DNA from: Alphaproteobacteria bacterium
GTDB taxonomy: Bacteria > Pseudomonadota > Alphaproteobacteria > UBA9219 > RFNS01
Length of the DNA: 64,000 nt
Direction: 5' to 3'
Assembly: GCA_016124955.1 (NCBI GenBank)
Contig: WGMR01000009.1
Location: 62,001-126,000, forward strand
Shown here: one piece after another, positions 1 through 64,000 of the stretch
Position numbering within the stretch: position 1 is the stretch's first letter
Layout: the number at the start of each line of letters is the position of its first letter
Notes under the pieces: model-generated
The model's input: the letters and a program-made list of their open reading frames with translations, nothing else
What the model was told of the DNA's origin: nothing
Database searches by the model: none
Translations under genes and position numbers: made by a program

Positions 1-1
1 G

Positions 2-1252
2 AGCTTGCCGCTGCCAAGGCTGCACGCGACGCTGATGCGGCTGGCGTGGATAAGCAGGGCCCGGCCAAACCAGCTTCAACCGGCGGGTGACGCGCGCCTT
101 TGGTATATCAGCGCGGGCCGGGGCTGGGGCAAAACCCTGGCGGGCGCGCAATGGCTGGCTGCCCGCGCGTTGTGGCATGACGGCGCACGCTGCGCCGTTG
201 TGGCGCCGACCTATGCCGACGCGCGCGACACATGTGTCGAGGGGCCGAGCGGTTTGCTGACGATTTTGCCTCCCGGCTGCGTAGCGCAATGGAACCGCAG
301 CAGCGGAGAGTTGTATTTTTTTAACGGCAGCCGCGCGCGCCTGTTTTCGGCCGACCAGCCGGAGCGGCTGCGCGGTCCGCAACATCATTATGCCTGGTGC
401 GATGAATTTGCGGCATGGAACAGCGGGGAGGCGTTCGACCAGCTTTTGTTCGGGCTTCGGCTCGGGGATGCGCCGCGCGCCGTAATCACGACCACGCCGC
501 GCGCGCGCCCCTGGGTTACAAGCCTGATGCAGCGCGCCGCGCGCGGCCTCGATGTGACGCTTACGCACGGTACGACCTATGACAACGCCGCCAATCTGCC
601 GCCCGACGTGCTGGCGCAGTTGACGGAACGTTATGCCGGCACGCGCTTGGGCCGGCAGGAACTGATGGCGGAGTTGCTGGCCGACGATAGCGAAAGCATG
701 TGGCAGCGTGCGCAGCTTGATGCGCTGCGCGTCGATGCCGCGCCCGCGCTGGTGCGCACCGTGGTCGCGATCGACCCGGCCATGAGCCATGGGCCGGACA
801 GCGACGAAACCGGGATTGTCGCCGCCGGGCTGGGCGCGGACGGATTTTTCTATGTGCTGGCTGATGCCAGCCGCCGCGCGCGCCCCGAGATTTGGGCCGA
901 TGCGGCGCTGGAACTGTATCGCGCGCTGAACGCCGATTTGATCGTGGCGGAGGTGAATGCGGGCGGCGCGCTGGTCGAACAGCTTTTGCGCAGCCGCCAG
1001 GGAGGCGCGCGTTTCAAGGCCGTGCATGCGTTGCGCGGCAAGGTCGAGCGCGCGCTGCCCATCGCCGCCTTGTACGAACGCGGATGCGTACGGCACGCCG
1101 CCGCGTTGCCGGCGCTGGAATTGCAGATGACGCAGATGCGCTATGGCGGAGAGGATTCGGGCGGCTCGCCCGACCGGGTGGACGCGCTTGTGTGGGCGTT
1201 GACGGAACTTGCGGCGCACAACGCCGCGCCGCCGCGTGTGCGGATGATTTGA
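2..1252 (+). CDS. phage/GTA large terminase subunit (5' end outside window)
   Basis: DNA-packaging ATPase/nuclease that pumps DNA into the prohead. The frame is open from the first bases. A TTG at position 5 is the first in-window start, but the true start is probably upstream. Counting from that TTG, a Walker A motif GRGWGKT lies near residue 40 and a Walker B-like HYAWCDEF near residue 130. The C-terminal half has the nuclease-type AIDPAMS and a late SPDRVDALVWAL signature, as in the GTA gp2 family. It starts the late operon; the portal gene follows after 21 bases. Family assignment is strong; the exact start cannot be known here. Confidence 0.9.
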   Translation, partial: SLPLPRLHATLMRLAWISRARPNQLQPAGDARLWYISAGRGWGKTLAGAQWLAARALWHDGARCAVVAPTYADARDTCVEGPSGLLTILPPGCVAQWNRSSGELYFFNGSRARLFSADQPERLRGPQHHYAWCDEFAAWNSGEAFDQLLFGLRLGDAPRAVITTTPRARPWVTSLMQRAARGLDVTLTHGTTYDNAANLPPDVLAQLTERYAGTRLGRQELMAELLADDSESMWQRAQLDALRVDAAPALVRTVVAIDPAMSHGPDSDETGIVAAGLGADGFFYVLADASRRARPEIWADAALELYRALNADLIVAEVNAGGALVEQLLRSRQGGARFKAVHALRGKVERALPIAALYERGCVRHAAALPALELQMTQMRYGGEDSGGSPDRVDALVWALTELAAHNAAPPRVRMI

Positions 1253-1273
1253 CAACAGGACGGGAACAAACAA

Positions 1274-2503
1274 ATGGCGATACGCGAATGGATCGGGAAG
1301 ATCGTGCAGGCGGAGGCGGCCAAAACCAGCGCCGCCGGACCCGTCGTGGCATGGAGCAGCATCGGCCGCCCGCGCTGGACCCCGCGCCGCTATGACGCGC
1401 TTTCGGACGAAGGCTTCCGCAAAAACGTCGTGGCGTATCGTTGCGTTTCACTGCTTTCGCACGCCGTCGGCGCGATCCCGTTTTTGCTGTACGGCGCGGC
1501 GGGGGAAGAGATGGACCGCCACCCTTTGCTGCGGCTTTTGACGCACCCGAACCCGGGGCAGGACGGCACGGTTCTGCGCGAAAACATGGTCGCGCATATT
1601 TTGCTGGCCGGTAACGCCTATGTCGAGGCCGTACAGCCGGGCGACGATGCGCCGCCGCAGGAGCTTTATGTGCTGCGGCCCGATCGCATGCGCGTGGTGC
1701 CCGGCGCTGCGGGTTTACCGCTCGCGTACGAATACAGCGTGGGCGAACGCACCGCGCGCTGGCCTGCCGACCCGCTGACGGGGGCGAGCAACATTCTGCA
1801 TCTGAAATCCTTTCACCCGCTCGACGACTGGTACGGCATGGCGCCGCTCGAAGCTGCGCTGATGGCGGTGGACCAGCACAATGCCGCCAGCGCATGGAAC
1901 CAGGCCATGCTGAATAACGCCGCGCGGCCTTCGGGCGCGCTGGTGTTCGCACCGCGCGAAGGGCCCGCGACCCTGAGCGACGAGCAGGTACGGCGCTTGA
2001 AGGAAGAATTGAACGAACATTACCAGAGCGCGCGCAACGCCGGGCGGCCCTTGATCCTTGAAGGCGGGCTGGAATGGCAGACGATGTCGCTTTCGCCCGT
2101 GGATATGGACTGGCTTGCGGGGCGCGATGCGGCGGCGCGCGATATTGCGCTCGCGTTCGGCGTGCCGGCGCAGCTTGTCGGCATCCCCGACGCGCAATCC
2201 TACGCCAACATGCAGGAAGCGCGGCTGGCTTTGTACGAGGAAACCGTTCTGCCGCTGGCGGAGCGGCTGGTCGGCGCGCTTAACCACTGGCTTGCACCCA
2301 TGTTCGGGGACGGGTTGCGGCTTGCGATCGACCGCGACGAGATCGCTGCGCTGACGCTGCGCCGCGACACGCTGTGGGACAAGTTGCAGGGCGTGAGTTT
2401 CCTGACCGTCAACGAAAAACGCCATGCGGTCGGCTATGCGCCTCTGCCCGGCGGCGACCGGCTTGAAGATGCGCCGCCCAGGAAAAAGAAAGGAAACCCA
2501 TAA
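1274..2503 (+). CDS. phage portal protein, HK97 family
   Basis: A 409-residue portal protein, which forms the dodecameric DNA gate at one capsid vertex. The N-terminal part reads YRCVSLLSHAVGAIPF, followed by the typical LLTHPNPGQ stretch. Later come a DDWYGMAPLEAA motif and the conserved end of the portal fold (ALAFGVPAQLVGIPDAQSY). Length and motifs match HK97/GTA gp3 portals. The stop overlaps the protease start by one base (TAATG), so the two are translationally coupled. It sits between terminase and protease as in GTA clusters. Confidence 0.93.
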   Translation: MAIREWIGKIVQAEAAKTSAAGPVVAWSSIGRPRWTPRRYDALSDEGFRKNVVAYRCVSLLSHAVGAIPFLLYGAAGEEMDRHPLLRLLTHPNPGQDGTVLRENMVAHILLAGNAYVEAVQPGDDAPPQELYVLRPDRMRVVPGAAGLPLAYEYSVGERTARWPADPLTGASNILHLKSFHPLDDWYGMAPLEAALMAVDQHNAASAWNQAMLNNAARPSGALVFAPREGPATLSDEQVRRLKEELNEHYQSARNAGRPLILEGGLEWQTMSLSPVDMDWLAGRDAAARDIALAFGVPAQLVGIPDAQSYANMQEARLALYEETVLPLAERLVGALNHWLAPMFGDGLRLAIDRDEIAALTLRRDTLWDKLQGVSFLTVNEKRHAVGYAPLPGGDRLEDAPPRKKKGNP

Positions 2504-3120
2504 TGGAACATCTGACGCGAACGCTTGCGATCAAGGATATTAGCGGCAGCGGGATTTTTACCGGCTACGCCAGCGTGTTTGGCATGCGCGACGACCATAA
2601 CGAAACCGTGGCGGCGGGCGCTTTCGTGCGCACGCTGCAGCGCTGGCGGCAACAGGGGCGCATGCCCGCCTTGCTGTGGATGCACGACCCGGGCCAGCCC
2701 GTGGGCATCTGGCAGGATTTGCGCGAAGACGAAAACGGCCTTGCGGTGCAGGGCCGGCTCGCGCTGCGCACGCAAAAGGGAATGGAGGCGTACGAGCTTT
2801 TGAAGCTCGGGGCCGTGACCGGGCTTTCGATCGGCTACCGCGTGGTTGAAAGCCGCGTGGCGCCTGCCGCCAAGGCGGGCCGCCCCGGCAGGCTTTTGAC
2901 CGACATCGATCTGTTCGAAATTTCACTGGTTACCTTTCCGGCCAACGACGCGGCGCGCATTCACCATGTGAAAGCGCCGATCGCCGGTCCGAAAAACGCC
3001 AGCGGCGCCATGCGGGCGGCTGCTGCGCGGCTGAACCGTGCCGCCCGCACACTCGGGACGGCGGCGGACGGAAAAACCGCGCCGCGCGGCTCCGGCAACA
3101 AGGAAGGAAAGAAAGTATGA
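2503..3120 (+). CDS. HK97-family prohead protease
   Basis: A 205-residue serine protease that matures the prohead by cleaving the capsid N-terminal arm. The family histidine is in LLWMHD and the serine in TGLSIGYRV, with the usual ITKDLFE-like strand replaced by IDLFEISLVTFPAN. The C-terminal tail is basic and Ala-rich. The ATG is shared with the portal stop, and its own stop overlaps the capsid start (ATGA). Order portal-protease-capsid is canonical. Confidence 0.93.
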   Translation: MEHLTRTLAIKDISGSGIFTGYASVFGMRDDHNETVAAGAFVRTLQRWRQQGRMPALLWMHDPGQPVGIWQDLREDENGLAVQGRLALRTQKGMEAYELLKLGAVTGLSIGYRVVESRVAPAAKAGRPGRLLTDIDLFEISLVTFPANDAARIHHVKAPIAGPKNASGAMRAAAARLNRAARTLGTAADGKTAPRGSGNKEGKKV

Positions 3121-4340
3121 TCGATATGAATGACGTACAAACGGCGGCCGAGACGCTCGGTCGCGCGTTCGAGGAGTACAAGGATACCAACGACCGGCGC
3201 CTGAGCGCGCTGGAAAGCAAGGGCAGCACCGACGTTTTGTACGACGACAAGCTGCGCCGGCTCGATGGCACCATCACCACGCTGCAGACCGACATCAGCC
3301 AGATGAAAACGGCGATGCGCCGCCCCGCCGGCGCAACCGCGCTGCCGCAGCCGCGCGAGGAAAGCGAATACAAACAGGCTTTTCTGCGCTACGTGACCAA
3401 GGGCCACGATCAGGACCTTGCCGCGCTGCAAAGCAAGGCTTCGGTGCTGACCGACCCCGAGGGCGGCTATAGCGTACCGGCAGAACTTTCCGAGCGGATC
3501 GTCACGCGCCAGTTCGACACCACGCCGATGCGCCAGCTCGCGACCGTGATGAGCGTTTCATCGGACGCGGTCGAAATGCTGCGCGATACCAACGAGGCCG
3601 AAGCCAGCTGGGTTTCCGAACTCGCGACCCGCAGCGATACCGATCAGGGCAGCATCGGGCGCATACGCATCCCGGTGTTCGAGCTGCACGCGCAGCCGCG
3701 CGCGACCCAGAAGCTTCTGGACGACGCGGTCATCAATATCGAGGAGTGGATGATCGGCAAGGTCGCCGACCGCTTCGCGCGGCGCGAGAACGCGGCCTTT
3801 GTGACCGGCGATGGCGTGACGCAGCCGCGCGGCTTCACAAGCTACACCACGGCCGCGACCGGCGACGCCACCCGTTCGTGGGGCGTGCTTGAGCATGTGA
3901 ACACCACGGCCGACGGCGCTTTTCCCGCCAGCAACCCAGCCGACAAGCTGATCGAGCTGATGCACAAGCTGAAGGCCGGCTACCAGCCCAAGGCCGCATG
4001 GCTGATGCCGCGCGCGGTTTCGGAAGCGATCCGCAAGTTCAAGGAAAACACCACCAGCGCCTATATATGGCAGCCGGGCCTGCAGGCCGGGCAACCCGCC
4101 ACGCTGCTGGGTTTCCCGATCCACCTTGCCGAAGACATGCCGACGCTGGCGGCGGGCAGCCTTTCGCTCGCTTTCGGCAATTTCGGGGACGGCTACACGA
4201 TCGTTGACCGTATCGGCGTGCGCATCTTACGCGATCCGTACACGGCGGCGCCGTTCGTGAAGTTCCGCTGCTCGAAGCGTGTAGGCGGCGATGTCACCAA
4301 CTTCGAGGCGATCAAGCTGCTTCGCTTCTCGGCAACATAA
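3117..4340 (+). CDS. phage major capsid protein, HK97 fold
   Basis: A 407-residue shell protein. Residues 1 to about 90 are a charged, coiled-coil-like delta/scaffold arm. The HK97 fold begins around residue 105 at VLTDPEGGYSVPAELSERIV, and the protease probably cuts shortly before it. The C-terminal half has the phage capsid signatures FVTGDGVTQPRG, GFPIHLAEDMP and FGNFGDGYTIVDR. The start overlaps the protease stop by four bases; an in-frame ATG nine bases later is an alternative. Confidence 0.95.
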   Translation: MIDMNDVQTAAETLGRAFEEYKDTNDRRLSALESKGSTDVLYDDKLRRLDGTITTLQTDISQMKTAMRRPAGATALPQPREESEYKQAFLRYVTKGHDQDLAALQSKASVLTDPEGGYSVPAELSERIVTRQFDTTPMRQLATVMSVSSDAVEMLRDTNEAEASWVSELATRSDTDQGSIGRIRIPVFELHAQPRATQKLLDDAVINIEEWMIGKVADRFARRENAAFVTGDGVTQPRGFTSYTTAATGDATRSWGVLEHVNTTADGAFPASNPADKLIELMHKLKAGYQPKAAWLMPRAVSEAIRKFKENTTSAYIWQPGLQAGQPATLLGFPIHLAEDMPTLAAGSLSLAFGNFGDGYTIVDRIGVRILRDPYTAAPFVKFRCSKRVGGDVTNFEAIKLLRFSAT

Positions 4341-4370
4341 AACCCAGGAAAGACAAAGGAGAAAAAGACA

Positions 4371-4766
4371 ATGGCAACACGTGATCTTGCAAACAACGTG
4401 GACGTGGCGCAAAGCCTCGTGCCCGCCGCGCGCAGCGCGACCGGCACCGGCAGCGCCATTGATCTGCGCGGCTATGGCAGCGCGATGGTGGTGGTCAGCT
4501 TCGGCGTATGGACCGACGGCACCCACACCCCTTCGCTGGAACATTCGGTGGACGGCACCAGTTTTTCGGCGGTCGGCACTGCCGACATCAGCGGAACCTT
4601 CAGCGCCGTCAGCGGCACGGGAGGCAGCAACACGGTGCAACGCGTCGGCTATATCGGGGAGCGGCGCTATGTGCGCGCCCTGATGACGGTGACGAGCGGC
4701 ACTTCGGGCGCGCTTTCGTCCGTCAACATCGCGCGCGGCCATCCGCACAATGCGCCGCTTGCCTAA
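4371..4766 (+). CDS. hypothetical phage structural protein
   Basis: A 131-residue protein rich in Gly, Ser, Thr and Val, with no membrane segment. It has an excellent ribosome site (AAAGGAGA) before the ATG. Segments such as YGSAMVVVSFGVWTDG and RRYVRALMTVTSGTSG look like a beta-sandwich. It immediately follows the capsid gene and is followed by a strong terminator, a position often held by a head-decoration protein. That role is inferred from position and composition only. I do not recognise a named family. Confidence 0.7.
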   Translation: MATRDLANNVDVAQSLVPAARSATGTGSAIDLRGYGSAMVVVSFGVWTDGTHTPSLEHSVDGTSFSAVGTADISGTFSAVSGTGGSNTVQRVGYIGERRYVRALMTVTSGTSGALSSVNIARGHPHNAPLA

Positions 4767-4789
4767 AGGGCAAGCCAGCCGCGGATGGC

Positions 4790-4825
4790 GGGGGAAGGGG
4801 CCTATGTGCCCCTTCCCCCTTTTTA
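4790..4825 (+). terminator. intrinsic terminator after the capsid genes
   Basis: A perfect 12-base-pair G/C-rich stem (left arm 4790-4801, right arm 4808-4819, six-base loop) followed by a run of T. It lies between two structural genes, so it probably reduces transcription past the capsid block, leaving the capsid transcript more abundant. The next gene's ribosome site starts about 15 bases after the T run. Confidence 0.85.
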
Positions 4826-4850
4826 TTTTCCAACATTGCAAGGGGGTATC

Positions 4851-5210
4851 ATGCGTACCACTGTCGTTAATCTGCTCGATAACCTGCCGGTGACGATCGC
4901 CAGCGGGCAATCGATCACGTCCGATCTCAATCTCGGCGGCCTGCGCCTGTTCGGCATCGTCATGCCCGCAAGCTGGACCGCCGCCAACCTGACCTTCCAG
5001 TCCAGCCACGATTACGGCATCACCTGGAACAATGTTTATGACAAACAGGGCACCGAATATAACATTACCGCCGCGGCTGCGCGTTTCATCCTGATCGACC
5101 CGGTCGATTTCGCTTCGCTGCAATATCTGCGCTTGCGTAGCGGCACTTCGGGCACGCCGGTCAACCAGGCAGCCGACCGCACCGTCAATTTCGTTCTGCG
5201 TTCGATCTAG
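4851..5210 (+). CDS. hypothetical phage structural protein
   Basis: A 119-residue protein. The ATG at 4851 is chosen because AAGGGGG precedes it at a good distance; an in-frame start at 4785 would run through the terminator hairpin. It has alternating beta-strand character, with LFGIVMPASWTAANLTFQSS and an IDPVDFASLQYLRLRSG segment resembling the end of the protein encoded at 4371-4766 (YVRALMTVTSGTSG). The two may be distant relatives, for instance two decoration proteins. Function unknown. Confidence 0.65.
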   Translation: MRTTVVNLLDNLPVTIASGQSITSDLNLGGLRLFGIVMPASWTAANLTFQSSHDYGITWNNVYDKQGTEYNITAAAARFILIDPVDFASLQYLRLRSGTSGTPVNQAADRTVNFVLRSI

Positions 5211-5223
5211 GCGGCCCGGCGTG

Positions 5224-6360
5224 ATGACATTCTTGCCGCTCATGCGCAGACGGGGGATCAAACCCGCCTTCCAGCTTTCGTTTCAGGGCGCGTTCCCGGC
5301 CGCGCTAAGCTTCAGCCGCTCTTCGCTCGGCTGGCGCTTTAACGCAAGCGGGCAGCTCGAAGAAATGGGCACCAATACCGCGCGCATCAACCACGACCCC
5401 AACACCGCGCAGGTGCTTGGCGCGATGCTGGAAGAAGAGCGTACGCAAAGGCTTTACTACACGCGCGATTTTTCGAACGCGCTGTGGGTCAAAACCAATT
5501 GCAGCGCCGCCGCCAACGCCACCGGCCTTGACGGCGTGGCAAGCAGCGCTTTCACGGTGACGGCGAGCGCCGACAACGCCCAGATTTTGCAGAGCCGCAC
5601 GGTTTCATCGGCGCTGCGCGCCGGCAGCATGTATATCAAGCGCGGTACCGGCACGGGCGGGATCGATATCACGCTTGATGGGGGCGGGAGCTGGACATCC
5701 GTGACCGGGCTGTCGGCCACGCAATGGAAGCGCGCCGCGATCGCGCAGACGCTCGCGAACCCAAATTTCGGGCTTCGCATCCAGACATCGGGCGACAGCG
5801 TTATTATCGATCAGGCACAGGTCGAAGACGGGCCGTACCCTTCGTCCCCCATCATCAACACTGACATAACCGACCGTACCCGCAATGTGGAAAGCGCGAC
5901 GCTTACGCTTGGCAGCTGGTACAACCATGCCGAAGGCACGCTGTGGAGCGAAGCGGTGGCGCCGCAAGGCGTCAACAGTTCTGCTTCCGGCTATGTTGCA
6001 TGGCAGATCGACGATAATTCGGCCAACAACCGGCATTGCATCACCCGCAACCAGGCGCGGCAGGCGCGCGGATTGACGCTTTCCGGCGGCGGCGTGCAGG
6101 GCAACTGCGTTGACGGCGCGAGCTGGAACGACGAAACCGCAGGCAAGGTCGCTTACGCCTACAAGGCGGACGATTTTTCGCAAGTGTTCAACGGCGGCAG
6201 CGCCGTCGCCGACACATCGGGCAGCGTGCCCGCAAGCGGGATGACCACGCTGCGGCTCGGCCCCGCGCCGGGCGGCGTGTATTTCAATGGCTGCGTGCGG
6301 CGGCTGGCCTATTACAGCCGGCGGCTGACCGACGCCGAAATGCAGGCGATCACGCTATGA
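5224..6360 (+). CDS. phage head-spike / LamG-like fiber protein
   Basis: A 378-residue protein. Residues about 60-210 show the pattern of phage head-spike fiber domains: RLYYTRDFSNALWVKTNCS, then SMYIKRGTGTGGI, then IIDQAQVEDGPYPSSPI. The C-terminal third reads like a concanavalin/LamG carbohydrate-binding sandwich (SWYNHAEGTLWSE ... LRLGPAPGG..FNGCVRRLAYYSRRLTDAEM). A GTG three bases upstream is an alternative start. It probably decorates the capsid surface and may bind host glycans. Its stop overlaps the next start (ATGA), coupling it to the glycosyltransferase-like gene. Confidence 0.75.
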   Translation: MTFLPLMRRRGIKPAFQLSFQGAFPAALSFSRSSLGWRFNASGQLEEMGTNTARINHDPNTAQVLGAMLEEERTQRLYYTRDFSNALWVKTNCSAAANATGLDGVASSAFTVTASADNAQILQSRTVSSALRAGSMYIKRGTGTGGIDITLDGGGSWTSVTGLSATQWKRAAIAQTLANPNFGLRIQTSGDSVIIDQAQVEDGPYPSSPIINTDITDRTRNVESATLTLGSWYNHAEGTLWSEAVAPQGVNSSASGYVAWQIDDNSANNRHCITRNQARQARGLTLSGGGVQGNCVDGASWNDETAGKVAYAYKADDFSQVFNGGSAVADTSGSVPASGMTTLRLGPAPGGVYFNGCVRRLAYYSRRLTDAEMQAITL

Positions 6361-7796
6361 GCCCGCGCGCTGCGCAGCACGAAAAGCCGAAAGGCTGGTA
6401 TCTCGGGCTGCGCTATATGCATGGCGCCGGGCTGGTGGCCGAAGCGTCCGCGCCGGTGGAAGAACGGCAATTCGGCGCGCAGTTCATTTTCGCCGGGGAA
6501 ATTTTGTGCGAAGCCGCCGATTGGCGCGCGCTTTTGCGGCAATGGTGGGAAGCGATTCGCGACGGCGGTACGCTCGTGCTTTGGGTGCCGGATTGCAGGT
6601 TTCTTGCGCTTGCCCCAGAATTTGCGCGCATCACCCGCGAAGACATCGAACATGCGTTCGATGATATGGCCGGCTGGTGTTTGCGCGAAGCGGACCTGAT
6701 TGACGGTCATATCTTCGCGGCGTTCGAAAAAACCGGCGACGGTGCGCAACGCCGTGCGCCATGGCGCACGGCGGCACGGCACGTTCTGGTCGCGCGCACC
6801 GGCGCGCTCGGGGATGCGCTGATGGCGGCTTCGGTTCTGCCCGCGCTGAAGGCGGAAGGCTGGCATATCAGTTTTATCAGCAAGGCGCCCGGCTGCACCG
6901 CGCTGCGCCACGACCCGCATATCGACGAGCTGATACTTTTGCAGGACGGACAAGTGAGCGATGCCGAGCTGCCGCTTTACTGGCAGGCGCACGAGGGCCG
7001 CTTCGACCGCTTTATCAATCTTACGCATTCAGTGGAAGGCGAGCTTCTGAAACACCCCGGACGGGGCGATTACTGGTGGAGCGATGCGCAGCGCCGCGCG
7101 CTGTGCGGCCGCAGCTATCTGGCGCAAACCCATGCCGTGGCGGGCGCCCCGCCGCCCTTTCGCGTGCGCTTTTACCCAAGCAATGCAGAAGTGCGGCAGG
7201 CGGCGGCGCAGGCGCAAAAGCTGGGCGATTTCGTGCTTTGGTGCCTGCGCGGTTCTGCCGTGCATAAATGGTGGCCGCATGCGCCGCAGGCGATTTGCCA
7301 GTTGCTGGCGAAGACGAACCTGACGATCGTGCTTTCCGGCGACAGCGCGGCGCGCCGGCAGGCGGATGAAATTATCGCAGCCGCCCGCGCCTATCATGGC
7401 GATGCCGCGCGCGTGATCGATATGGCCGGCACGCATTCCGTGCGCGCGGTGATGGCGCTGGCGCACCATGCGCGCGCCGTGGTCGGCCCGGAAACCGGGG
7501 TGATGCATGCGGTGTGTATGGAAGATGTGCCCAAGATCGCCATGCTTTCGCATTCTTCGCCCGCGAACCTGACGGATGACTGGGTGAATGCGATCGCTAT
7601 TACGCCGGATGTGGCGTGCTACCCCTGCCACCGTTTGCATTACGGGCATGAATGGTGCCCGCAGGACGATGCGACCGGCGCGGCAGCCTGCGCCGCCGCG
7701 ATCAGCCCCGCCCGCGTGTCGCAAGCCGTGCGCGAAGCAGTCTTGCGGCCGGTCAAAGCACCCTGGTGGAACGATTTGCCGGATCTTGCAGCCTGA
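6357..7796 (+). CDS. methyltransferase-like plus GT9 (heptosyltransferase-like) protein in the phage operon
   Basis: A 479-residue protein with two parts. Residues about 15-125 resemble the late half of a class I methyltransferase (LRQWWEAIRDGGTLVLWVPDCR), without an obvious intact SAM-binding Gly motif. Residues about 140-460 resemble family 9 glycosyltransferases: VLVARTGALGDALMAASVLPAL at the start of the Rossmann fold, a central VVGPETGVMHAV donor-site motif, and a Cys-rich end (CYPCHRLHYGHEWCPQD). It overlaps the spike gene by four bases, so it may glycosylate spike or capsid or alter host surface sugar. That substrate idea is inference. Confidence 0.72.
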   Translation: MSPRAAQHEKPKGWYLGLRYMHGAGLVAEASAPVEERQFGAQFIFAGEILCEAADWRALLRQWWEAIRDGGTLVLWVPDCRFLALAPEFARITREDIEHAFDDMAGWCLREADLIDGHIFAAFEKTGDGAQRRAPWRTAARHVLVARTGALGDALMAASVLPALKAEGWHISFISKAPGCTALRHDPHIDELILLQDGQVSDAELPLYWQAHEGRFDRFINLTHSVEGELLKHPGRGDYWWSDAQRRALCGRSYLAQTHAVAGAPPPFRVRFYPSNAEVRQAAAQAQKLGDFVLWCLRGSAVHKWWPHAPQAICQLLAKTNLTIVLSGDSAARRQADEIIAAARAYHGDAARVIDMAGTHSVRAVMALAHHARAVVGPETGVMHAVCMEDVPKIAMLSHSSPANLTDDWVNAIAITPDVACYPCHRLHYGHEWCPQDDATGAAACAAAISPARVSQAVREAVLRPVKAPWWNDLPDLAA

Positions 7797-7820
7797 ACGC
7801 CGAGACAAAGGAAAGAAACA

Positions 7821-8459
7821 ATGCCATCGCTTGAACTTGTAACAGCGCCTGCCAGCGAACCCGTGACGCTGGCCGAGGCCAAGACCCATTTGCGCGTTGA
7901 AGCAACCGCCGACGACAGTTTTATCACCGCGCTGATTGCCGCCGCCCGGCAATGGGCCGAAGAACATACCGGGCGCGCGCTGATCAGCCAGACATGGCGT
8001 TTGTGGCTCGATTGCTGGCCCGGCATGAACGAACAATGGTGGGATGGCGTGCGTGACGGGCCTGCAAGCGGCCTTACGGCTGCGCGCGCGATCAGCCTGC
8101 CGCGCGCGCCGCTGATATCGATCAGCACCGTAAAAACATATGACGATAACGACGATGCCACGGTATGGGACGCCGCGAATTATTTTGCCGACACCGCAAG
8201 CCAGCCCGGGCGCATTGCGCTGCGCAACGCGGCCACCTGGCCGCAGCCGGTACGGGAGACCGGCGGCATCAGCATAGAATATGTGGCCGGGTATGGCGCG
8301 GCCGCCGCCAACGTGCCCGAAGCCGTGCGTACCGCATGCCGGCAATTGGTGGCGCACTGGTACGAACACAGAGGCGAGGCGGGCGGCAGGATCGCACCCG
8401 CGCCGCTGACGGTGCAGGCGTTGCTCGGTCCGTATCGTATTTTGCGGGGGCGGCTGTGA
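7821..8459 (+). CDS. head-tail connector, phiE125 gp8 / GTA gp6-like
   Basis: A 212-residue protein. It begins with the family signature VTAPASEPVTLAEAKTHLRV and continues DDSFITALIAAARQWAEEHTGR, typical of gp6-like connectors that extend the portal. The C-terminal part has ISIEYVAGYG and an EAVRTACRQLVAHWYEHR helix. A strong AAGGAAAG ribosome site precedes the ATG. It overlaps the following adaptor gene (GTGA). Confidence 0.9.
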   Translation: MPSLELVTAPASEPVTLAEAKTHLRVEATADDSFITALIAAARQWAEEHTGRALISQTWRLWLDCWPGMNEQWWDGVRDGPASGLTAARAISLPRAPLISISTVKTYDDNDDATVWDAANYFADTASQPGRIALRNAATWPQPVRETGGISIEYVAGYGAAAANVPEAVRTACRQLVAHWYEHRGEAGGRIAPAPLTVQALLGPYRILRGRL

Positions 8460-8776
8460 TCGGGGCCATGCGCGCGCGCATCACGTTGCAGCAGGAAACG
8501 CAAACGGGGGATGGCGCGGGCGGCTATCAGCTCGGCTGGCAGGACGTGGCCACCTTGTGGGCCGAGGTCGAGCCGTTGCGCGGCCGTGAAGTTTATATCG
8601 CCGACCGGCCGGAAAGCCGCGTTACGCACCGCATGACGATCCGCTACCGCAGCGATATTACGCACCGCATGCGCGTGAGCCATGACGGGCGTTTGTTCAA
8701 TATCCGCGCCGCGATTAATGCCGACGCGCGCAAGCGTTTCACGCAACTGTTCGTGGAAGAAGGGGGCAGCACATGA
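8456..8776 (+). CDS. phage head-tail adaptor (SPP1 gp16 / GTA gp7-like)
   Basis: A 106-residue head-closure protein. The GTG at 8456 is preferred because it yields (M)IGAMRARITLQQ, matching the family start, and overlaps the upstream stop (GTGA). An ATG at 8468 is the alternative. Mid-region ATLWAEVEPLRGREVYIADR and TIRYRSDITHRMRVSHDGR are family signatures. It joins head and tail during assembly. Confidence 0.88.
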   Translation: MIGAMRARITLQQETQTGDGAGGYQLGWQDVATLWAEVEPLRGREVYIADRPESRVTHRMTIRYRSDITHRMRVSHDGRLFNIRAAINADARKRFTQLFVEEGGST

Positions 8777-8817
8777 GCGCAGCGATTGGGATAATAAGAT
8801 GAGCGCGGCGATTGGGA
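8773..8817 (+). repeat. imperfect 19-base direct repeat before DUF3168
   Basis: A 19-base unit starting ATGAGCGC and ending GATTGGGA occurs at 8773-8791 and again at 8799-8817 with one mismatch. The next gene also begins ATGAGCG, at 8825. The repeats carry aborted starts (ATGAGC...) and probably arose by slippage around the ribosome site; they may tune translation of the DUF3168 gene. Confidence 0.6.
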
Positions 8818-8824
8818 GAGCGGC

Positions 8825-9235
8825 ATGAGCGACGCCATGTTTGCGGTGCAGGATGCGGTCTATGATTTGCTCGCGGCCGACGGCACGGTGCAGGGCGCGC
8901 TCGGTGATCCCGCGCGCATCTACGATCATGTGCCGCCCGAAGCGACCTTTCCCTTCCTGACGCTCGGCGATACCGACGCCGAAATTTACGATAGCAAGAA
9001 CCTGACCGGCATGACGCAGGTGATATTGCTGCATGCCTGGTCGCGTTATCGCGGCAGGAAAGAGATCAAGGATATTTTGCAGGCGCTTTACGGCGCGCTG
9101 CACAACGCTTCGCTGAGCGTAAGCGGCGCGAGCTTCGTTTCATGCCGGTTTGAAAGCGCTTCGCTGCTGATCGACGACGACGGCATGACATACCACGGGC
9201 TTGCGCGCTATCGCGTGATCACGGAACAAACCTGA
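8825..9235 (+). CDS. DUF3168 tail-completion protein (GTA gp8-like)
   Basis: A 136-residue protein. It shows the DUF3168 pattern: VQDAVYDLLAADGTVQGAL near the N terminus, then ARIYDHVPPEATFPFLTLGD and a central VILLHAWSRYRGRKEIKDI. The family sits at the head-tail joint and ends the tail tube. The stop overlaps the next ATG by one base. Confidence 0.9.
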   Translation: MSDAMFAVQDAVYDLLAADGTVQGALGDPARIYDHVPPEATFPFLTLGDTDAEIYDSKNLTGMTQVILLHAWSRYRGRKEIKDILQALYGALHNASLSVSGASFVSCRFESASLLIDDDGMTYHGLARYRVITEQT

Positions 9236-9600
9236 TGGCAAACGTGAATTTCCGCAGCTTTGTGCGCAGCTACCGCGCGCCGCGTTCCGGCCGCCGCTAT
9301 TTGCCGCGCAGCCGCAGCGGCGCGGAGGCGGACAGCCTTGAAGCCGTTGCGGCGCGGCTCGAGCGGCAACTGACGCAGCAGGTTTTGCGCAATGTCAGCC
9401 GCCAGATTTTCGACGGCGCGCTCGGTGGCGGGGTCAGCCAAGGCGTGGCGCGCGGCAACAGCGCCCGGCCCTTTACCGGGGCGGCGGAAACCGTGCTCGG
9501 CGGGTTGCTTGGCCTGCCGCGCGGGCAAAACTGGCTGGCGCAGGGGCAGGTAATCGGTAACCTTTACCGTTCGTTGCAGCAATCTTTCCGGTGGCTGTAA
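9235..9600 (+). CDS. hypothetical phage protein (position of tail genes)
   Basis: A 121-residue basic protein with an Arg-rich N terminus (RSYRAPRSGRRYLPRSRSG), an amphipathic middle helix, and a Gly/Ala-rich C terminus. No family recognised. It occupies the place where major tail, tail chaperone and tape-measure genes are expected, but it is far too short for a tape measure and lacks tail-tube motifs. It could be a remnant of the tape measure C-terminal end or an unrelated minor protein. It is coupled to DUF3168 by a one-base overlap. Confidence 0.6.
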   Translation: MANVNFRSFVRSYRAPRSGRRYLPRSRSGAEADSLEAVAARLERQLTQQVLRNVSRQIFDGALGGGVSQGVARGNSARPFTGAAETVLGGLLGLPRGQNWLAQGQVIGNLYRSLQQSFRWL

Positions 9601-9602
9601 AT

Positions 9603-9815
9603 ATGATCGACGAAAGACTGACCCTGCTGCACCGGCGCGCAGACGCGCACACACGCGGGCGTTCGCGTCATACAGTCACCGACCCCAAGCTTCTGCGCGC
9701 CATAGACGCGATTGAGAAGTATCTGGGCGGGAGGCCGGACAAGATGTTCCGAAATCCTGACGGTAAGTGGAAGCCATCCGGCAAAGAAGCAAGGTATCCC
9801 TTTAAAGAGGAATAG
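9603..9815 (+). CDS. cassette 1: truncated toxin-like protein
   Basis: A 70-residue protein homologous to the C-terminal part of cassettes 2 and 3. It keeps LLRAIDAIEKYLGGRPDKMFRN and the ending GKWKPSGKEARYPFKEE. Aligned with cassette 3, exactly 35 residues (105 bases, in frame) are missing between FRN and the GKW tail, including the His-rich PHKEPHFH core. The KYNP...GQWT linker is also absent. It is therefore probably inactive. ATG 9603 is just after the upstream stop; a GTG at 9591 is less likely. The partner gene follows after five bases. Confidence 0.65.
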   Translation: MIDERLTLLHRRADAHTRGRSRHTVTDPKLLRAIDAIEKYLGGRPDKMFRNPDGKWKPSGKEARYPFKEE

Positions 9816-9820
9816 CAGAG

Positions 9821-10054
9821 ATGAAGTGGGTTGCTGACATTAAACGGTCTGGAAAAATAGCGCGATGCGAGATAGAGCGTCAGCTGTTAACCAGCTTAAC
9901 CTCGAATGTGTCCGATCAATTTGGCTACTATCTTTATGTTTGGGAAAATGAAGGCGATGCCCATGACTATCTCCAAGACACACCTGAAATAGCGATGGCT
10001 CAGGCTTTCGAAAATTTTGGCGTGCCGCTGGATGCCTGGAAGAAAGTGGAGTGA
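9821..10054 (+). CDS. cassette 1: immunity-like small protein
   Basis: A 77-residue protein beginning MKWVADIK and ending VPLDAWKKVE. It is nearly identical in plan to the products at 13830-14063 (77 residues) and 11639-11842 (67 residues): CEIE, then GYYLYVWEN, then LQDT-E-A--A--F. The LQDT...A...F.V...W pattern resembles small partner proteins found beside polymorphic toxins. It always directly follows the toxin-like frame. The immunity role is inferred from this one-to-one pairing. Its base composition is AT-richer than the phage genes around it. Confidence 0.68.
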   Translation: MKWVADIKRSGKIARCEIERQLLTSLTSNVSDQFGYYLYVWENEGDAHDYLQDTPEIAMAQAFENFGVPLDAWKKVE

Positions 10055-10065
10055 GGAGCGCACAT

Positions 10066-10376
10066 AAATAATTTATTGCTTGAATGAATTGGCGGGCCGT
10101 CTTGCGACCCTTTTTTGTTTGCCATACACCGGTTATCCCATGAAAACCATCTCCGCGCTGCTGCACTGCCAAGCGCATGCACCGGCCGGGAAGGTGGTTG
10201 AAGTTACTCTCTCACCCGCATGGCCGGCGCCTTTCTGCGCTTCGTTGCCGCGGGATGAGGTTACTAAGGAAATTTTGCAAGTGAGCAGGGTGTCTGCACC
10301 GGCTGCACCGGCTGCACCGCGCGATGCGCGATTTCATTTATCGTTTCAATAAACCAGCAAAATCCGGAAAACAGAC
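10066..10376 (+). other. non-coding scar: chimera of DUF2163 5' end and NlpC/P60 3' end
   Basis: Roughly 320 bases lie between the cassette 1 partner gene and DUF2460. The first part copies the flank of cassette 2: the terminator, then CCCATGAAAACCATC, which is the start of the DUF2163 gene (11917-11931). After a shared CTGCA it continues as a copy of the NlpC/P60 gene end (CCGGCCGGGAAGGTGGT, also at 13109-13125). Further right is a CTGCACCGG short tandem repeat at 10294-10319. A 90-codon frame runs through it but is an accidental fusion, not a gene. It looks like the remains of a duplication followed by a deletion. Confidence 0.75.
10094..10116 (+). terminator. terminator-like hairpin after cassette 1
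   Basis: A GGGCCG / CGACCC stem with one C-A mismatch and a five-base loop, followed by six T. It is a decayed copy of the perfect hairpin after cassette 2 (11874-11896). Confidence 0.6.
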
Positions 10377-11003
10377 ATGTCCTTCGATGAAGTGCAGATG
10401 CCGTTGCGCGTGGGTTTCGGCTCGGCCGGCGGGCCCGGCTTTTCGACCGAAGTTATCGTGATCGACGGCGGCTATGAGCGCCGCAACCAGAACTGGTCGC
10501 AGGCGCGCCGCCGCTATGACGCGCGCACGGGGCTGCGCACCGGGGTCGATGCTGCCGCGCTGCTCGGGTTCTTTCATGCCCGCGCCGGGCGCGCGCGCGG
10601 CTTCCGGCTGAAGGACTGGAGCGATTTTTCATCGGCAACGGACGGCACGGACACGAGCGCCTGGAGCGACCAGACCATCGGCACCGGCGACGGCACGGCA
10701 ACGCAATTCCAGCTTGTAAAGAACTACGCAAGCGGCACGGTCACGCATACGCGCCGGATACGCAAGCCCGTAAGCGGCAGCGTGAGCGCGGGCACGAACG
10801 GCACGCAGGCCGCGAGCGGCTGGTCGGTTGATATCACGACCGGCATCGTTACCTTTGCTGCCGCGCCAACGGCGGGGCATGCGGTGACCGCGGGTTTTCT
10901 GTTCGATGTGCCCGCGCGCTTCGATACCGACGTGCTTTCGCTCACGGCCGAAGATTTCATCAGCTACAACAGCGCGATCCCGATCGTGGAGATCAGGGTG
11001 TGA
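10377..11003 (+). CDS. DUF2460 tail protein (GTA gp12-like)
   Basis: A 208-residue protein with the DUF2460 signature: SFDEVQMPLRVGFGSAGGPGF, then IVIDGGYERRNQNWSQARRRYDARTG, and further on FFHARAGRARGFRLKDW. The end reads ARFDTDVLSLTAEDF...IPIVEIRV. It belongs to the distal tail of GTA-type particles. Its stop overlaps the GTG of cassette 2 (GTGA). Confidence 0.93.
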   Translation: MSFDEVQMPLRVGFGSAGGPGFSTEVIVIDGGYERRNQNWSQARRRYDARTGLRTGVDAAALLGFFHARAGRARGFRLKDWSDFSSATDGTDTSAWSDQTIGTGDGTATQFQLVKNYASGTVTHTRRIRKPVSGSVSAGTNGTQAASGWSVDITTGIVTFAAAPTAGHAVTAGFLFDVPARFDTDVLSLTAEDFISYNSAIPIVEIRV

Positions 11004-11635
11004 ACAGGGGTGGCGTGAACATGCCGGGGCCGGATGACTGGCTCGCGGCGCTGCACCGGCGCGCACACGCGCTGGCGTTCGCGGTATATCTGAAGAAGAG
11101 CTTTATTTCTCCGCATCTGCGCGCGCTGGTGGAGGCCACCGCTTCGCGCGAAGCGTTGATGAAGTACAACCCGAATTGGGAGGCGCGCCCGCGGGCAGCC
11201 CCGGCGGCGGGCAATGGACCGACGGCGGCGGGGGGCGCGGGAAGGCCGGGAGAAGCAAACCCCTACCCGGATGCGATCACGCCGCTGATTCCGGACGGGG
11301 ATGCCGTGCTTATCCTTTCCGCGCTGCCTGCCGGCAGGGCGCTGCAGATTGCGCGGATTTTTCTGCAGCCGCTTGCCCGGCCCGCCGCCGACCGGAAGCT
11401 TCTGCGCGCCATTGACGCGATAGAGAAATTTTTGGGTGGTTCGGGTATGGCTCGGCGGAACAAGGCCGGGGATATATTTATTATAAGGGGCGACAAAAAG
11501 ATAAGGTTTGATATAAATAAAACCTTTCCACACAAAGAACCCCATTTTCACATTGAAAAAATGATAAAGAATGGAAAGCAAACAGATTGGGTGCCCGCTG
11601 GGAGAAAACACTGGTATCCCTTCAAGAAGGAGTAA
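11000..11635 (+). CDS. cassette 2: toxin-like protein with scrambled linker
   Basis: A 211-residue protein. An N-terminal helical segment ends in KYNPNWEARP. The next twenty or so residues (RAAPAAGNGPTAAGG) are the standard GNPGGGQWTDGG linker read in the wrong frame; the correct linker is intact one frame over (around 11176-11235). The frame then returns to NPYPDAITP and the C-terminal domain DRKLLRAIDAIEKFLGG ... RFDINKTFPHKEPHFH ... YPFKKE. So the linker carries two compensating indels, one a ten-base loss. The C-terminal half is strikingly AT-rich. It starts at a GTGA overlap, or at ATG 11021. The toxin role is inferred from architecture; the domain family is unidentified. Confidence 0.68.
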   Translation: MNRGGVNMPGPDDWLAALHRRAHALAFAVYLKKSFISPHLRALVEATASREALMKYNPNWEARPRAAPAAGNGPTAAGGAGRPGEANPYPDAITPLIPDGDAVLILSALPAGRALQIARIFLQPLARPAADRKLLRAIDAIEKFLGGSGMARRNKAGDIFIIRGDKKIRFDINKTFPHKEPHFHIEKMIKNGKQTDWVPAGRKHWYPFKKE

Positions 11636-11638
11636 GCC

Positions 11639-11842
11639 ATGAAGTGGCTGGCAGATATAAAATTACCCGGTAAGACCGTGCGCTGTGAAATTGAGTATGA
11701 TGAGTTAGCGGGATATTATCTTTACGTTTGGGAAAACGACAAAGGCATCACAGACGAATTGCAGGATACCTTTGAATCCGCTGCCCGTCGTGCCCGAGAT
11801 CTTTTTCAGGTGCCGCTGGATGCTTGGAGGAAAGTGGAGTAA
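11639..11842 (+). CDS. cassette 2: immunity-like small protein
   Basis: A 67-residue homolog of the cassette 1 and 3 partner proteins, about ten residues shorter in the segment between CEIE and GYYLYVWEN. A strong AAGAAGGAG ribosome site sits on the end of the toxin-like gene, three bases from its stop. It ends VPLDAWRKVE. Likely cytoplasmic, acidic, binding its cognate toxin; this is inferred from pairing. Confidence 0.68.
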   Translation: MKWLADIKLPGKTVRCEIEYDELAGYYLYVWENDKGITDELQDTFESAARRARDLFQVPLDAWRKVE

Positions 11843-11872
11843 GGGGCGGCCGTAATATTTTGAATGATTTGA

Positions 11873-11896
11873 CGGGCCGTTTTGCGGCCCTTTTTT
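11873..11896 (+). terminator. intrinsic terminator after cassette 2
   Basis: A perfect GGGCCG/CGGCCC stem (11874-11879 with 11885-11890), five-base loop and six T. It sits 23 bases before the DUF2163 start and insulates the tail gene from the cassette, so DUF2163 would depend on read-through or antitermination. Confidence 0.8.
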
Positions 11897-11919
11897 GTTT
11901 TCCACACACCGGCTGTCCC

Positions 11920-12768
11920 ATGAAAACCATCCCCGCGCCGCTGCAGGATCATCTGAACGGCGAGCTGACAACGCTTGCCACGCTCGTGAAGGTCACGCGC
12001 CGCGACGGCGCGGTGAAAGCGTTCACGACGCACGACCGCGATATCGCGCTCGGCGGCGTTACATACCTTGCCGACGGCGCGCTTTCGCCGAGCGCAATCG
12101 AAAGCCGCGCCGGGCTGGCTTCGGGCAACCTCGATATCGCGGGCATGCTCGATAGCGCCGCGATCAATGGCGAAGATATCAAGGCCGGGCTTTATGACCA
12201 TGCGCGGGTGGATATATATGTGTGCAACTGGGCCGCGCCCGCCGACGGCGCGGTGCAGCTGCGCCGCGGCTGGCTTGGCGAGGTCACGCTTTCGGGCGGG
12301 CAATATGTGGCGGAGCTGCGCGGTCTGCATGATTTGCTGCAGCGGGAGATCGGCGATTACGTGACGCCGGAATGCCGCCATGATCTTGGCGACGCGCAAT
12401 GCGGCGTGGATACAGGGGCCATAACAGTGAACGGCACCGTGACGGGCGTGACCGGCGACGCCGTATTTACGGACAGCGGGCGCAGCGAGGCTGACGAAAC
12501 ATTTGCCTATGGCAAGCTGACATGGACCGGCGGCGCCAATACAGGGCTTGCGATGGAGGTGAAGGCGTGGGACGGCGCGGCGCGGCAATTCACGCTCTGG
12601 CTGCCCATGCCGCACGGCGTGCAGGCGGGCGATACTTATAGTGTGTATCCCGGCTGCGACAAGCGGCTCGCGACCTGTTCGGCCAAATTCAGTAACGTTG
12701 CGAACTTCGGCGGCTTCCCGCATCTGCCGGGCATCGACCGGCTTTTGCAGTACCCGGACAGTAAATAA
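11920..12768 (+). CDS. DUF2163 tail protein (GTA gp13-like)
   Basis: A 282-residue protein. ATG 11920 (MKTIPAPLQDHLNGELTTLA) is chosen because it matches the family start; the longer frame from 11824 runs through the terminator. Signatures include VTRRDGAVKAFTTHDRDI, the EVTLSGGQYVAELRGL segment, a CRHDLGDAQCGVD Cys pair and a late YPGCDKRLATCSAKFSNVANFGGFPHLPG. Part of the distal tail baseplate of GTA-type tails. Confidence 0.93.
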   Translation: MKTIPAPLQDHLNGELTTLATLVKVTRRDGAVKAFTTHDRDIALGGVTYLADGALSPSAIESRAGLASGNLDIAGMLDSAAINGEDIKAGLYDHARVDIYVCNWAAPADGAVQLRRGWLGEVTLSGGQYVAELRGLHDLLQREIGDYVTPECRHDLGDAQCGVDTGAITVNGTVTGVTGDAVFTDSGRSEADETFAYGKLTWTGGANTGLAMEVKAWDGAARQFTLWLPMPHGVQAGDTYSVYPGCDKRLATCSAKFSNVANFGGFPHLPGIDRLLQYPDSK

Positions 12769-12771
12769 AAC

Positions 12772-13203
12772 ATGGAAGACAATTTCGCCGCGCGCGTGAT
12801 TGCGGCCGCGCGCGCATGCGCCGGCACGCCCTTTCATCATCAGGGCCGGGCGCCGGGCGCCGGGCTTGATTGCATCGGGCTTGTCGTGGTCGCGCTGCGC
12901 GCCGCGGGCAAGGATGTGCGCGACCGCACCAATTACGGCCGCAGGCCGGACGGGCGCGGGCTTGTCGCCGCGCTGGAAAGCCACGGCTTTGCGCCGCGCG
13001 CGGACAAAAACGCGCAAGCGGGGGATATTTTATTGTTCCGTTTCGATAGCCAGCCGCAGCATGTGGCGCTGGCGACCGGGCCGGGCGGCATGCTGCACGC
13101 CTATGCCCCGGCCGGGAAGGTGGTCGAGGTTACGCTTTCGCCCGCCTGGCGCAGCCGGCTGCTGGGGGTTTGGAGTTTGCATGACGGAAACCGGGAAGTT
13201 TGA
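12772..13203 (+). CDS. NlpC/P60 cell-wall peptidase (GTA gp14-like)
   Basis: A 143-residue tail-associated peptidase. The catalytic Cys is in GLDCIGLVVVAL and the His in QHVALATGPGGMLHAYAP. It likely cuts peptidoglycan during DNA entry. It begins four bases after DUF2163 and its end overlaps the next out-of-phase frame by 23 bases. A fragment of its 3' end is duplicated at about 10190-10215. Confidence 0.92.
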   Translation: MEDNFAARVIAAARACAGTPFHHQGRAPGAGLDCIGLVVVALRAAGKDVRDRTNYGRRPDGRGLVAALESHGFAPRADKNAQAGDILLFRFDSQPQHVALATGPGGMLHAYAPAGKVVEVTLSPAWRSRLLGVWSLHDGNREV

Positions 13204-13426
13204 AGGCGAGCTGGCCGCGCTGCGCCGCGATATCGCTGCCAAGGCGGCGCGACTGGCCGCCGCCTATGATCGCTGTTGCGGCGCCGTGCCGGAACTTGTG
13301 CAGGATATTGTGGCCTACACGGCGCGCGCCGCGAAATACAACCCGGATTGGGAAGCGCAGCCGCGCGTGCCCGGGGGCAACCCCGGCGACGGGCAATGGA
13401 CCGACGGCGGCGGGCTTGCCCGGTGA
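13181..13426 (+). CDS. cassette 3: N-terminal linker half of split toxin-like gene
   Basis: An 81-residue frame, MTETGKFEGELAAL..., helical and Ala-rich, ending KYNPDWEAQPR ... GGNPGDGQWTDGGGLAR. The KYNP-W...PRVP-GNP-GQWTDG linker is the one seen in cassettes 2 and 4. The stop codon at 13424 separates it from the C-terminal half in another frame. It overlaps the NlpC/P60 end by 23 bases. Either it is made separately or it is the front of a frameshifted gene. Confidence 0.58.
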   Translation: MTETGKFEGELAALRRDIAAKAARLAAAYDRCCGAVPELVQDIVAYTARAAKYNPDWEAQPRVPGGNPGDGQWTDGGGLAR

Positions 13427-13827
13427 ATTATGTGCCGGAAGGCAGCGCGCCGGAAGAAACAAACCCGTACCCGGATGCGATCACGCCTGTGTACCCGCTT
13501 GAAGCGGCGCTGACGGCTTTGGTGACCCCGGAAGCTGTAATTGTTGGCCGCGCACTCATCGCGGCGGGTAGGGCCCACATCACGAACCGTAAGCTGTTAC
13601 GCGCCATTGACGCCCTAGAGAAATATTTGGGTGGGAGGCCGGACAAGATGTTCCGAAACTTTTCCGGTGATCTGGTGATCATAAAACGTGACAGGCAAAT
13701 CAGGTTTGATATAAATAATCACTATCCTCATAAAGAACCGCATTTTCACGTATTGAAGCAACGGCCAAATGGCAAATGGAGGCCAGCTGGCAGAGAACAG
13801 AGATATCCTTTCAAAGGGGAAGAGTGA
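13423..13827 (+). CDS. cassette 3: C-terminal toxin-like domain
   Basis: A 134-residue frame beginning at a GTG that overlaps the upstream stop (GTGA), as do cassettes 2 and 4. It carries NPYPDAITP, LLRAIDALEKYLGGRPDKMFRN, then the complete core IRFDINNHYPHKEPHFHVLK and the tail WRPAGREQRYPFKGEE. The HKEPHFH core resembles small nuclease-type toxin domains, but I cannot name the family. It may be produced by re-initiation at the GTGA, in which case it is the only cassette with an intact core separate from its linker. The partner gene follows after two bases. Confidence 0.62.
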   Translation: MNYVPEGSAPEETNPYPDAITPVYPLEAALTALVTPEAVIVGRALIAAGRAHITNRKLLRAIDALEKYLGGRPDKMFRNFSGDLVIIKRDRQIRFDINNHYPHKEPHFHVLKQRPNGKWRPAGREQRYPFKGEE

Positions 13828-13829
13828 AA

Positions 13830-14063
13830 ATGAAATGGGTTGCTGACATTAAGGGCCATGAAAAAGTTGCGCGGTGCGAGATAGAGCGCCAGCTATTGAC
13901 CAGCCTAACCAAAAATGTGCCCGATCAATTCGGTTATTATCTTTATGTATGGGAAAACGGAGGGGATGCCCATGATTATATGCAAGACACACTTGAGATA
14001 GCCATAGAACAGGCTTTTGAAGATTTCAGTATTCCCAAGAGCGCTTGGAAGAAGGTTGAATAA
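13830..14063 (+). CDS. cassette 3: immunity-like small protein
   Basis: A 77-residue close paralog of the cassette 1 partner: MKWVADIKGHEKVARCEIE ... GYYLYVWENGGDAHDYMQD ... SAWKKVE. It starts two bases after the toxin-like stop. Differences between the copies cluster in the LQDT...A helix and the last ten residues, as expected if each has diverged with its own partner. Confidence 0.68.
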   Translation: MKWVADIKGHEKVARCEIERQLLTSLTKNVPDQFGYYLYVWENGGDAHDYMQDTLEIAIEQAFEDFSIPKSAWKKVE

Positions 14064-14142
14064 ATAATATCCCCCCCCTGCGCTTTTTTGTCGCGGCGTG
14101 ACTGCATAAATTTCCCGATTTTGTAAAAACCCGGGCATAACC

Positions 14143-17100
14143 ATGGCATCCATCCTTCTCAGCACCGCCGGCAATGCGCTTGCGCCCGGCATCGGCGGAT
14201 CCTTGTTCGCGCTCGCGGGCGGAGCTTTGGGCTCGGTCATCGACCGGCAGATTTTCGGCTTTTCCGGCCCGCGCATCGAAGGGCCGCGGCTTGAAAATCT
14301 GAAAGTGCAGGATTCGCGCTACGGCGCGGGCATCCCGCTTGCGTGGGGGCGCGTGCGCGTCGCGGGCAACGTGATCTGGTCTTCCGACCTGATCGAGGCG
14401 CGGCACGAGGAGCAATCGGGCGGCGGCAAGGGCGGCTTCGGCGCTTCATCTTCCGTCACCACCGTGCGTTACAGCTACAGCGTGAATTGCGCGGTGGCGG
14501 TTTGCGCCGGGCCGGTGCAGGAAATCACCGCCGTGTGGGCCGACGGCAAACTTGTTTATGACGGCGGCGGCTGGAAGGCGGGGCTGGCGGCCAGTGCGGG
14601 CATTTATACCGGCACGGCGGCGCAGACGCCCGATGCGGTGATGGAAGCCGCACTGGGCGCGGGCAATGTACCGGGCTATCGCGGGATCGCCTATATCGTT
14701 TTCGAAGGCCTGCAGCTGGCCGATTTCGGCAACCGCATCCCCAATCTGACCTTCGAAGTGCTGGCGAGCGCCGCCGACCCCGCGCCCGTGTGGGACGGCG
14801 AGGCTGCGCCGGCACTTTCAACCTCGGTCATTTCGCTGCATTCGCATCAGGGCAACCCGCCGCTGCGCATCGCGGGCGACAGCACGCGCACCACGCGGCT
14901 GATCGTGGGCGGGTATGTCAACCCGGGCGCGAGCTGTCAGTACCAGGTTGTGGAATATGACGTGACCGGCACCGCGCCGGCCCTTGCGGCGCGCACATCT
15001 TCGGACGCCTTCGCAAGTTCGGCCGAGTTGTATGACCATAGCTGGGGCATGGCGCCGGACGGGCGCTATGCCGCGATCCTCGCGCTGAATGACGACGGCA
15101 CCGGCAATGTGATGATTTATGACAGCGCGCTGCGTATTTTCGGCGCGCCCGTCGCCGTTACGTTGACCGGCGCGCTGCGCCAGATCGCCTGGATCGGGCC
15201 GCTGCATTTCGTTTTAAGCGAGGTTTCCGGCGGCGTGCGCGGCGTGCGGCTTTTTATGCGCGCGGGGTTGGGGATCATTGACCTCGGGTTCAGCCCGGTT
15301 TGGGGCGCAGGTTCCGATACTTCGCGCCCGACCGTCGGGCATGCGCAGTTCATCCCGGCGCAGGACGGCTTGCTGTTCATGACCGGCAATAGCAGCTTCA
15401 GCCCGACTGCGCTTTATCTTTGCCATATCAGGCTGGCGGGCAATGCGGTGGCTGCGGGTGCGCCCTATACGCTAAGCGCGAGCGTGCCTTCGGGCAGCGC
15501 GGCGCAAACCAGTTTGCTCGATCTCGGTGGCGGAGAGACGCTGCTGACGTTCAGCCTTACATTCGATGCGCGCGTGCTTTCGTTTCGCGCCGACGCCGCG
15601 GGCGCCACGATCACGCGCGGCTGGACTTCGCTCGGCTACCCCACCGGGGCTGAAAACTGTACGCCGGAATTGTTGGGCCCGTCGCGGCTTCTGCTGATCG
15701 TGCGTTTTGCCACGGAAAGCAATTATCGCATCCTTGAAGCCACCATCGGCGATAGCGGCTTTACGCTGCTTTCATCGGAAGGCGAGATTGTCGGCGGCTA
15801 TGAGGCGGCGGTCGATTCCCACCTTTGCGTGCGGATCGACCATAATCGCTTGGCGTTGCAAGACGGCGCCTATTCAACCGACATGACCTCCGCGCTCGGG
15901 CTCATCACGCGCTCGGGCGGCGGCGACACCTTGCAGAATGTGGTGGATGCAATTCTTGACCGCGCCGGCTATGACGCGGCCGATTACGATACCGACGCGC
16001 TGGCGGATGAAACGCTTGCGGGATATGTTTTACCCGGGCCGCTGACGGCGCGCGATGCGATCGAACCGCTGCGCAGCTACCGCCCGTTCGATCTGGTGGA
16101 AAGCGGCGCCAGCCTGCGCGCGGATTTGCGCGGCGGGACGGCGGGTGAAACCGTGCCGGACAGCGAGCTGCGCGCCGCCGAAGACGACGACGAACCCCCG
16201 CCCGCGCTGGAACAGGTGCGGCGGCAGGAGCTTGATTTACCGGCCGAGGTTACTGTCGATCATATCGACCCGGCACGCGCCTATGAAATCGGCAGCCAGC
16301 GCGCCAGGCGCATCACCGGCGCGGCGCAGGCCGTGAAAAAACTGGCGCTGCCGGTCGTGTGCGATGCCGCAGCGGCCAAGCAGGTGGCGGAAACCACGCT
16401 TTTTGCCGCATGGGCGGAGCGCGACATGGTGAAGTTCCGCGCCACGCGGAAATATTTGACGCTCGAGCCCGGCGATGTGGTGAGCGTGGGCGGGCGCACC
16501 GCGCGGCTTACGCTTGTGCGCCAGCGCGGCGGCATGGTGGAAGCCGAAGGTTTGCTCGTGAGCGCGGACGCCTATGCCAGCGCGGCGGTGGCCGAAGGCG
16601 GCGAGGCGGCGCAGCGGCGCGATGTGGCGGCTGTGCCTTCCTACGCTTTCCTGATGGATTTGCCCCTGTTGACCGACAATGACGATCAGCCGGGAATGTA
16701 TGCCGCGATTTCCGGCGCCGCCGGCTGGCCGGGCGGCGCGCTGTGGCGTGCGCCCGACACGGGCACGGGCGGCGTGGATTTTGCCGCGATTTCCGGCTTT
16801 CCGCTGTCGGCGGCGGCCGGCGCGGCGGCGGATGTTCTGGCGGACGCGCCCGCACATTATATGGACCGGGCCGGAAGCGTGACCGTGCAGCTTTTTCAGG
16901 GCACGCTTTCGAGCTGCAGCGAAACCGCGTTGCTCGACGGCGGCAATGCCGCGCTTTTGGGCGACGAGATAATACAGTTCCAGACCGCGACGCTGGCGGG
17001 GCCGGGGCTTTATACGCTGACGAACCTTTTGCGCGGCAGGCGTGCGACCGGCTGGGCTTCGGCATCGCACACGGCGGGCGAACGTTTCGTGCTTTTGCAG

Positions 17101-17568
17101 CAGAACAGCACACAGTTTTTGCCCGCGCAGCTTTCCGATCGCGGACGGACATACCAGTTCCGCGCGCTTTCGACCGGGCAAAGCCTCGGCGACGTGCAGG
17201 ATACCGCCTTTACCTATGGTTTGCGCACGATCGAACCTTTTGCGCCCGCGCATCTGGCGGGCACGCGCGCAGACGGCCCCGGCGGCGATTTGACCATCAC
17301 CTGGAAGCGCCGCGCGCGGCTCAATGCCGCATGGGTAGATGAAATTGACGTGCCGCTGGACGAGGCGGAGGAGCTTTACGATATCGAGATCATGGACGGT
17401 ACGGACGTGAAGCGCGCCTTCAGCGTTTCCGGCACGTCGGCGAAGATCTATAGCGCGGCCGAGCAAACGGCGGACTGGGGCACGGCCGTGCCCGCCAGCT
17501 TCACCGTGCGCGCAAGCCAGCGCAGCAACCGTTTCGGCCGCGGGCAGACGGCGGAGGCGGCGCTGTGA
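14143..17568 (+). CDS. large host-specificity / tail-tip protein (GTA gp15-like)
   Basis: A 1141-residue protein. The N terminus (LSTAGNALAPGIGGSLFALAG ... IDRQIFG) and the RLENLKVQDSRYGAGIPLAWGRVR block are typical of the GTA gp15 / phage tail_3 family. Residues about 225-600 look like a repeated beta-propeller-like region rather than the expected TIM barrel. The C-terminal half resumes the family plan: PVVCDAAAAKQVAETTLFAAW and YTLTNLLRGRRATGWA. It forms the tail tip and recognises the host. The stop overlaps cassette 4's GTG (GTGA). Confident family, uncertain middle domain. Confidence 0.88.
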   Translation: MASILLSTAGNALAPGIGGSLFALAGGALGSVIDRQIFGFSGPRIEGPRLENLKVQDSRYGAGIPLAWGRVRVAGNVIWSSDLIEARHEEQSGGGKGGFGASSSVTTVRYSYSVNCAVAVCAGPVQEITAVWADGKLVYDGGGWKAGLAASAGIYTGTAAQTPDAVMEAALGAGNVPGYRGIAYIVFEGLQLADFGNRIPNLTFEVLASAADPAPVWDGEAAPALSTSVISLHSHQGNPPLRIAGDSTRTTRLIVGGYVNPGASCQYQVVEYDVTGTAPALAARTSSDAFASSAELYDHSWGMAPDGRYAAILALNDDGTGNVMIYDSALRIFGAPVAVTLTGALRQIAWIGPLHFVLSEVSGGVRGVRLFMRAGLGIIDLGFSPVWGAGSDTSRPTVGHAQFIPAQDGLLFMTGNSSFSPTALYLCHIRLAGNAVAAGAPYTLSASVPSGSAAQTSLLDLGGGETLLTFSLTFDARVLSFRADAAGATITRGWTSLGYPTGAENCTPELLGPSRLLLIVRFATESNYRILEATIGDSGFTLLSSEGEIVGGYEAAVDSHLCVRIDHNRLALQDGAYSTDMTSALGLITRSGGGDTLQNVVDAILDRAGYDAADYDTDALADETLAGYVLPGPLTARDAIEPLRSYRPFDLVESGASLRADLRGGTAGETVPDSELRAAEDDDEPPPALEQVRRQELDLPAEVTVDHIDPARAYEIGSQRARRITGAAQAVKKLALPVVCDAAAAKQVAETTLFAAWAERDMVKFRATRKYLTLEPGDVVSVGGRTARLTLVRQRGGMVEAEGLLVSADAYASAAVAEGGEAAQRRDVAAVPSYAFLMDLPLLTDNDDQPGMYAAISGAAGWPGGALWRAPDTGTGGVDFAAISGFPLSAAAGAAADVLADAPAHYMDRAGSVTVQLFQGTLSSCSETALLDGGNAALLGDEIIQFQTATLAGPGLYTLTNLLRGRRATGWASASHTAGERFVLLQQNSTQFLPAQLSDRGRTYQFRALSTGQSLGDVQDTAFTYGLRTIEPFAPAHLAGTRADGPGGDLTITWKRRARLNAAWVDEIDVPLDEAEELYDIEIMDGTDVKRAFSVSGTSAKIYSAAEQTADWGTAVPASFTVRASQRSNRFGRGQTAEAAL

Positions 17569-18104
17569 GCATGCATGCTATGCGCAGGATGATGCTGCGC
17601 TTTACGCCGCTATTGCGCGAAGCGCGGACGGCGCTGGCCGCAAAATACAACCCGGATTGGGAAGCGCAGCCGCGCGTGCCCGCGGGCAACCCCGGCGGCG
17701 GGCAATGGACTGATGGAGAAGCAATAGTTGATGTTAACGGGCCGGGCGCAGAAAATTCGTTGCTTGATATTTATGTTGATGACTGCCCCTAGATCCCGCC
17801 ATTGCGCCCTGGGAGCTGTTGTTGATAAATGACAGGGTTAGAACAATTCTGGGTTTTGTCTTCAGCCGTGCTGCCGGTAAACCTTATTATACAATAGGCA
17901 AACAAAGATATTCTTCCCATGCTCTTGGTCAAATGGAAGCGAGGGGGTATTCCGCCATCAGTGGTCACAAATGCTATCAAGCAGGGCGCGGCGAGACGAT
18001 CTTTCAACAATGCAACGACTTATTATGATAAAATAAACAATGTTACGGTTGTTGTTGGCAATACGACCAGACAGGTAGTAATGGTGAGGAAGGGATCTCC
18101 GTGA
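17565..18104 (+). pseudogene. cassette 4: DUF4258-like toxin gene with two frameshifts
   Basis: The front frame (17565-17792) has LAAKYNPDWEAQPR, the intact GNPGGGQWTDGE linker, then stops. The continuation is found one frame over from 17783 (LDPAIAPWELLLINDRVRT ... SSHALGQMEARG) and then back in the first frame (IPPSVVTNAIKQG ... YYDKINNVTVVVGNTTRQVV). The joined C terminus has the DUF4258 plan: a HAL-RM-like helix, RGI---V--AI, then a TYYD-----VVV hairpin. The shifts fall at a C4 run near 17786 and a G5 run near 17944, so sequencing error must be excluded. It starts at a GTGA overlap. Confidence 0.65.
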
Positions 18105-18355
18105 TGCAGGAAGAAAAGGCAAAAGCCGTTCGCCGTATTCTGAACGTTGAGTGGAACCCGGCCGGTATTCCAATACAACCGGACGACGACGAATACGATT
18201 CTTATGTTGCCGTGATTCTACAAAAAAAGTGGAGCCAAACGGAACCGGAGGCTTATCTTGGAAGCCTTGAATATACCATACTGGGTGCAAAGATCGGCAA
18301 GGCAAGACGAGCTGTTGCCGCCAGCGTCGCTGAAAAGATTTTGTCTGTTTTATAG
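18104..18355 (+). CDS. cassette 4: immunity-like protein (DUF1871-like)
   Basis: An 83-residue protein. ATG 18104 overlaps the toxin-like stop by one base. It contains RRILNVEWNPAGIPIQPDDDEYDSYV, close to the WNP-G-----DEYDS pattern of DUF1871-type small proteins, followed by an amphipathic C-terminal helix. It is unrelated to the partners in cassettes 1-3, matching the unrelated toxin-like domain before it. The immunity role is inferred. AT-rich compared with the neighbouring phage genes. Confidence 0.66.
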   Translation: MQEEKAKAVRRILNVEWNPAGIPIQPDDDEYDSYVAVILQKKWSQTEPEAYLGSLEYTILGAKIGKARRAVAASVAEKILSVL

Positions 18356-18409
18356 CCGTCTGTATTTGTGAATAACAGCCGCTCTTAACCCGCGGAACAC
18401 CCCATCCCC

Positions 18410-18442
18410 GCCGCACCGGCCTTCGCCGGCGCGGCTTTTTTT
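18410..18442 (+). terminator. intrinsic terminator after cassette 4
   Basis: An 11-base-pair GC stem (18410-18420 with 18425-18435, one mismatch) closed by a CTTC loop, followed by seven T. It lies between the cassette and DUF2793; the next ribosome site begins only a few bases later. Confidence 0.85.
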
Positions 18443-18461
18443 GTTGCAGAAGGAGGCAGAC

Positions 18462-19055
18462 ATGGCCAACACACCCACTATCGCGATGCCCTATCTGGTG
18501 GCTTCGCAGGTGCAGAAGGAAGTGACGCACAACGATGCGTTGAACGACCTCGATTTCACTGCGCAGGCTTCCGCGCATGACCGCGATCTGAATGCGCCGC
18601 CGGGTTCGCCCGCGCAAGGCGATTGCTATGTGATCGGCCCTTCGCCCAGCGGCGCATGGAGCGGCAGTGCGGGCGCGCTCGCGGGTTATTATTCCGGCTG
18701 GCGCATCAAAACGCCTTCGGCCGGCTGGCGCGCATGGCTGCGCGACGAAGGCAGGCTGGCTTATTACACCGGCAGCGGCTGGGGCAACCTCGCGACGCCG
18801 TTCCTTGAAGGCGCGGCCACGTGGGACCCGGCCAACCTCGCGGACGGCGCGGGGGAAACTTCCGCCGCCATCACCGTGACGGGCGCCGCCTTCGGCGATT
18901 TTGCGTTCGCGGCCGCGCCCTATGACCTGCAGGGCATTACCTGCACCGCCTATGTTTCGGCCGCCGATACGGTGCGCATTCGCATACAGAACGAAACCGG
19001 CGGCGCGATCGATCTCGCTTCCGGCGCATGGAAAGTGCGGGTCATCAAGCAATGA
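18462..19055 (+). CDS. DUF2793 phage protein
   Basis: A 197-residue protein with the DUF2793 signature: TPTIAMPYLVASQVQKEVTHNDALN, then PPGSPAQGDCYVIGPSPSGAWSG and YYSGWRIKTPSAGWRAWL. A perfect AAGGAGG precedes ATG 18462. The family is common at the end of alphaproteobacterial prophage tail modules, probably as a fiber or tail-associated protein. It overlaps the next gene (ATGA). Confidence 0.9.
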   Translation: MANTPTIAMPYLVASQVQKEVTHNDALNDLDFTAQASAHDRDLNAPPGSPAQGDCYVIGPSPSGAWSGSAGALAGYYSGWRIKTPSAGWRAWLRDEGRLAYYTGSGWGNLATPFLEGAATWDPANLADGAGETSAAITVTGAAFGDFAFAAAPYDLQGITCTAYVSAADTVRIRIQNETGGAIDLASGAWKVRVIKQ

Positions 19056-19366
19056 AAAGCGGCATAAAGACGAAGATGAAATCGTTCGATCAGGCGGTGC
19101 GCGGCGGCTGGCACCTTGACAGGCGCGTTCCCTTGGCGCTGATCCTCGCCATTATTTTGCAAACCTTTACCGCCGTGTGGTGGGCCAGTGCGCAGGCGCA
19201 GCTCAATGATTTTCAGGATACGCATCTCGGCCGGCTCGATATCCAGCTGGAAAAGGCCGCCGCCGGGCAGGAGCTTTCCGGCGTTCGCCTCGCCCGGATC
19301 GAGGAGCGCGTGGGCGCGGTGCAGGAAACCTTGCAGCGCATCGAAAAAAACCTCGGGCGGCGATGA
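19052..19366 (+). CDS. small membrane protein of the lysis module
   Basis: A 104-residue protein with one strong membrane helix (VPLALILAIILQTFTAVWWASA, about residues 26-47) and a C-terminal coiled coil (ARIEERVGAVQETLQRIEK). ATG 19052 overlaps the DUF2793 stop, and its own stop overlaps the endolysin start (ATGA). Position suggests a pinholin, spanin-like or holin-accessory role, which is not proven. Confidence 0.72.
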   Translation: MKSGIKTKMKSFDQAVRGGWHLDRRVPLALILAIILQTFTAVWWASAQAQLNDFQDTHLGRLDIQLEKAAAGQELSGVRLARIEERVGAVQETLQRIEKNLGRR

Positions 19367-19854
19367 TGGACGGCACATTCGCTGCTTCCGGTACCCATGC
19401 CGCCGAAATTTTTCCGCGGCGCGCGAATGAAGCCGGGATTGCCCTGATCAGGGAATTCGAAGGGCTGCGGCTTGAAGCCTATCTTTGTCCGGGCGGGATT
19501 TTTACCGTGGGCTACGGCCACACCAGAAGCGCGCGCGCGGGCATGAAGATCACGCGCGATCAGGCCGATGCGCTGCTCGATGCCGATTTGCGCGTGTACG
19601 AACATGCGGTGGCGCGGCATGTTCTGGTGCCGCTGACCGACAACCAGTTCGCCGCGCTTGTAAGCTTCACCTTTAACGTCGGCATCACGAACTTCATCGG
19701 CTCCAAGCTTTTGCGGCTTTTAAACCGGGGCTGGTACGAACAGGTGCCGGCGCAGCTATCGCGCTGGGTGCATGCGCGCGGCGAGGCGATGGGCGGGCTG
19801 GCGCGGCGGCGGCGGGCCGAAGCGATGTTGTGGAATACGCAGGACCGGGCATGA
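19363..19854 (+). CDS. endolysin, GH24 lysozyme
   Basis: A 163-residue phage lysozyme that cleaves the peptidoglycan sugar backbone. The lambdoid catalytic spacing E-x8-C-x5-T is present (EGLRLEAYLC, then T in FTVGYGHT). Further family segments are ITRDQADALLDADL and LVSFTFNVG. No signal peptide is seen, so release depends on the holin. Overlaps both neighbours by four bases. Confidence 0.93.
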   Translation: MMDGTFAASGTHAAEIFPRRANEAGIALIREFEGLRLEAYLCPGGIFTVGYGHTRSARAGMKITRDQADALLDADLRVYEHAVARHVLVPLTDNQFAALVSFTFNVGITNFIGSKLLRLLNRGWYEQVPAQLSRWVHARGEAMGGLARRRRAEAMLWNTQDRA

Positions 19855-20273
19855 TCGGCATCGATAACGCGATCGGGCTGGGCGTTACGGCGCTGGCCCG
19901 GCTGTTTGACCGCCTGATCCCCGACCCGGTCGCGCGTGAAGCGGCCAAGGCCGCGCTTTTGCGGGAAGAAAACCGGCAGGCGCTGGAGGAAATGCAGGCT
20001 TCGCTTTCCGCCATCCTTGCCGAGGCGAACAGCGCCGACCCGTGGACCAGCCGCGCGCGCCCCACCTTTCTTTATGTCATTTATATCATGATATTGATGT
20101 GCGTGTTCGGCGCCATCGTCGGCATTTGGTATCCGGGCGAGGTGTTCCAGGCTTCGGAAAACCTGAACCGGCTTTTGAAGGCTATTCCGGGCGAGCTGTA
20201 CAGCCTTTTTGCCGTCGGGTATCTGGGCTACACCGGCGCGCGCAGCATTGATAAATGGCGGGCGGGGAAATAG
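19851..20273 (+). CDS. holin, GTA 3-TM family
   Basis: A 140-residue protein. ATG 19851 overlaps the endolysin stop (ATGA). It has the 3-TM GTA-release holin plan: an N-terminal helix, an ENRQALEEMQASLSAI linker, WTSRARPTFLYVIYIMILM, and a last helix LFAVGYLGYTGARSIDKW. It permits endolysin escape. It is the last phage gene; the convergent pheA stop lies only four bases away. Confidence 0.9.
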   Translation: MIGIDNAIGLGVTALARLFDRLIPDPVAREAAKAALLREENRQALEEMQASLSAILAEANSADPWTSRARPTFLYVIYIMILMCVFGAIVGIWYPGEVFQASENLNRLLKAIPGELYSLFAVGYLGYTGARSIDKWRAGK

Positions 20274-20277
20274 ACGC

Positions 20278-21132
20278 TTACGGATGTTCGCTGCGGAACT
20301 TGTGCGCGGGATAGACGCCAAGCAACCTGATCTCGCTGGCAAAAAACCCGAGCTCTTCCAGCGCCAGCCTGACCGGCTTGTCTTCCGGGTGGCCTTCGAA
20401 ATCGATATAGAATTGCGCGGCCGTAAAGCGCCCGTCGATCAGATAGCTTTCCAGCTTGGTGATGTTGATGCCGTTGCTGGCGAAGCCGCCAAGCGCCTTA
20501 TAGAGCGCGGCGGGCACGCTGCGCACGCGGAAAATGATGGATGTGATAACCGGCCCGTTGCCCGGCGGCGGCGTTTTTGCTTCGCGCGATATGATGAAAA
20601 AGCGCGTGGTATTGCCGCGCTCGTCCGCGATATCGGCCGCGAGGCTTTCGAGCCCGTAGATTTTCCCCGCCAGTTCCGATGCGATCACGGATGCCGATTT
20701 ATCGTTCATGTCGGTCAGCACGGAAGCCGCGCCCGCGGTATCGCCCTTGATCACCGGCCTGATGTTGTGCTTGCGCAAAAACTTCCGGCACTGCGCCAGC
20801 GCGTGCACATGGCTGTGCGCGGTTTTTATATCGCCTAGCTTCGTGCCCGGCAGCGCCAGCAAATGGTGGACCACGGGCTGATAATGTTCCCCCACCACAT
20901 GCAGTTGCCCGTGCGGCAGCAGGTGGTGCACGTCGGCGACCCGCCCGGCGATCGAATTTTCGATCGCGATCATGCCCAGGGTCGCGCGGCCTTCGGTGAC
21001 GGCTGCGAATACATCATCGAACGACAGGCAGGGCATGGTGGTATAATCCGGGTGCACCGTGCGGCAGGCGAGATCGGAATAGGCGCCCTCCGCCCCCTGA
21101 AACGCTATGGTTTTACCGTTGTCTGAAGCCAT
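20278..21132 (-). CDS. pheA: prephenate dehydratase
   Basis: A 284-residue enzyme converting prephenate to phenylpyruvate for phenylalanine synthesis. ATG 21132 (MASDNGKTIAFQGAEGAYS) fits the family start; a longer frame from 21174 has no ribosome site. The catalytic TRF motif is in GNTTRFFII, and IAIENSIAG is present. The C-terminal ACT domain has LESYLIDGRFTAAQFYIDFEGH, where the usual ESRP is ESYL, a frequent alphaproteobacterial variant. Stands alone, convergent with the phage holin. Confidence 0.95.
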   Translation of the reverse strand: MASDNGKTIAFQGAEGAYSDLACRTVHPDYTTMPCLSFDDVFAAVTEGRATLGMIAIENSIAGRVADVHHLLPHGQLHVVGEHYQPVVHHLLALPGTKLGDIKTAHSHVHALAQCRKFLRKHNIRPVIKGDTAGAASVLTDMNDKSASVIASELAGKIYGLESLAADIADERGNTTRFFIISREAKTPPPGNGPVITSIIFRVRSVPAALYKALGGFASNGINITKLESYLIDGRFTAAQFYIDFEGHPEDKPVRLALEELGFFASEIRLLGVYPAHKFRSEHP

Positions 21133-21336
21133 CCGAACCTTACCTGTCCTGTTTTCGCCCGCCTTTAAGTCCACGCCTATATATATGCATGGTTACGGGT
21201 CGTTTCGCCAAGGAAACTGGCAGGCCGCGCGATTTTAGGCAACTGTTGCAGCCGGGGCCTTGCCGCCCGCGTAAAACCTGCCTAAACATACGTTCCTGCA
21301 CCGTTTTTCCCAGAATTGCCGGGGGCGTATTTTCGC

Positions 21337-21876
21337 ATGTCGGGTTTCGAGCTGAACAAGATTATGGGCGCCATCCTTCTCGCGGCGCTGGTCGCCTGCC
21401 TTGCGGGTTTTGTCGCGCATGTTGTCGTGCATCCGCACGAGGGCGGCGAGAAAGCCTATGTTGTGGAAGGCGTGGGCGAAGAAACCGGCACCGCCGTTGC
21501 CGCCGCGCCCGCCGGGCCGGAACCGATTGCCGCGCTGCTGGCTTCGGCCGATGTTGCGGCGGGGCAGAAAGTTTCGCGCGCCTGCGCTGCCTGCCACGAT
21601 TTCACCAAGGGCGGGCCCAACAAGGTGGGGCCGAACCTTTACGGCATTGTGATGAACAAGCACGGCCATATGGAAGGGTTCAGTTATTCCGATGGCATGA
21701 TGGGCATGCATGATAAGGTCTGGACCTATGACGAGCTGAACGAGTTTCTCTATAACCCGAAGGCCTATGTTCCCGGCACCAAGATGGCCTTCGCCGGCAT
21801 CAAAAAGACGCAGGACCGCGCGAATTTGATCGCCTATCTGCGCACATTGGCCGACAGCCCGGCTTCCCTGCCGTAA
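21337..21876 (+). CDS. membrane-anchored cytochrome c (class I)
   Basis: A 179-residue protein. The N terminus is an uncleaved membrane anchor (IMGAILLAALVACLAGFVAHVVV), then an acidic Ala/Pro linker, then a cytochrome c domain with heme-binding CAACH and axial Met in PGTKMAFAG. It resembles CycM/c552-type carriers between the bc1 complex and oxidases, facing the periplasm. ATG 21337 is chosen because it starts just before the anchor. Confidence 0.92.
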   Translation: MSGFELNKIMGAILLAALVACLAGFVAHVVVHPHEGGEKAYVVEGVGEETGTAVAAAPAGPEPIAALLASADVAAGQKVSRACAACHDFTKGGPNKVGPNLYGIVMNKHGHMEGFSYSDGMMGMHDKVWTYDELNEFLYNPKAYVPGTKMAFAGIKKTQDRANLIAYLRTLADSPASLP

Positions 21877-21978
21877 AATCACGCCCGGACCCTGTGCGGA
21901 TCCGCGTTTTTAGCGGCTTTCATCATGCACGGCTTTCCTCTATCGTGGCGCAGCCTTAACCCCCGTAAAGCTGCGCAT

Positions 21979-22797
21979 ATGCCTCTTGTGTTCGAAATTC
22001 CGGATGAATTCCCCGCCCTTGCCGCGCGGCTGGCCGATGCCGCGGGCGCCGTTATCCGCCCCTATTTCCGCGCGCTGCCCGGTATCGATTTCAAATCCGA
22101 CAGTTCCCCCGTCACGCTGGCCGACCGCGAAGCCGAAAGTGCGATGCGCGATATTTTGCGCACCGCGCGCCCGGGCGATGGCGTGTGGGGCGAGGAGCAC
22201 GGCGCGGAAAATATGGACGCAGAATGGGTCTGGACGCTGGACCCGGTTGACGGCACGCGCGCTTTTACCGCCGGCAAGCCGCTGTTTGGCACGCTGATCG
22301 GGCTGATGCATCAGGCCGCGCCGGTTTACGGGGTGCTCGATCAGCCAATCATGAACGAACGCTGGGAAGGCGGCATCGGACGCCCCGCGCAGCTGAACGG
22401 CAAGCCCGCCCGCGCCCGCGCCTGCGCTTCGCTGGGCCACGCCTATCTCAACACCACAACGCCCGATATGTTTTCGCCCGGCGAATGGCGCGCCTTCAAG
22501 GCGCTTTCGGCAAAGACGCGCGACACGCTTTACGGCGGCGATTGCTATGCCTATGGCTTGCTGGCTTCCGGCCATATCGACCTTGTGGCGGAAGCCGATT
22601 TGAAATTGCATGATTACGCGGCGCTTGCGCCGATCGTCGATGCCGCCGGCGGTATCATGACCGATTGGCAGGGCAGGGCGCTCAACCGCGATTCGGCCGT
22701 TTCGGGATCCGCCTGCGTGCTTGCATCCGGCGACCGCGCCTTGCATGCGGGCGCGGTTGAATTGTTGCACGCTGCCGAACGGGACACGGCGCGCTGA
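21979..22797 (+). CDS. hisN: inositol-monophosphatase-fold phosphatase, histidinol-phosphatase-like
   Basis: A 272-residue Mg-dependent phosphatase. Metal-binding motifs are GEEHG and DPVDGTRAF, and the C-terminal motif is VAEADLKLHDYAAL with IVDAAGGIMTDWQG. The LKLHDYAAL form, rather than WD--A, points to the HisN branch (histidinol-phosphate phosphatase). ATG 21979 gives the family start. Its stop shares a base with the next gene's start, so they are cotranscribed. The substrate is inferred. Confidence 0.85.
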   Translation: MPLVFEIPDEFPALAARLADAAGAVIRPYFRALPGIDFKSDSSPVTLADREAESAMRDILRTARPGDGVWGEEHGAENMDAEWVWTLDPVDGTRAFTAGKPLFGTLIGLMHQAAPVYGVLDQPIMNERWEGGIGRPAQLNGKPARARACASLGHAYLNTTTPDMFSPGEWRAFKALSAKTRDTLYGGDCYAYGLLASGHIDLVAEADLKLHDYAALAPIVDAAGGIMTDWQGRALNRDSAVSGSACVLASGDRALHAGAVELLHAAERDTAR

Positions 22798-23771
22798 TGC
22801 TGCGTGCCGGGATCATCCTCGCCCTGCTCGGCCTTGCGGCCGCGATCGGCCTTGTTGCGTGGCACGGGGCCGATGACGTGTTGGAGGCCTTCGGCGCCGC
22901 GGGCTGGGGCATCGTGTGGGCCAGCCTGTATCATATTTTCCCGCTTATCATCGCCGCGCGCGGCTGGCAGGTTTTGATGCCGGGGCGCGGACGGCCGGGG
23001 CTCGGGTTCATGTGGCTTGTGCTGTGGCTGCGCGTTTCCATGAACAACCTTTTGCCCGTGGCGCGCATCGGCGGCGAGGTGCTGGCGGCGCGGGTGATGA
23101 TCAAGCACGGCATTTCCAAAGCGACGGCGGTGGCCAGCGTCGTGGTCGATACCACGGTTTCGGTGATCACGGTCTTGATGTTTTCGCTTACGGGCATCCT
23201 GTTGCTGGCCTGGCACGACCCCGGCACCGATATCATGCTGCAATTGCTGGCGGGCGTGGCGGTGGCGGCGCCGGTTGTTGCCGCGCTGGTGGCGGTGCAG
23301 CGCGCCGGGTTTTTCGGCCTGTTCGCCAAGATGGTCAAATGGTTCGGCGGCGACCGGCTTAAGGAATTCGCCGGCACCGGCGCGCGTTTCGACCGCGCGA
23401 TCCGCGCCATGTATCGCCGCCGCGGCCGCGTTTTCGAAAGCGGTTTCTGGATTTTGCTTTCCTGGATGTCCGGCGCGGGCAACATATGGCTCGCGCTCTG
23501 GTTCCTTGGCCACCCGCTTTCGGTGCTCGATTGCCTGATCATCGAAGCCATGATCCAGGCCGCCAGCAGCCTCGCTTTTGCGGTGCCCGCCGCGCTGGGC
23601 GCGCAGGAAGGGGCGTTCTTTTTCTTCGGCGGTTTGCTCGGGCTTTCGCCCGAAGTTGCGCTGGCTCTGGCGTTGATGCGCCGCTGCCGTGATATCATTA
23701 TCTATGTGCCCGGCCTGATCGCGTGGCAGATCAAGGAAGGCCACTGGCTTTTGCGGAAAAAGACCGCCTAG
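22797..23771 (+). CDS. UPF0104 / HpnL-like flippase-type membrane protein
   Basis: A 324-residue protein with about eight membrane helices, of the lysylphosphatidylglycerol-synthase TM family. Signatures are NNLLPVARIGGEVLAARVM and VPAALGAQEGAFFFFGGLLGL. HpnL members are tied to hopanoid biosynthesis; other members flip lipid-linked sugars. Coupled to the hisN-like gene by a one-base overlap and convergent with PIG-L and GT4 genes. HpnL identity is plausible; no other hopanoid gene is in the window. Confidence 0.82.
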   Translation: MLRAGIILALLGLAAAIGLVAWHGADDVLEAFGAAGWGIVWASLYHIFPLIIAARGWQVLMPGRGRPGLGFMWLVLWLRVSMNNLLPVARIGGEVLAARVMIKHGISKATAVASVVVDTTVSVITVLMFSLTGILLLAWHDPGTDIMLQLLAGVAVAAPVVAALVAVQRAGFFGLFAKMVKWFGGDRLKEFAGTGARFDRAIRAMYRRRGRVFESGFWILLSWMSGAGNIWLALWFLGHPLSVLDCLIIEAMIQAASSLAFAVPAALGAQEGAFFFFGGLLGLSPEVALALALMRRCRDIIIYVPGLIAWQIKEGHWLLRKKTA

Positions 23772-23774
23772 AAA

Positions 23775-24542
23775 CTAGAAAACGGTGTGACGGAAAGCCG
23801 CGATCGCCTGCGAAACATTGGTGCTTGTCGTGCGGTCGATACGCGGGTGGCGCAGCGGCACCCAGTGAAAGCGCGCATACCATAATGTTCCCGTATGCGG
23901 CGGCTTGCCGTAATCATGGGCAGGCAGGGGCCGGAAGCTTTCGCGTTCTACGCCGACATAACCCAGGTTTTTTTGTTCCGAAGCATAGAGCCGCAACAAT
24001 TTTCGCTTGCGGCTCTGTTCCTCGGGCGTAAGCGCGATGACGGTATCGTTTACACCCGCTTGCGGAAATGTTTGTGCGCAAGCGCGGCCGCCACAATAAT
24101 TGTAGGCCGCGAATTCCAGCACCGGTATATCCTTGTTCAGCACGCTGGCAGCGCCGCTGGCGGCATCGTGATCCGGATGTCCGCCTTCGTAGGCCAGCAC
24201 CCAAAGCTGATCGATATCGTATTTGGCGGCGTGCCACTTCACCTCGTTCACCATATCATGCAAATAAAAGCGCAGGCTGCGCGTCGGCCGCGCTGCTCCG
24301 CCGACGATTTTTGCGCCCAGCGCCAGCGCGGCCTTTTCCGCTTCAAGCCGCCGCGCACGCACGAAGAAATCGTGGCGGTGTCGTTGCCACGGCCACAGTA
24401 TTTCGCGCGCGATCACGCCCGTGGTCAGGAAATAGATGAAAACCTCCGCCCCCGCCGCGCGGGCACGCGCGATCGCGGCGGCGCATGCCACCACTTCGTC
24501 ATCCGGGTGCGGCGCGAGCATAAGGATGCGTTTGCCGAACAT
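23775..24542 (-). CDS. PIG-L / LmbE-family deacetylase
   Basis: A 255-residue zinc-dependent N-deacetylase, acting on GlcNAc-type groups. The zinc motifs are LAPHPDDEVVAC near the N terminus and GGHPDHDAA in the middle. ATG 24542 overlaps the upstream glycosyltransferase stop by one base, so the pair likely builds one glycoconjugate. The substrate is unknown. Confidence 0.88.
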   Translation of the reverse strand: MFGKRILMLAPHPDDEVVACAAAIARARAAGAEVFIYFLTTGVIAREILWPWQRHRHDFFVRARRLEAEKAALALGAKIVGGAARPTRSLRFYLHDMVNEVKWHAAKYDIDQLWVLAYEGGHPDHDAASGAASVLNKDIPVLEFAAYNYCGGRACAQTFPQAGVNDTVIALTPEEQSRKRKLLRLYASEQKNLGYVGVERESFRPLPAHDYGKPPHTGTLWYARFHWVPLRHPRIDRTTSTNVSQAIAAFRHTVF

Positions 24543-25807
24543 CACGCGGCACGCTTGGTTTGCGCCGTGCCCGCCGCCAGCTGCCAGAGGGGGTAAAAAT
24601 CTTCCCGCAGCACGGTATCCCAGCCGACGATCATGCCCTGCGCGCAGGTTTCGGTGGCCCGGCGCAAATCTTGCGCGCCTTCGCCCTGCATAAGGGTTGC
24701 AAGTTCGCGCAAGGCGGCGGCCCAGGCATCGGCGCCGCCCGCAATGGCGCGCAGCGCGGGCGAAGGCGGAAACATTTGCGCGACGCCGTTCGCTTCCGCC
24801 ACAAGCGCGGGCAGACCGCAGGAAAGCGCCTCGATCGTCGCCATGCTGCGGATCTCGACCTCCGACGGGTGCGCAAGCAGATCGGCGCTTGCATAGAGCG
24901 CGGCAAGTTCGGCGGGCGGCAGGAAGCCGGCCACGGTGGCGTTATGCGGCAGGCGGCGGCGCACTTCCGCTTCAGCAGGGCCGACGCCTGCGGTGACAAG
25001 GTGCAGCGGCAAGCCGCCGGCGACGCAGCGTTCGACCGCGTCGATCAGCGTATAGATGTTCTTGCCCTCATCCATGCGGCCGACGAACACGACAATGACA
25101 TGGCCCGGGCGCACGCCGAAGCGCGCCTCGGTCGCCGCGCGGTCGCGCCGCTGCGGGTTGAAAACGGTTTTATCGATTCCCAGCCGCAGTTTATGGATGC
25201 GGCTTTGCCCCAGAATTTCCGCGCCGCTGGCAAGATCAATAGGCCGCGAGGCCAGCGCATGGCTGCAAAGACGTAAATGCCGGGCGAAACGCCTTTGCAT
25301 CGCCGCCTGTTTGCGCGCGGGCAGCCGCCAGCCTTCGATCACCATACGCGAAAGCGCGCCGCGCCCCAGAATTCCCTCGATCGCCTTGGCCATAAAAATG
25401 CGGGCATAGGCAGGCTGATCGGTATGGAAGGAATGGGTCAGCGGCACGCCGCGCCGCGCCGCCACGCGTTCGGCCGTGCGGGCGAAGGCAAAGAACGCAT
25501 CGGTGGTGTGAATAACATCGCGGTCTTCGAGTTCGCGCGCCAGCGCCGGATGGTAGGGCGCGAGATCGGTGTGATCGGGGATATAGGGCAGGAATTTGAG
25601 TTTCGCGGTGCTGAAGATTTGCGGCAACTGGCGGATGCGCACGTTTTGCGAAAGCTCTTCGGTTTTTTCGGCCCCGGAAAAATAAACCGTGAGATCGAGC
25701 GGCAGCGCGGCCCGGGCCGCCGCCGCCGCCACGCGCTCCCAGCCCTTGACGTGCCCGCCCGAGCCGGGGGAGCGAACAAGATCAATCAGCGCGGCGACTT
25801 TCAGCAT
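24542..25807 (-). CDS. glycosyltransferase, GT4 family
   Basis: A 421-residue GT-B enzyme. The N-terminal half carries an acceptor domain with LVRSPGSGGHVKG. The C-terminal half has FVGRMDEGKNI and the donor-binding E-x7-E region EVEIRSMATIEALSCGLP. ATG 25807 (MLKVAALIDLV) is chosen over the longer frame because it is followed directly by the first Rossmann strand. Operon with the PIG-L deacetylase. Confidence 0.88.
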   Translation of the reverse strand: MLKVAALIDLVRSPGSGGHVKGWERVAAAAARAALPLDLTVYFSGAEKTEELSQNVRIRQLPQIFSTAKLKFLPYIPDHTDLAPYHPALARELEDRDVIHTTDAFFAFARTAERVAARRGVPLTHSFHTDQPAYARIFMAKAIEGILGRGALSRMVIEGWRLPARKQAAMQRRFARHLRLCSHALASRPIDLASGAEILGQSRIHKLRLGIDKTVFNPQRRDRAATEARFGVRPGHVIVVFVGRMDEGKNIYTLIDAVERCVAGGLPLHLVTAGVGPAEAEVRRRLPHNATVAGFLPPAELAALYASADLLAHPSEVEIRSMATIEALSCGLPALVAEANGVAQMFPPSPALRAIAGGADAWAAALRELATLMQGEGAQDLRRATETCAQGMIVGWDTVLREDFYPLWQLAAGTAQTKRAA

Positions 25808-25861
25808 GGCTTCATCCGGTATTTTGCGGTGCCTGGCTTGTGCGGTATTATCGCGCCCGCC

Positions 25862-27121
25862 ATGCCATCCCTGCAATCCATAGTATTATATAGCGCGCTT
25901 GCGGCCATTCTGGCCGCGGCGCCCGCTGTTTTTGCCCAAAATCCGGCCCATGCGCAAGATACCGCCCCGGCGGACCCCGCCCCCGCCCCCGCCGCGGCCT
26001 CGCCCGATGCGCCGGTCGATGCGGTCGCGCCCCAATTCATGCCCGTCTTCCCGCTGGGGCTTGATGATGCGGCCGCCCCGCTTTTGCTGCCGCTTTACAG
26101 CAACCTGCCGCTTGGCCGCCCGCACCCTGGGGTCAAGCGCGCCGTGATCATGGTGCACGGCATTTTGCGCGACGCCAGCACGGCCTATGCCCGCGCGCTG
26201 ACTTATGCGGGCGCGGCGGCGGGCGAGCGCGGCGATACGATTTTGCTGGCGCCGCAATTTTTGTCCGCGAGCGATATCATGCGTTTTGCCGCGCATCTGC
26301 CGGACGGCGGAAAATCCATCGCCTATTGGCAGGCCGACGGCTGGCTTTTGGGTGACGATAGCGCCAGCAAGACGGGCACGCGCCCGGTTAGCTCGTTTAC
26401 CGCGCTCGATATTCTGTTGGCCTATCTGGCCGAAAAAGATTTTTTTCCCGATCTGCAGCAAGCCACGATCGCAGGCTTTGCCGATGGCGCGGTGTTCGTG
26501 CAAACCTATGCCGCCGCCAGCCGCGCCCCCGATCTGCTTGAAAGCGTAATGGTGGAAACGCGCTTTCTTGTCGCGGGCGCCCCGCATTATCTGTACATGA
26601 CCGGTGTGCGCCCGAAGGAACAGACGGATGCGAAGGAAAGCGCCGGGAAACAGGCAACCGCGCCGGAAAGCGTCGGCTTCACGCGGCCCGAACTTACCAT
26701 TTGCCCCGGCTATGACCATTACCCCTTCGGCATGGAGCGGCTGAACGATTACATGCGCCAGCAGGGCGCGAGCCAGGTGCGGCTGCGCTACCCCACGCGG
26801 CGCGTGCATTACATCGCGCCCGCCGCGCCGCTGCCATCCGCCACGGTGATCGACCGCAGCTGCGCCGCGCGGTTGCAGGGCGACGATATCGCCGCCCGTG
26901 CCCGCAATTATTTTTCCTACCTGCAAACCATTTACGGCCCGGTGGCGCGCAGCCTGCAGCGGTTGCATGTGATCGAGGGCGCGGGGTGGGATGCCGCCGC
27001 GCTGCTCGGTTCCGCGTGCGGCAACGCCATATTGCTGGGCGACGGGGTGTGTGAAACAGGCCTGATCGGCACGTTCGGCCCGCCGGGGGAAATGCCTAAA
27101 GACCGAGAAAACGGCGAATAA
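25862..27121 (+). CDS. secreted alpha/beta-hydrolase-fold protein lacking catalytic residues
   Basis: A 419-residue protein with a signal peptide (IVLYSALAAILAAAPAVFAQ) and an Ala/Pro linker, then a hydrolase fold (VIMVHGILRD). At the nucleophile elbow the usual G-H-S-A-G is GFADGAVFVQ, so Ser is Ala. In related proteins a GVGHD motif supplies the catalytic His; here it reads GAGWD. The usual acid-bearing strand reads YIAPAAPLP. Other family features remain (APHYLYM, CPGYDHYPFG, IDRSCAARLQG). Likely a periplasmic binding or structural protein. Its 3' end overlaps the convergent hydrolase by 26 bases. Confidence 0.75.
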   Translation: MPSLQSIVLYSALAAILAAAPAVFAQNPAHAQDTAPADPAPAPAAASPDAPVDAVAPQFMPVFPLGLDDAAAPLLLPLYSNLPLGRPHPGVKRAVIMVHGILRDASTAYARALTYAGAAAGERGDTILLAPQFLSASDIMRFAAHLPDGGKSIAYWQADGWLLGDDSASKTGTRPVSSFTALDILLAYLAEKDFFPDLQQATIAGFADGAVFVQTYAAASRAPDLLESVMVETRFLVAGAPHYLYMTGVRPKEQTDAKESAGKQATAPESVGFTRPELTICPGYDHYPFGMERLNDYMRQQGASQVRLRYPTRRVHYIAPAAPLPSATVIDRSCAARLQGDDIAARARNYFSYLQTIYGPVARSLQRLHVIEGAGWDAAALLGSACGNAILLGDGVCETGLIGTFGPPGEMPKDRENGE

Positions 27122-27941
27122 CCCCGATCTGGTGCGCGTCCGTCAGTGTCGGAATGTGGCCGATACCGGGTATTTCGACCAGCTCGGCCTTCGGCCCGCG
27201 CGCGGTCATTTCTTGCGCGGTTTGTGCGGACAGAACGTCGGACAATTCGCCGTGCAACAGCAATGTGGGCGCTTGCACGCGGTCATAGAAATCCCACAAA
27301 TCCACATCGGTTTTTATATCGGCGAAGTTCGACGCGACCTTCGGATCGTAGCAAAGCTTGAAGCTTCCGTCCGGCATCGTGCGCGTGCCGTACGCGGTGA
27401 TGTGCGCGAAATCATCGTCCGTCATCGGCCCGCTAAGCTCGTAGGTTTTGCGGAAATAGGCTTCGACCGCCGCCTTGCTGCTGAAGGAAAGATCGAGCCC
27501 GGTATAGGAAGCGATGCGCGCCAGCGCTTCGGCCGGGATGAAGGGCCCGACATCGTTCAGCACAAGCCGCCGCACCGGCGTTTTCGGATGCGCCGCGAGC
27601 AGGAAGCCGATGATTCCGCCCATGGACGTACCGACCCAGTCAACCTCGCTTACGCCAAGATGCGCGATGATCGCGCCCATGTCGGCCAGATATTGCGGGT
27701 ATGAATAATGCACGGGGTCGGCCAGCCAATCGCTACGTCCGCGCCCAACAACGTCTATGCCGACAACGCGCGCCGCGCCGCTTTCGCTGAGCGCGAGCGC
27801 AAGCTTGTTAAAATCCTGCGCGTTGCGGGTCAGGCCATGCACGCAAATGACAGTGCGCGGCGCATCGGCCCGGCCCCACACATAGTAAGCGACCTTGTGC
27901 GGCCCGGCGGGGCTTAGGCAGGGTACGAAAGAAGGTTCCAT
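27096..27941 (-). CDS. alpha/beta hydrolase
   Basis: A 281-residue cytoplasmic enzyme. Oxyanion strand VICVHGLTRN, nucleophile elbow VGTSMGGIIGF with Ser, acid in LLLHGELSDVL and His in IPGIGHIP are all present. No signal peptide. Substrate unknown; esterase or C-C hydrolase are both possible. Convergent with, and overlapping, the secreted inactive hydrolase-fold gene. Confidence 0.9.
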   Translation of the reverse strand: MEPSFVPCLSPAGPHKVAYYVWGRADAPRTVICVHGLTRNAQDFNKLALALSESGAARVVGIDVVGRGRSDWLADPVHYSYPQYLADMGAIIAHLGVSEVDWVGTSMGGIIGFLLAAHPKTPVRRLVLNDVGPFIPAEALARIASYTGLDLSFSSKAAVEAYFRKTYELSGPMTDDDFAHITAYGTRTMPDGSFKLCYDPKVASNFADIKTDVDLWDFYDRVQAPTLLLHGELSDVLSAQTAQEMTARGPKAELVEIPGIGHIPTLTDAHQIGVIRRFLGL

Positions 27942-28065
27942 CGCGGGGTTTCCATAGCGTATAGCGGGTTGTATCGTAGCGGGAAGATGCTAAAATAACA
28001 GTAAATCAAACACTTGCAAAAAACAAAGCCGCCCGCAAACAAAACCGCCCGCCAGCAGGGACATC

Positions 28066-30621
28066 ATGAATACAGCCGCCGCGCCCGCTATTGCCGTTAT
28101 CGTTCGCTGGGCGCGCCGCCTGTTTCTTTTCGGGATCGGTTTTGTTTTGATCGCGGCCGCCGCCGCGCTTTTGCTTTGGCGCGGGCAAATGCCTTCATAC
28201 ACGGGCACGGTCAAGTTTGCGGGGCTTGGGGCCGAAACCGAAGTGCTGCGCGACCGGAACGGCATTCCGCATATTTTTTCCGCTTCACGCACCGATGCGG
28301 CGCGGGCGCTTGGCTATGTGCATGCGCAAGACCGCCTGTTTCAAATGGAAATGCAGCGCCGCGCGGGCGCGGGGCGGTTGAGCGAGGTCGTGGGCGCGGA
28401 CGCGCTGCCTTATGACAAGCTGTTTCGCACGCTCGGCATCTATGCGCTTGCGCAAAGCAGTTACGGCGCGCTGGCGGGCGATGCGCGCGATATCCTTGAT
28501 GCCTATACGGATGGCGTGAACGCATGGCTCGATACGCATAAGGGTTCGCTGCCGCTGGAATTCACGCTGCTCGGGTTCAGCCCGGAAGCCTGGAAGCCTG
28601 CCGATACGCTTGTGTGGGGCAAGCTGATGGCGTGGCGGCTGAGCGCCAACTACCGGCTTGAAGCCTATCGGGGCCGCCTCGCTGCGCGCTACGACCACGA
28701 CAAGCTTGAACGGTTGTTCCCGCCCGCGCCTGAAGCCGCGCCGGTGACGACGCGCCCGGAATTCCCCCCTCTGGTCATCACGCCTGCGGAAAAAAAGATA
28801 TTGCCGGTCGAACCGGCGCCCGAAACGCCGGAAAATGCCCCGGATGCCGCGCCTGCTCCTGAAGCGCCCGTTCCGGCGGATGAAGACCATACCGATGCGC
28901 GCAAGCAATTGTGGCGCAAGGCGTTGCCTGTGCTCGCGGGCATGGCTGGCGCGCTGCCCGCCGGCGCGCCGGGCGCATCGAACGAATGGGTGGTTTCCGG
29001 CGCGCGCAGCGTAACCGGCAAGCCGCTGCTGGCGAACGACCCGCATCTCGATCTCGAAACCCCGATCCTTTGGTATCTTGCGCGCATCACGACGCCGGAA
29101 GAAACCCTGACGGGCGCGACCGTGCCGGGGCTTCCTGTCGTGCTGCTCGGGCAGAACGGCTTTATCGCATGGGGCTTCACCACCACCAACAGCGATACGC
29201 AGGATCTTTATATCGAAACCATCGATCCCGCTGACCCGGGCAGCTACATCGCGCCCGAAGGTTCGCGCAAGTTCGAAGTGCGCGAAGAAATCATCGGCGT
29301 GAAGGGCCAAGATGACGTGACCTTGCGCGTGCGCAGCACCCGCCACGGCCCCGTGCTTTCCGATATCGTGGACGAATTGAACGATGATATGCTGGGCGCC
29401 GGGCAGGTGGTCTCGCTGGCCTTCACGGGCCTTGGCGAGCACGACCGTTCGTCCGAGGCGCTTTTGCGCATCAATCAGGCGCGCAACTGGCAGCAGTTCC
29501 TCGATGCGCTCGCGATCTACGAAACGCCGACGCAAAACATGGTCTATGCCGACCGCGAGGGCAATATCGGCTTTATCAACGGCGGCTATATCCCCGTGCG
29601 CAAAAACGGCGATGGCCGTTTCCCGGCCGACGGGACCACAACCGATGGCGACTGGATCGGTTTCGTGCCGTTCAATTACTTGCCGCAGGTCTATAACCCG
29701 CCGGGCGGCACGATTTTGAACGCCAACAACGCGGTGGTGGACAGGGGCTACCCGTATTGGCTCGGCACCGATTACGCCGCCTATTACCGCGCGCAGCGTA
29801 TCGCCGAACTTCTGAAGGCGAAGGATAAATTCTCGGTCAACGATTTCGCAACAATACAGGCTGACACGGTTTCGACCGCCGCGCGGGATCTGATGCCCTT
29901 CCTTTTGCGGCTCGTGCCCACCACGATGCAGGAAAAGACGGCGCTCGATCTTTTACGTGCGTGGGATTTCACGATGGACAAGAACCGCCCCGAACCGCTG
30001 ATTTTCGAATGGTGGTTGCGGCAGATGAATTTACGCTTGCTGGCCGGGCAGCTCGATGAGGTGATGGAAGCCAGGGGGCCGCTCAATGCCGAAGTGGTGA
30101 AAGGCATTCTGGAAAAACCGGATGGTTTTTGCCGCACATGGGAAAAACGCGATGCGACCGATTGCAACCATGTGGTGGAGCGTGCCTTCCTTGAAACGCT
30201 CGACGAGCTGACGCATCGCTACAGCCCGGATATCGGCACATGGCGCTGGGGCAGCGAACATATCGCAGCCATGGAAAACCGCGTGCTCGGTCATTTGCCC
30301 GGCTTCAACACGTTCTTCGGACTCGGTTTTAGCAGCGGCGGGGGTTTCTATACGGTCGATCGGGGCGGCAATTACGGCTTTGGCGACAGCCGCCACCCGC
30401 TGATCCGCGACCATGGCGCGGGGTATCGCGCGGTCTATGACCTTGGCGACCCGGCTAAATCCCGCTTTATGATTGCGACCGGGCAGGCGAGCCATCCGTT
30501 CTCGCCCTACTACGATAACTTCCTGGAACCGTGGCAGGCGGGCCGTTCCGTCACGCTCGGCCAGACGCGCGAAGAATTGCAGCGCGACAATGCCGGTGTG
30601 ATGACGTTCGTTCCCGAATAG
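28066..30621 (+). CDS. penicillin acylase family protein (Ntn hydrolase)
   Basis: An 851-residue precursor with an N-terminal membrane anchor (RRLFLFGIGFVLIAAAAALLL). Self-cleavage should occur before Ser305 in GASNEWVVSG, producing alpha and beta chains. The region TGKPLLANDPHL and a late TGQASHPFSPYYDN are family signatures. It hydrolyses amide bonds in the periplasm, possibly acyl-homoserine lactones or beta-lactams; the substrate is not determinable. An insert rich in Pro, Ala and Glu lies at about residues 225-285. The next gene starts seven bases on. Confidence 0.92.
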   Translation: MNTAAAPAIAVIVRWARRLFLFGIGFVLIAAAAALLLWRGQMPSYTGTVKFAGLGAETEVLRDRNGIPHIFSASRTDAARALGYVHAQDRLFQMEMQRRAGAGRLSEVVGADALPYDKLFRTLGIYALAQSSYGALAGDARDILDAYTDGVNAWLDTHKGSLPLEFTLLGFSPEAWKPADTLVWGKLMAWRLSANYRLEAYRGRLAARYDHDKLERLFPPAPEAAPVTTRPEFPPLVITPAEKKILPVEPAPETPENAPDAAPAPEAPVPADEDHTDARKQLWRKALPVLAGMAGALPAGAPGASNEWVVSGARSVTGKPLLANDPHLDLETPILWYLARITTPEETLTGATVPGLPVVLLGQNGFIAWGFTTTNSDTQDLYIETIDPADPGSYIAPEGSRKFEVREEIIGVKGQDDVTLRVRSTRHGPVLSDIVDELNDDMLGAGQVVSLAFTGLGEHDRSSEALLRINQARNWQQFLDALAIYETPTQNMVYADREGNIGFINGGYIPVRKNGDGRFPADGTTTDGDWIGFVPFNYLPQVYNPPGGTILNANNAVVDRGYPYWLGTDYAAYYRAQRIAELLKAKDKFSVNDFATIQADTVSTAARDLMPFLLRLVPTTMQEKTALDLLRAWDFTMDKNRPEPLIFEWWLRQMNLRLLAGQLDEVMEARGPLNAEVVKGILEKPDGFCRTWEKRDATDCNHVVERAFLETLDELTHRYSPDIGTWRWGSEHIAAMENRVLGHLPGFNTFFGLGFSSGGGFYTVDRGGNYGFGDSRHPLIRDHGAGYRAVYDLGDPAKSRFMIATGQASHPFSPYYDNFLEPWQAGRSVTLGQTREELQRDNAGVMTFVPE

Positions 30622-30628
30622 GCGGCTT

Positions 30629-31516
30629 GTGAAGTTTTTTGCGCTTGATGATTTCGGAAAGGGCGTAGCGCTGACGCTGATCGCGGCAACGTGTTTCGGC
30701 GTTCACCCTATCCTCGCGGCGCTGATTTACCAGCATGGCGGCGATGTTACCAGCGTAAACCTTGCCCGCGTTGTTGCCATTTATATCGGCACCGCGTTTC
30801 TGTTGTGGCGCCGGGGGTATCCGGTTTTGCCCGCCCGGGCGGATTTTCTTAAAACCTTTCTGCCGCTGGGCCTCACATCCTTTCTTGTCATCACCTTTTA
30901 CATGGCGGCACTGACGATGATCGAGGCGTCGCTGGCTGTGGTGATCGTTTTCACCTACCCGATGCTCATCGCGGCGCTGACTTATCTATTCAACCGGGGG
31001 GAATTCAGCCCGGTTTTGTTACTTTGTTTGTTGACCGGGTTTGCCGGGGTGGCGCTGGTCGTTGGCCGGTCCCCCGGGGATATAAGCTGGCCCGGCGTTT
31101 TGCTGGCTTTCGGCGCGGCCTGCGCCTGCGCCGCCAATTTTTTTGTATCGGCCCGGGTGATGGAAAGCCATCACCCGCTTAGCCTTGCGGCCTTCATGGC
31201 GCTGGCGGCCGCGCCCATGGTGTTCGGGCTCGGGCTTGTCATCGGCATGCACTGGCCTGTGGATGCGGCCGGCTGGGCCATGCTGCTGACGCTTGCGGCT
31301 ATTTGTTTTGCCGGCATGATCGGGATTGTCACCGGGATCAAGCTGCTTGGCGCGCTGCGGTTCAGCATCATCATGAAGTTCGAACCGTTGGTGACGCTTA
31401 TGACCGCCTGGGCCGTGCTGGGTGAAACCCTGGGCGGGCTGCAATTGCTGGGCGCCGCGCTTTTGATCGGCGCGCTGTTTCTGGTTGATAAAAAACCCGC
31501 TCTGCCGCCGGTCTAG
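30629..31516 (+). CDS. EamA-family (DMT) transporter
   Basis: A 295-residue membrane protein with about ten helices in two EamA repeats (LTLIAATCFGVHPILAAL and VLLAFGAACACAANFF). The end carries FEPLVTLMTAWAVLGETLG, typical of this family. GTG start at 30629, immediately after penicillin acylase, suggesting cotranscription and perhaps export or uptake of the acylase product; the pairing is inference. Convergent with the flavin reductase, overlapping by four bases. Confidence 0.88.
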   Translation: MKFFALDDFGKGVALTLIAATCFGVHPILAALIYQHGGDVTSVNLARVVAIYIGTAFLLWRRGYPVLPARADFLKTFLPLGLTSFLVITFYMAALTMIEASLAVVIVFTYPMLIAALTYLFNRGEFSPVLLLCLLTGFAGVALVVGRSPGDISWPGVLLAFGAACACAANFFVSARVMESHHPLSLAAFMALAAAPMVFGLGLVIGMHWPVDAAGWAMLLTLAAICFAGMIGIVTGIKLLGALRFSIIMKFEPLVTLMTAWAVLGETLGGLQLLGAALLIGALFLVDKKPALPPV

Positions 31517-31998
31517 TTTTTTATGCGCCTGTATTGCCCGCGATAATACAAAAGCGGCGCAGGCAAGGCTTTGCCGGGCGCCATTTGCAGATCGGTCACT
31601 TGACCGAGGAAGATGCCGTGATCCCCGCCGGCGAGGATTTTTTTCTTCCTGCACACGATCCAGCCCAGCGCGCCGCGCAACAAGGGGCAACCCTGATCGC
31701 CCTGATCATACGCGACCTTGCCCCATTGCTTGCTGCCCGTGCCTGCAAAATGGCGCGAAAGTTTTTGTTGCCGGTCCGAAAGGATGTTGACGGCGAAATA
31801 ATGCGCATCGGCGAAAGCTTCGTAGCAGCGCGCATCCTGCGCGAGACAGAACAGCACCAGCGGCGGCGTCAGCGCGACCGAGCTGAAGGAATTGATGGTG
31901 ACGCCGACGGGCGCGCCGTTTGCCTTGCGTGCGGTCACGACCGTGACGCCGGTGGCGAACGCGCCCAACACATCGCGAAAAAGACGTTGGTTGATCAT
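31513..31998 (-). CDS. flavin reductase-like domain protein
   Basis: A 161-residue FMN-binding flavin reductase. ATG 31998 gives FRDVLGAFATGVTVVTA, the family start. GVTINSFSSVALTPPLVLFCL binds flavin, and FAVNILSDRQQKLSRHFAG follows. It ends GDHGIFLGQV and LLYYRGQYRRI. It reduces flavin with NAD(P)H for a partner monooxygenase, which is not evident here. Confidence 0.92.
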   Translation of the reverse strand: MINQRLFRDVLGAFATGVTVVTARKANGAPVGVTINSFSSVALTPPLVLFCLAQDARCYEAFADAHYFAVNILSDRQQKLSRHFAGTGSKQWGKVAYDQGDQGCPLLRGALGWIVCRKKKILAGGDHGIFLGQVTDLQMAPGKALPAPLLYYRGQYRRIKN

Positions 31999-32152
31999 GG
32001 GGTTAGATATATGCCGTTTCCCGTCCCCGGCGGCAAGGAAAAGCGGCGTTTTGTGGCCGTGTCCGCGTCGCGCCCGGCCCTGTTTTAACGGCTTGTTTAT
32101 AAAATATGGCGGCCAGCCGCGCTTTTTGCCCGCGCGCACGCCCGGAAGGGCG

Positions 32153-32167
32153 TTAAAGCCTCTTTAA
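32153..32167 (+). promoter_or_regulatory. CtrA-type box upstream of motA
   Basis: A perfect TTAA-N7-TTAA site, the consensus for full CtrA binding in alphaproteobacteria, ends about 75 bases before the motA ATG; another GTTAAGG half follows. CtrA commonly controls motility genes, so regulation of motA-motB by it is likely. Seen directly as sequence; function inferred. Confidence 0.65.
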
Positions 32168-32242
32168 CCCTGTTAAGGCCATATTGAACGCTGGTTTTCC
32201 CTGTTTTTTCACCCCAAACCTGTCAACGCCGCGGGTCTTTCC

Positions 32243-33112
32243 ATGCTTTTTATCGTCGGCTTCGTTCTCGTTAATCTGTGCACCTTCGGCGGCTTCGTCC
32301 TGATGGGCGGGCATCTGGAAGTGATCGCGCGCTCGGCGCCGTTCGAATTCATCATCATCGGCGGCGTTGCCTTCGCCGCGACCCTGATCGCCAACCGCGG
32401 CGTGACGCTGAAGCGGCTCATAAAATCGCTCGGCATGCTGGTGGCAAAATCGAAATATGACAAGGGTGCGTATGTCGAATTGCTGTGCATGATGTACCAG
32501 GTGTTCAAACTGGCAAAAACCAAGGGCCTGCTGGCGCTGGAATCGCACGTTGAAAACCCGTACGACAGCGCGATCTTCCAGCAGTTTCCGCGCTTCCTTT
32601 CGGATCATCATGCGGTTGATTTCTTTTGCGACTATCTGCGTCTCGTGACGCTTGGTGCCGACAAACCGTACGAGCTTGAAGCGCTGATGGACGAAGAAAT
32701 GGAAGTGCATCACACCGAAGACCATGAAATTTCGCACTCGGTACAGCTGATCGCCGACGGCTTGCCGGCCGTGGGCATTGTCGCCGCCGTGCTCGGCGTT
32801 ATTAAAACCATGGGCGCGATCACCGAGCCGCCGGAAGTGCTGGGCCGATTGATCGGTGGCGCGCTGGTCGGTACATTCCTTGGTGTGTGGATGGCGTACG
32901 GCTTCTTCGGCCCGATCGCCAACATCCTGCAGATGAAGTTCGATGAAAACGGCAAGTATTTTCAGTGCATGAAGATCGGCCTGCTTGGCCATCTGAACGG
33001 CTACGCGCCTTCGATTTCGATCGAATATGCGCGCAAGGCGCTTCTGAACGAGGTGCGCCCGACATTCACCGAGGTTGAAGAGGCCACGGGGCAGCTTCCT
33101 GCCCCGGGCTAG
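32243..33112 (+). CDS. motA: flagellar motor stator protein MotA
   Basis: A 289-residue inner-membrane stator subunit. Four membrane helices: two at the N terminus (MLFIVGFVLVNLCTFGGFVL; FEFIIIGGVAFAATLI) and two late (GLPAVGIVAAVLGVIKTMG; LGRLIGGALVGTFLGVWMAYG). The cytoplasmic loop carries the charged residues that contact FliG (FPRFLSDHHAVDFFCDYLRL). MotB follows after 20 bases. Confidence 0.96.
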   Translation: MLFIVGFVLVNLCTFGGFVLMGGHLEVIARSAPFEFIIIGGVAFAATLIANRGVTLKRLIKSLGMLVAKSKYDKGAYVELLCMMYQVFKLAKTKGLLALESHVENPYDSAIFQQFPRFLSDHHAVDFFCDYLRLVTLGADKPYELEALMDEEMEVHHTEDHEISHSVQLIADGLPAVGIVAAVLGVIKTMGAITEPPEVLGRLIGGALVGTFLGVWMAYGFFGPIANILQMKFDENGKYFQCMKIGLLGHLNGYAPSISIEYARKALLNEVRPTFTEVEEATGQLPAPG

Positions 33113-33132
33113 AACCGTAGCGGGAGAATCTT

Positions 33133-34182
33133 ATGGCCGCTAACGACCAGCCAGCAATCATCATCCGCAAAAAGCGCAAGAAGGCGGGCGGAGGCCATCA
33201 TGGCGGCGCCTGGAAAGTGGCCTATGCCGATTTCGTGACGGCGATGATGGCGTTCTTTCTTCTGCTCTGGTTGCTGAACGTCACAACCGATATCGAGCGC
33301 AAGGGTATCGCCGATTATTTTGCGCCCGCCAGCATATCGAAATCCGAATCGGGTGCGGGCGGCGTCATGGGCGGCCTCACCATCACGATGGATGGCGCCA
33401 TGCAGCATATGAATTCGCCGCCAACGGTCGAGGAACGCACGATCCCGACCACCGGCAAGGGCGAACATGGCGAGGATGAAACGCCGCGCAAGAGTGATGG
33501 CGGCGCCGAAGGCAAGGCCGATGGTACGGGCGCCGCCGCCGGTGCGGCGGGCGGCGACGGCGAAGCGGGCGGAAAAACGCCCGAGCAAGCGATTGCGGCG
33601 GCGATTGCCAAGCGCGAAGCCGAGGAAGCGGCCCTGTTCGGTCAGGCAACCGAAGCGCTGCGCGACGCGATCCGGCAGAGCCCCGAACTGAGCGACCTGG
33701 CCGAACAGCTGGTGATCGATAACACGCCTGAAGGCTTGCGCATTCAAATCGTCGATAAGGATAATTATTCGATGTTCCCTTCGGGCGGTGCGAACCCGTA
33801 CCAGAAAAGCCGCGATTTGCTGCATCTTGTCGGCAAGGTTCTGGCGCGGTTGCCGAACCGGATATCGGTTTCCGGCCATACCGACGGCAAACCCTTTCCG
33901 GTTGCATCGCGGCGCGATAACTGGTCGCTTTCGACCGAGCGTGCGAATGTCAGCCGCGCCGCGCTTGTGAACGCGGGCGTCGCCAACGAACGCGTGGCGC
34001 GCGTCGTCGGCATGGCGGACCGGGATCCGCTCGATCCCGCCAACCCGCTCGCGTCGATGAACCGGCGCATTTCCATCGTGCTGTTGCGGCAGAACCTGAA
34101 TGTGACGGACAGCGGCGCATTGAAGAAAGATAAAAGCCCCGCGCCAGGGCTGGATGTCGCGCCTTCGATCATCCCGCAATAA
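33133..34182 (+). CDS. motB: flagellar motor stator protein MotB
   Basis: A 349-residue stator subunit. One membrane helix near residues 35-57 begins with the proton-accepting Asp in YADFVTAMMAFFLLLWLLN. A long Gly/Ala/Glu linker (about 110-165) precedes the OmpA-like peptidoglycan-binding domain with VSGHTDGKPF and MNRRISIVLL. With MotA it forms the proton-driven stator. Confidence 0.96.
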   Translation: MAANDQPAIIIRKKRKKAGGGHHGGAWKVAYADFVTAMMAFFLLLWLLNVTTDIERKGIADYFAPASISKSESGAGGVMGGLTITMDGAMQHMNSPPTVEERTIPTTGKGEHGEDETPRKSDGGAEGKADGTGAAAGAAGGDGEAGGKTPEQAIAAAIAKREAEEAALFGQATEALRDAIRQSPELSDLAEQLVIDNTPEGLRIQIVDKDNYSMFPSGGANPYQKSRDLLHLVGKVLARLPNRISVSGHTDGKPFPVASRRDNWSLSTERANVSRAALVNAGVANERVARVVGMADRDPLDPANPLASMNRRISIVLLRQNLNVTDSGALKKDKSPAPGLDVAPSIIPQ

Positions 34183-34308
34183 CCGTCTATCGCAGAGCGG
34201 CCGGTAACCGCCTGTTCCGCCATGGAAATAATTTGCACTTGTCCCGCACGGCGGGAAGCCCGAAACTAGGGCCTTCGCAAGCCATTTTCAGCGTGGTCCG
34301 CCCGCTCC

Positions 34309-35055
34309 ATGTCCATCATCCCGCCCGGCCTGAGCCGTAACCTGCAATTCTATCTTTCCGGGCCGTTGCCTTGCCCCTATCTGCCCGAACAGGTCGAACG
34401 CAAGCTGTTCACCCGCCTTTCGGGCGACGGCGCGCGCGATGCGCAAACCAATTCCGGCCTGACCCGCGCCGGGTTCCGCCGCAGCCACGATATTGTGTAC
34501 CGCCCCGCTTGCCCGCAATGCAGCGCCTGCGTGCCCGTGCGCATCCCCGTCCGCCAGTTTGCGCCATCGCAAAGCCTGCGCCGCACGCAGCGCCGTAACG
34601 CGGATCTGACGCTCGAGATAACGGGAACAGACGTCACGCAGGAACAGTTCGCGCTTTTCACCGCCTATCAGCAATCGCGCCACGCCGACAGCGACATGGC
34701 GCGCATGAGCTTTGCCGATTTCAACGCGATGGTGCGCGAAGGGCAGACGGGCACGAAAATATTCCAGCTGCGTACGCCCGGCGGCGCGCTGGCGGGCGCC
34801 GTGCTGGCCGATACGATCGGCGACGGCTATTCCGCGATCTACAGCTTCTTCGACCCGGCCGAAGCGAAACGCAGCCTTGGCGTGATGCTGATCATGATGC
34901 TGGTGCACGAAGCGGAGTATGCGAACCTGCCTTATGTTTATCTCGGTTACTGGATCGCGCGTTCGCGCAAAATGGCCTACAAGGCACGTTTCCGTCCGTT
35001 GCAGGCGCTCGGGCCGCACGGGTGGGACTGGCTGCCTGAAACCCATGAACAATAA
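34309..35055 (+). CDS. bpt: aspartate/glutamate leucyltransferase (arginyltransferase family)
   Basis: A 248-residue aminoacyl-tRNA protein transferase that adds Leu to N-terminal Asp/Glu, marking proteins for degradation by the N-end rule. Signatures are FYLSGPLPCPYLP, the Cys cluster CPQCSACVPVRIP, and VYLGYWIARSRKMAYKARFRPLQ. Overlaps the next gene by 11 bases. Confidence 0.95.
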   Translation: MSIIPPGLSRNLQFYLSGPLPCPYLPEQVERKLFTRLSGDGARDAQTNSGLTRAGFRRSHDIVYRPACPQCSACVPVRIPVRQFAPSQSLRRTQRRNADLTLEITGTDVTQEQFALFTAYQQSRHADSDMARMSFADFNAMVREGQTGTKIFQLRTPGGALAGAVLADTIGDGYSAIYSFFDPAEAKRSLGVMLIMMLVHEAEYANLPYVYLGYWIARSRKMAYKARFRPLQALGPHGWDWLPETHEQ

Positions 35056-36313
35056 ACGCGGCGCGTATGATGTTGCAATCATCGGCGGCGGCCCGGCCGG
35101 GCTCAGCCTTGCGGCTGCGCTTGGTGCCGCCGGCGCCACCCTTTGCCTGATCGACCGCGACCCGCCGGAAAAATACCTGCATGCGAAGGCGGATGGCCGC
35201 ACCACCGCGATCGCTTCCGCCGCGCAAAATGTTCTGGAAGACGCGGGCGTGTGGGCGCATGTGCGCGCCGCCTGCCCCATCGAGGATATTCGCGTGGCCG
35301 ATAATCATGGGCCGAACACGCTGACCTTCCGCGCGCGGGATGTAGCGGATGCAAGCCGCGGGCGGCCGTTCGGCTGGATTATCGAGAACCACGATTTCCG
35401 CGCCGCGCTTTTGCAGCGCCTGCGCGGGATGCCGCATGTCACAATGCTGGCGCCCGCCGATGTTCTGGGTATGGAAGCGGGGGCGCATGCTGCCGTTTTG
35501 CAGCTTGCTGGCGGAAAAACGATTGCGGCCCGGCTTGCGGTCGCGGCCGACGGGCGCGCATCCCCAAGCCGCCGCCGCGCGGGTATTGCGGCGCGGGAAT
35601 GGGAATACTGGCAAGCCGCCGTGGTTTGCACGCTTGCGCATGAACGGCCGCACGGCAATGTGGCGGTCGAACATTTTATGCCCGGCGGGCCGCTTGCGAT
35701 CTTGCCGATGACGGATTTGCCCGCAAAACAGGCTGTGCACGCCAGCGCGGGCAAGGCGCTGCGCCATCGCAGCTCCATCGTGTGGACCGAGCGGCGCGAA
35801 ACCGCGAAGGTGCTGATGGATATGCCGGCCGCCGGCTTCCTCGCGCATCTTGGGGCGCATACAAGCGGCATGCTTGGCGCGATCGCGCTGGCGGGGCCGC
35901 GTTTCTGTTACCCGCTCGGGCTTATGCATGCAAAGCGCTATACCGCGCCGCGCATGGCGCTGGCGGGGGAAGCGGCGCATGCCATTCACCCCATCGCCGG
36001 GCAGGGCTTCAACCTTTCGATGCGCGATATCGCCAGCCTTGCCGCGCTTGTGGGGGAAGCGATCGTGCTCGGGCTCGATCCCGGAAGCCCGGAATTGCTG
36101 CGCCGCTACGAACGCGCGCGCCGGGCCGATAATACGGCGATGACGGTGACGACGGACGCGCTCGACCGCCTGTTTTCGAACAGCCTGCCGGGGCTCGGGT
36201 TGTTGCGCGCCGCCGGGCTTGGTGCGGTCGAACGCATGCCACGCGCCAAACATTTTTTCATGCGGCAGGCGATGGGGCTGCATACAAAAAAACCGGCAAA
36301 GAAGCGCGCATAA
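35045..36313 (+). CDS. UbiH/UbiF-family FAD monooxygenase
   Basis: A 422-residue flavoprotein hydroxylase, likely for ubiquinone ring hydroxylation. FAD motifs are IIGGGPAGLSLAAAL, the AADGRASPSRR motif, and LAGEAAHAIHPIAGQGFNLSMRD, where the common GD is GE. ATG 35045 overlaps the bpt stop. Which ring position it modifies cannot be told from sequence. Confidence 0.88.
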   Translation: MNNKRGAYDVAIIGGGPAGLSLAAALGAAGATLCLIDRDPPEKYLHAKADGRTTAIASAAQNVLEDAGVWAHVRAACPIEDIRVADNHGPNTLTFRARDVADASRGRPFGWIIENHDFRAALLQRLRGMPHVTMLAPADVLGMEAGAHAAVLQLAGGKTIAARLAVAADGRASPSRRRAGIAAREWEYWQAAVVCTLAHERPHGNVAVEHFMPGGPLAILPMTDLPAKQAVHASAGKALRHRSSIVWTERRETAKVLMDMPAAGFLAHLGAHTSGMLGAIALAGPRFCYPLGLMHAKRYTAPRMALAGEAAHAIHPIAGQGFNLSMRDIASLAALVGEAIVLGLDPGSPELLRRYERARRADNTAMTVTTDALDRLFSNSLPGLGLLRAAGLGAVERMPRAKHFFMRQAMGLHTKKPAKKRA

Positions 36314-36350
36314 AAAAAGCGCCCCGGCCCGTTGCAGCGGGCGGAGGCGC
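36312..36350 (-). terminator. intrinsic terminator, minus strand
   Basis: A long imperfect GC stem (36319-36331 with 36338-36350, two bulges) with a run of seven A on its left side, giving T residues in a minus-strand transcript. It ends the small-gene transcript from 36380-36748 and separates it from the convergent UbiH-like gene. Confidence 0.75.
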
Positions 36351-36379
36351 AGGGGAAACCTTTTGCCGCGTATGCTGGC

Positions 36380-36748
36380 TTACTGGATCACCGGGCCATC
36401 GACGAGATAGCGCACCGCTTCTTCATAGCGCGCCGCGGGCAGCGCGGAAACATCGGCCACGCCGAAAACATGCGCAAACGTGCGGCGCAGCGCCGCGCCG
36501 TCTTTTTTGCGCGTGGCGGCGGCCCAGTTGAGCAAGGCTTCAAGGCTGAGAAGTTCGTGTTCGTTCACGGCATGGCTGCGGATATCGAAGGCGATGCCGC
36601 GCACAAGCGCGCCGCGCGCCGGAATTTCGATGCCGGTTATGCCCAGCTCTTCCGCGATGCGGGAGCAGCCCCAGCCGGTATATGGCGCGTCGTTTTCGCC
36701 GCCCTGCGTGCGGGCCGTTTGCATCATGTGTGAAAAGCGGAAATCCAT
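36380..36748 (-). CDS. hypothetical protein
   Basis: A 122-residue soluble protein of unknown family. It contains YTGWGCSRIAEELGITGIEIPARGALVRGIAFD and a helical C terminus. No membrane segment, signal or recognised motif. It is followed by a good terminator, supporting that it is expressed. It precedes the accessory island and may belong with the small proteins upstream of it (36768-36959 and 37005-37193). Confidence 0.6.
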   Translation of the reverse strand: MDFRFSHMMQTARTQGGENDAPYTGWGCSRIAEELGITGIEIPARGALVRGIAFDIRSHAVNEHELLSLEALLNWAAATRKKDGAALRRTFAHVFGVADVSALPAARYEEAVRYLVDGPVIQ

Positions 36749-36767
36749 GCCCGTTTCCTTGTTTCGT

Positions 36768-36959
36768 TTACGCCGTTTGCGTCCGTGCTGCCTTGCCGAC
36801 AGACTGGTTCAACCGATCGAGCGCCTGCTGCAGCCGCTCGTCCTCGCCCATCGTGGCGTCCATGCCGCTTTGCAGCCGCGCCAGCTTTTCAATAATCAGA
36901 AGCATGTCATAAGCGCCATCGGCGCCATAGCGTTGCACAAGGTCGGTGTAGTGCATCAT
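36768..36959 (-). CDS. small protein family copy A
   Basis: A 63-residue protein, MMHYTDLVQRYGADGAYDMLLIIEKLARLQ..., with a GGGAG ribosome site. The first 30 residues align with the copies at 37005-37193 and 39394-39594 (pattern Y-DL---FGA--AYD-ML-IEK-A-LQ). The remainder is a charged helix (ERLQQALDRLN). Wholly helical and soluble; function unknown. An ATG three bases in is an alternative start. Confidence 0.62.
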   Translation of the reverse strand: MMHYTDLVQRYGADGAYDMLLIIEKLARLQSGMDATMGEDERLQQALDRLNQSVGKAARTQTA

Positions 36960-37004
36960 TGGCTCCCGGGCTGTTCCGTTCGCTTGCGTTCACAAAAAGG
37001 TTGA

Positions 37005-37193
37005 TCAGGCCGCGAGCAGGGCGGCGGCGGAAGAGGCCATCGCATCCTGCGCGCGCACGGCGTTCGCGAGGCGCGTTTCGGGGTCGATTGCGCTCATGGC
37101 CCATGACTGGATGCGCGCCACCTTTTCGATTTCCATCAGGAAATGAAAAGCCGCCGCCGAACCGAACTTCATCTCAAGATCATGAAAGCTCAT
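37005..37193 (-). CDS. small protein family copy B
   Basis: A 62-residue protein starting MSFHDLEMKFGSAAAFHFLMEIEKVARIQ. ATG 37193 is chosen because from here it aligns with copies A and C; the frame continues upstream to 37328 but that part is not conserved. It ends in an Ala-rich helix. Same tandem orientation as copy A. Confidence 0.6.
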   Translation of the reverse strand: MSFHDLEMKFGSAAAFHFLMEIEKVARIQSWAMSAIDPETRLANAVRAQDAMASSAAALLAA

Positions 37194-37507
37194 ATCACAT
37201 GCCCCGTTATGCCGGACCGTTTCCAAAACAAAAGCGCCACACTGATTGGCATTTGTTTGCCAGGGTGGGGCGCGATGAAAGGAACATACCGATTCGATGG
37301 GGTGAAAGCAATAGAAAACCTGATTCAAACGTAATAAAATTCATTATAGTACGCTTTTATAAGCATGTATTATCAATAATACATATGTATATGCCAAATA
37401 AAGGTATTTACATTTTGATCTTGGGGATTTAATAATCCTTGTTATAAGGATCGAAATTCCCACTGGTTAGGCAAAACACCCGCCCGCATGGCAATCAAGG
37501 TAAATGA
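37194..37507 (+). promoter_or_regulatory. AT-rich regulatory region before the XRE-GNAT-PanD operon
   Basis: About 310 bases without a gene, very AT-rich from 37325. It holds two inverted repeats: a perfect 12-base palindrome ATACATATGTAT at 37379-37390, and ATCCTT-N5-AAGGAT at 37435-37451, about 57 bases before the regulator ATG. Either could be the operator for the encoded XRE protein. A different palindrome, CCTATAGG (39734-39741), precedes the second XRE gene. No tRNA or obvious riboswitch seen. Confidence 0.45.
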
Positions 37508-38167
37508 ATGATTAATGGACGACAAATCCGTGCCGCCCGTGCGCTGCTCGATTGGGATGCCGAAGACCTGGCCGCCAAGACCGGCCTTTCGCGCGATACC
37601 ATTTTCAATATCGAAAAAGGGGCGGTGCAGGCGCGCGGTGCCACGATTGAGAAGATCGTCAGTGCTTTCTCGCTTTGCGGCATAGAATTTACAGATTATC
37701 AGGGTGTAAGGCTTAAGCCGACAGGCGTGACCATTTTTGATGGACCGGAAAAATTCGATGAGTTCTATAGCTTTTTATTTGAACACCTCAATAAGTATGG
37801 TGGCGAAGTCTGTTTAAGTGTTGTCGATGAAAATCTGCTTAGCAAATACCGCAAGGATCCCAGCTTGCACTATAGGCGCATGAAAGAGCTTTGCGATTCT
37901 GGAACAGTAGAGTCGTTTCGTATCCTTGCGAACAAGAGTAAGTTTACTCCGACATTTTCTACCTATAAATGGCAACCAGGTCCGGCGCTTTCGCCCACAG
38001 CGTTCTATGCTTTTGGTGATTGTCTTGCACTTATTTCGTTTGTTCATAATCCGCCGCCCTATGTGGTTGTCCTTCAATCTGCGCCGCTGGCCGAGGCTTA
38101 TAGGCAGGCGTTCAATATTGCCTGGGATGTTGCCATGGCACCTCCTGCATCTGTGGGTCAGTTATGA
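37508..38167 (+). CDS. XRE-family regulator with C-terminal sensor-like domain
   Basis: A 219-residue protein. Residues about 3-62 form an XRE helix-turn-helix (IRAARALLDWDAEDLAAKTGLSRDTIFNIEKG). Residues about 75-210 form a second domain shared with the regulator at 39811-40500: FLFEHLNKYGGEVCLSVVDE, RKDPSLHYRRMKEL, YKWQP, PTAFYAFGDCLALI, PPYVVVLQSAPLAEAYRQAF. Its plan resembles the phospholipase-D-like ligand domains of some regulators without catalytic HKD motifs; this is inference. The stop overlaps the GNAT start (ATGA). Lower GC than surrounding genes. Confidence 0.8.
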   Translation: MINGRQIRAARALLDWDAEDLAAKTGLSRDTIFNIEKGAVQARGATIEKIVSAFSLCGIEFTDYQGVRLKPTGVTIFDGPEKFDEFYSFLFEHLNKYGGEVCLSVVDENLLSKYRKDPSLHYRRMKELCDSGTVESFRILANKSKFTPTFSTYKWQPGPALSPTAFYAFGDCLALISFVHNPPPYVVVLQSAPLAEAYRQAFNIAWDVAMAPPASVGQL

Positions 38168-38838
38168 GGACTCTAGCATTAAGCACAGAAATATGTGTGC
38201 AAGAAGAAAACCTTGATGTAAGGCCCCTATCGGCAGATGACAGCGATTCTTACCGTGTCTTGCGTAAAAGAGTTTTGGATATAGGTGAGGGTAAATATTT
38301 TAGCGCCTCATACCGCAGAGACAGCCAACTTGTAACCGAAGAGCAGTGGCGGGAATATTGCACGGAGAAACGCGAACACTGCATAATAGGCATTTTTGCA
38401 GGAGGTGATCTTGTTGGTATCATGGCGATTGTTGCACAGAAGCCGGAAGAGGGTTTGGTTGCAGAATGGGATTCCACTTGGATCGACCCCGAATATCGCG
38501 GGAAGGGCATTGCTAAGTTTGCGTACAAAGAAGTCGAAAGGTGGACTAAGTGTCACGGCTACAGATATGCAGAAGTCTTTATAAGAGATGAAAATGCCCG
38601 TTCGCTGAAAATACGAAAAAAGAACGGCGCTGTTTACTCGCGCACAAAGTACAATGAAGTATGGGCCGATGGTAGTGTGGGGGATGCTCATTTCTTCATT
38701 AAGGACTTGGCTGTAGAGACCAATCAACAAGGCGATCTTTGCAGCCGTGTTATCAGCAATCTTGAGTCGACAATTGAGTCTCTCGAAAATGACTTCCCGC
38801 AAGAAAATATAAAGACACGCGAGAAAAAAAGCGCCTGA
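38164..38838 (+). CDS. GNAT N-acetyltransferase in operon with PanD-like gene
   Basis: A 224-residue protein. Residues about 18-175 are a GNAT fold with the acetyl-CoA motif DPEYRGKGIAKFAYKEVERW and an N-R-L--RKNGAVY end. A charged helical tail of about 45 residues follows. It overlaps both neighbours (ATGA with the regulator; one base with the PanD-like gene). In enterobacteria the GNAT protein PanZ/PanM triggers PanD self-cleavage, so a maturation role is possible. Alternatively it acylates the decarboxylation product. Both are inference. Confidence 0.83.
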   Translation: MRTLALSTEICVQEENLDVRPLSADDSDSYRVLRKRVLDIGEGKYFSASYRRDSQLVTEEQWREYCTEKREHCIIGIFAGGDLVGIMAIVAQKPEEGLVAEWDSTWIDPEYRGKGIAKFAYKEVERWTKCHGYRYAEVFIRDENARSLKIRKKNGAVYSRTKYNEVWADGSVGDAHFFIKDLAVETNQQGDLCSRVISNLESTIESLENDFPQENIKTREKKSA

Positions 38839-39371
38839 TGAGTTACTCCAAGCAAAGACAGACCAGAGAGGCGACGCGCGAATTTTGCTATGGCAAGATT
38901 CACCGTTGCGTTGTTACGCAGGCTGAGCTTGATTATGTTGGCTCGATAACAGTTGATCCCGCTCTTTTACGGGCATCCCGTATTTATCCTCATACAAAAG
39001 TCGAAGTTGTTAATATTACCCGCAAGGATGCTGCACGTATTATGACCTATGTTATCGAAGGTCCTGAAAATTCTGGCGTTGTATGTTTAAATGGAGCGGC
39101 CGCACATCATTTTAGCCCTGGCGATCTTGCAATTATCATGGCGTATGAGTCTGTCCCTGTGAGCTTAATCTCACAGCGTGAACACATAACTGTTCAGGTT
39201 AACGGAGAAAATGGAATCTGCGGAGGCAATACGAATAGAATAGTAGATATTAAAAAGTATCTGACTCCATCGTTTGAAGGGTTGGGTATGCCAGAGAACA
39301 ATCGCTTTGGAGAATCATATGTTCTCAAGAAAGAAACGGCGTTGGTTCTTCAAAAGCGTGAAGCCATATAA
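38838..39371 (+). CDS. PanD-like aspartate 1-decarboxylase, extended
   Basis: A 177-residue pyruvoyl-type decarboxylase homolog; PanD is usually near 120-130 residues. The self-cleavage site is kept: Gly35-Ser36 in LDYVGSITVD would give the pyruvoyl group. Lys20, His22, Arg67, Thr70, Tyr71 and Asn85 (VCLNGAAAHH) match PanD active-site positions. Extra parts are a 14-residue N-terminal extension and about 55 C-terminal residues. PanD makes beta-alanine from aspartate for pantothenate; here the regulator-GNAT context suggests a specialised use. Confidence 0.85.
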   Translation: MSYSKQRQTREATREFCYGKIHRCVVTQAELDYVGSITVDPALLRASRIYPHTKVEVVNITRKDAARIMTYVIEGPENSGVVCLNGAAAHHFSPGDLAIIMAYESVPVSLISQREHITVQVNGENGICGGNTNRIVDIKKYLTPSFEGLGMPENNRFGESYVLKKETALVLQKREAI

Positions 39372-39393
39372 CTCATTTTTCTATTTTAATCAT

Positions 39394-39594
39394 TTAGCCC
39401 GCCTTCTTCCCCTCCATCGCCATCTTCGCTGCATCAATCTCATCGAGCCGTTCGAGCGCGCTTTGGAAGCGCCATTCCTCGGTCCTATCCTGCCGCGCGC
39501 GGTCAAGCTGAAGCCCGGCCATTTTCTCGACGCTGAGCATGATGTCATACGCCATCATCGCACCGAATTTCTTGATCAGGTCTGGGTATGTCAT
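39394..39594 (-). CDS. small protein family copy C
   Basis: A 66-residue protein, MTYPDLIKKFGAMMAYDIMLSVEKMAGLQ..., with a perfect AAGGAG ribosome site. Paralog of copies A and B. It ends in a basic tail (AMEGKKAG). It lies between the PanD-like gene and the second XRE regulator, on the opposite strand. Confidence 0.7.
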   Translation of the reverse strand: MTYPDLIKKFGAMMAYDIMLSVEKMAGLQLDRARQDRTEEWRFQSALERLDEIDAAKMAMEGKKAG

Positions 39595-39810
39595 TTGCCG
39601 TCTCCTTCAATGGTGTGTTCAGGAGGCCGCCGCAACCGGCCCGTGCCAGAACGATAAGGGCATGAAAATTCTTTCGTCAAATAAATTCTCTTTTTTCCTA
39701 GTAAAAATACTGTTCATACGTTATTTTATAATTCCTATAGGGTTTTTCCAAAAGGGCTCCGGGAAGATGTTACCGGTTTTCGTTTTCCGCCATGCGCCGA
39801 TGTGCGCGCC

Positions 39811-40500
39811 ATGAAGCCCGATCCGCACCAGATCCGCGCGGCGCGCGCATTGCTGAACTGGACGCTGACGGACCTTGCCGCCGCCGCCGGCATGACGAAA
39901 GACGGCGTGCGCAAGATCGAACAAGGCCTCGTTGTGCCACAAGCGCGCAGCCTTTCCGCTATCGCGCATGCGTTCCAGAGCCGCGGCGTCGAGTTCCTTG
40001 AAAATTCCGGTGTGCGTTTCCAGGCCAGTAATATCGAGGTGTATGAAGGCGTCGATCGTTTTGATGACTTTTCGGATTTCCTCTATGAGCACCTTAAGCA
40101 AGTTGGAGGAGATGTGTGTATAAGTGCCGTAGAAGAATGGCGTTTTGCGTTGTGCCGGAAAGACCCGGTAAAGCATTACTTGCGTATGAAAGAGTTAAAA
40201 GAGACGGGACAACTTCGATCATTTCGTGTGATAGCAACCGAAAGCGATTTTCATTCAGGATATGGTTATGCAAAATATAAGTGGCAACCGCGCCATAGTG
40301 CCATGCCGACGGCCTTTTATTCTTTCGGCAACTGCTTTGCGCTAATCGTGTTCGAGCACAAACCATCCCCCTATGTCGTGCTGCATAAATCCGGGCCATT
40401 GGCCGAAGCCTATCGCTCGGCGTTTGAGGTGGCTTGGCAAAATGCCAAGCCTCCACCGGCCCCCAATGCACCGCCAGAATCAGGCAATAAAATCCCGTAA
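39811..40500 (+). CDS. second XRE-family regulator, paralog of 37508-38167
   Basis: A 229-residue protein with the same two-domain plan: HTH (IRAARALLNWTLTDLAAAAGMTKDGVRKIEQG) and sensor-like domain (FLYEHLKQVGGDVCISAVEE, RKDPVKHYLRMKEL, YKWQP, PTAFYSFGNCFALI, SPYVVLHKSGPLAEAYRSAF). It ends in a Pro-rich tail. ATG 39811 is preferred over a GTG at 39802. No partner gene is cotranscribed with it. It may cross-regulate the upstream operon. Confidence 0.8.
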   Translation: MKPDPHQIRAARALLNWTLTDLAAAAGMTKDGVRKIEQGLVVPQARSLSAIAHAFQSRGVEFLENSGVRFQASNIEVYEGVDRFDDFSDFLYEHLKQVGGDVCISAVEEWRFALCRKDPVKHYLRMKELKETGQLRSFRVIATESDFHSGYGYAKYKWQPRHSAMPTAFYSFGNCFALIVFEHKPSPYVVLHKSGPLAEAYRSAFEVAWQNAKPPPAPNAPPESGNKIP

Positions 40501-40525
40501 AAAGGGCGGTCGTGCGCCGCGTCGG

Positions 40526-40540
40526 TTAAAAAACCCTTAA
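40526..40540 (+). promoter_or_regulatory. CtrA-type box upstream of the EAL-domain gene
   Basis: A second perfect TTAA-N7-TTAA site, 42 bases before the ATG of the EAL gene, followed by another CTTAAC. This links c-di-GMP turnover to the same regulator as motA. Consensus seen directly; binding inferred. Confidence 0.65.
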
Positions 40541-40582
40541 CTTAACATAGGATTCAGCAAGCCCGCGTTAAGGTGAACTGTT

Positions 40583-42598
40583 ATGCCTGAAACAGATCGC
40601 AGCTTTGCGCGGCTGATGCCGCTCGCCATCAAGGCGCTCGCCATTTTTCTGATGGCGGCGATTCCCTTGCTGCTGATCCTCAACCTTTATCTCGGGCGCC
40701 AGAGCGCCAACCTTTTGCCCATGCTTTCAAGCGTGCAGCCCGAGCTTGACGGGCTGTTCAACCGCCAGTTTACCTTGACGCTCGTGACCGCGCTCGCTTC
40801 CGTGCTCGCGAGCTTCCTTTTGTGGCACCAGGCCAGCCGCCGCCAGCGCAGCGAGGAACTTTCGTCCGACCAGCTGATGAAGCTGCAGCGCAACGCGCTC
40901 GTGGCCGCCAACAGCACGGTGATGGTCGCCATCACCGGCAAGGATGGCAAGGTGGAATGGATCAACGCCGCCTTCGCGCAGGCCACCGGCTATCAGATTG
41001 CCGAAGCGCGCGGCCGCGACCTTATCGGCATGCTGAACTGCCCGCGCGGCGAGCAGAAAACGGTGGCGCTGTTGCGCGAAGCGGTGGAAACCGGCAGCAA
41101 TATCAAGCACGAAGTGCTCGCATGCAACCGCGACGGCAATGAATACTGGGCCGAGATCAGTCTGCAGCCTACCTTGCGGCGCGAAGGCGAGCTTGATGGT
41201 TTCGTTGCCATGCTGCACGATATTTCCACGCGCAAGATGCAGCAACAGCAGCTCGAGCGCGTCGCCTACTACGATTCGCAAACCGGGTTTGCCAACCGCG
41301 CGCTGCTGCTGCGCCGCTTGCGCGAAGTTTTGCAATCCGGCACCAGCCGTCCTTCGCTGATCCATATCAAATTTCCGCGCGCCACCATCATGCGCAGCGC
41401 GCTTAGCCAGGATATGGGCGAGGAGCTGACGCTCGCGATCACCGCGCGGCTGCGCGAAGCCCTGACGGAAGAACAATTGCCCGTGCGTCTTTCCGGCAGC
41501 GCGTTTGCCGTGATGGCGCCGGTGAAACGCCCGGCCGAGGCGATGACGATCGCCTACACGATCCAGTCCGCGCTGGCCAAGCCCTACCGCATCGCTGACC
41601 GCGAGGTGCATCTGATCGCTTCGATCGGGGTCGCGGTGGCGGATGCGGAGGCGATGGGCGCGGAAGACGCCGATTACGGCGGCATGCTGCGCGACGCCGA
41701 GATTGCCGCGCATTCGGTGACGACAAAGAACATGGATGAAGTTGTGCTGTACGACATCACCATGCGCCAGCGGCTTGAGGAGCGCGCGCGCGTGGAAAGC
41801 GATTTGCGCCGTGCGATCTATTTCGATACCACCCAGATGCATTGCGCGTTCCAGCCGATTCTCGATCTCGAAACCCTGCAATTGCGCGGGTTCGAGACGC
41901 TGGCGCGCTGGAACCACCCGGAGCGCGGCTGGATCCCGCCCGACAAATTCATCGCCATCGCCGAAGATACCGGGCTGATCGTGCCGCTCTGGAACTATGT
42001 GTTTTCCGAATCCTGCCGCAATCTGATGAAGTGGCAGCGCATGCGCCCGGCCAATCTGCACCCGCTGTTCATCAGCGTGAACCTTTCGGCTACCCAGTTT
42101 ACATATCCGGGCCTGATCCGCGCGGCCAGCAACGTGATCGAGATGTCGCGCATCAACCCCGCCTGGATCAAGTTCGAGATCACGGAAAGCGGCCTGATGG
42201 AAAACGCCGAAGCCGCGCTGGCGCAGATGGAAAGCATCAAGGCGCTCGGCTGCACGCTGGCGATCGACGATTTCGGAACCGGCTATTCCTCGCTCAGCTA
42301 TCTGCAAAAATTGCCGGTGGACGATATCAAGATCGACCGCAGCTTCATCATGAGCATGCATAAAGCGCCCGAGAATCGCGAGCTGGTGCGGATCATCACC
42401 GAAATCGGCCGCATCCTCGGCAAAAAGGTGATCGCCGAAGGCATCGAGACCGAGCAGGATCTGATCGCGCTGCGCCATTTGAAATGCGACATGGGGCAGG
42501 GTTATTATTTCCACAAGCCGTTGTTTGCCGAGGACGCGGAAAAGCTCGTGGCCGGCACGACGGCGGGTGCGATAAAGCCCGGCGCGTTAAAGGCATAA
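40583..42598 (+). CDS. membrane PAS-GGDEF(degenerate)-EAL c-di-GMP phosphodiesterase
   Basis: A 671-residue signalling protein. Two N-terminal membrane helices (LAIKALAIFLMAAIPLLLIL; LTLVTALASVLASFLLW), then a PAS domain (about 105-220), then a GGDEF domain that has lost its motif (RLSGSAFAVMAP in its place) and is probably inactive. The EAL domain (about 410-655) keeps key residues: FETLARW, SVNLSATQF, EITESGLM, IDDFGTGYSSLSYL, IKIDRSFI, AEGIETEQD. Predicted to hydrolyse c-di-GMP and promote motility. Confidence 0.92.
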   Translation: MPETDRSFARLMPLAIKALAIFLMAAIPLLLILNLYLGRQSANLLPMLSSVQPELDGLFNRQFTLTLVTALASVLASFLLWHQASRRQRSEELSSDQLMKLQRNALVAANSTVMVAITGKDGKVEWINAAFAQATGYQIAEARGRDLIGMLNCPRGEQKTVALLREAVETGSNIKHEVLACNRDGNEYWAEISLQPTLRREGELDGFVAMLHDISTRKMQQQQLERVAYYDSQTGFANRALLLRRLREVLQSGTSRPSLIHIKFPRATIMRSALSQDMGEELTLAITARLREALTEEQLPVRLSGSAFAVMAPVKRPAEAMTIAYTIQSALAKPYRIADREVHLIASIGVAVADAEAMGAEDADYGGMLRDAEIAAHSVTTKNMDEVVLYDITMRQRLEERARVESDLRRAIYFDTTQMHCAFQPILDLETLQLRGFETLARWNHPERGWIPPDKFIAIAEDTGLIVPLWNYVFSESCRNLMKWQRMRPANLHPLFISVNLSATQFTYPGLIRAASNVIEMSRINPAWIKFEITESGLMENAEAALAQMESIKALGCTLAIDDFGTGYSSLSYLQKLPVDDIKIDRSFIMSMHKAPENRELVRIITEIGRILGKKVIAEGIETEQDLIALRHLKCDMGQGYYFHKPLFAEDAEKLVAGTTAGAIKPGALKA

Positions 42599-42728
42599 AA
42601 ACGCGCCGGAAGACGCAGCAAAATCAGATGTTTGCCGATTTTTGTCCGGTTTTCCTTGAAACCGGCCCTCATTCCGCCCATATCATACGGTAGTTTGTAT
42701 CGGTAAACAGCTTCCCCGGAGGAATTCA

Positions 42729-43451
42729 ATGGCCTTTAACCGCACCTTTGTTGCCGCCCCCGCCGACCGCGCCGCGTTTGATGCGGGCCTGCGCGCGCAT
42801 ATGCAGAGCGTGTTCAATTATATGGGCGGCGGCGTCGCGCTTTCCGGCGCGCTTGCCTGGATCGTCGCCAACACCCCGCTCGGCGCGCTGATTTTCGGCA
42901 CGCCGCTGGCCTGGGTTGTCATGCTCGCGCCGCTCGGCTTCATTTTCTATCTCAACTACAAGATCCGCAGCATCTCGGTTGCGCGCGCGCAAACCCTGTT
43001 CTGGATCTTCTGCGGCCTGATGGGCCTTTCCATGGGTGCCGTGTTCATGGTGTTTACGCAGGAAAGCATCGCCCGCGCCTTCTTCATCACGGCCGCGACC
43101 TTTGCGGCCATGAGCCTGTGGGGCTATACGACCAAGCGCGATCTTTCCGGCTTTGGCGCTATCATGATCATGGGCGTCATGGGCGTATTCATTGCCATGC
43201 TGGTGAATATGGGCCTTGCGATCTTCACCGGCGCGGCATCGAGCATGCTGCAATGGGTGATTTCGGTGGTCGGCGTGCTGGTCTTTACCGGCCTGACGGC
43301 GTTCGACGTGCAGCGCATCAAGCAGACCTATGCCGAAAGCTGGGGCGTCGAAGCCAACCAGAAAATGGCGGTGATGGGTGCGCTCGGCCTCTATCTCAAC
43401 TTCATCAACGCGTTCCAGTTTTTGCTGTCGCTGATGGGAAGCCAGCGCTAG
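42729..43451 (+). CDS. BAX inhibitor-1 / YccA family membrane protein
   Basis: A 240-residue inner-membrane protein with seven helices. Family motifs are GGGVALSGALAWIV near the start, FFITAATFAAMSLWGYTTKRDLSGFG, and GLTAFDVQRIKQTY. Members modulate the FtsH protease or leak calcium. Good GGAGG ribosome site at 42718-42722. Confidence 0.94.
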   Translation: MAFNRTFVAAPADRAAFDAGLRAHMQSVFNYMGGGVALSGALAWIVANTPLGALIFGTPLAWVVMLAPLGFIFYLNYKIRSISVARAQTLFWIFCGLMGLSMGAVFMVFTQESIARAFFITAATFAAMSLWGYTTKRDLSGFGAIMIMGVMGVFIAMLVNMGLAIFTGAASSMLQWVISVVGVLVFTGLTAFDVQRIKQTYAESWGVEANQKMAVMGALGLYLNFINAFQFLLSLMGSQR

Positions 43452-43476
43452 GAAACGTTTTATGCGCGAATGAAAA

Positions 43477-43503
43477 CCCCGCCGCGACCCGGCGGGGTTT
43501 TTT
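43477..43503. terminator. bidirectional intrinsic terminator
   Basis: A perfect eight-base-pair stem CCCCGCCG/CGGCGGGG (43477-43484 with 43490-43497), with A residues on the left and six T on the right. It serves both the BAX-inhibitor gene and the convergent HAD gene. Confidence 0.88.
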
Positions 43504-44093
43504 CATACCACCGTTTTGTGCTTGACCAGCTCCAGCATCGGCAGATCGTGCGGCGCGTTGCCGTAACCGTAGCTTTCCGCGAACGGCCCGTTTTGCTCCA
43601 TATAGGCGCGCACGCGCGCCGCCTTGCCTTCCCGCACGCAATTGCCTGCCGTCATGGTCGATGAAACCGTGCCGCGTTCGATCAGCAAATCGGTGGCGAT
43701 CACTGCATCATATGGCAATTCATCGAGCAGGGCGGGCATATAGAGCGTCAGCGCGCCGCTGGCCACCACGATATGATGCCCCGCCGCCTTATGTTCGTAC
43801 ATTTTATCGACCATGGCCGGGCGCAGCCTGCGCCAAGACCGGATTTTCACAAGCGCGGCATCGAGTGCGGCGAGTTTGCGCCCCTTAAGCAGGCGGTCGA
43901 GCAGGCGCTGTTTGATAAAATCGCGCGCGTTGGCGGGCCGCGTAAACAGGCAGGCAAGCAGCGTGTCGGTCAGCGCGCCGGTCGTGCGCGGCCAGCCGCA
44001 GGCGAAGGCCAGGAACGGCACAAAACTGTCGCCCTTCACGATTGTATGGTCGCAATCGAATATGGCGATGGTCTTTTTCGTCTTATCCTTCAT
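43503..44093 (-). CDS. HAD-IB family phosphatase
   Basis: A 196-residue haloacid-dehalogenase-type phosphatase. The nucleophile motif is FDCDHTIVKGDS; motif II Ser is in IVVASGAL; the Lys is in CVREGKAARV; and the metal site is YGYGNAPHDLPML. Likely acts on a phosphomonoester such as a phosphoserine-like or lipid phosphate substrate. It lies 21 bases downstream of hemY on the same strand. Confidence 0.88.
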   Translation of the reverse strand: MKDKTKKTIAIFDCDHTIVKGDSFVPFLAFACGWPRTTGALTDTLLACLFTRPANARDFIKQRLLDRLLKGRKLAALDAALVKIRSWRRLRPAMVDKMYEHKAAGHHIVVASGALTLYMPALLDELPYDAVIATDLLIERGTVSSTMTAGNCVREGKAARVRAYMEQNGPFAESYGYGNAPHDLPMLELVKHKTVV

Positions 44094-44114
44094 GCGCGTA
44101 TCCCTGCACCGAAA

Positions 44115-45455
44115 TCAGGCCTGGCCCGTCGTCGTCAGTTTTTGCGGCTTTCCGCCGCCCGCATAGCGGCTTTGCCCCGGTGCGCGCCATTCAAGCGTCG
44201 CGAAATCCCCGCAATGGGCGCAGCTCGCCTGCCATTGCACGGAAGCGCCGCCGCATGCGGTGCAAAGCCACTGCGCCTCCACGGGCGCTTCGGCGGCGCG
44301 CGTAAGCCAGCGGGCCGCCGCGGCATGATCGCGGTGTTCTTCCTGTTCAATAACGGCCATCAGGCGGAAAGCGCGCCTGTCGCCGACCGCGGCGCTTGTG
44401 AGCGCGAGCAAATGCCGCCGCGCTTCACCCCACAGCCGCGCCCCGATAGCGGCTTCGGCGCAAGCAATCCGGCTTTCGCTGTGCGCGATGTTGTGGCGGG
44501 CGAGGTTTTCGAATTTTTTCAGGCGCCCGAGCGCATCGCCGTTATCCTGCAATTGTTTATACAGACGGGCCAGTGCCGGGTGCGGGGTTTCGCGCCAGCC
44601 GCGCTCGATCGTGTGGCGCGCGGCCCGCTCGTGCCCGCCTTCGATTTGCGCCCTCGCAAGCTCGATCACCGCAGGCAACCAGCGAGGCCGCATATGCGCC
44701 GCCTTTTCTGCCGCTTGCAGCGCCGCTTCGTGCGCGCCCTTGCGTGTTAGTTCCTGCGCCTCGGCGGTCAGCAGCGCCGCTTGCCGCTGCCGTGCTTCAT
44801 CGCGCGGCAGGGAGCGGTTGAGCATGGCTTGCTTCAGCGCCTCGCCCGCGCCGATCCACTCGCCGCGCCGCGCCGCGAGCTCGAGCTTCACCATCTGCAG
44901 CCAGGGCGTTTCGGGCCTGATGCGCTCAAGTCTGCGCGCCAGCGCATCGGCCTCATCCCACTTGCCGGCACGGAGCGCCGCCGTGATCAGGCCGCGAAAG
45001 CCAAGCACCGCGCCTTGCGGATCGCGTGCCAGTTCTTCGAACAGCTCTTCCGCCGCATGCGTATCGCCCGCCAGCTGTGCCGCCTGCGCCTGCAAAAGCT
45101 TTGCCGCCGTGCCGTTTCCGAGCAGCTTGCGCACCGCGATGGCCTTGCGCCCGGCTTCGGCGGCGTCGCCCGATGCTACCGCGACCAGCCCTTCGGTCAG
45201 CTTTGCGTGGCCGCGCTCCAGTTTGTGCAGATCGCCGCGCATTTTCCAGCGGGCGGGGCTGAGATAGCGCAGCAAGCGGTAGATAAAAAGGCATGCAGCC
45301 AGCAGCAGGAAAGCACCAGAGGCCAAAAGGGCGGCCGATGTTTTAATCTCGTAGCCAAGCCAAACAATGGTGACGTCACCCGGCCGCGCTGCCAGCCAAA
45401 CCGCCAGCGCCACCAGCGCGGCAAGTTGCAGGGTAAACCATATAAGTCTTCTCAC
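44115..45455 (-). CDS. hemY: HemY-like TPR membrane protein
   Basis: A 446-residue protein with two N-terminal membrane helices (LIWFTLQLAALVALAVWLAA; AALLASGAFLLLAACLFIY) followed by TPR-like helices and a C-terminal zinc ribbon, CTACG and CAHCG. The HemY domain begins with PGDVTIVWLGYEIKTS. GTG start overlaps the hemD-mitofilin stop (GTGA). Its biochemical role in tetrapyrrole metabolism is unsettled. Confidence 0.88.
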   Translation of the reverse strand: MRRLIWFTLQLAALVALAVWLAARPGDVTIVWLGYEIKTSAALLASGAFLLLAACLFIYRLLRYLSPARWKMRGDLHKLERGHAKLTEGLVAVASGDAAEAGRKAIAVRKLLGNGTAAKLLQAQAAQLAGDTHAAEELFEELARDPQGAVLGFRGLITAALRAGKWDEADALARRLERIRPETPWLQMVKLELAARRGEWIGAGEALKQAMLNRSLPRDEARQRQAALLTAEAQELTRKGAHEAALQAAEKAAHMRPRWLPAVIELARAQIEGGHERAARHTIERGWRETPHPALARLYKQLQDNGDALGRLKKFENLARHNIAHSESRIACAEAAIGARLWGEARRHLLALTSAAVGDRRAFRLMAVIEQEEHRDHAAAARWLTRAAEAPVEAQWLCTACGGASVQWQASCAHCGDFATLEWRAPGQSRYAGGGKPQKLTTTGQA

Positions 45456-47221
45456 GGCGCCGGGCCTTCTGCCGCGGGCGTTTCTTCCGCGGCGGGCGAT
45501 GTGGCCGCCAGCGTCGCCGCGCCGCCCAGCATATCGCCTAATGTATTGATCTTTTCATCGATCAAAAGCCGCGCTTGCGCGTCCGCCAGCCACGGCGCGA
45601 TATCTTTTTGCGCCGTTTCGGGCAAGGTTTTTGCCAGATGCAGCGCGCCCGCAATATCGCCGCGCTGCAGCGCGGCCTGCATATCATAGAGCGTGCGTTC
45701 ATCCCCTTCGCCGCCCTCGCCGAGCTTGCGCACGGAAACCAGCGCCTGCAGCCCTGCGCCGATACGCTCCCACCAGCTGGCGGCGCGTTCCTGCCGCGCC
45801 GAGGTTAGCGCGGAAGCCGCCAGCGCCGTAAGGCGGGTTTGTAACATCGGCAGCGTCGCGGCACCCGAAGCCGCGGCATCGCCCAGCTTTTCGCAATCGG
45901 CGGCGATGGCGTCCGTATCCTTTCCGGCGGCGGCGCAAAAACTTTCGAGCGCGGCTGTAAAGGGCGCGGCCATTGCCGCCGCTTCGCGCAGCCGCAGATA
46001 AGCGATGGTGACGGCGCGCGTGCCGGTTTCCCCGCCTTGCGATGCCGTTGCCGCAACTTTTTGCAAACCGGCCTCAAGCGCGGCAATGGTGGCGCGCAGC
46101 GCGGCCAGTTCGGCATCACCATCCTGCTCGTTTGTTTCTTTGGCTGCGGCCGTAAGCTGGCGTTCAAGATCATCCATGCGTGCCGCCAATGCTTCGTTCT
46201 TTTCGACGATGCGCTGCATTGCCTCGCTGTCTTCCGCACCCCGTTCGTCGCCCAGCCCAGTGATACGGAGCAGGCCTGCGGGAAGCAGCGGCATCCACAA
46301 AGGCTGGGTCAGCGCGGCCAGCGCGATCAGCAAAGCAAGAAATGCGATGAAAGCGCCCCCGCTGCGCGTGGCTTGCTTGCGTGGCGGCGTTGCGGGCGGC
46401 GCGGCGGGCTTTTCTGGCTGGGTCACGCGTTCCTCGTTTTTCCGTTCGGCGGCGGCTGTGCCGGAGCTGGATTTTCCGGCTGCGGGTTTGGCAGCGGCAG
46501 GACAAGCATTCTTCAGTGCGGTCAACAGGCTTTCGGTATCCGGATGCGCGGCGGCAACGATTTCCCGCCACGGCACCGCGCCTGCAGCCTTGCTTACGGC
46601 GGGCGATAAAGTGACCGCCAGCATGGACCGGCAAGCATCTTCAAGGCTAGCACGACCGATCAAATCGGCAAAGACGCCGGCGCTTCGGGGCGAATAAAGC
46701 AGCACGGCATCGATCTTGCCCTGCTTCAGCAGCTTTCGCGTTTTCGCGTTCAGCTCTTCCGCCACTTTGGCGCGGTAAACTTCCCATGCCCGGACCGTGA
46801 AGCCCGCCGTCTGCAGCCCTGCCGCCGGTTCGGCGGCGGTATGATCGCCGACGATGTGGAGCAAGGCGCCCTTGCCGGGGTTGCGTTCGGCGGCGATAAG
46901 CCCGGCCAGCGCCGCGCCATCCCCGCCCGCATTGATGATGCGATCGATGCCAAGCCCTTCGAGCGACGCGGCGGTTTTATCGCCCACCGCATAGAAGGGC
47001 AATGCCTGCAGCTGCCCCGGCACTTGCTGTTCGTGCAAAATCTGTGCGGTATGGGCGCTTGTGACGATGGCGGCTTGCAGCCCCGTCATATCGGGGCGCG
47101 AAAACCTGCTGGCCTCGATGATCAGCAGCGGATCGGTGATGCAGTTATAGCCCTCCTTGCCAAGGCGCAGCGCAAGCGCATCGGCATCTTCCCGGGCACG
47201 GACAACCAGAATCGTCGGCAT
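45452..47221 (-). CDS. hemD: fused uroporphyrinogen-III synthase and mitofilin/Mic60-like protein
   Basis: A 589-residue two-part protein. The first 240 or so residues are a HemD domain (ILVVRAREDADALALRLG; VTSAHTAQIL; FYAVGDKTAASL; DAVLLYSPRSAGVF), which closes hydroxymethylbilane to uroporphyrinogen III. A Pro/Ala linker leads to one membrane helix (AFIAFLALLIALAALTQPLW), then a coiled coil and a mitofilin-type C-terminal domain (RGDIAGALHLAKTLPE). In many alphaproteobacteria these are separate neighbouring genes. ATG 47221 is chosen because upstream codons overlap the hemC end. Confidence 0.87.
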   Translation of the reverse strand: MPTILVVRAREDADALALRLGKEGYNCITDPLLIIEASRFSRPDMTGLQAAIVTSAHTAQILHEQQVPGQLQALPFYAVGDKTAASLEGLGIDRIINAGGDGAALAGLIAAERNPGKGALLHIVGDHTAAEPAAGLQTAGFTVRAWEVYRAKVAEELNAKTRKLLKQGKIDAVLLYSPRSAGVFADLIGRASLEDACRSMLAVTLSPAVSKAAGAVPWREIVAAAHPDTESLLTALKNACPAAAKPAAGKSSSGTAAAERKNEERVTQPEKPAAPPATPPRKQATRSGGAFIAFLALLIALAALTQPLWMPLLPAGLLRITGLGDERGAEDSEAMQRIVEKNEALAARMDDLERQLTAAAKETNEQDGDAELAALRATIAALEAGLQKVAATASQGGETGTRAVTIAYLRLREAAAMAAPFTAALESFCAAAGKDTDAIAADCEKLGDAAASGAATLPMLQTRLTALAASALTSARQERAASWWERIGAGLQALVSVRKLGEGGEGDERTLYDMQAALQRGDIAGALHLAKTLPETAQKDIAPWLADAQARLLIDEKINTLGDMLGGAATLAATSPAAEETPAAEGPAP

Positions 47222-47234
47222 GGGCAGCAGTATA

Positions 47235-48188
47235 TTAGGCTGCTTTGAAGAAGCCAGAGGGTAGTTTGGCGCGCAGGCTTTTGCCCAAAGCTTCGCCCAT
47301 ACGGGCGGCATCGGCGGCGGGGCCGGTGGCATCGACGCGCATCAGGTCGCTGCCGTCCGGGCGCGCCACAAGTCCGTCCAGCCGCAGCGTAGCATCGTCG
47401 ATCCAGCGGGCATGCGCCCCTATCGGCGTGGAGCAGGACCCGTCCAGCGCGCGCAGAAAGCCGCGTTCGGCGGTAACGGGCGCCCAGCTGCGCGGATCGT
47501 TGATGGCCTGCGTATAGGTGTTGCAGCGTTCGTCCTTGCGGCGGATCTCGACCGCGATCGCGCCTTGCCCGGCGGCGGGCAGGATCACTTCGGGCTCGAC
47601 GATCGAGGTCACTTCCTGCACGAGCCCGAGCCGTTGCATGCCGCTGAGCGCGAGGATGGCGGCATCGACATCGCCGTTTGCCAGCTTGCGCAAGCGCGTA
47701 TCGACATTGCCGCGGAACGGCACGATTTTAAGATCGGGCCTGCGCGCGATAATTTGCGCGCTGCGGCGCGCGCTTGCGGTGCCGACCACGGCGCCTTCGG
47801 GCAATTCATCGAGCGAAGGCGCGAGCTTGGATATAAAGGCGTCGCGCGCATCGGCGCGCGGCAGCACGGCGGAAAGCTTCAGCGCATCGGTGGCGCGTGT
47901 TTCCACGTCTTTCAGAGAATGAACGGCGATATCGATGCGCTCTGCCATCAGCGCATCCTGCAATTCCTTTGTGAACCAGCTTTTGTTGCCGCCCATGCTG
48001 GTGAAAGTGCGCTCTTTGTGTTCGGGCCGCCAATCGCCTGCCGTTGTGATTTGCACGATCTGGATCGCGCCCGGCGCCAGCAGTTCGGACCATGCCTGCT
48101 GCAGGCGCAACTTGACCTCTTCGGCCTGGATGATGGCCAGTTTGCTGCCGCGGCTGCCGATGCGAATAGGGGCGAGGGATAAATTCAT
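47235..48188 (-). CDS. hemC: hydroxymethylbilane synthase
   Basis: A 317-residue enzyme joining four porphobilinogens. N-terminal IRIGSRGSKLAIIQA, the TTAGD region, and the dipyrromethane cofactor Cys in LDGSCSTPIGAHA are present. First gene of the hem transcript; hemD follows 13 bases after its stop. Confidence 0.96.
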   Translation of the reverse strand: MNLSLAPIRIGSRGSKLAIIQAEEVKLRLQQAWSELLAPGAIQIVQITTAGDWRPEHKERTFTSMGGNKSWFTKELQDALMAERIDIAVHSLKDVETRATDALKLSAVLPRADARDAFISKLAPSLDELPEGAVVGTASARRSAQIIARRPDLKIVPFRGNVDTRLRKLANGDVDAAILALSGMQRLGLVQEVTSIVEPEVILPAAGQGAIAVEIRRKDERCNTYTQAINDPRSWAPVTAERGFLRALDGSCSTPIGAHARWIDDATLRLDGLVARPDGSDLMRVDATGPAADAARMGEALGKSLRAKLPSGFFKAA

Positions 48189-48417
48189 GAAAAATTCCTG
48201 GCTGCGTGAAGGGGTGATCTTAAGAAGCTCTTTACCAAGGGCTATTTTATCAGGCGGGACAAATGATTAATCCGAATCGTTCAAAACCTACGATTCGGCA
48301 TTAACACATTTTTTACCTATAAATCAATGCTTTAGTTTCAAATGTGTGTGTTATTGTAGCTTTATGAGGAAAACACGGAAAACAACGCATCGGACACGCA
48401 TATCCGCGCACCGTAAA

Positions 48418-48660
48418 TCAGATGGCAACGTCAATATGCTGGCCGCGCTTCGGCGTCGCGCCAACGCCGCTATGGGCGGGCTGATGGCCATCCTTGGCGG
48501 TCGTGTGGGTGGAATTGCTCCGGCTGCTTTGATCGTTCGGATCAATCGCACGCGGGGAAATGGGCGGAGTCACCTGCTGGACCGGGCGCAGAACCGTAAC
48601 GGACTGGGTCTGCAGCACGGTCTGGGGCGCGGCCGGCAATGGTGGCGGAACGAGTTCCAT
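48418..48660 (-). CDS. hypothetical small Pro-rich protein
   Basis: An 80-residue protein, MELVPPPLPAAPQTVLQTQ..., rich in Pro, Gln, Thr and His, apparently disordered. ATG 48660 follows TTTTTAGG at good spacing. The opposite strand also has a long frame (48346-48738), but this one has the better ribosome site and a more protein-like composition. Function unknown. Confidence 0.5.
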   Translation of the reverse strand: MELVPPPLPAAPQTVLQTQSVTVLRPVQQVTPPISPRAIDPNDQSSRSNSTHTTAKDGHQPAHSGVGATPKRGQHIDVAI

Positions 48661-48858
48661 AATCACCTAAAAATAAATGCAAGTAATGTAAGTAATTTTC
48701 GCACGGCCTGCATGAAGGAACTATTAATCAATCCATGATTGAGTCATGGCGGCAAAAAAGCAGGGACTATTCAGGAATTTAACAGGGTCGCGAAAAATTA
48801 CCCTGTATTTGAGCCAATTGATGGCAATGACGAAAACCGCAATTTAACAGAAGTGTTC

Positions 48859-49989
48859 ATGATCGAAATGTCGGAAGCACATGTCAAACAACTGATGGCG
48901 CTCGCGGGCGACCGTTCCGATGTGGGGCGCAAGCAGCTCGCTGAGGCGATGGCCGATATGTTCGTGGGCGAGGCGGTTGTGCTTTCCGCGCGCGAACAGG
49001 AACTGATCAACGAGATTATCGATGAGCTTCTGGCCAACAGCAAGGTGCCGGTGCGCACCGGGCTAAGCCAGAAACTTGCGACATCGAACCGCGTGCCGCG
49101 CCGCCTGCTTATGTCGCTTGCCTGCGACCATATCGAGGTCGCGCAGCCGGTGCTTGAAAATTCCTCGATCCTTTCCGACGAAGACCTGGTTTATATCGTT
49201 TCCTCGCAGCCCGCCGACCATGCCAAGGCCGTTGCACACCGCAAGGCGGTTTCCGAAGCGGTGGCCGATGCGCTGGTCGTGACCGGCGATGTCGAGGTGA
49301 TGACGGTGCTGGCCACCAATCTTGGCGCCAGGATATCACCCAAAGCGATGACCGTGCTGGCCGAAGCCGCGCGTTTCACCGCCGCGCTGCGCGAACCCGT
49401 CATGCAGCGCCCGGAAGTGGACAAGGACACCGCAACCAAGATGTATTGGTGGGTCGGCGGCGAAATGCGCCGCTTTGCCATGAAGAAGTTCGGCATTCAG
49501 GCCGGCCAGATTGATGGCGCGCTGGAGCAGACGATCGACGAGATGCTCGGCAAGCACATGCTCGAGAAGAACGACGACGAGGCGATGAAGCAGGTGGCCG
49601 ATTGGCTGGCGGAGCGCGAGGCCGTGAACACAAAGACGCTGATCCAGGTGCTGCGCATCGGCCACTTCCGCCTTTTCAACATCCTGCTCGCGCGCATGAC
49701 GCGCCTTGATATCGCGGTGATCGACCATGTTGTGATCGAGCAGGGCGGCCGTTCGCTCGCGGCGCTGTGTCGCGCGATCGGCATCGACAAGCCGAACTTC
49801 GTTTCTCTGTTCCTGATTTCCCGCGGCGCCCGCCCGGATGACCAGGTTGTGCACCCGCGCGAACTGAGCCATGCGCTGGCGGCCTTCGACCGTATCAGCC
49901 TGCAGGTCTCGCAGCAGTTGCTTTCCGCCTGGCAAAAAGACCCCAGCTACCTGTTGCGCGGCGCCGCCGCCGTGCAGGCAGTGGAATAA
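48859..49989 (+). CDS. DUF2336 protein
   Basis: A 376-residue, all-helical, repeat-like cytoplasmic protein of the alphaproteobacterial DUF2336 family. Characteristic segments are KLATSNRVPRRLLMSLACD, VLENSSILSDEDLVYIVSSQ and LATNLGARISPKAMTVLAE. ATG 48859 is preferred; a TTG at 48739 would add 40 residues whose codon use is AT-richer and unlike the rest. Family function is unknown. Confidence 0.85.
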   Translation: MIEMSEAHVKQLMALAGDRSDVGRKQLAEAMADMFVGEAVVLSAREQELINEIIDELLANSKVPVRTGLSQKLATSNRVPRRLLMSLACDHIEVAQPVLENSSILSDEDLVYIVSSQPADHAKAVAHRKAVSEAVADALVVTGDVEVMTVLATNLGARISPKAMTVLAEAARFTAALREPVMQRPEVDKDTATKMYWWVGGEMRRFAMKKFGIQAGQIDGALEQTIDEMLGKHMLEKNDDEAMKQVADWLAEREAVNTKTLIQVLRIGHFRLFNILLARMTRLDIAVIDHVVIEQGGRSLAALCRAIGIDKPNFVSLFLISRGARPDDQVVHPRELSHALAAFDRISLQVSQQLLSAWQKDPSYLLRGAAAVQAVE

Positions 49990-50040
49990 CAGGGCTGTTT
50001 TCCCCGATCAAGAACGACACAAGAAAGAATGTTTGCGGTC

Positions 50041-50442
50041 TTAGCCGCCCGGTACCGGCTTTGGCGCCAGAGCGCCGTGCGCATAGTGTATGAGCGAATC
50101 GACGGCGAGGACGGCATAGAAACCTGCCATTGCGCCAAGCATCAGGCCGAAACCGAAAGCCGCCCTTCGGTTATCCATTTTATCCTGGCCTTTTCCTCTT
50201 ATCCGGCAAAAGACCGAAGTGGCTGCGCCGGCCACCGCGAGAGCAACTATGCTGCTTGCTATGGCCGCACCCGCGCTTATGCCGAACGGCAAGCCTACCG
50301 TGGCGGCGGCAAGCGAAAACACGGCATAAATGCCGCCCGCGCCCGCAAGTCCGGTATAAAAACCGCGCCGCCCGTTGGGGGTTAACCCACGCCCAAGCAG
50401 GCGATTGATTGCAGAAATCGGTTTGATGGACGGGGTTTTCAT
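50041..50442 (-). CDS. hypothetical membrane protein
   Basis: A 133-residue protein with three predicted membrane helices (GFYTGLAGAGGIYAVFSLAA; AAIASSIVALAVAGAATSVF; AAFGFGLMLGAMAGFYAVLA). ATG 50442 has an AAAGGA ribosome site. It ends Pro/Gly rich. Convergent with DUF2336. No family recognised. Confidence 0.68.
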   Translation of the reverse strand: MKTPSIKPISAINRLLGRGLTPNGRRGFYTGLAGAGGIYAVFSLAAATVGLPFGISAGAAIASSIVALAVAGAATSVFCRIRGKGQDKMDNRRAAFGFGLMLGAMAGFYAVLAVDSLIHYAHGALAPKPVPGG

Positions 50443-50564
50443 AAAATTCCTTTGGAAAAACCGGCAATTCAATAGGCGGTTTATAAAATAACCGCACCCG
50501 CTTCCGCAACAGAAACGTAAAAAAATTTTGCGCGTATGAATCGTGGTTAATGGGTGTGTATTGC

Positions 50565-51968
50565 CTAATACCCGCTGGCGATGCGTTCCACCAGTTCGCG
50601 CACGCTGGGGATGAACCCGTTCGCATAGAACGGATCCTTGCCGAAGCGGTAAGCGTTGTGGCCCGAAAACATGAGCTGGTTTTCGGTTTCATCCGAATGG
50701 CTGATTTTCTGCAATGTTTTCTGGATGCAGAAAGAACGCGGATCGGGCTTGCGGCCGGTGCTGTTATTGTGTTCGGCGTTCTGTGACCAGTTGGAAAACT
50801 GGCAGGCCGATAGACAGCCCATGCAATTGATCTGATCCTGCGTGATCTGCTGCGCGCGTTCGGGCGTGACGAACACCAGCGTGCTATCGGGCGTGCGCAT
50901 CGCGCGCGTAAAGCCTGCATCGACCCAGGCTTGCGCCCGCGCCCTGTCTTCGGGCACGAGGAAAACCGGCTTGCCGACGGGGCCGATCTGGAACGGGGCG
51001 GTATGTTCGCCCACTTCTTCGAGCGCGTAGGCGATTTGCCGTTCCGACCGTTCCGTCAATTCCTGCAAGAAGGGATTGCGCACGGCGGACGAATAGAAGC
51101 CGGTGGGCGAAAACTTGTTCAAATAGACATCGCCGTTCTGCAAAGTCAGCAGCCGTTCCTTCCACGCGTCCGAAATCGGGCTTTCGCGCGTAAGCAGAGG
51201 GCGCGTGCCGAACTGGAAGGCGATCGGGCCAAGTTCGGGGTTGTCGAGCCAATCTTCCCATTCGCTGATCCACCAGACGCCGCCCGCCATTACGATCGGC
51301 ACGTTATCCAGCCCGTATTCGCGCATCTGTTTGCGCAGCGCGAGCACGCGCGGGTACGGGTCTTCCGGCTTTTCCGGGTTTTCGCTGTTGGAAAGGCCGT
51401 TATGGCCGCCCGCCCGCCACGGATCTTCATAGACCACGGCCCCGAGCCATTCCTGCACCTTGCTGTAGGCGCGCAGCCATAGCGCGCGAAACGCCCGGCC
51501 GGATGAAACGATGGGGTAGTAATGCACGCCGTATTTGGAAGCGATATCGGCCAGTTTATAGGGCATGCCCGCGCCGCAGGTGATGCCGTTGATCAGGCCC
51601 TTCGCGCCTTCAAGGATGCCGTGCAGCACGCGTTCGGCGGCGCCCATTTCCCAAAGCACGTTCATGTGAATACGCCCGGCGCCGGATGCGATTTCGTGCG
51701 CGATGCGCGCCTGCGTGATGCCGCCGCGGATGGCGTAGGCGACCAGCTCTTCGTGCCGGTCCTTGCGGGTGCGGCCCTTGTAGGTTTGGGGAATAACGTT
51801 GCCGCGCTCGTCATAGCTGTCGGCGTTGACGCCGGAAAAAGTGCCGATGCCGCCCGCCGCCGCCCATGCGCCGCTGCTGCGGCCGCTGGATATGGAAATG
51901 CCCTTGCCGCCTTCAATCAGCGGCAGCACCTCGCGGCCCGACATAAGAAGTGCATTCAGTGCTTTCAC
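50565..51968 (-). CDS. nitronate monooxygenase-like FMN protein with C-terminal Cys cluster
   Basis: A 467-residue TIM-barrel flavoprotein of the 2-nitropropane dioxygenase family. Motifs are GGKGISISSGRSSGAWAAAGGIG, NGITCGAGMPYKLAD and PIVMAGGVWW. The last 100 residues add INCMGCLSACQFSNWSQ and NNSTGRKPDPRSFCIQKTL, possibly a metal or Fe-S site. GTG 51968 is chosen because GAGGGG precedes it at ideal spacing. The substrate is unknown. Confidence 0.85.
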   Translation of the reverse strand: MKALNALLMSGREVLPLIEGGKGISISSGRSSGAWAAAGGIGTFSGVNADSYDERGNVIPQTYKGRTRKDRHEELVAYAIRGGITQARIAHEIASGAGRIHMNVLWEMGAAERVLHGILEGAKGLINGITCGAGMPYKLADIASKYGVHYYPIVSSGRAFRALWLRAYSKVQEWLGAVVYEDPWRAGGHNGLSNSENPEKPEDPYPRVLALRKQMREYGLDNVPIVMAGGVWWISEWEDWLDNPELGPIAFQFGTRPLLTRESPISDAWKERLLTLQNGDVYLNKFSPTGFYSSAVRNPFLQELTERSERQIAYALEEVGEHTAPFQIGPVGKPVFLVPEDRARAQAWVDAGFTRAMRTPDSTLVFVTPERAQQITQDQINCMGCLSACQFSNWSQNAEHNNSTGRKPDPRSFCIQKTLQKISHSDETENQLMFSGHNAYRFGKDPFYANGFIPSVRELVERIASGY

Positions 51969-52097
51969 GGCAAACCCCTCATTCAAAGACAAACTATAAC
52001 AACGGCCGGGGGCGCTAGGCCAGTCCCATAATGGCAACGCCGCAGAAGTCCGCCTGCGCGCCCCCGCCCCGACCGGGGAAGGGGCGCGCGTAAGCGG

Positions 52098-54206
52098 TTA
52101 GCTCGCCTTCTTGTCTTCGCCGGTGGCCTGATCGACCGCTTTCATCGAAAGCTTGACCTTGCCGCGGTCATCGACGCCAAGAACCTTGACGCGAACCTCA
52201 TCGCCTTCGTTGACGACTTCCGACACCTTGCCGACCCGGCGGTCCGCCAGTTCGGATATGTGCACGAGGCCGTCCTTGGCGCCGAGGAAGTTCACGAACG
52301 CACCGAAGTCCATGATCTTGACCACCTTGCCGGTATAGACCACGCCCACTTCGGGTTCCGCGACGATACCCTTGATCCAGTTGACGGCCGCTTCGAGCGC
52401 CTTGGCCTCGACCGCCGAAACCTTGACCGTGCCGTCATCCTCGATATCGATCTTGGCGCCGGTGGTCTCGCAAATTTCGCGAATAACCTTGCCGCCGGTC
52501 CCGATCACTTCGCGGATCTTGTCCTTCGGGATGTTCATCGACACGATACGCGGCGCGTTCTGGTTCACGCTGTCGCGTGCGCCCGTCAGCGCCTTGGCCA
52601 TTTCGCCAAGGATGTGGATGCGGCCATCCTTCGCCTGATCGAGCGCGATCTTCATGATCTCCTCGGTGATCGAGGTGATCTTGATGTCCATCTGCAGCGA
52701 CGTGACGCCCTTTTCGGTGCCCGCGACCTTGAAGTCCATGTCACCGAGATGATCCTCGTCGCCGAGGATGTCGGACAGCACGGCAAAGCCGCGATCTTCC
52801 TTGATCAGGCCCATGGCGATACCCGCCACCGGGCGCGTCAGCGGAACGCCGGCGTCCATCAGCGAGAGCGAGGTGCCGCACACCGTCGCCATCGAGGAAG
52901 AGCCGTTGGATTCGGTAATTTCCGAAACCACGCGCAGCGTGTAGGGGAACGCTTCCTTGCCGGGAAGCAGCGGGTGGATCGCGCGCCAGGCGAGCTTGCC
53001 GTGGCCGATTTCGCGACGCCCGGGGCTGCCCATGCGGCCGGTTTCACCGACCGAATAGGGCGGGAAGTTGTAGTGCAGCATGAAGTCTTCGCGGTATTCG
53101 CCCGCGAGCGCATCGATGATCTGCTCATCCTGCCCGGTGCCGAGCGTGGTGACGACCAGCGCCTGCGTTTCGCCGCGCGTGAACAGCGCCGAACCGTGGG
53201 TGCGGGGCAACACGCCGACCTCGGCCACGATCTGGCGCACGGTCTTGGTGTCGCGGCCGTCGATACGGCGCTTTTCGTCAAGCACGATACCGCGCACGAG
53301 GTTGTACTTCAGCTCGTCGATCTCGGTCGCGAGCGCCTGCGGGGTCGCTTCGGTATCCGGGATCGCGGCCTTGGCTTTTTCCTTGGCGGCGTCGAGCAGG
53401 GCATAGCGCTCCTGCTTCACGGTGTGCTTGTAGGCTTCCTTCAGATCGTTGCCGATCAGCGCATGCAACTTCTTTTGCAGGGCTTCGCGGTCATACGGCG
53501 CGGGCGGAACTTCGCGCGGTTCCTTGGCGCACATTTCCGCCAGCTCGATGATCATGTTGATCACGGGCTGGAATTCACGGTGACCGAACATCACGGCTTC
53601 CAGCATCTTGCCTTCCGGAAGTTCCTTGGCTTCGGATTCGACCATCAGCACGCCTTCCTGGGTGCCTGCGACCATGAGATCGAGTTCGGACGCTGTCATG
53701 TCGTCGATGGTCGGGTTCAGGATGAAGTTGCCGTCCTTGTAGCCGACGCGCGCCCCGGCGATCGGGCCGAGGAACGGAATGCCGGAGATGGTCAGGGCCG
53801 CCGAGCAGCCGATCATCGCGACGACATCCGGGTTGTTTTCAAGATCGTGGCTGAGCACGGTGGCGACCACCTGCGTATCGCAGCGGTAGCCTTCGGGGAA
53901 CAGCGGGCGGATCGGCCTGTCGATCAGGCGGCTGACCAGCGTTTCGTTTTCCGAGGGGCGCCCTTCGCGCTTGAAAAAACCGCCCGGAATTTTACCGGCG
54001 GCGTAGGTCTTTTCCTGGTAATTGACGGTAAGGGGGAAGAAATCCTGTCCTTCCTTGGGTTTGCGGGCGCCGACCACGGTGCAAAGCACGGTGGTGCCGC
54101 CGAGGCTGGCTACGACCGAACCATCGGCCTGACGCGCGACTTTGCCGCTTTCCAGCACCAGCTGGCGGCCGCCCCAGTTCATTTCCTTACGATAGACTTT
54201 AAACAT
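52098..54206 (-). CDS. pnp: polyribonucleotide nucleotidyltransferase (PNPase)
   Basis: A 702-residue trimeric 3'-5' exoribonuclease. ATG 54206 ([16 protein letters not shown]) has an AAGGAAAGAG ribosome site and gives the usual length. Two RNase PH domains ([38 protein letters not shown]), then KH ([15 protein letters not shown]) and S1 ([17 protein letters not shown]). A GNAT gene separates it from rpsO. Confidence 0.97.
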
Positions 54207-54261
54207 TGTACTCTTTCCTTCCTTTGTGAAGTCCCCGCCGCCCCTATGGCGGCAGGCCTTG

Positions 54262-54744
54262 TCAGCATTTTCCTTCTGACAAATTTTGGGATGCCACTGC
54301 TGGCGATAATTTTTTCCTGAAGCCGATGCGGGCGTGGCCGTTCGGCCCGCCTTCGAATTGCGTGAATTCCGTGTAGCCGTTGCGGGCATAGAAACCGGGG
54401 GCTTCGTAGCTCATGGTGGTGAGCCATACGGTGCGCGCATTATGCCGCAACGCCTCGTCCTCGATTTTCTTCATGATGCGGGTGCCCAGACCGCGCCCGC
54501 GACAGTCCTGCCTGACCCAAAGCCAGCCGACATAGGCATAGCCTTCGTCCACATAGGCCTTTGCGCCGCCCACAATGCTGCCCCACGGGCCGCGTTCGAG
54601 CACGGTGATATCTTCGTAGCTGATTGGCTTGCCTGTCTTGCGGTGCGCTTCTTCGAGCACACGCTTCGCAAGAAAGCTTCCCGCCCAGCGCGCACGCAGG
54701 CCGTGAAGAACAGTAGGGGACGATAGCGTGGCGGGCGTAAACAA
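54262..54744 (-). CDS. GNAT N-acetyltransferase between rpsO and pnp
   Basis: A 160-residue GNAT enzyme. The acetyl-CoA motif is [22 protein letters not shown], followed by [17 protein letters not shown]. It begins five bases after rpsO, so it is in the same transcript. rpsO-pnp are normally adjacent; an inserted GNAT could modify a ribosomal or degradosome protein, but the target is unknown. Confidence 0.88.
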
Positions 54745-54749
54745 GCGCC

Positions 54750-55019
54750 TTATTTCCTGATACCCAGCTTTTCGATCAGCGTTTCGTAACGCTTCGCGTC
54801 GATCTTCTTCAGATAATCGAGCATGCTGCGGCGGCGGCCGACCATGAGCAAAAGGCCGCGGCGGGAATGGTGATCCTTCGCGTGCTTCTGGAAGTGGCCG
54901 GTCAATTCGTTGATGCGCTCGGTCAGCAGCGCGATTTGGACCTCGGCCGAGCCCGTATCGTTGGTGCCGCGGCCGTATTCCTTGACGAGCGCCTGTTTGC
55001 GCTCCGTGTTAATCGACAT
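54750..55019 (-). CDS. rpsO: 30S ribosomal protein S15
   Basis: An 89-residue S15. ATG 55019 ([16 protein letters not shown]) has an AAGGAG ribosome site. Conserved [33 protein letters not shown] and LDYLKK are present. Binds 16S rRNA. Confidence 0.97.
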
Positions 55020-55032
55020 CGTGTTACTCCTT

Positions 55033-55962
55033 CTATTGGCTGAAATTAAAACCGCGTGCCGGGTGCAGCATTCCGTCCTTGATCGTAACAAGTGCGACGG
55101 GGGTGCCGTTCTGGGTCGCCAGTGCCGTTTCCTTCCCTGCCGCGTGATCCATCACGCTGGCCATCTGGGCGTTCAACAGCACGGGTTGCCCGGTTTGCAA
55201 CCGGTGCGCCTGAGCGGGCGTTAAAGCGAAAGCCGGGATGTCGTCCAGAACAGTCGCTATGCCCTTCAGGGCCGTTATGGCGCCGGTGTTATGCGACAAA
55301 TCCTCAAGTTTTTCCAGTGAAATTGCATCTTCGACTGCGAACGGGCCCACACGGGTGCGCCGCAGGGCTGTAATATGGCCGTAAGTCCCTAATTTTAAAG
55401 CCAAATCCCGTGCCAAAGCCCTGATATAGGTGCCTTTGCCGCAATCCACCTCGAAATCGGCCAAATCGGGCCCGGGGGTGCCGCAGAGCCTGAAGGCATG
55501 GACCGTAACGCTGCGCTCCTGCAGCATCACATCTTCGCCCGCGCGGGCAAGGTCATAGGCCCGTTCCCCCGCCACCTTGACGGCGGAAAAGGCGGGCGGG
55601 CGCTGGCTGATGGTGCCTGTGAATGCGGGCAAGGCGGCTTCGATCTGTGCCGGCGACGGGCGTGCTTCGCTGCTGGCCGTGACCGCGCCTTCGCAATCGT
55701 CGGTGTTGCGCGCCTCGCCCCAGCGCACGGTGAAGCGATATGTTTTGTGGCTGCCCATGACATGGCCGACCAGCTTGGTCGCCTCGCCGCAGGCGATGGG
55801 CAGAATGCCTGTTGCCAGCGGATCGAGCGTGCCGCCATGCCCCGCCTTTTGCGCATTCAGCAGGCGTCGCACCTTGCCGAGCGCTTGCGTCGAGGTAAGG
55901 CCTGCGGGCTTATCAAGCACCAGCCAGCCATGGACGGGGTCGCCCTTGCGTTTTTTGCCCAT
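55033..55962 (-). CDS. truB: tRNA pseudouridine-55 synthase
   Basis: A 309-residue pseudouridine synthase. The catalytic Asp is in [15 protein letters not shown]. Other motifs are [38 protein letters not shown] and [15 protein letters not shown]. Makes pseudouridine in the T-loop of tRNA. Confidence 0.96.
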
Positions 55963-55968
55963 GAAATT

Positions 55969-56352
55969 TTAATCGTCTTCGTGCGGCGCGAGATCGCGCG
56001 CCACGTCGGGCTGGTTCAGGATATCGTCGATGCGCTTGGCGTTATCGAAGGTGTCGTCGATGGCGAAACCAAGCTTCGGTACGTAGCGCAGCTTCACGGC
56101 GCGCGCGAGTTCGTGGCGGAAAAAACCGACCCTGGCATTCAGCGCTTCCACAATTTCGCTTGCAAGCCGCCCGCCGAGCGGCATGACGAAGGCGGTCGCG
56201 TTCTTCAGATCGGGGCTGACGCGCACTTCGGTCACGGTGATGGGGGTTTGGGTCATGTCCGGGGAAAGCGGAATATCGCCGCGCTGGAACACCGCCGCGA
56301 GCGCGTGGCGAAGCTCTTCGCCGACCCTGAGTTGTCGTTGGGAACGCATCAT
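55969..56352 (-). CDS. rbfA: ribosome-binding factor A
   Basis: A 127-residue 30S maturation factor. KH-like fold with RVGEELRHALAAVFQRGDI, ITVTEVRVSPDLKNATAFV and KLRYVPKLGFAIDDTFDNA. ATG 56352 follows an AGG; a GTG six bases upstream is an alternative start. Confidence 0.94.
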   Translation of the reverse strand: MMRSQRQLRVGEELRHALAAVFQRGDIPLSPDMTQTPITVTEVRVSPDLKNATAFVMPLGGRLASEIVEALNARVGFFRHELARAVKLRYVPKLGFAIDDTFDNAKRIDDILNQPDVARDLAPHEDD

Positions 56353-56380
56353 TGCCACCTGCAGGGAAAAAGCCGCGGCG

Positions 56381-58939
56381 CTAAAGCGACCGGGCGATCT
56401 CTTCCATCTCGAAGCATTCGATCACGTCGTTCGCTTCGATGTTGTCATAATTCTCGAATGCCATGCCGCATTCATAGCCTTCGCGTACTTCCTTCACTTC
56501 GTCCTTGATGCGCTTGAGCGTCTTGAGCGTGCCTTCATGGATCACGACGTTGTCGCGCAGCAGGCGCACGCCCGCGCCGCGCTTCACCACGCCTTCGGTC
56601 ACCTTGCAGCCGGCGACCTTGCCGACCCTGGTGATGTTGAAGACCTGGAGAATCTGGGCGTTGCCGAGGAATTTTTCGCGCAGCGTGGGCGCCAGCATGC
56701 CGGTAAGCGCCTGTTTTACGTCGTCGATCACGTTATAGATGATCGAATAGTAGCGGATTTCGACACCGTCGCGCTTGGCGTGTTCGCGCGCTTGCGGATT
56801 GGCGCGCACGTTGAAGCCGATGATCATGGCTTTCGACGCGCTCGCGAGCGTGATATCGGATTCGGTGATTGCGCCCACGGCGGCATCGAGCACGCGGACC
56901 TTAACCTCATCGTTATTGGCGGAAAGCTTTTCAAGCGCGGTCTTGATCGCCTCGATCGAGCCGTGCACGTCGCCCTTGAGCAGGACGCCGAGCTCCTTGG
57001 CCTGGCCGGTCTTGATGTCTTCGAGCATCTGTTCGAGCGAGCCGCGCGCCGTTGCGGTCGCGTGTGCGCTGCGGCGCTGGCGCTGGCGGAAATCGCTGAT
57101 TTCGCGCGCCCGCGCTTCGTTTTCGACCACGATGAAATCGTCGCCCGCTTGCGGCGTAGAATTAATGCCCAGCACCTCGACCGGTGTGGCGGGCCCGGCT
57201 TCCTGCACGTTGCCGCCGCGATCGTCGATCAGCGCACGCACCTTGCCCCATTCGCCGCCGGCGACGAAAATATCGCCCACGCGCAACGTGCCCTTTTGCA
57301 CCAGAACGGTGGCGACGCTGCCGCGGCCCTTTTCGAGCTTGGCTTCGACCACCGCGCCTTCGGCGGCGCGGTTCGGGTTGGCCTTAAGCTCAAGGATTTC
57401 CGCCTGCAACAACAGGGTTTCGAGCAGCTTGTCGAGGTTCATGCGCGTCTTGGCCGATATTTCGACCGAAAGCACATCGCCGCCCATTTCTTCGACCTGA
57501 ATATCGTGCTGCAACAAACCTTGCCGCACGCGGTCTGGGTTGGCGGCGGGAAGGTCGCACTTGTTGATGGCGACGATGATCGGAACGTTCGCTGCCTTGG
57601 CGTGGGTGATGGCTTCAATCGTTTGCGGCATGATGCCGTCATCGGCTGCGACCACCAGAACGACAATATCGGTTACGGTCGCGCCGCGCGCGCGCATTTC
57701 GGTGAAAGCGGCGTGGCCCGGCGTATCGATGAAGGTGACGCGGTCGAAACCGTGTTTCTTCTTGTCCATAATGACCTGGTAGGCGCCGATATGCTGGGTG
57801 ATGCCGCCCGCTTCGCCCGCGACCACATCGGTGGTGCGCAGCGCATCGAGCAGGGAAGTTTTGCCGTGATCGACATGGCCCATGACCGTAACAATCGGCG
57901 GACGGGGCAGCAGATCGCCCGCTTCGTCTTCGATCTTAAGGCCAATTTCGACATCGGATTCGGTGACGCGCTTGATGCGATGCCCGAATTCGTTGGCGAC
58001 CAGCTCGGCTGTGTCGGCATCAATCGTTTGCGTGATGGTGGCCATAACGCCAAGCTTCATGAGCGATTTGATCACGTCCGCGCCGCGCTCGGCCATGCGG
58101 CTCGCCAGTTCCTGCACCGTGATCACTTCGGGCAAAATCACATCGCGCGTAACTTTTTGGGCTTCCTGCGCATGCTGCTGGGCCTGGCGCTTTTCGCGCT
58201 GGATGCGGCGACGCATGGAGGCGACGCTATAGGTGCGTTCGCTGTCGTCGCCCGAAAGCGCCTTGGCGACGTCGATGCGGCCGGTCTGGCGGCGGTTGTC
58301 GCCGCGCCCCCGTGACGGTACGCCGCGGCGCTTGCGCGCGCCTTCATCGTCGTCTTCGCGGCCAACGCCGCGCCCGGCCATCTTGGCGGCCGCGGTTTCG
58401 CCCGCGCGGCGCGCCATGCCGTCGCGGTCGCTTTCGGTGCGGGCGCCGCTGGCGTAGCCGCGGCGCGATTCCATTTCCTGTTTGCGCTTGTCGGCTTCGG
58501 CGCGCTCCTGTTCCTGGATCTGGCGCAGCTCTTCCAGTTCGCGCTTGCGGTGCGGATCGCTTTCGGCCTCGACATCGGCGGCGGTGACGGCGGGTTCCTG
58601 GGGTTCTGCCGCCGCTTCGGGCTCTTCGGGCATGCTGCGGCGCTTTTCGCCTTCAAGGGCGGCGCCGCGCAGCGCGCGCATGCGCGCATCCCGCTCTTCC
58701 TGTGTGAGGTTGCGGCCACCCGGCGCGGCTTGTGCCGCATCGCCTGCTTCGCCGCCGCGCGCTTCCACGCCATCGCGCTTGCGCCTTACCTCGACCGCGA
58801 CCGTCTTGGTGCGGCCGTGGCTGAAGCTTTGCCGGACAGAGCCGGCCTGGCCGCCGGCGCCCGGATCAACCGGCTTTTTCAGCTCCAGCTTCGGGCGATC
58901 GCCGAGACTCAGGACTTTCTTTTTTTTCTGCTCGGTCAT
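56381..58939 (-). CDS. infB: translation initiation factor IF-2
   Basis: An 852-residue GTPase delivering initiator tRNA. N-terminal charged, low-complexity region to about residue 270, then IF2_N ([23 protein letters not shown]) and the G domain with [23 protein letters not shown] and NKCD. It starts only 30 bases after nusA; the ylxR gene often found between them is absent. Confidence 0.97.
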
Positions 58940-58969
58940 TCTTTATGTCCCGGTTGTGGTGATTGGCGC

Positions 58970-60475
58970 TCATGACGCGTCTTGTTCGGACGGGGCTTCC
59001 CCATCGAACCAGTGTGCGCGGGCCGCCATAATAAGTTCATTGCCCTTGGTTTCGCTAAGCTGATCCGTGCCGAGGATCTCGCGCAGCTCGTCGCTGGCAA
59101 GGTCGCCGACATCGTCCAGCGTCTTGATTTCCTTTTCACCGAGCTTGACGGCGAATTCCACCGTCATGTGCGGCAACGCCATCACGTCATCGACCACGCC
59201 AAGCTCCTTGCGCTTGGCTTCGAGCGCGGCGGCGCGTTCCGCAAGCCATGTGCGGGCGCGCTGCTGCAGCTCTTCGGCCACTTCGGCGTCAAAGCCCTCG
59301 ATTTCGGCCAACTCGTCGAGCTGCGTTTCGGCGATCTGTTCGACACGGGTGAAGCCTTCGGCCACCAGCAGATGCGCGATCACGTCATCGACCGCCAGCG
59401 CTTCGAGGAACAGCGCGGTGCGGCTGCGGACTTCTTCCTGCCTGCGTTCACTTTCTTCCTTTTCGGTCAGGATATCGATATCCCAGCCGGTCAGCATGGC
59501 CGCGAGGCGCACGTTCTGGCCGCGGCGACCGATGGCGAGCGAAAGCTGCTCGTCCGGCACAACGACATCCATGCGGTGGTTTTCTTCATCAAGCACGACC
59601 TTGGCCACTTCGGCCGGAGCCAGCGCATTGACGACGAAGGTTGCCGGGTCTTGCGACCAGGGAATGATGTCGATCTTCTCGCCCTGCAGTTCGCCGACAA
59701 CGGCCTGCACGCGGCTGCCGCGCATACCGACGCAGGCGCCGACGGGGTCGATGCTGCTGTCGTTGGAAACCACGGCGATCTTGGCGCGGCTGCCCGGATC
59801 GCGGGCAACCGACTTGATCTCGATGATGCCGTCATAGATTTCCGGCACTTCCTGCGCGAACAGTTTGGCCATGAACATGGGGTGGGTGCGGGAAAGGAAA
59901 ATCTGCGGACCGCGGACTTCTTCGCGCACATCGTAGATGTAGGCGCGCACGCGGTCGCCGTTTTTGAAATGTTCGCGCGGCAGGCATTCGTCGCGGCGCA
60001 GCACGCCTTCGGCGCGGCCGAGATCGACCGTGACATTGCCGTATTCCACGCGCTTGACGATGCCGTTGATAACCTCGCCGCCGCGATCCTTGTATTCTTC
60101 GTACTGGCGCTTGCGTTCGGCTTCGCGCACCTTCTGCACGATCACCTGCTTGGCGGTCTGGGCGGCGATGCGCCCGAAATCGATCGGCGGCAGATCGTCG
60201 ATGATAAATTCGCCCAGCGCGGCGTCGGAACGCATCTTTTTCGCGGCCTTGAGCGGGATCTGGGTAAATTCGTTTTCGACCGGGTCGGCGACTTCGAGAA
60301 AGCGTTGCAGCTTGATATCGCCGGTCTTGCGGTCGATCGTGGCGCGGATATCGTGTTCGTGGCCGTATTTGGAGCGGCCGGCCTTCTGGATCGCCTGTTC
60401 CATCGCGATAAGCACTTCATCGCGTTCGATGGCCTTTTCGCGGGCGACGGCGTCAGCTACGTGCAACAGTTCCAT
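58970..60475 (-). CDS. nusA: transcription termination/antitermination factor NusA
   Basis: A 501-residue RNA-polymerase-binding factor. N-terminal domain, S1 ([21 protein letters not shown]), two KH domains ([40 protein letters not shown]) and two C-terminal helix-hairpin-helix repeats ([27 protein letters not shown]). Acidic tail. In the rimP-nusA-infB operon. Confidence 0.97.
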
Positions 60476-60487
60476 TTTTTCCTCTGC

Positions 60488-61021
60488 TTACTTTCTGTTT
60501 CCAGCCTTGATCAAATCGTCCGTTATCACCAGCCTCGCTTTCGCGACCGCCGTCAGCGGCAACGCGATAAGGCCGAAACCTTCCACTACCATTTCAACCA
60601 GCGTGCCGCTTGCTTCTTCGCGTACGCCTTCGAGCCGGCCCTTGAAATTCTTTCGCCCCGGCTTTCCTTCGGCCACGGCGATATTCATGGGCGCCAGGGT
60701 TTCGATCTTCACCTCGCATCCTGCGAAGCGCACGAAATCCTCGCGCCGCGTCAGCGGCCTGTCGATACCGGGCGAACCAACCTCCAGCATATAGTTGCCG
60801 GGGATCACATCGCCTTCATCCAGCATCGCGCCGAGCGCGCGGCTGATCGCCGCGCAATTCTCGACCGTGACGGCGCTGCGGTCCGCCCGCTCCGCCATCA
60901 CCTGCAGGGTCAACCCGGCCTGCGCCCCCATAAGCTGGAGCTGGACGAGGTCGAACCCCATCCCGGCCAGTAAGGGCCGGATCATATCCGTGAGCTGCGC
61001 GTTCGATGGCAGTGCGGTCAT
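60488..61021 (-). CDS. rimP: ribosome maturation factor RimP
   Basis: A 177-residue 30S assembly factor. The conserved part is DMIRPLLAGMGFDLVQLQL, EVGSPGIDRPLTRREDFVRFAG and FKGRLEGV. ATG 61021 (MTALPSNAQL) is preferred; the frame extends to 61117, but that would cover the leader hairpin. An ATG at 61075 (MKKPLWED) is possible. First gene of the operon. Confidence 0.92.
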   Translation of the reverse strand: MTALPSNAQLTDMIRPLLAGMGFDLVQLQLMGAQAGLTLQVMAERADRSAVTVENCAAISRALGAMLDEGDVIPGNYMLEVGSPGIDRPLTRREDFVRFAGCEVKIETLAPMNIAVAEGKPGRKNFKGRLEGVREEASGTLVEMVVEGFGLIALPLTAVAKARLVITDDLIKAGNRK

Positions 61022-61093
61022 GATCGTTCCGGCCCCATAATTACCCCGGCAGTCTTCCCAAAGCGGCTTTTTCATAACCCTTTCCGGGGCAAC

Positions 61094-61119
61094 AAAAAAG
61101 GCGGGCTTTTGGCCCACCT
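61094..61119 (-). terminator. terminator/attenuator hairpin in the rimP leader
   Basis: On the minus strand an AGGTGGGC / GCCCGCCT stem (61112-61119 with 61099-61106, one G-U pair) and five-base loop is followed by T residues. It is 124 bases past cydX and so can terminate the cyd transcript. It also lies downstream of the promoter at 61147-61174, so it could attenuate rimP-nusA. Confidence 0.75.
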
Positions 61120-61146
61120 CAAAGTCAATCTATGAGAATGGGCCTT

Positions 61147-61174
61147 TTTATAGCGTTTTCAGGAGGGAAAGCAA
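61147..61174 (-). promoter_or_regulatory. sigma70-type promoter for rimP-nusA-infB
   Basis: On the minus strand TTGCTT (61169-61174), a 16-base spacer and TATAAA (61147-61152). A start near 61140 would give a leader of about 120 bases carrying the hairpin. The -10 is strong, the -35 moderate. Inferred from sequence only. Confidence 0.5.
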
Positions 61175-61242
61175 GCGGAAACTATGCCGCGCGGCGGCCG
61201 TGAATTCACATAACTATTTGATATAAAACAATAATATTTTTC

Positions 61243-61362
61243 TCAATCCTTGTTTGCAGGCTTGTCCGCCTTTTTGTCGGCCTCAAGCTCAAACCACAAG
61301 GCGTTCAGAATGCCAAAGGCGCAAGCGAGCCCGAGGCCCAGAATCCAGCTAAAATACCACAT
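61243..61362 (-). CDS. cydX: cytochrome bd oxidase small subunit CydX
   Basis: A 39-residue membrane peptide, MWYFSWILGLGLACAFGILN followed by ALWFELEADKKADK. The WYF-WILG-GLACAFGILNA-W-E pattern is diagnostic of CydX, which stabilises the heme sites of the bd oxidase. One membrane helix, charged C terminus. A GGAGGG sequence lies upstream, overlapping the gap after cydB. It begins 13 bases after the cydB stop, in the expected cydABX order. Confidence 0.93.
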   Translation of the reverse strand: MWYFSWILGLGLACAFGILNALWFELEADKKADKPANKD

Positions 61363-61375
61363 AAGCGCGCCCTCC

Positions 61376-62515
61376 CTAGTAAAGCTGGTCGGATTGTTTG
61401 GTGATTTGCCCCGCCGTCACCTTGCCGCGCAGCACATGATAGACCCACGCCGTGTAAGCGAGGATGAGCGGCAGAAAAATCACGACCGACACCGTCATGA
61501 TAACGAGCGTTGTCTGGCTTGAAGACGTATCCCATACCGTAAGGCTGACATCCGGGTTCAGCGATGAAGGCAGCAAAAACGGAAAGATGCTGACGCCTGC
61601 GGTGCCGATCATGCCTGCCTGCACGCACGAGCTTCCGATGAAGGCAAGCAGCGGCTTTTCCGCCCGCGCACACATAATTGCCATCGATGCGCCCGCGAAA
61701 ACGAGCAGCGGCGCAGCCAGCATCCACGGCATGGCGCGATAGTTCGCCAGCCATGCGCCAGCTTCGCGCACGACATCCTTCGCGAGCGGGTCGGAAGGCC
61801 CGTCGGGAACGATGGCGCTTACGATCCTGTAGCCATCGATCCCCGTCGCGATCCACCAGCCCGCCAGCGCGAACAGCGCCATGACAAGACAGGCAAGCCA
61901 AACCGTGATGGTCCGCGCGCGTGCATCGACCGGCGTGCCCGCCTTCACATGCAGCCACGCCGCCCCCTGCAGCGCCAGCATCGCTACGCTGGCAAGGCCA
62001 CACAGCAACGCGAACGGGTTCAAAAGACCGAGCAGCGTGCCGGCGTAGGTCATGCGCATGCTGTCGTCGAAGGTGAAGGGCACGCCCTGCAGGACATTGC
62101 CGACCGCAACGCCGAAGATCAATGCGGGCACGAAGCCGCCGGCGAACAGGGCGCAATCCCATACATTTCGCCATATAACGCTATCGATCTTGCCGCGAAA
62201 TTTAAAGCCGACCGGACGCAGGATAAGCGCGCAAAGCGCAAGAAACATGGCGAGATAGAAGCCGGAAAAAGAAACCGCATACAGTGTCGGCCATGCCGCA
62301 AACACCGCGCCGGCGCCAAGAATAAGCCAGACCTGGTTGCCTTCCCACACCGGGCCGACCGTGTTGATGATGATGCGCCGCTCTGTATCGTTGTGGCCAA
62401 GCGCGGGTATCAGCATGGCCGAGCCCATATCGAAGCCATCCATGATCGCGAAGCCGATCAAAAGCACGCCAAGCAGAACCCACCAGATCAGGCGCAGAAT
62501 TTCATAATCGAGCAT
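61376..62515 (-). CDS. cydB: cytochrome bd oxidase subunit II
   Basis: A 379-residue subunit with eight or nine membrane helices. Family start LDYEILRLIWWVLLGVLLIGFAIMDGFDMG, then NTVGPVWEGNQVWLILGAGAVFAAWP. Pairs with CydA as a quinol oxidase with high oxygen affinity, used under low oxygen. Starts nine bases after cydA. Confidence 0.97.
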   Translation of the reverse strand: MLDYEILRLIWWVLLGVLLIGFAIMDGFDMGSAMLIPALGHNDTERRIIINTVGPVWEGNQVWLILGAGAVFAAWPTLYAVSFSGFYLAMFLALCALILRPVGFKFRGKIDSVIWRNVWDCALFAGGFVPALIFGVAVGNVLQGVPFTFDDSMRMTYAGTLLGLLNPFALLCGLASVAMLALQGAAWLHVKAGTPVDARARTITVWLACLVMALFALAGWWIATGIDGYRIVSAIVPDGPSDPLAKDVVREAGAWLANYRAMPWMLAAPLLVFAGASMAIMCARAEKPLLAFIGSSCVQAGMIGTAGVSIFPFLLPSSLNPDVSLTVWDTSSSQTTLVIMTVSVVIFLPLILAYTAWVYHVLRGKVTAGQITKQSDQLY

Positions 62516-62524
62516 GGCTTCCCC

Positions 62525-64000
62525 CTATGCCGCCATTTTCGGGCCCTGCCGCACCGCGCGCAGCATCAGCACGATATCCACGACCAGTAGCGTGGAATAG
62601 AATAGAACGAACCCCACCAGCGTGACCCAGACATTCCCGGCGCTGACCGACGAGGCCGAAAGGAAAGTCGGCAGCACGCCGTCGATCGTCCATGGCTGGC
62701 GGCCCATTTCAGCCACGATCCAGCCCAGCTCGGCCGCGATCCACGGCAGCGGCAAAGACCAAAGCGCAAGTTTCAGGAACCATGGATGCTTGTCGAGCCG
62801 CCGCCGGCTGGAAAGATAAAAGCCGAAAGCGAACAGCGCGATAAAATAGAAACCAAGCGCAACCATAACGCGGAAGCTCCAGAACAACACGGGGACGTTG
62901 GGCACCGTATCCCATGCGGCGCGGTCGATCTGTTCGGGCGTGGCCTTGGCCGGGTCTTCCATATAGCGTTTGAGCAGCAACGCGTAGCCGAGATCGTCAC
63001 GGTAATCGTTGAACTTGCGTTGCCAGTAGCTGTCGCCTTTGTCCTTGCGCAGCGCCGCCAGCGCCTGCCATGCGACCATGCCGCGCTTGATGCGGTCTTT
63101 TGCTTGCGTGACCAGCTCGTGCACGCCCTTCACCTCGCCATCGATCGAACGCGTGGCGATAAGCCCCAGCACCCAAGGCAGCTTGATTTCGAAATGCGTG
63201 ACCTTTTCTTTTTGATCGGGCAGACCGAACAGCGCGAAGCCGGCCGGCGCGGGCTCGGTGTGCCACATCGCCTCGATCGCCGCAATTTTCATCTTCTGGC
63301 TTTGGCTGGCGGTATAGCCGCTTTCATCGCCGAGCACGACGACCGAGAGCGCCGCCGCGAGACCGAAACTGAGCGCGACCGTCATGGAACGTTTGGCGAG
63401 TTCGATATGTTTTTTACGCAAAAGATACAGCGCGCTGATCGAAAGCACGAACATCGCGCCGGTGACGTAGCCGGCGCTGACGGTATGCACGAACTTCGCC
63501 TGCGCCACGGGGTTGAAGATTACGGCGGCAAAATCGGAAACTTCCATGCGCATGGTATCGACATTGAAAACCGCGCCGACAGGATTTTGCATCCATCCGT
63601 TTGCGATCAGGATCCAGAGCGCGGAAAAGTTGGTGCCGATCGCCAGCAACCAGGTGACGATAAGGTGTTGCAGGCGGCTTAGCTTGTCCCAGCCAAAGAA
63701 AAACAGCCCGACAAAGGTCGCTTCGAGGAAAAAGGCCATCAGGCCTTCGATCGCCAGCGGCGCCCCGAAAATATCGCCGACATAATGCGAATAATAGGCC
63801 CAGTTGGTGCCAAACTGGAATTCCATGGTGATGCCGGTGGCCACGCCCATGGCGAAGTTGATGCCAAACAAAAGCCCCCAGAACTTGACCATGTCGCGCC
63901 ATATTGCGCGCCCCGTCATGACATAGACGCTTTCCATAATCGCGAGGATGAAGGCGAGCCCGAGCGTAAGCGGCACGAACAGGAAGTGGTACAGCGCCGT
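62525..64000 (-). CDS. cydA: cytochrome bd oxidase subunit I (5' end outside window)
   Basis: 491 C-terminal residues of CydA; the frame is still open at the window end, reading TALYHFLFVPLTLGL. Heme ligands are visible: His in ALYHF, His in FVHTVSAGYVTGAMF, and Met in FWSFRVMVAL. The proton-path Glu pair is in AIEGLMAFFLEATF, and GRQPWTIDGVLPT is present. A long Q-loop region with THFEIKLPW follows the E. coli type. About 20 residues of the start are missing. Confidence 0.97.
   Translation of the reverse strand, partial: TALYHFLFVPLTLGLAFILAIMESVYVMTGRAIWRDMVKFWGLLFGINFAMGVATGITMEFQFGTNWAYYSHYVGDIFGAPLAIEGLMAFFLEATFVGLFFFGWDKLSRLQHLIVTWLLAIGTNFSALWILIANGWMQNPVGAVFNVDTMRMEVSDFAAVIFNPVAQAKFVHTVSAGYVTGAMFVLSISALYLLRKKHIELAKRSMTVALSFGLAAALSVVVLGDESGYTASQSQKMKIAAIEAMWHTEPAPAGFALFGLPDQKEKVTHFEIKLPWVLGLIATRSIDGEVKGVHELVTQAKDRIKRGMVAWQALAALRKDKGDSYWQRKFNDYRDDLGYALLLKRYMEDPAKATPEQIDRAAWDTVPNVPVLFWSFRVMVALGFYFIALFAFGFYLSSRRRLDKHPWFLKLALWSLPLPWIAAELGWIVAEMGRQPWTIDGVLPTFLSASSVSAGNVWVTLVGFVLFYSTLLVVDIVLMLRAVRQGPKMAA

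What the first reader, a model, noticed from the sequence alone, without database searches (positions are those of the whole stretch)
9603..18355. Four toxin/immunity-like cassettes inserted between GTA-type tail genes
Seen: four gene pairs sit at successive tail-gene junctions (after the 9235-9600 gene, after DUF2460, after NlpC/P60, after gp15-like). Cassettes 2-4 share the linker KYNP-W-A-PR ... GNP-G-GQWTDG. Cassettes 1-3 share one C-terminal domain and one partner family; cassette 4 has a different domain (DUF4258-like) with a different partner. The C-terminal parts are much AT-richer than the phage genes. Three of them start at GTGA overlaps, and cassettes 1, 2 and 4 are followed by terminator-like hairpins. 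Known: polymorphic toxins swap C-terminal domains behind a fixed linker and carry adjacent immunity genes. Inference: this is a phage- or GTA-borne polymorphic toxin array that may travel with, or protect users of, the particle.
Basis: partly seen in the sequence, partly recalled or inferred. Interest (0 to 1): 0.9.

Follow-up and report, generated by a model that had tools for sequence, protein, structure and literature searches.

The report
Toxin cassettes on a gene-transfer particle
A virus-like gene cluster that most relatives of this bacterium share carries swappable toxin and antidote gene pairs of a kind that some relatives fuse directly to the particle's DNA gateway, which suggests that particles thought of as gene couriers may also be weapons, although most copies in this genome look broken.

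Summary
The four cassettes are real polymorphic toxin/immunity modules, but this array is mostly degraded. Toxin domains and partners have 43-48% GC behind a ~70% GC module and linker in c2 and c3. The domain of cassettes 1-3 (R-D, PHFH, W) occurs with its partner in the same 7 of 96 genomes. In a Simkaniaceae genome it ends an RHS-repeat protein, with a homologous partner beside it. In one relative two cassettes share 260/264 N-terminal nt but differ in C-termini. Some relatives put linker and toxin on the phage portal itself, including portal plus Colicin_E5. The cluster is GTA-like; a close portal is in 27 of 33 order members. Corrections: c1 lacks the toxin core; c2 reads its linker partly out of frame; c3 and c4 are split between frames; DUF4258 in c4 was not confirmed. 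All four partners are open. A fossil of a fifth, colicin-E5-like cassette lies at 10251-10286. Closest known kind: MuF phage toxins; the GTA-like carrier and the portal fusions look new. Delivery by particles is inferred, not shown.

The parts
5..20273 (+). GTA-like structural cluster (terminase, portal, prohead protease, capsid, connector, tail terminator, DUF2460, DUF2163, NlpC/P60, gp15-like, DUF2793, lysozyme) that hosts the cassettes
   Evidence: close portal in 27 of 33 order genomes
9591..9815 (+). Cassette 1: remnant of module plus toxin domain; linker and toxin core absent
9821..10054 (+). Cassette 1 partner (immunity-like, 77 aa), open; 79% identical to the c3 partner, dN/dS about 0.09
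10080..10224 (+). Duplicated fragments: 10080-10165 like 11860-11945 (terminator plus DUF2163 start), 10170-10224 like 13096-13150 (NlpC/P60 end)
10251..10286 (+). Fossil end of a colicin-E5-like cassette: 12 of 12 residues identical to the toxin end in G006 (L036)
11000..11635 (+). Cassette 2: helical module, linker region (partly out of frame) and complete toxin domain (11396-11632) in one ORF
11639..11842 (+). Cassette 2 partner (immunity-like, 67 aa), open
11874..11890 (+). Terminator-like hairpin followed by a T run
   Evidence: overall count of such sites not above chance
13181..13426 (+). Cassette 3 module plus linker ORF (81 aa), overlapping the NlpC/P60 gene end
13423..13827 (+). Cassette 3 toxin domain ORF, complete domain, in a different frame from its linker
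13830..14063 (+). Cassette 3 partner (immunity-like, 77 aa), open
17565..17792 (+). Cassette 4 linker ORF
17819..18104 (+). Cassette 4 C-terminal region, split over two frames (17819-18028 and 17919-18104); no family assigned
18101..18355 (+). Cassette 4 partner (84 aa), open; no relative found

Best explanation
The cassettes are polymorphic toxin/immunity modules carried by a GTA-like head-tail cluster. SHOWN by sequence: a constant part (a module of about 50 residues plus a KYxP..PR..G.GGQWT linker, or the portal protein plus the same linker) is joined to exchangeable toxin domains, followed by a small partner gene; in the order most such cassettes lie beside GTA-type genes; toxin domains and partners show mostly synonymous differences, yet several copies have broken frames. 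INFERRED: the constant part ties the toxin to the portal or the inside of the capsid, so the particle carries it out of the lysing producer; a recipient with the matching partner survives and keeps the delivered DNA, one without it is inhibited (by an RNase or, less surely, a peptidoglycan-cleaving domain). Likely effects are killing of non-kin and gene exchange restricted to kin. In this genome only cassette 2 could still make a linked toxin as read, whereas all four partner genes are open, so here the array would mainly give immunity.
For: Toxin and partner occur in the same 7 of 96 genomes, adjacent (chance 8e-11 if genomes were independent, which related genomes are not). The toxin domain ends an RHS-repeat protein (168 bits) in a Simkaniaceae MAG, with a partner scoring 84 bits against a profile that did not contain it; a second relative of the domain sits in an RHS array on a Protochlamydia plasmid. 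Colicin_E5 above cut-off behind the module (25.2 and 36.3 bits against 25) and on a portal (36.6). Two cassettes with 260/264 identical N-terminal nt and different C-termini. 15 of 18 module/linker places in the order are beside GTA-type genes. Portal-linker-toxin in one 624-aa frame. GC boundary inside the c2 ORF. dN/dS 0.09 (partners c1/c3) and 0.12 (toxins c2/c3), rough because synonymous sites are near saturation. A CHAP-like cassette (below Pfam cut-off) has a partner that looks by eye like a lipoprotein, which suits periplasmic ejection as described for RcGTA (PMC7296036, passages).
Against: No toxicity, binding or particle data. Three of four window cassettes (c1, c3, c4) cannot make a linked toxin as read. 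No match in the own genome to a relative's major tail protein, so the particle itself may not work. RcGTA ejects DNA into the periplasm, while RNase toxins need the cytoplasm. In the class most linker places are not near these structural genes (16 of 28 not near, 10 near, 2 not fetched), so the linker itself is not a particle signal. 25 of 33 order genomes have no module/linker match. The Protochlamydia neighbour gene is not of the partner family.
Confidence: 0.66

Rival explanations
1. Intracellular toxin-antitoxin or anti-phage modules that merely settle in a tolerated, transcribed region; they stabilise the cluster or block infection and never leave the cell.
For: The c3 toxin ORF is separate from its linker. 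PIN/VapB-like and HigBA-like modules, recognised by eye and not by a family search, also sit inside clusters of G032 and G011. Solitary toxin/partner pairs lie away from recognised cluster genes in G006:C28 and G014:C23.
Against: Conserved N-terminal module and linker; direct fusion to the portal; RHS carrier of the same domain; partners that look by eye like lipoproteins or secreted proteins, odd for a purely cytosolic module.
Confidence: 0.15
2. The module-linker proteins are ordinary virion or assembly proteins that have picked up toxin domains which are now dead cargo; the array is a decaying relic without present function.
For: c1 core lost, c3 and c4 split, linker of c2 partly out of frame; frame-broken portal-toxin in G005 and L124; fossil fifth cassette; 25 of 33 order genomes have no module/linker match.
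Against: Toxin c2/c3 and partner c1/c3 differences are mostly synonymous; 11 cassettes in other genomes of the order are single open frames; an intact portal-toxin exists in a contig nearly identical to the broken one; all four window partners are open.
Confidence: 0.12
3. The cluster is an ordinary mobile prophage and the cassettes are MuF-type phage toxins.
For: One order member has a MuF-domain protein that begins with the same module. MuF toxins are known phage capsid toxins (PMC5576092, passages and discussion). The flanks are not the same everywhere: the window's upstream neighbour gene was absent in 5 of 14 order loci with 2 kb or more upstream of terminase, and pheA absent downstream in 6 of 10 order genomes whose loci pass the cluster end; in G002 terminase and portal lie far apart.
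Against: No MuF domain in the own genome and 1 of 33 in the order. Close portal in 27 of 33 genomes. The same upstream neighbour in 9 of 14 order loci and the same downstream pheA in 4 of 10 genomes, from two other families. No match of the c2 protein or of an E5-type cassette in 50,697 phage records, and none of 2,062 portal-matching records covers 80% of the fusion.
Confidence: 0.07

Closest known systems
MuF polymorphic toxins of temperate phages (PMC5576092; Apk2 and Bxa in PMC11699363)
   Same: Toxin C-terminus on a capsid/portal-associated N-terminus, small downstream immunity gene, proposed loading into the head; Bxa was shown to be antibacterial and neutralised by adjacently encoded proteins (passages read).
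   Different: No MuF domain in the window. The carrier is a GTA-like cluster present across an order, not a temperate phage. Several cassettes at different junctions, and in relatives direct fusion to the portal.
RHS / general polymorphic toxin systems (PMC3482391)
   Same: Exchangeable C-terminal toxin domains behind fixed N-termini, immunity arrays; the very same toxin domain ends an RHS protein in Simkaniaceae.
   Different: Different carrier and, by inference, different export route.
RcGTA, Rhodobacter capsulatus gene transfer agent (PMC7296036)
   Same: Portal, HK97 protease and capsid, TIGR02217/TIGR02218-type tail proteins, NlpC/P60, megatron-like gp15.
   Different: Carries toxin cassettes; no major tail protein recognised; the megatron model scores 533.6 bits against a cut-off of 800.
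Colicin E5 tRNase domain (PF12106)
   Same: Above cut-off in cassettes of G006 and G025 and on a portal of G051 (G182 has the same protein).
   Different: Not a bacteriocin gene; in the window only a 12-residue fossil.

Membership tests
Polymorphic toxin systems | Constant N-terminal part with exchangeable C-terminal toxin domains | tested here: met
   L018 pair: 260/264 nt identical N-termini with CHAP-like or DUF4258-like C-termini, both below Pfam cut-off; several C-terminal types behind one module in the order
Polymorphic toxin systems | Cognate immunity gene directly downstream | tested here: met
   Same 7 of 96 genomes hold toxin and partner, adjacent; met for gene arrangement, not for function
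Polymorphic toxin systems | Toxin domain shared with other toxin carriers | tested here: met
   RHS-repeat protein in Simkaniaceae; weaker relative in an RHS array on a Protochlamydia plasmid
Polymorphic toxin systems | Toxicity neutralised by the partner | not testable with these tools
   bench test needed
MuF toxins | MuF domain (PF04233 or relatives) at the N-terminus | tested here: not met
   None in window cassettes or module alignment members; none in own genome, 1 of 33 in the order
MuF toxins | Gene immediately downstream of the portal gene | tested here: not met
   Window cassettes lie at tail-gene junctions; some relatives' cassettes do follow the portal
RcGTA-type gene transfer agent | Characteristic tail proteins TIGR02217 and TIGR02218 | tested here: met
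   228 and 244.3 bits, above cut-offs 136.65 and 80.5
RcGTA-type gene transfer agent | Megatron baseplate protein | tested here: inconclusive
   NF048004 E 1.1e-159, best stretch the C-terminal half, but 533.6 bits against a cut-off of 800
RcGTA-type gene transfer agent | Fixed, vertically inherited chromosomal locus | tested here: inconclusive
   Portal in 28 of 33 genomes, 27 of them close; upstream neighbour gene in 9 of 14 order loci that reach 2 kb upstream, pheA downstream in 4 of 10 genomes that reach past the cluster; no tree was built
RcGTA-type gene transfer agent | Major tail protein | tested here: inconclusive
   A relative's major tail protein matches 7 of 33 genomes, not the own genome; a diverged one cannot be excluded
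RcGTA-type gene transfer agent | Packages random host DNA | not testable with these tools
   needs particles
DUF4258 (cassette 4) | Match to PF14076 | tested here: not met
   No hit on either piece; no similarity clear of shuffles to relatives' DUF4258-like domains; the domain is frame-split, so the test is weak
BECR-fold ribonuclease (toxin of c2/c3) | Fold match | tested here: inconclusive
   Model pLDDT 77.9, helices followed by beta strands; best Foldseek E 0.3, best VIA Z 4.7 to unrelated proteins

The most novel reading that the evidence does not exclude
Armed gene transfer agents: a particle encoded by a resident, GTA-like cluster carries toxin warheads on its portal, so that only recipients with the matching immunity gene survive receipt of DNA. 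Gene exchange would then be policed by kin recognition, and toxin frames would be switched on and off by short-repeat slippage (as between two near-identical contigs) while immunity is kept.
Probability: 0.4. Interest if true: 0.92.

Novelty: new variant of a known kind. Interest (0 to 1): 0.78.

Why it matters
Gene transfer agents are usually seen as couriers whose benefit is hard to explain. If they also deliver toxins, they gain a direct selective use (killing non-kin) and a way to keep DNA exchange among relatives. It also adds a second way, next to MuF, of attaching polymorphic toxins to a capsid (portal fusion), and it gives a testable system: a portal with a tRNase domain.

Tried and rejected
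Family searches of the window cassettes and partners: no Pfam, NCBIfam or PHROGs match of weight. Sequence search of the PDB with toxin and partner profiles: nothing credible. Fold search of both models: no convincing match; this does not show a new fold. c4: no relatives in 240 class genomes or in 72,556 plasmid records, so its toxin type stays open. Idea that the linker marks particle cargo: rejected, since many linker proteins in the class are not near structural genes. Idea that the module is a MuF piece: not shown; it precedes a MuF domain once, but none of 8 module members hits MuF. Idea that terminators insulate each cassette: not above chance in number. Viral-contig scan with the module alignment failed for lack of a conserved stretch and was not repeated. 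Toxin profile over 398 genomes of the phylum: the own genome and G005 only. Of four flank queries, a small-terminase-like ORF found nothing and cytochrome c was found once (G005). On the second check I lowered the claim of a fixed locus after counting flanks and moved 0.02 from the best explanation to the prophage rival.

Papers: PMC5576092 passages and discussion; PMC3482391, PMC7296036 and PMC11699363 passages; others search listings only. I saw no paper on toxins fused to GTA portals or borne by GTA clusters in searches; most subscription papers and bioRxiv are not held. MuF searches; RcGTA structure.
Full report
WHAT IS THERE. The region is part of a head-tail gene cluster (terminase at 5 to a gene ending at 20273) of a 1.93-Mb, 99% complete genome. 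Portal, HK97 protease and capsid, the TIGR02217 and TIGR02218 tail proteins and a megatron-like gp15 are recognised; these are RcGTA-type genes. Four gene pairs sit between tail genes. Toxin domains and partners have 43-48% GC, the module/linker parts of c2 and c3 70% (c4 linker ORF 59.6%), and ten structural genes 59.6-68.5%: in c2 the boundary runs inside one ORF.

STATE OF THE COPIES. c1 keeps only edges of the toxin domain. c2 is one ORF with a complete toxin domain, but the GQWTDG part of its linker is in another frame than KYNP and the toxin. c3 has module plus linker in one frame and the complete toxin domain in another. c4 has its linker in one frame and its C-terminal part in two. All four partner genes are open. 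Downstream of c1 lie copied fragments of the c2 terminator/DUF2163 start and of the NlpC end, followed by 12 residues identical to the end of the colicin-E5-like cassette of relative G006: trace of a fifth cassette and of local shuffling. Differences are mostly synonymous between partners c1/c3 (dN/dS 0.09) and toxins c2/c3 (0.12) (synonymous sites are near saturation, so these are rough; the c2/c3 partner pair was too saturated to compute). So the domains were kept by selection and the breaks look late. Assembly errors cannot be excluded.

RELATIVES. The toxin domain was found in 7 of 96 genomes including the own one, the partner in the same 7. Residues invariant in the 8 aligned sequences include R-D, PHFH, W and Y-F; with the Simkaniaceae sequence the Y is no longer invariant. 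A scan of 84,980 species genomes with one pattern gave 6 loci, one of them a Micavibrio sp. MAG (contig of the same length as G017:C7, hence the same order) and one a Simkaniaceae MAG. In the latter the domain is the C-terminus of a long open frame with RHS repeats (168 bits), and the next gene matches the partner profile (84 bits). A weaker relative lies in an RHS array of a Protochlamydia plasmid, with a small neighbour gene that is not of the partner family. This makes the domain a polymorphic toxin domain by association. It is rare: besides the own genome and G005, a profile of it matched nothing in 398 phylum genomes.

CASSETTES IN THE ORDER. The module/linker profile matched 8 of 33 genomes, 18 places. 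15 lie beside GTA-type genes (3 of them the window's own); 3 do not: G002 at 1818622, G012 at a contig end, and G006:C15, where the module precedes a MuF domain. Junctions used include before terminase, terminase/portal, portal/protease, connector/head closure, before DUF2460, DUF2460/DUF2163, DUF2163/NlpC, NlpC/gp15 and gp15/DUF2793. C-terminal types: the PHFH domain, Colicin_E5 (above cut-off: G006 25.2, G025 36.3 bits against 25), and, below cut-off, DUF4258-like, CHAP-like and Ntox44-like, plus unassigned ones. In G017 two cassettes share 260 of 264 N-terminal nt yet have CHAP-like and DUF4258-like C-termini. The CHAP-like one is followed by a partner that looks like a lipoprotein (by eye; no Pfam hit). 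11 cassettes in other genomes of the order are single open frames.

PORTAL FUSIONS. In an IMG/VR contig (L123) portal, linker and PHFH toxin form one 624-aa frame. The contig L124 differs by 15 substitutions and 14 gap columns in 12,746 aligned columns, but a 7-nt difference, a copy of a short tandem unit, at the start of its toxin part breaks the toxin and spares portal and partner. G051, outside the order, has portal plus Colicin_E5 (36.6 bits) in one protein; G182 shows the same protein. Portals of G013, G016, G021 and G027 also have C-terminal extensions, the first three with linker-like motifs. Of 2,062 phage records matching the L123 portal, none covers 80% of the fusion, and neither the c2 protein nor an E5-type cassette matched 50,697 phage records.

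CARRIER. A portal match exists in 28 of 33 order genomes, close (55% identity or more) in 27, of which three have stops inside. The window's upstream neighbour gene lies near the cluster in 9 of 14 order loci that reach 2 kb upstream of terminase; pheA follows in 4 of 10 order genomes whose loci pass the cluster end. In G002 terminase and portal are far apart. This favours a resident, largely inherited element over a freely mobile prophage, but not without exceptions. The major tail protein of G002 has no match in the own genome and matches 7 of 33 in the order. 25 of 33 genomes have no module/linker match.

BREADTH OF THE LINKER. In 385 class genomes 19 matched, 28 places: 10 near core genes (3 of them the window's own), 16 not near by my profiles (one of these with a single weak connector match at 6e-5; several contigs are short), 2 without wider context. 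So the linker is shared by several toxin carriers.

MECHANISM. Shown: constant carrier part, exchangeable toxin, adjacent partner, attachment to the portal in several genomes. From literature: RcGTA ejects DNA into the periplasm (PMC7296036, passages) and MuF toxins are proposed to ride in heads, with Apk2 and Bxa reported as antibacterial (PMC5576092, PMC11699363, passages). Inferred: the module or portal places the toxin in the particle; recipients without the partner are inhibited. That the portal C-terminus faces the capsid interior is recalled, not from a call. Periplasmic ejection fits CHAP toxins with lipoprotein partners but leaves cytoplasmic entry of RNases unexplained.

MODELS. Toxin pLDDT 77.9, partner 89.0; their fold comparison was not conclusive.

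VERDICT. A real, GTA-borne polymorphic toxin array, mostly broken in this genome; a new variant of capsid-borne polymorphic toxins.

Noticed in passing
window 8825-10377: No major tail protein recognised between tail terminator and DUF2460; a 121-aa gene (9235-9600) sits at the tape-measure position. A relative's major tail protein matches 7 of 33 order genomes, none in family f3.
   Followed up: partly
window 5221-7796: A 379-aa gene and a 479-aa gene that looks by eye like a glycosyltransferase lie between capsid-side genes and the head-tail connector; homologues recur in some relatives.
   Followed up: no
L163 3123-4181; L173 9098-9707: Type II toxin-antitoxin-looking modules (PIN/VapB-like; HigBA-like, by eye) inside the clusters of G032 and G011.
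   Followed up: no
L123 and L124: Two nearly identical viral-collection contigs differ in whether the portal-borne toxin is in frame: a possible on/off switch by short tandem slippage.
   Followed up: partly
L036 8886-11106: G006 carries several extra partner genes of two immunity-like families after one E5-type cassette, an orphan immunity array.
   Followed up: partly
L094 1786-2754: A MuF-domain protein whose N-terminal stretch matches the module, near a gene that looks by eye like a lysozyme and away from recognised GTA genes.
   Followed up: partly
L070, L072, L075, L084, L089: A family of about 400-aa proteins with a conserved non-GTA N-terminus, the same linker and WHH/LHH-motif C-termini in other alphaproteobacteria; Pfam gave no hit on the two scanned.
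   Followed up: no

What the first reader, a model, noticed from the sequence alone, without database searches (positions are those of the whole stretch)
37508..39371. XRE regulator - GNAT - PanD-like decarboxylase operon
Seen: three genes overlap by 1-4 bases. The third keeps the PanD self-cleavage Gly-Ser and active-site residues but has about 55 extra C-terminal residues. Known: in enterobacteria a GNAT protein (PanZ/PanM) activates PanD. Inference: this could be a self-contained, regulated decarboxylation system, either with a built-in maturation factor or making an N-acylated amine signal or metabolite. The AT-rich composition and flanking paralogs suggest horizontal acquisition. It does not look like the usual pantothenate locus.
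Basis: partly seen in the sequence, partly recalled or inferred. Interest (0 to 1): 0.85.

Follow-up and report, generated by a model that had tools for sequence, protein, structure and literature searches.

The report
Inserted sensor–acetyltransferase–decarboxylase gene cassette
A small inserted block of genes carries a sensor-type gene regulator, an acetyl-transferring enzyme and a second copy of the enzyme that makes beta-alanine; it belongs to a large set of 'one regulator plus one amino-acid-altering enzyme' blocks in this bacterial group and may be one version of an undescribed specialised-metabolite or signalling system.

Summary
The three coupled genes are real: XRE (37508-38167), GNAT (38164-38838) and a PanD-type aspartate decarboxylase (38838-39371) with all catalytic residues kept. 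The genome has a second, short panD 84 kb away; panB and panC lie elsewhere. The long C-terminus is not a mark of the operon: it is a trait of an alphaproteobacterial PanD clade that is the only PanD in 14 of 14 other genomes. The operon sits in a 4.3-kb AT-rich insertion; two relatives carry the empty site.

The GNAT is unlikely to be a PanZ/PanM-like maturation factor: it shows no detectable similarity to PanZ, and relatives sit behind the same kind of XRE in genomes without any PanD. The XRE is the more interesting part: an HTH joined to a PLD/TrmB-like sensor fold, present in 33/33 genomes of the order (1-35 copies), usually coupled to one gene, mostly an amino-acid- or small-molecule-modifying enzyme (GNAT, EgtD-like methyltransferase, formyltransferase, histidine-racemase-like, asparagine synthase, cyclodipeptide-synthase-like and others).

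Best reading: one of many self-regulated mini-cassettes making an amino-acid-derived metabolite or signal, here probably beta-alanine plus an acetylation step. The chemistry and the sensing are inferred.

The parts
36314..40582 (.). AT-rich inserted segment between a UbiH-like monooxygenase gene and a GGDEF/EAL gene
   Evidence: The two flanking genes are direct neighbours in G002 (114 bp apart) and G001 (61 bp apart); GC 0.505 against 0.62
36768..36959 (-). small helical-looking protein, 63 aa, family of unknown function
   Evidence: jackhmmer family found beside XREs
37005..37193 (-). small protein of the same family, divergent from the XRE (likely ATG start; ORF from TTG reaches 37328)
   Evidence: jackhmmer family
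37365..37384 (.). candidate operator palindrome ATGTATTAT-CA-ATAATACAT
   Evidence: none of 40 shuffles as good
37508..38167 (+). XRE regulator: N-terminal HTH plus C-terminal PLD/TrmB-like domain without HKD motif
   Evidence: Pfam HTH_3; AlphaFold pLDDT 94 and Foldseek matches to NucT, TrmBL2, TrmB
38164..38838 (+). GNAT acetyltransferase, 224 aa
   Evidence: Acetyltransf_1; nearest solved relatives are small-molecule N-acetyltransferases and PacT
38838..39371 (+). PanD-type pyruvoyl aspartate 1-decarboxylase, 177 aa, long-tail clade
   Evidence: Asp_decarbox 120 bits; residues; tree
39394..39594 (-). small protein of the same family, divergent from the second XRE
39802..40500 (+). second XRE of the same family, no enzyme coupled to it within 60 bp (GGDEF/EAL gene 82 bp downstream)
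   Evidence: 49% identical over 210 residues

Best explanation
An inserted, self-regulated accessory cassette, one of many in this bacterial order that couple an XRE regulator with a small-molecule sensor-type domain to an enzyme that alters an amino acid or small metabolite. Here two enzymes are coupled: PanD decarboxylates aspartate to beta-alanine, and the GNAT acetylates a small amine or amino acid, possibly beta-alanine. The XRE binds a palindrome in its own promoter and responds through its PLD/TrmB-like domain to the product or substrate, so the cassette makes and senses an amino-acid-derived metabolite or signal. Shown: gene anatomy, insertion, second panD, intact PanD active site, predicted fold of the XRE, recurrence of XRE-enzyme pairs. 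Inferred: enzyme activities, GNAT substrate, operator use, ligand, and the metabolite or signal role.
For: Translational coupling. Insertion with empty sites in two relatives and AT-rich content. Second panD and unlinked panB and panC. PanD catalytic residues kept. XRE fold resembles TrmB-type ligand-binding domains, HKD motif absent. XRE family in 33/33 genomes of the order, 1-35 copies; 76 of 111 readable XREs have a coupled gene, mostly amino-acid- or small-molecule-modifying enzymes, including one cyclodipeptide-synthase-like in the order and five outside it. Partner type follows the XRE tree: 8 changes against at least 11 in 200 shuffles. A second XRE-GNAT-PanD trio in G028 with an unrelated GNAT and an XRE from another clade. 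Candidate operator upstream of the XRE.
Against: No activity, ligand or product is shown. The GNAT works without PanD in other genomes, so its substrate need not be beta-alanine. 35 of 111 readable XREs have no coupled gene. Some partners are not amino-acid enzymes (e.g. signal peptidase II at L205; several unknown). The palindrome test is weak family-wide (13 of 72 at p<=0.05).
Confidence: 0.45

Rival explanations
1. A regulated second supply of beta-alanine for pantothenate and CoA; the GNAT is incidental or acts elsewhere.
For: PanD of this clade is the only PanD in 14 of 14 other genomes, so it is presumably a working biosynthetic enzyme; panB and panC are present; the other PanD of this genome is on a long branch.
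Against: Coupled to a GNAT and an XRE that belong to a family whose other partners are unrelated to pantothenate; a second panD with native composition exists.
Confidence: 0.2
2. A GNAT-Xre toxin-antitoxin or antibiotic-resistance module (PacTA-like), with PanD picked up behind it.
For: GNAT model matches PacT (PA3270), ArsN and tabtoxin-resistance protein best; GNAT-Xre pairs are described as a TA-like or resistance class (PMC9561280, PMC2701414); pairs sit in insertions.
Against: The XRE family pairs with many non-GNAT enzymes; its domain layout (HTH then PLD/TrmB-like) differs from PacA (sugar-binding domain then HTH); PanD is coupled by a 1-base overlap.
Confidence: 0.18
3. The GNAT is a built-in PanD maturation factor analogous to PanZ/PanM.
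For: GNAT and PanD are adjacent and coupled here, and a GNAT also precedes PanD in G028.
Against: No similarity to PanZ beyond chance (BLASTP E=13, hhalign probability about 1%) and PanZ is not in its profile hits. XRE-GNAT relatives occur in genomes with no PanD: G016, G020 and G025, the last with the closest GNAT. Long-type PanDs elsewhere have no such GNAT nearby. PanM is reported only from gammaproteobacteria and a Magnetospirillum PanD matures without it (PMC4537548).
Confidence: 0.07

Closest known systems
PanD, pyruvoyl-dependent L-aspartate 1-decarboxylase (PF02261; PanM-independent 'Class II' of PMC4537548)
   Same: Family match, cleavage site and catalytic residues; closest relatives are sole PanDs of other alphaproteobacteria
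   Different: 2-residue insert and conserved long tail (clade traits); scores just under the NCBIfam panD cut-off; second copy in this genome; in an XRE-GNAT operon
PanZ/PanM, PanD maturation factor of gammaproteobacteria
   Same: GNAT fold
   Different: No detectable sequence relation beyond the fold; 224 against 127 aa; relatives occur where there is no PanD
GNAT-Xre modules such as PacTA (PA3270/PA3269)
   Same: XRE and GNAT side by side; PacT among the best structural matches of the GNAT
   Different: Different regulator architecture; regulator family pairs with many other enzymes; PanD added
TrmB/TrmBL regulators
   Same: C-terminal PLD-like ligand-binding-type fold in a transcription regulator
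   Different: HTH is of the XRE type; about 12% identity; no known ligand
LuxI/LuxR-type synthase-receptor pairs and minimal cyclodipeptide-synthase clusters
   Same: Analogy only: sensor-regulator beside a small-molecule-making enzyme, many diverged pairs
   Different: No homology of the regulator; signal and sensing not shown

Membership tests
PanD aspartate 1-decarboxylase | Asp_decarbox domain over its full length | tested here: met
   120 bits, profile 3-114 of 115; NCBIfam panD 98.7 bits, below its cut-off of 106
PanD aspartate 1-decarboxylase | Gly-Ser self-cleavage site and catalytic residues | tested here: met
PanD aspartate 1-decarboxylase | Pyruvoyl formation and aspartate decarboxylation | not testable with these tools
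   Needs expression
PanZ/PanM maturation factor | Sequence relation to PanZ | tested here: not met
PanZ/PanM maturation factor | Present only together with PanD | tested here: not met
   XRE-GNAT relatives in genomes without PanD
PanZ/PanM maturation factor | Needed for PanD cleavage | not testable with these tools
   Needs expression
GNAT-Xre toxin-antitoxin (PacTA type) | Adjacent XRE and GNAT genes, GNAT fold of PacT type | tested here: met
GNAT-Xre toxin-antitoxin (PacTA type) | Antitoxin architecture of PacA (sugar-binding domain, then HTH) | tested here: not met
   HTH first, PLD/TrmB-like domain second
GNAT-Xre toxin-antitoxin (PacTA type) | Toxicity neutralised by the XRE | not testable with these tools
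   Needs induction assay
Pantothenate locus | panD with panB and panC, or the only panD | tested here: not met
   panB and panC on another contig, second panD present
Sensor plus synthase signalling pair (LuxI/LuxR-like logic) | Regulator with a ligand-binding-type domain beside a small-molecule enzyme | tested here: met
   (fold and neighbourhood only)
Sensor plus synthase signalling pair (LuxI/LuxR-like logic) | Product of the enzyme is sensed by the regulator | not testable with these tools
   Needs a binding or reporter assay

The most novel reading that the evidence does not exclude
The order uses a large, diversifying repertoire of XRE receptor plus amino-acid-modifying enzyme cassettes as chemical signals (acylation, methylation, formylation, racemisation, amidation, cyclodipeptide formation). 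This operon is a two-enzyme version making an N-acyl beta-alanine or similar acylated amine that its own XRE senses.
Probability: 0.25. Interest if true: 0.85.

Novelty: new variant of a known kind. Interest (0 to 1): 0.6.

Why it matters
If the cassette family is what it looks like, a little-studied group of small-genome alphaproteobacteria carries many minimal gene pairs, each a sensor-type regulator beside one amino-acid-tailoring enzyme. That would be a compact set of new small-molecule circuits that can be cloned and tested one by one, and the decarboxylase-acetyltransferase version suggests a product to look for. It also shows that a long-tailed PanD beside a GNAT is not by itself evidence for a PanZ-like activator outside the gammaproteobacteria.

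Tried and rejected
Rfam and tRNA scans of the window found nothing. PanD and GNAT were sought in viral contigs without relatives; plasmid and phage records gave only distant PanDs and two weak GNATs, so no carrier was identified. PADLOC matches covered only the generic HTH part. An alignment-based viral scan for the XRE could not be run because no stretch was conserved enough. Literature searches for PanD with XRE and GNAT, PanD in biosynthetic gene clusters, N-acetyl-beta-alanine, TrmB/PLD-type HTH regulators, and XRE with cyclodipeptide synthase found no description of such cassettes in the held library, which lacks most subscription journals. The C-terminal extension looked operon-specific at first; relatives show it is a clade trait. 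The small divergent proteins were tested as a constant partner of the XRE; they accompany most XREs of this genome but only 13 of 80 XRE hits in the first set.

Full report
Observation. The PanD-like protein keeps the Gly35-Ser36 cleavage site and the catalytic residues, invariant in an alignment of 12. It scores 98.7 bits against a cut-off of 106 for the NCBIfam panD model.

Is it the genome's panD? The genome (1.93 Mb, 11 contigs, 99% complete) has two PanD genes 84 kb apart on contig C9. The other is short (about 111 aa) and starts about 35-40 bp behind a tRNA-Leu gene. panC and panB are on contig C3, far from each other and from both panDs. Among the 33 searched genomes of the order only this one has two PanDs; 14 have one and 18 have none detected.

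The long tail. The tail (consensus TPxLxxLGxPENNR) is shared by PanDs of Telmatospirillum and other alphaproteobacterial MAGs. In all 14 of these genomes tested, this PanD is the only one. In the tree the operon PanD sits in a 100/99 clade with the sole PanDs of four genomes of its own order. So the tail and the 2-residue insert are lineage traits (the insert is limited to the order's clade), not marks of a special enzyme.

An insertion. The flanking genes, a UbiH-like monooxygenase (34919-36313) and a GGDEF/EAL protein (40583-42598), are neighbours in two same-family genomes, 114 bp apart in G002 and 61 bp apart in G001. In the window 4.27 kb lies between them, holding small proteins, XRE-GNAT-PanD, another small protein and a second XRE. 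GC drops to 0.44-0.49 in the operon against 0.62 outside. PanDs of the same clade in other genomes match their own surroundings in GC, consistent with a lower-GC donor within the order (inference).

The GNAT. Its family profile finds phosphinothricin acetyltransferases, PaiA and YncA among solved structures; its model (pLDDT 81) finds PacT, ArsN, tabtoxin-resistance protein and SpeG. It shows no similarity to E. coli PanZ. Relatives sit directly behind an XRE of the same family in G014, G016, G018, G020, G022 and G025. G016 (100% complete), G020 and G025 have no PanD detected; G025 has the closest GNAT, 56% identical, but is only 78% complete. A role as PanD-specific maturation factor is therefore unlikely. 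PanM is reported only from gammaproteobacteria, and a Magnetospirillum PanD matures without it (PMC4537548); whether that PanD belongs to the long-tail clade was not tested.

The XRE. The model (pLDDT 94) joins an HTH to a C-terminal domain matching NucT, TrmBL2 and the TrmB sugar-binding domain, at low sequence identity and moderate TM-scores. It lacks the HKD motif, so ligand sensing is more likely than catalysis (inference). A palindrome, ATGTATTAT-CA-ATAATACAT, lies 124-143 bp upstream of its start; none of 40 shuffles gave one as good.

The cassette family. XREs of this family occur in all 33 searched genomes of the order, 1 to 35 copies each, and in 14 of about 380 other genomes of the class. 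I read 86 stretches around them. Of 111 distinct XREs with readable DNA behind them, 76 have a gene of at least 150 aa starting within -130 to +60 bp. Partners by sequence class: EgtD-like Methyltransf_33 (17), GNAT (10), another XRE (7), LPG-synthase-like (6), other methyltransferases (5), an unknown family (4), formyltransferase (3), histidine-racemase-like (2), 2-hydroxyacid dehydrogenase (2), cyclodipeptide-synthase-like (1) and 19 left unclassified. The unclassified include asparagine synthase, GCS2, a D-glutamate-cyclase-like protein, an aminotransferase, an aldo-keto reductase, a phosphoribosyltransferase and the 319-aa GNAT of G028, besides probable miscalls. Outside the order five XREs are followed by relatives of the same cyclodipeptide-synthase-like protein; three of these were checked, two passing and one just under the NCBIfam cut-off, and one matching solved cyclodipeptide synthases at E 3e-15. 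Partner type follows the XRE tree: 8 changes against at least 11, mean 15.4, in 200 shuffles, as expected for cognate pairs.

A second assembly. In L003/G028 an XRE, a 319-aa GNAT unrelated by BLASTP, and a PanD 75% identical to the operon's lie in the same order with gaps of 16 and 33 bp. That XRE is in a different part of the XRE tree. The same trio thus seems to have been assembled twice around one PanD clade, which favours a functional link; but G028 has ten XREs, five in the first 16 kb of that contig, so chance is not excluded (a rough personal estimate puts it near one percent).

Reading. The best-supported explanation is an inserted, self-regulated metabolite cassette. PanD activity is a strong inference from conservation; GNAT activity on a small amine is a moderate inference from its relatives; sensing and signalling are weaker inferences from fold, coupling and the company of cyclodipeptide synthases and similar enzymes. 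Rivals are a regulated beta-alanine supply and a GNAT-Xre toxin-antitoxin or resistance module; the maturation-factor idea is least likely.

Limits. XRE loci were picked by similarity to the window's XRE, so partner counts are not a random sample. No background rate of enzyme neighbours was measured. Gene calls in GC-rich DNA are approximate. The literature library lacks most subscription journals.

Noticed in passing
window 36768-36959, 37005-37193, 39394-39594 (-); L029, L030, L031: A family of small (about 55-85 aa) proteins of unknown function is encoded divergently beside XREs; most XREs of this genome have one, but only 13 of 80 XRE hits in the first set from the order.
   Followed up: partly
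L232:2159-2884, L235, L241, L245, L246:713-1468 and L204:2624-3331: Cyclodipeptide-synthase-like genes directly behind XREs of the same family, mostly outside the order.
   Followed up: partly
L182:2691-3527, L191:1532-2452: XRE partners related to histidine racemase and diaminopimelate epimerase.
   Followed up: partly
L144 (G026:C2:500-11500): A tandem array of about nine XREs of the family within some 7 kb; this genome has 35 copies.
   Followed up: no
L138, L139, L141, L142, L152, L158: Divergent XRE-XRE pairs about 0.7-1 kb apart, one with a coupled enzyme and one without; the enzyme-free ones fall in a separate clade.
   Followed up: no
L004:4042-5655: The PanD of G030 (71% identical) follows a thioesterase-like (4HBT) gene by 9 bp instead of an XRE-GNAT pair.
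   Followed up: partly
L028:9879-10379 (G000:C9:16879-17379): The genome's short panD lies directly downstream of a tRNA-Leu(gag) gene and on a long branch; PanD is patchy in the order and of several unrelated lineages, suggesting repeated replacement.
   Followed up: partly
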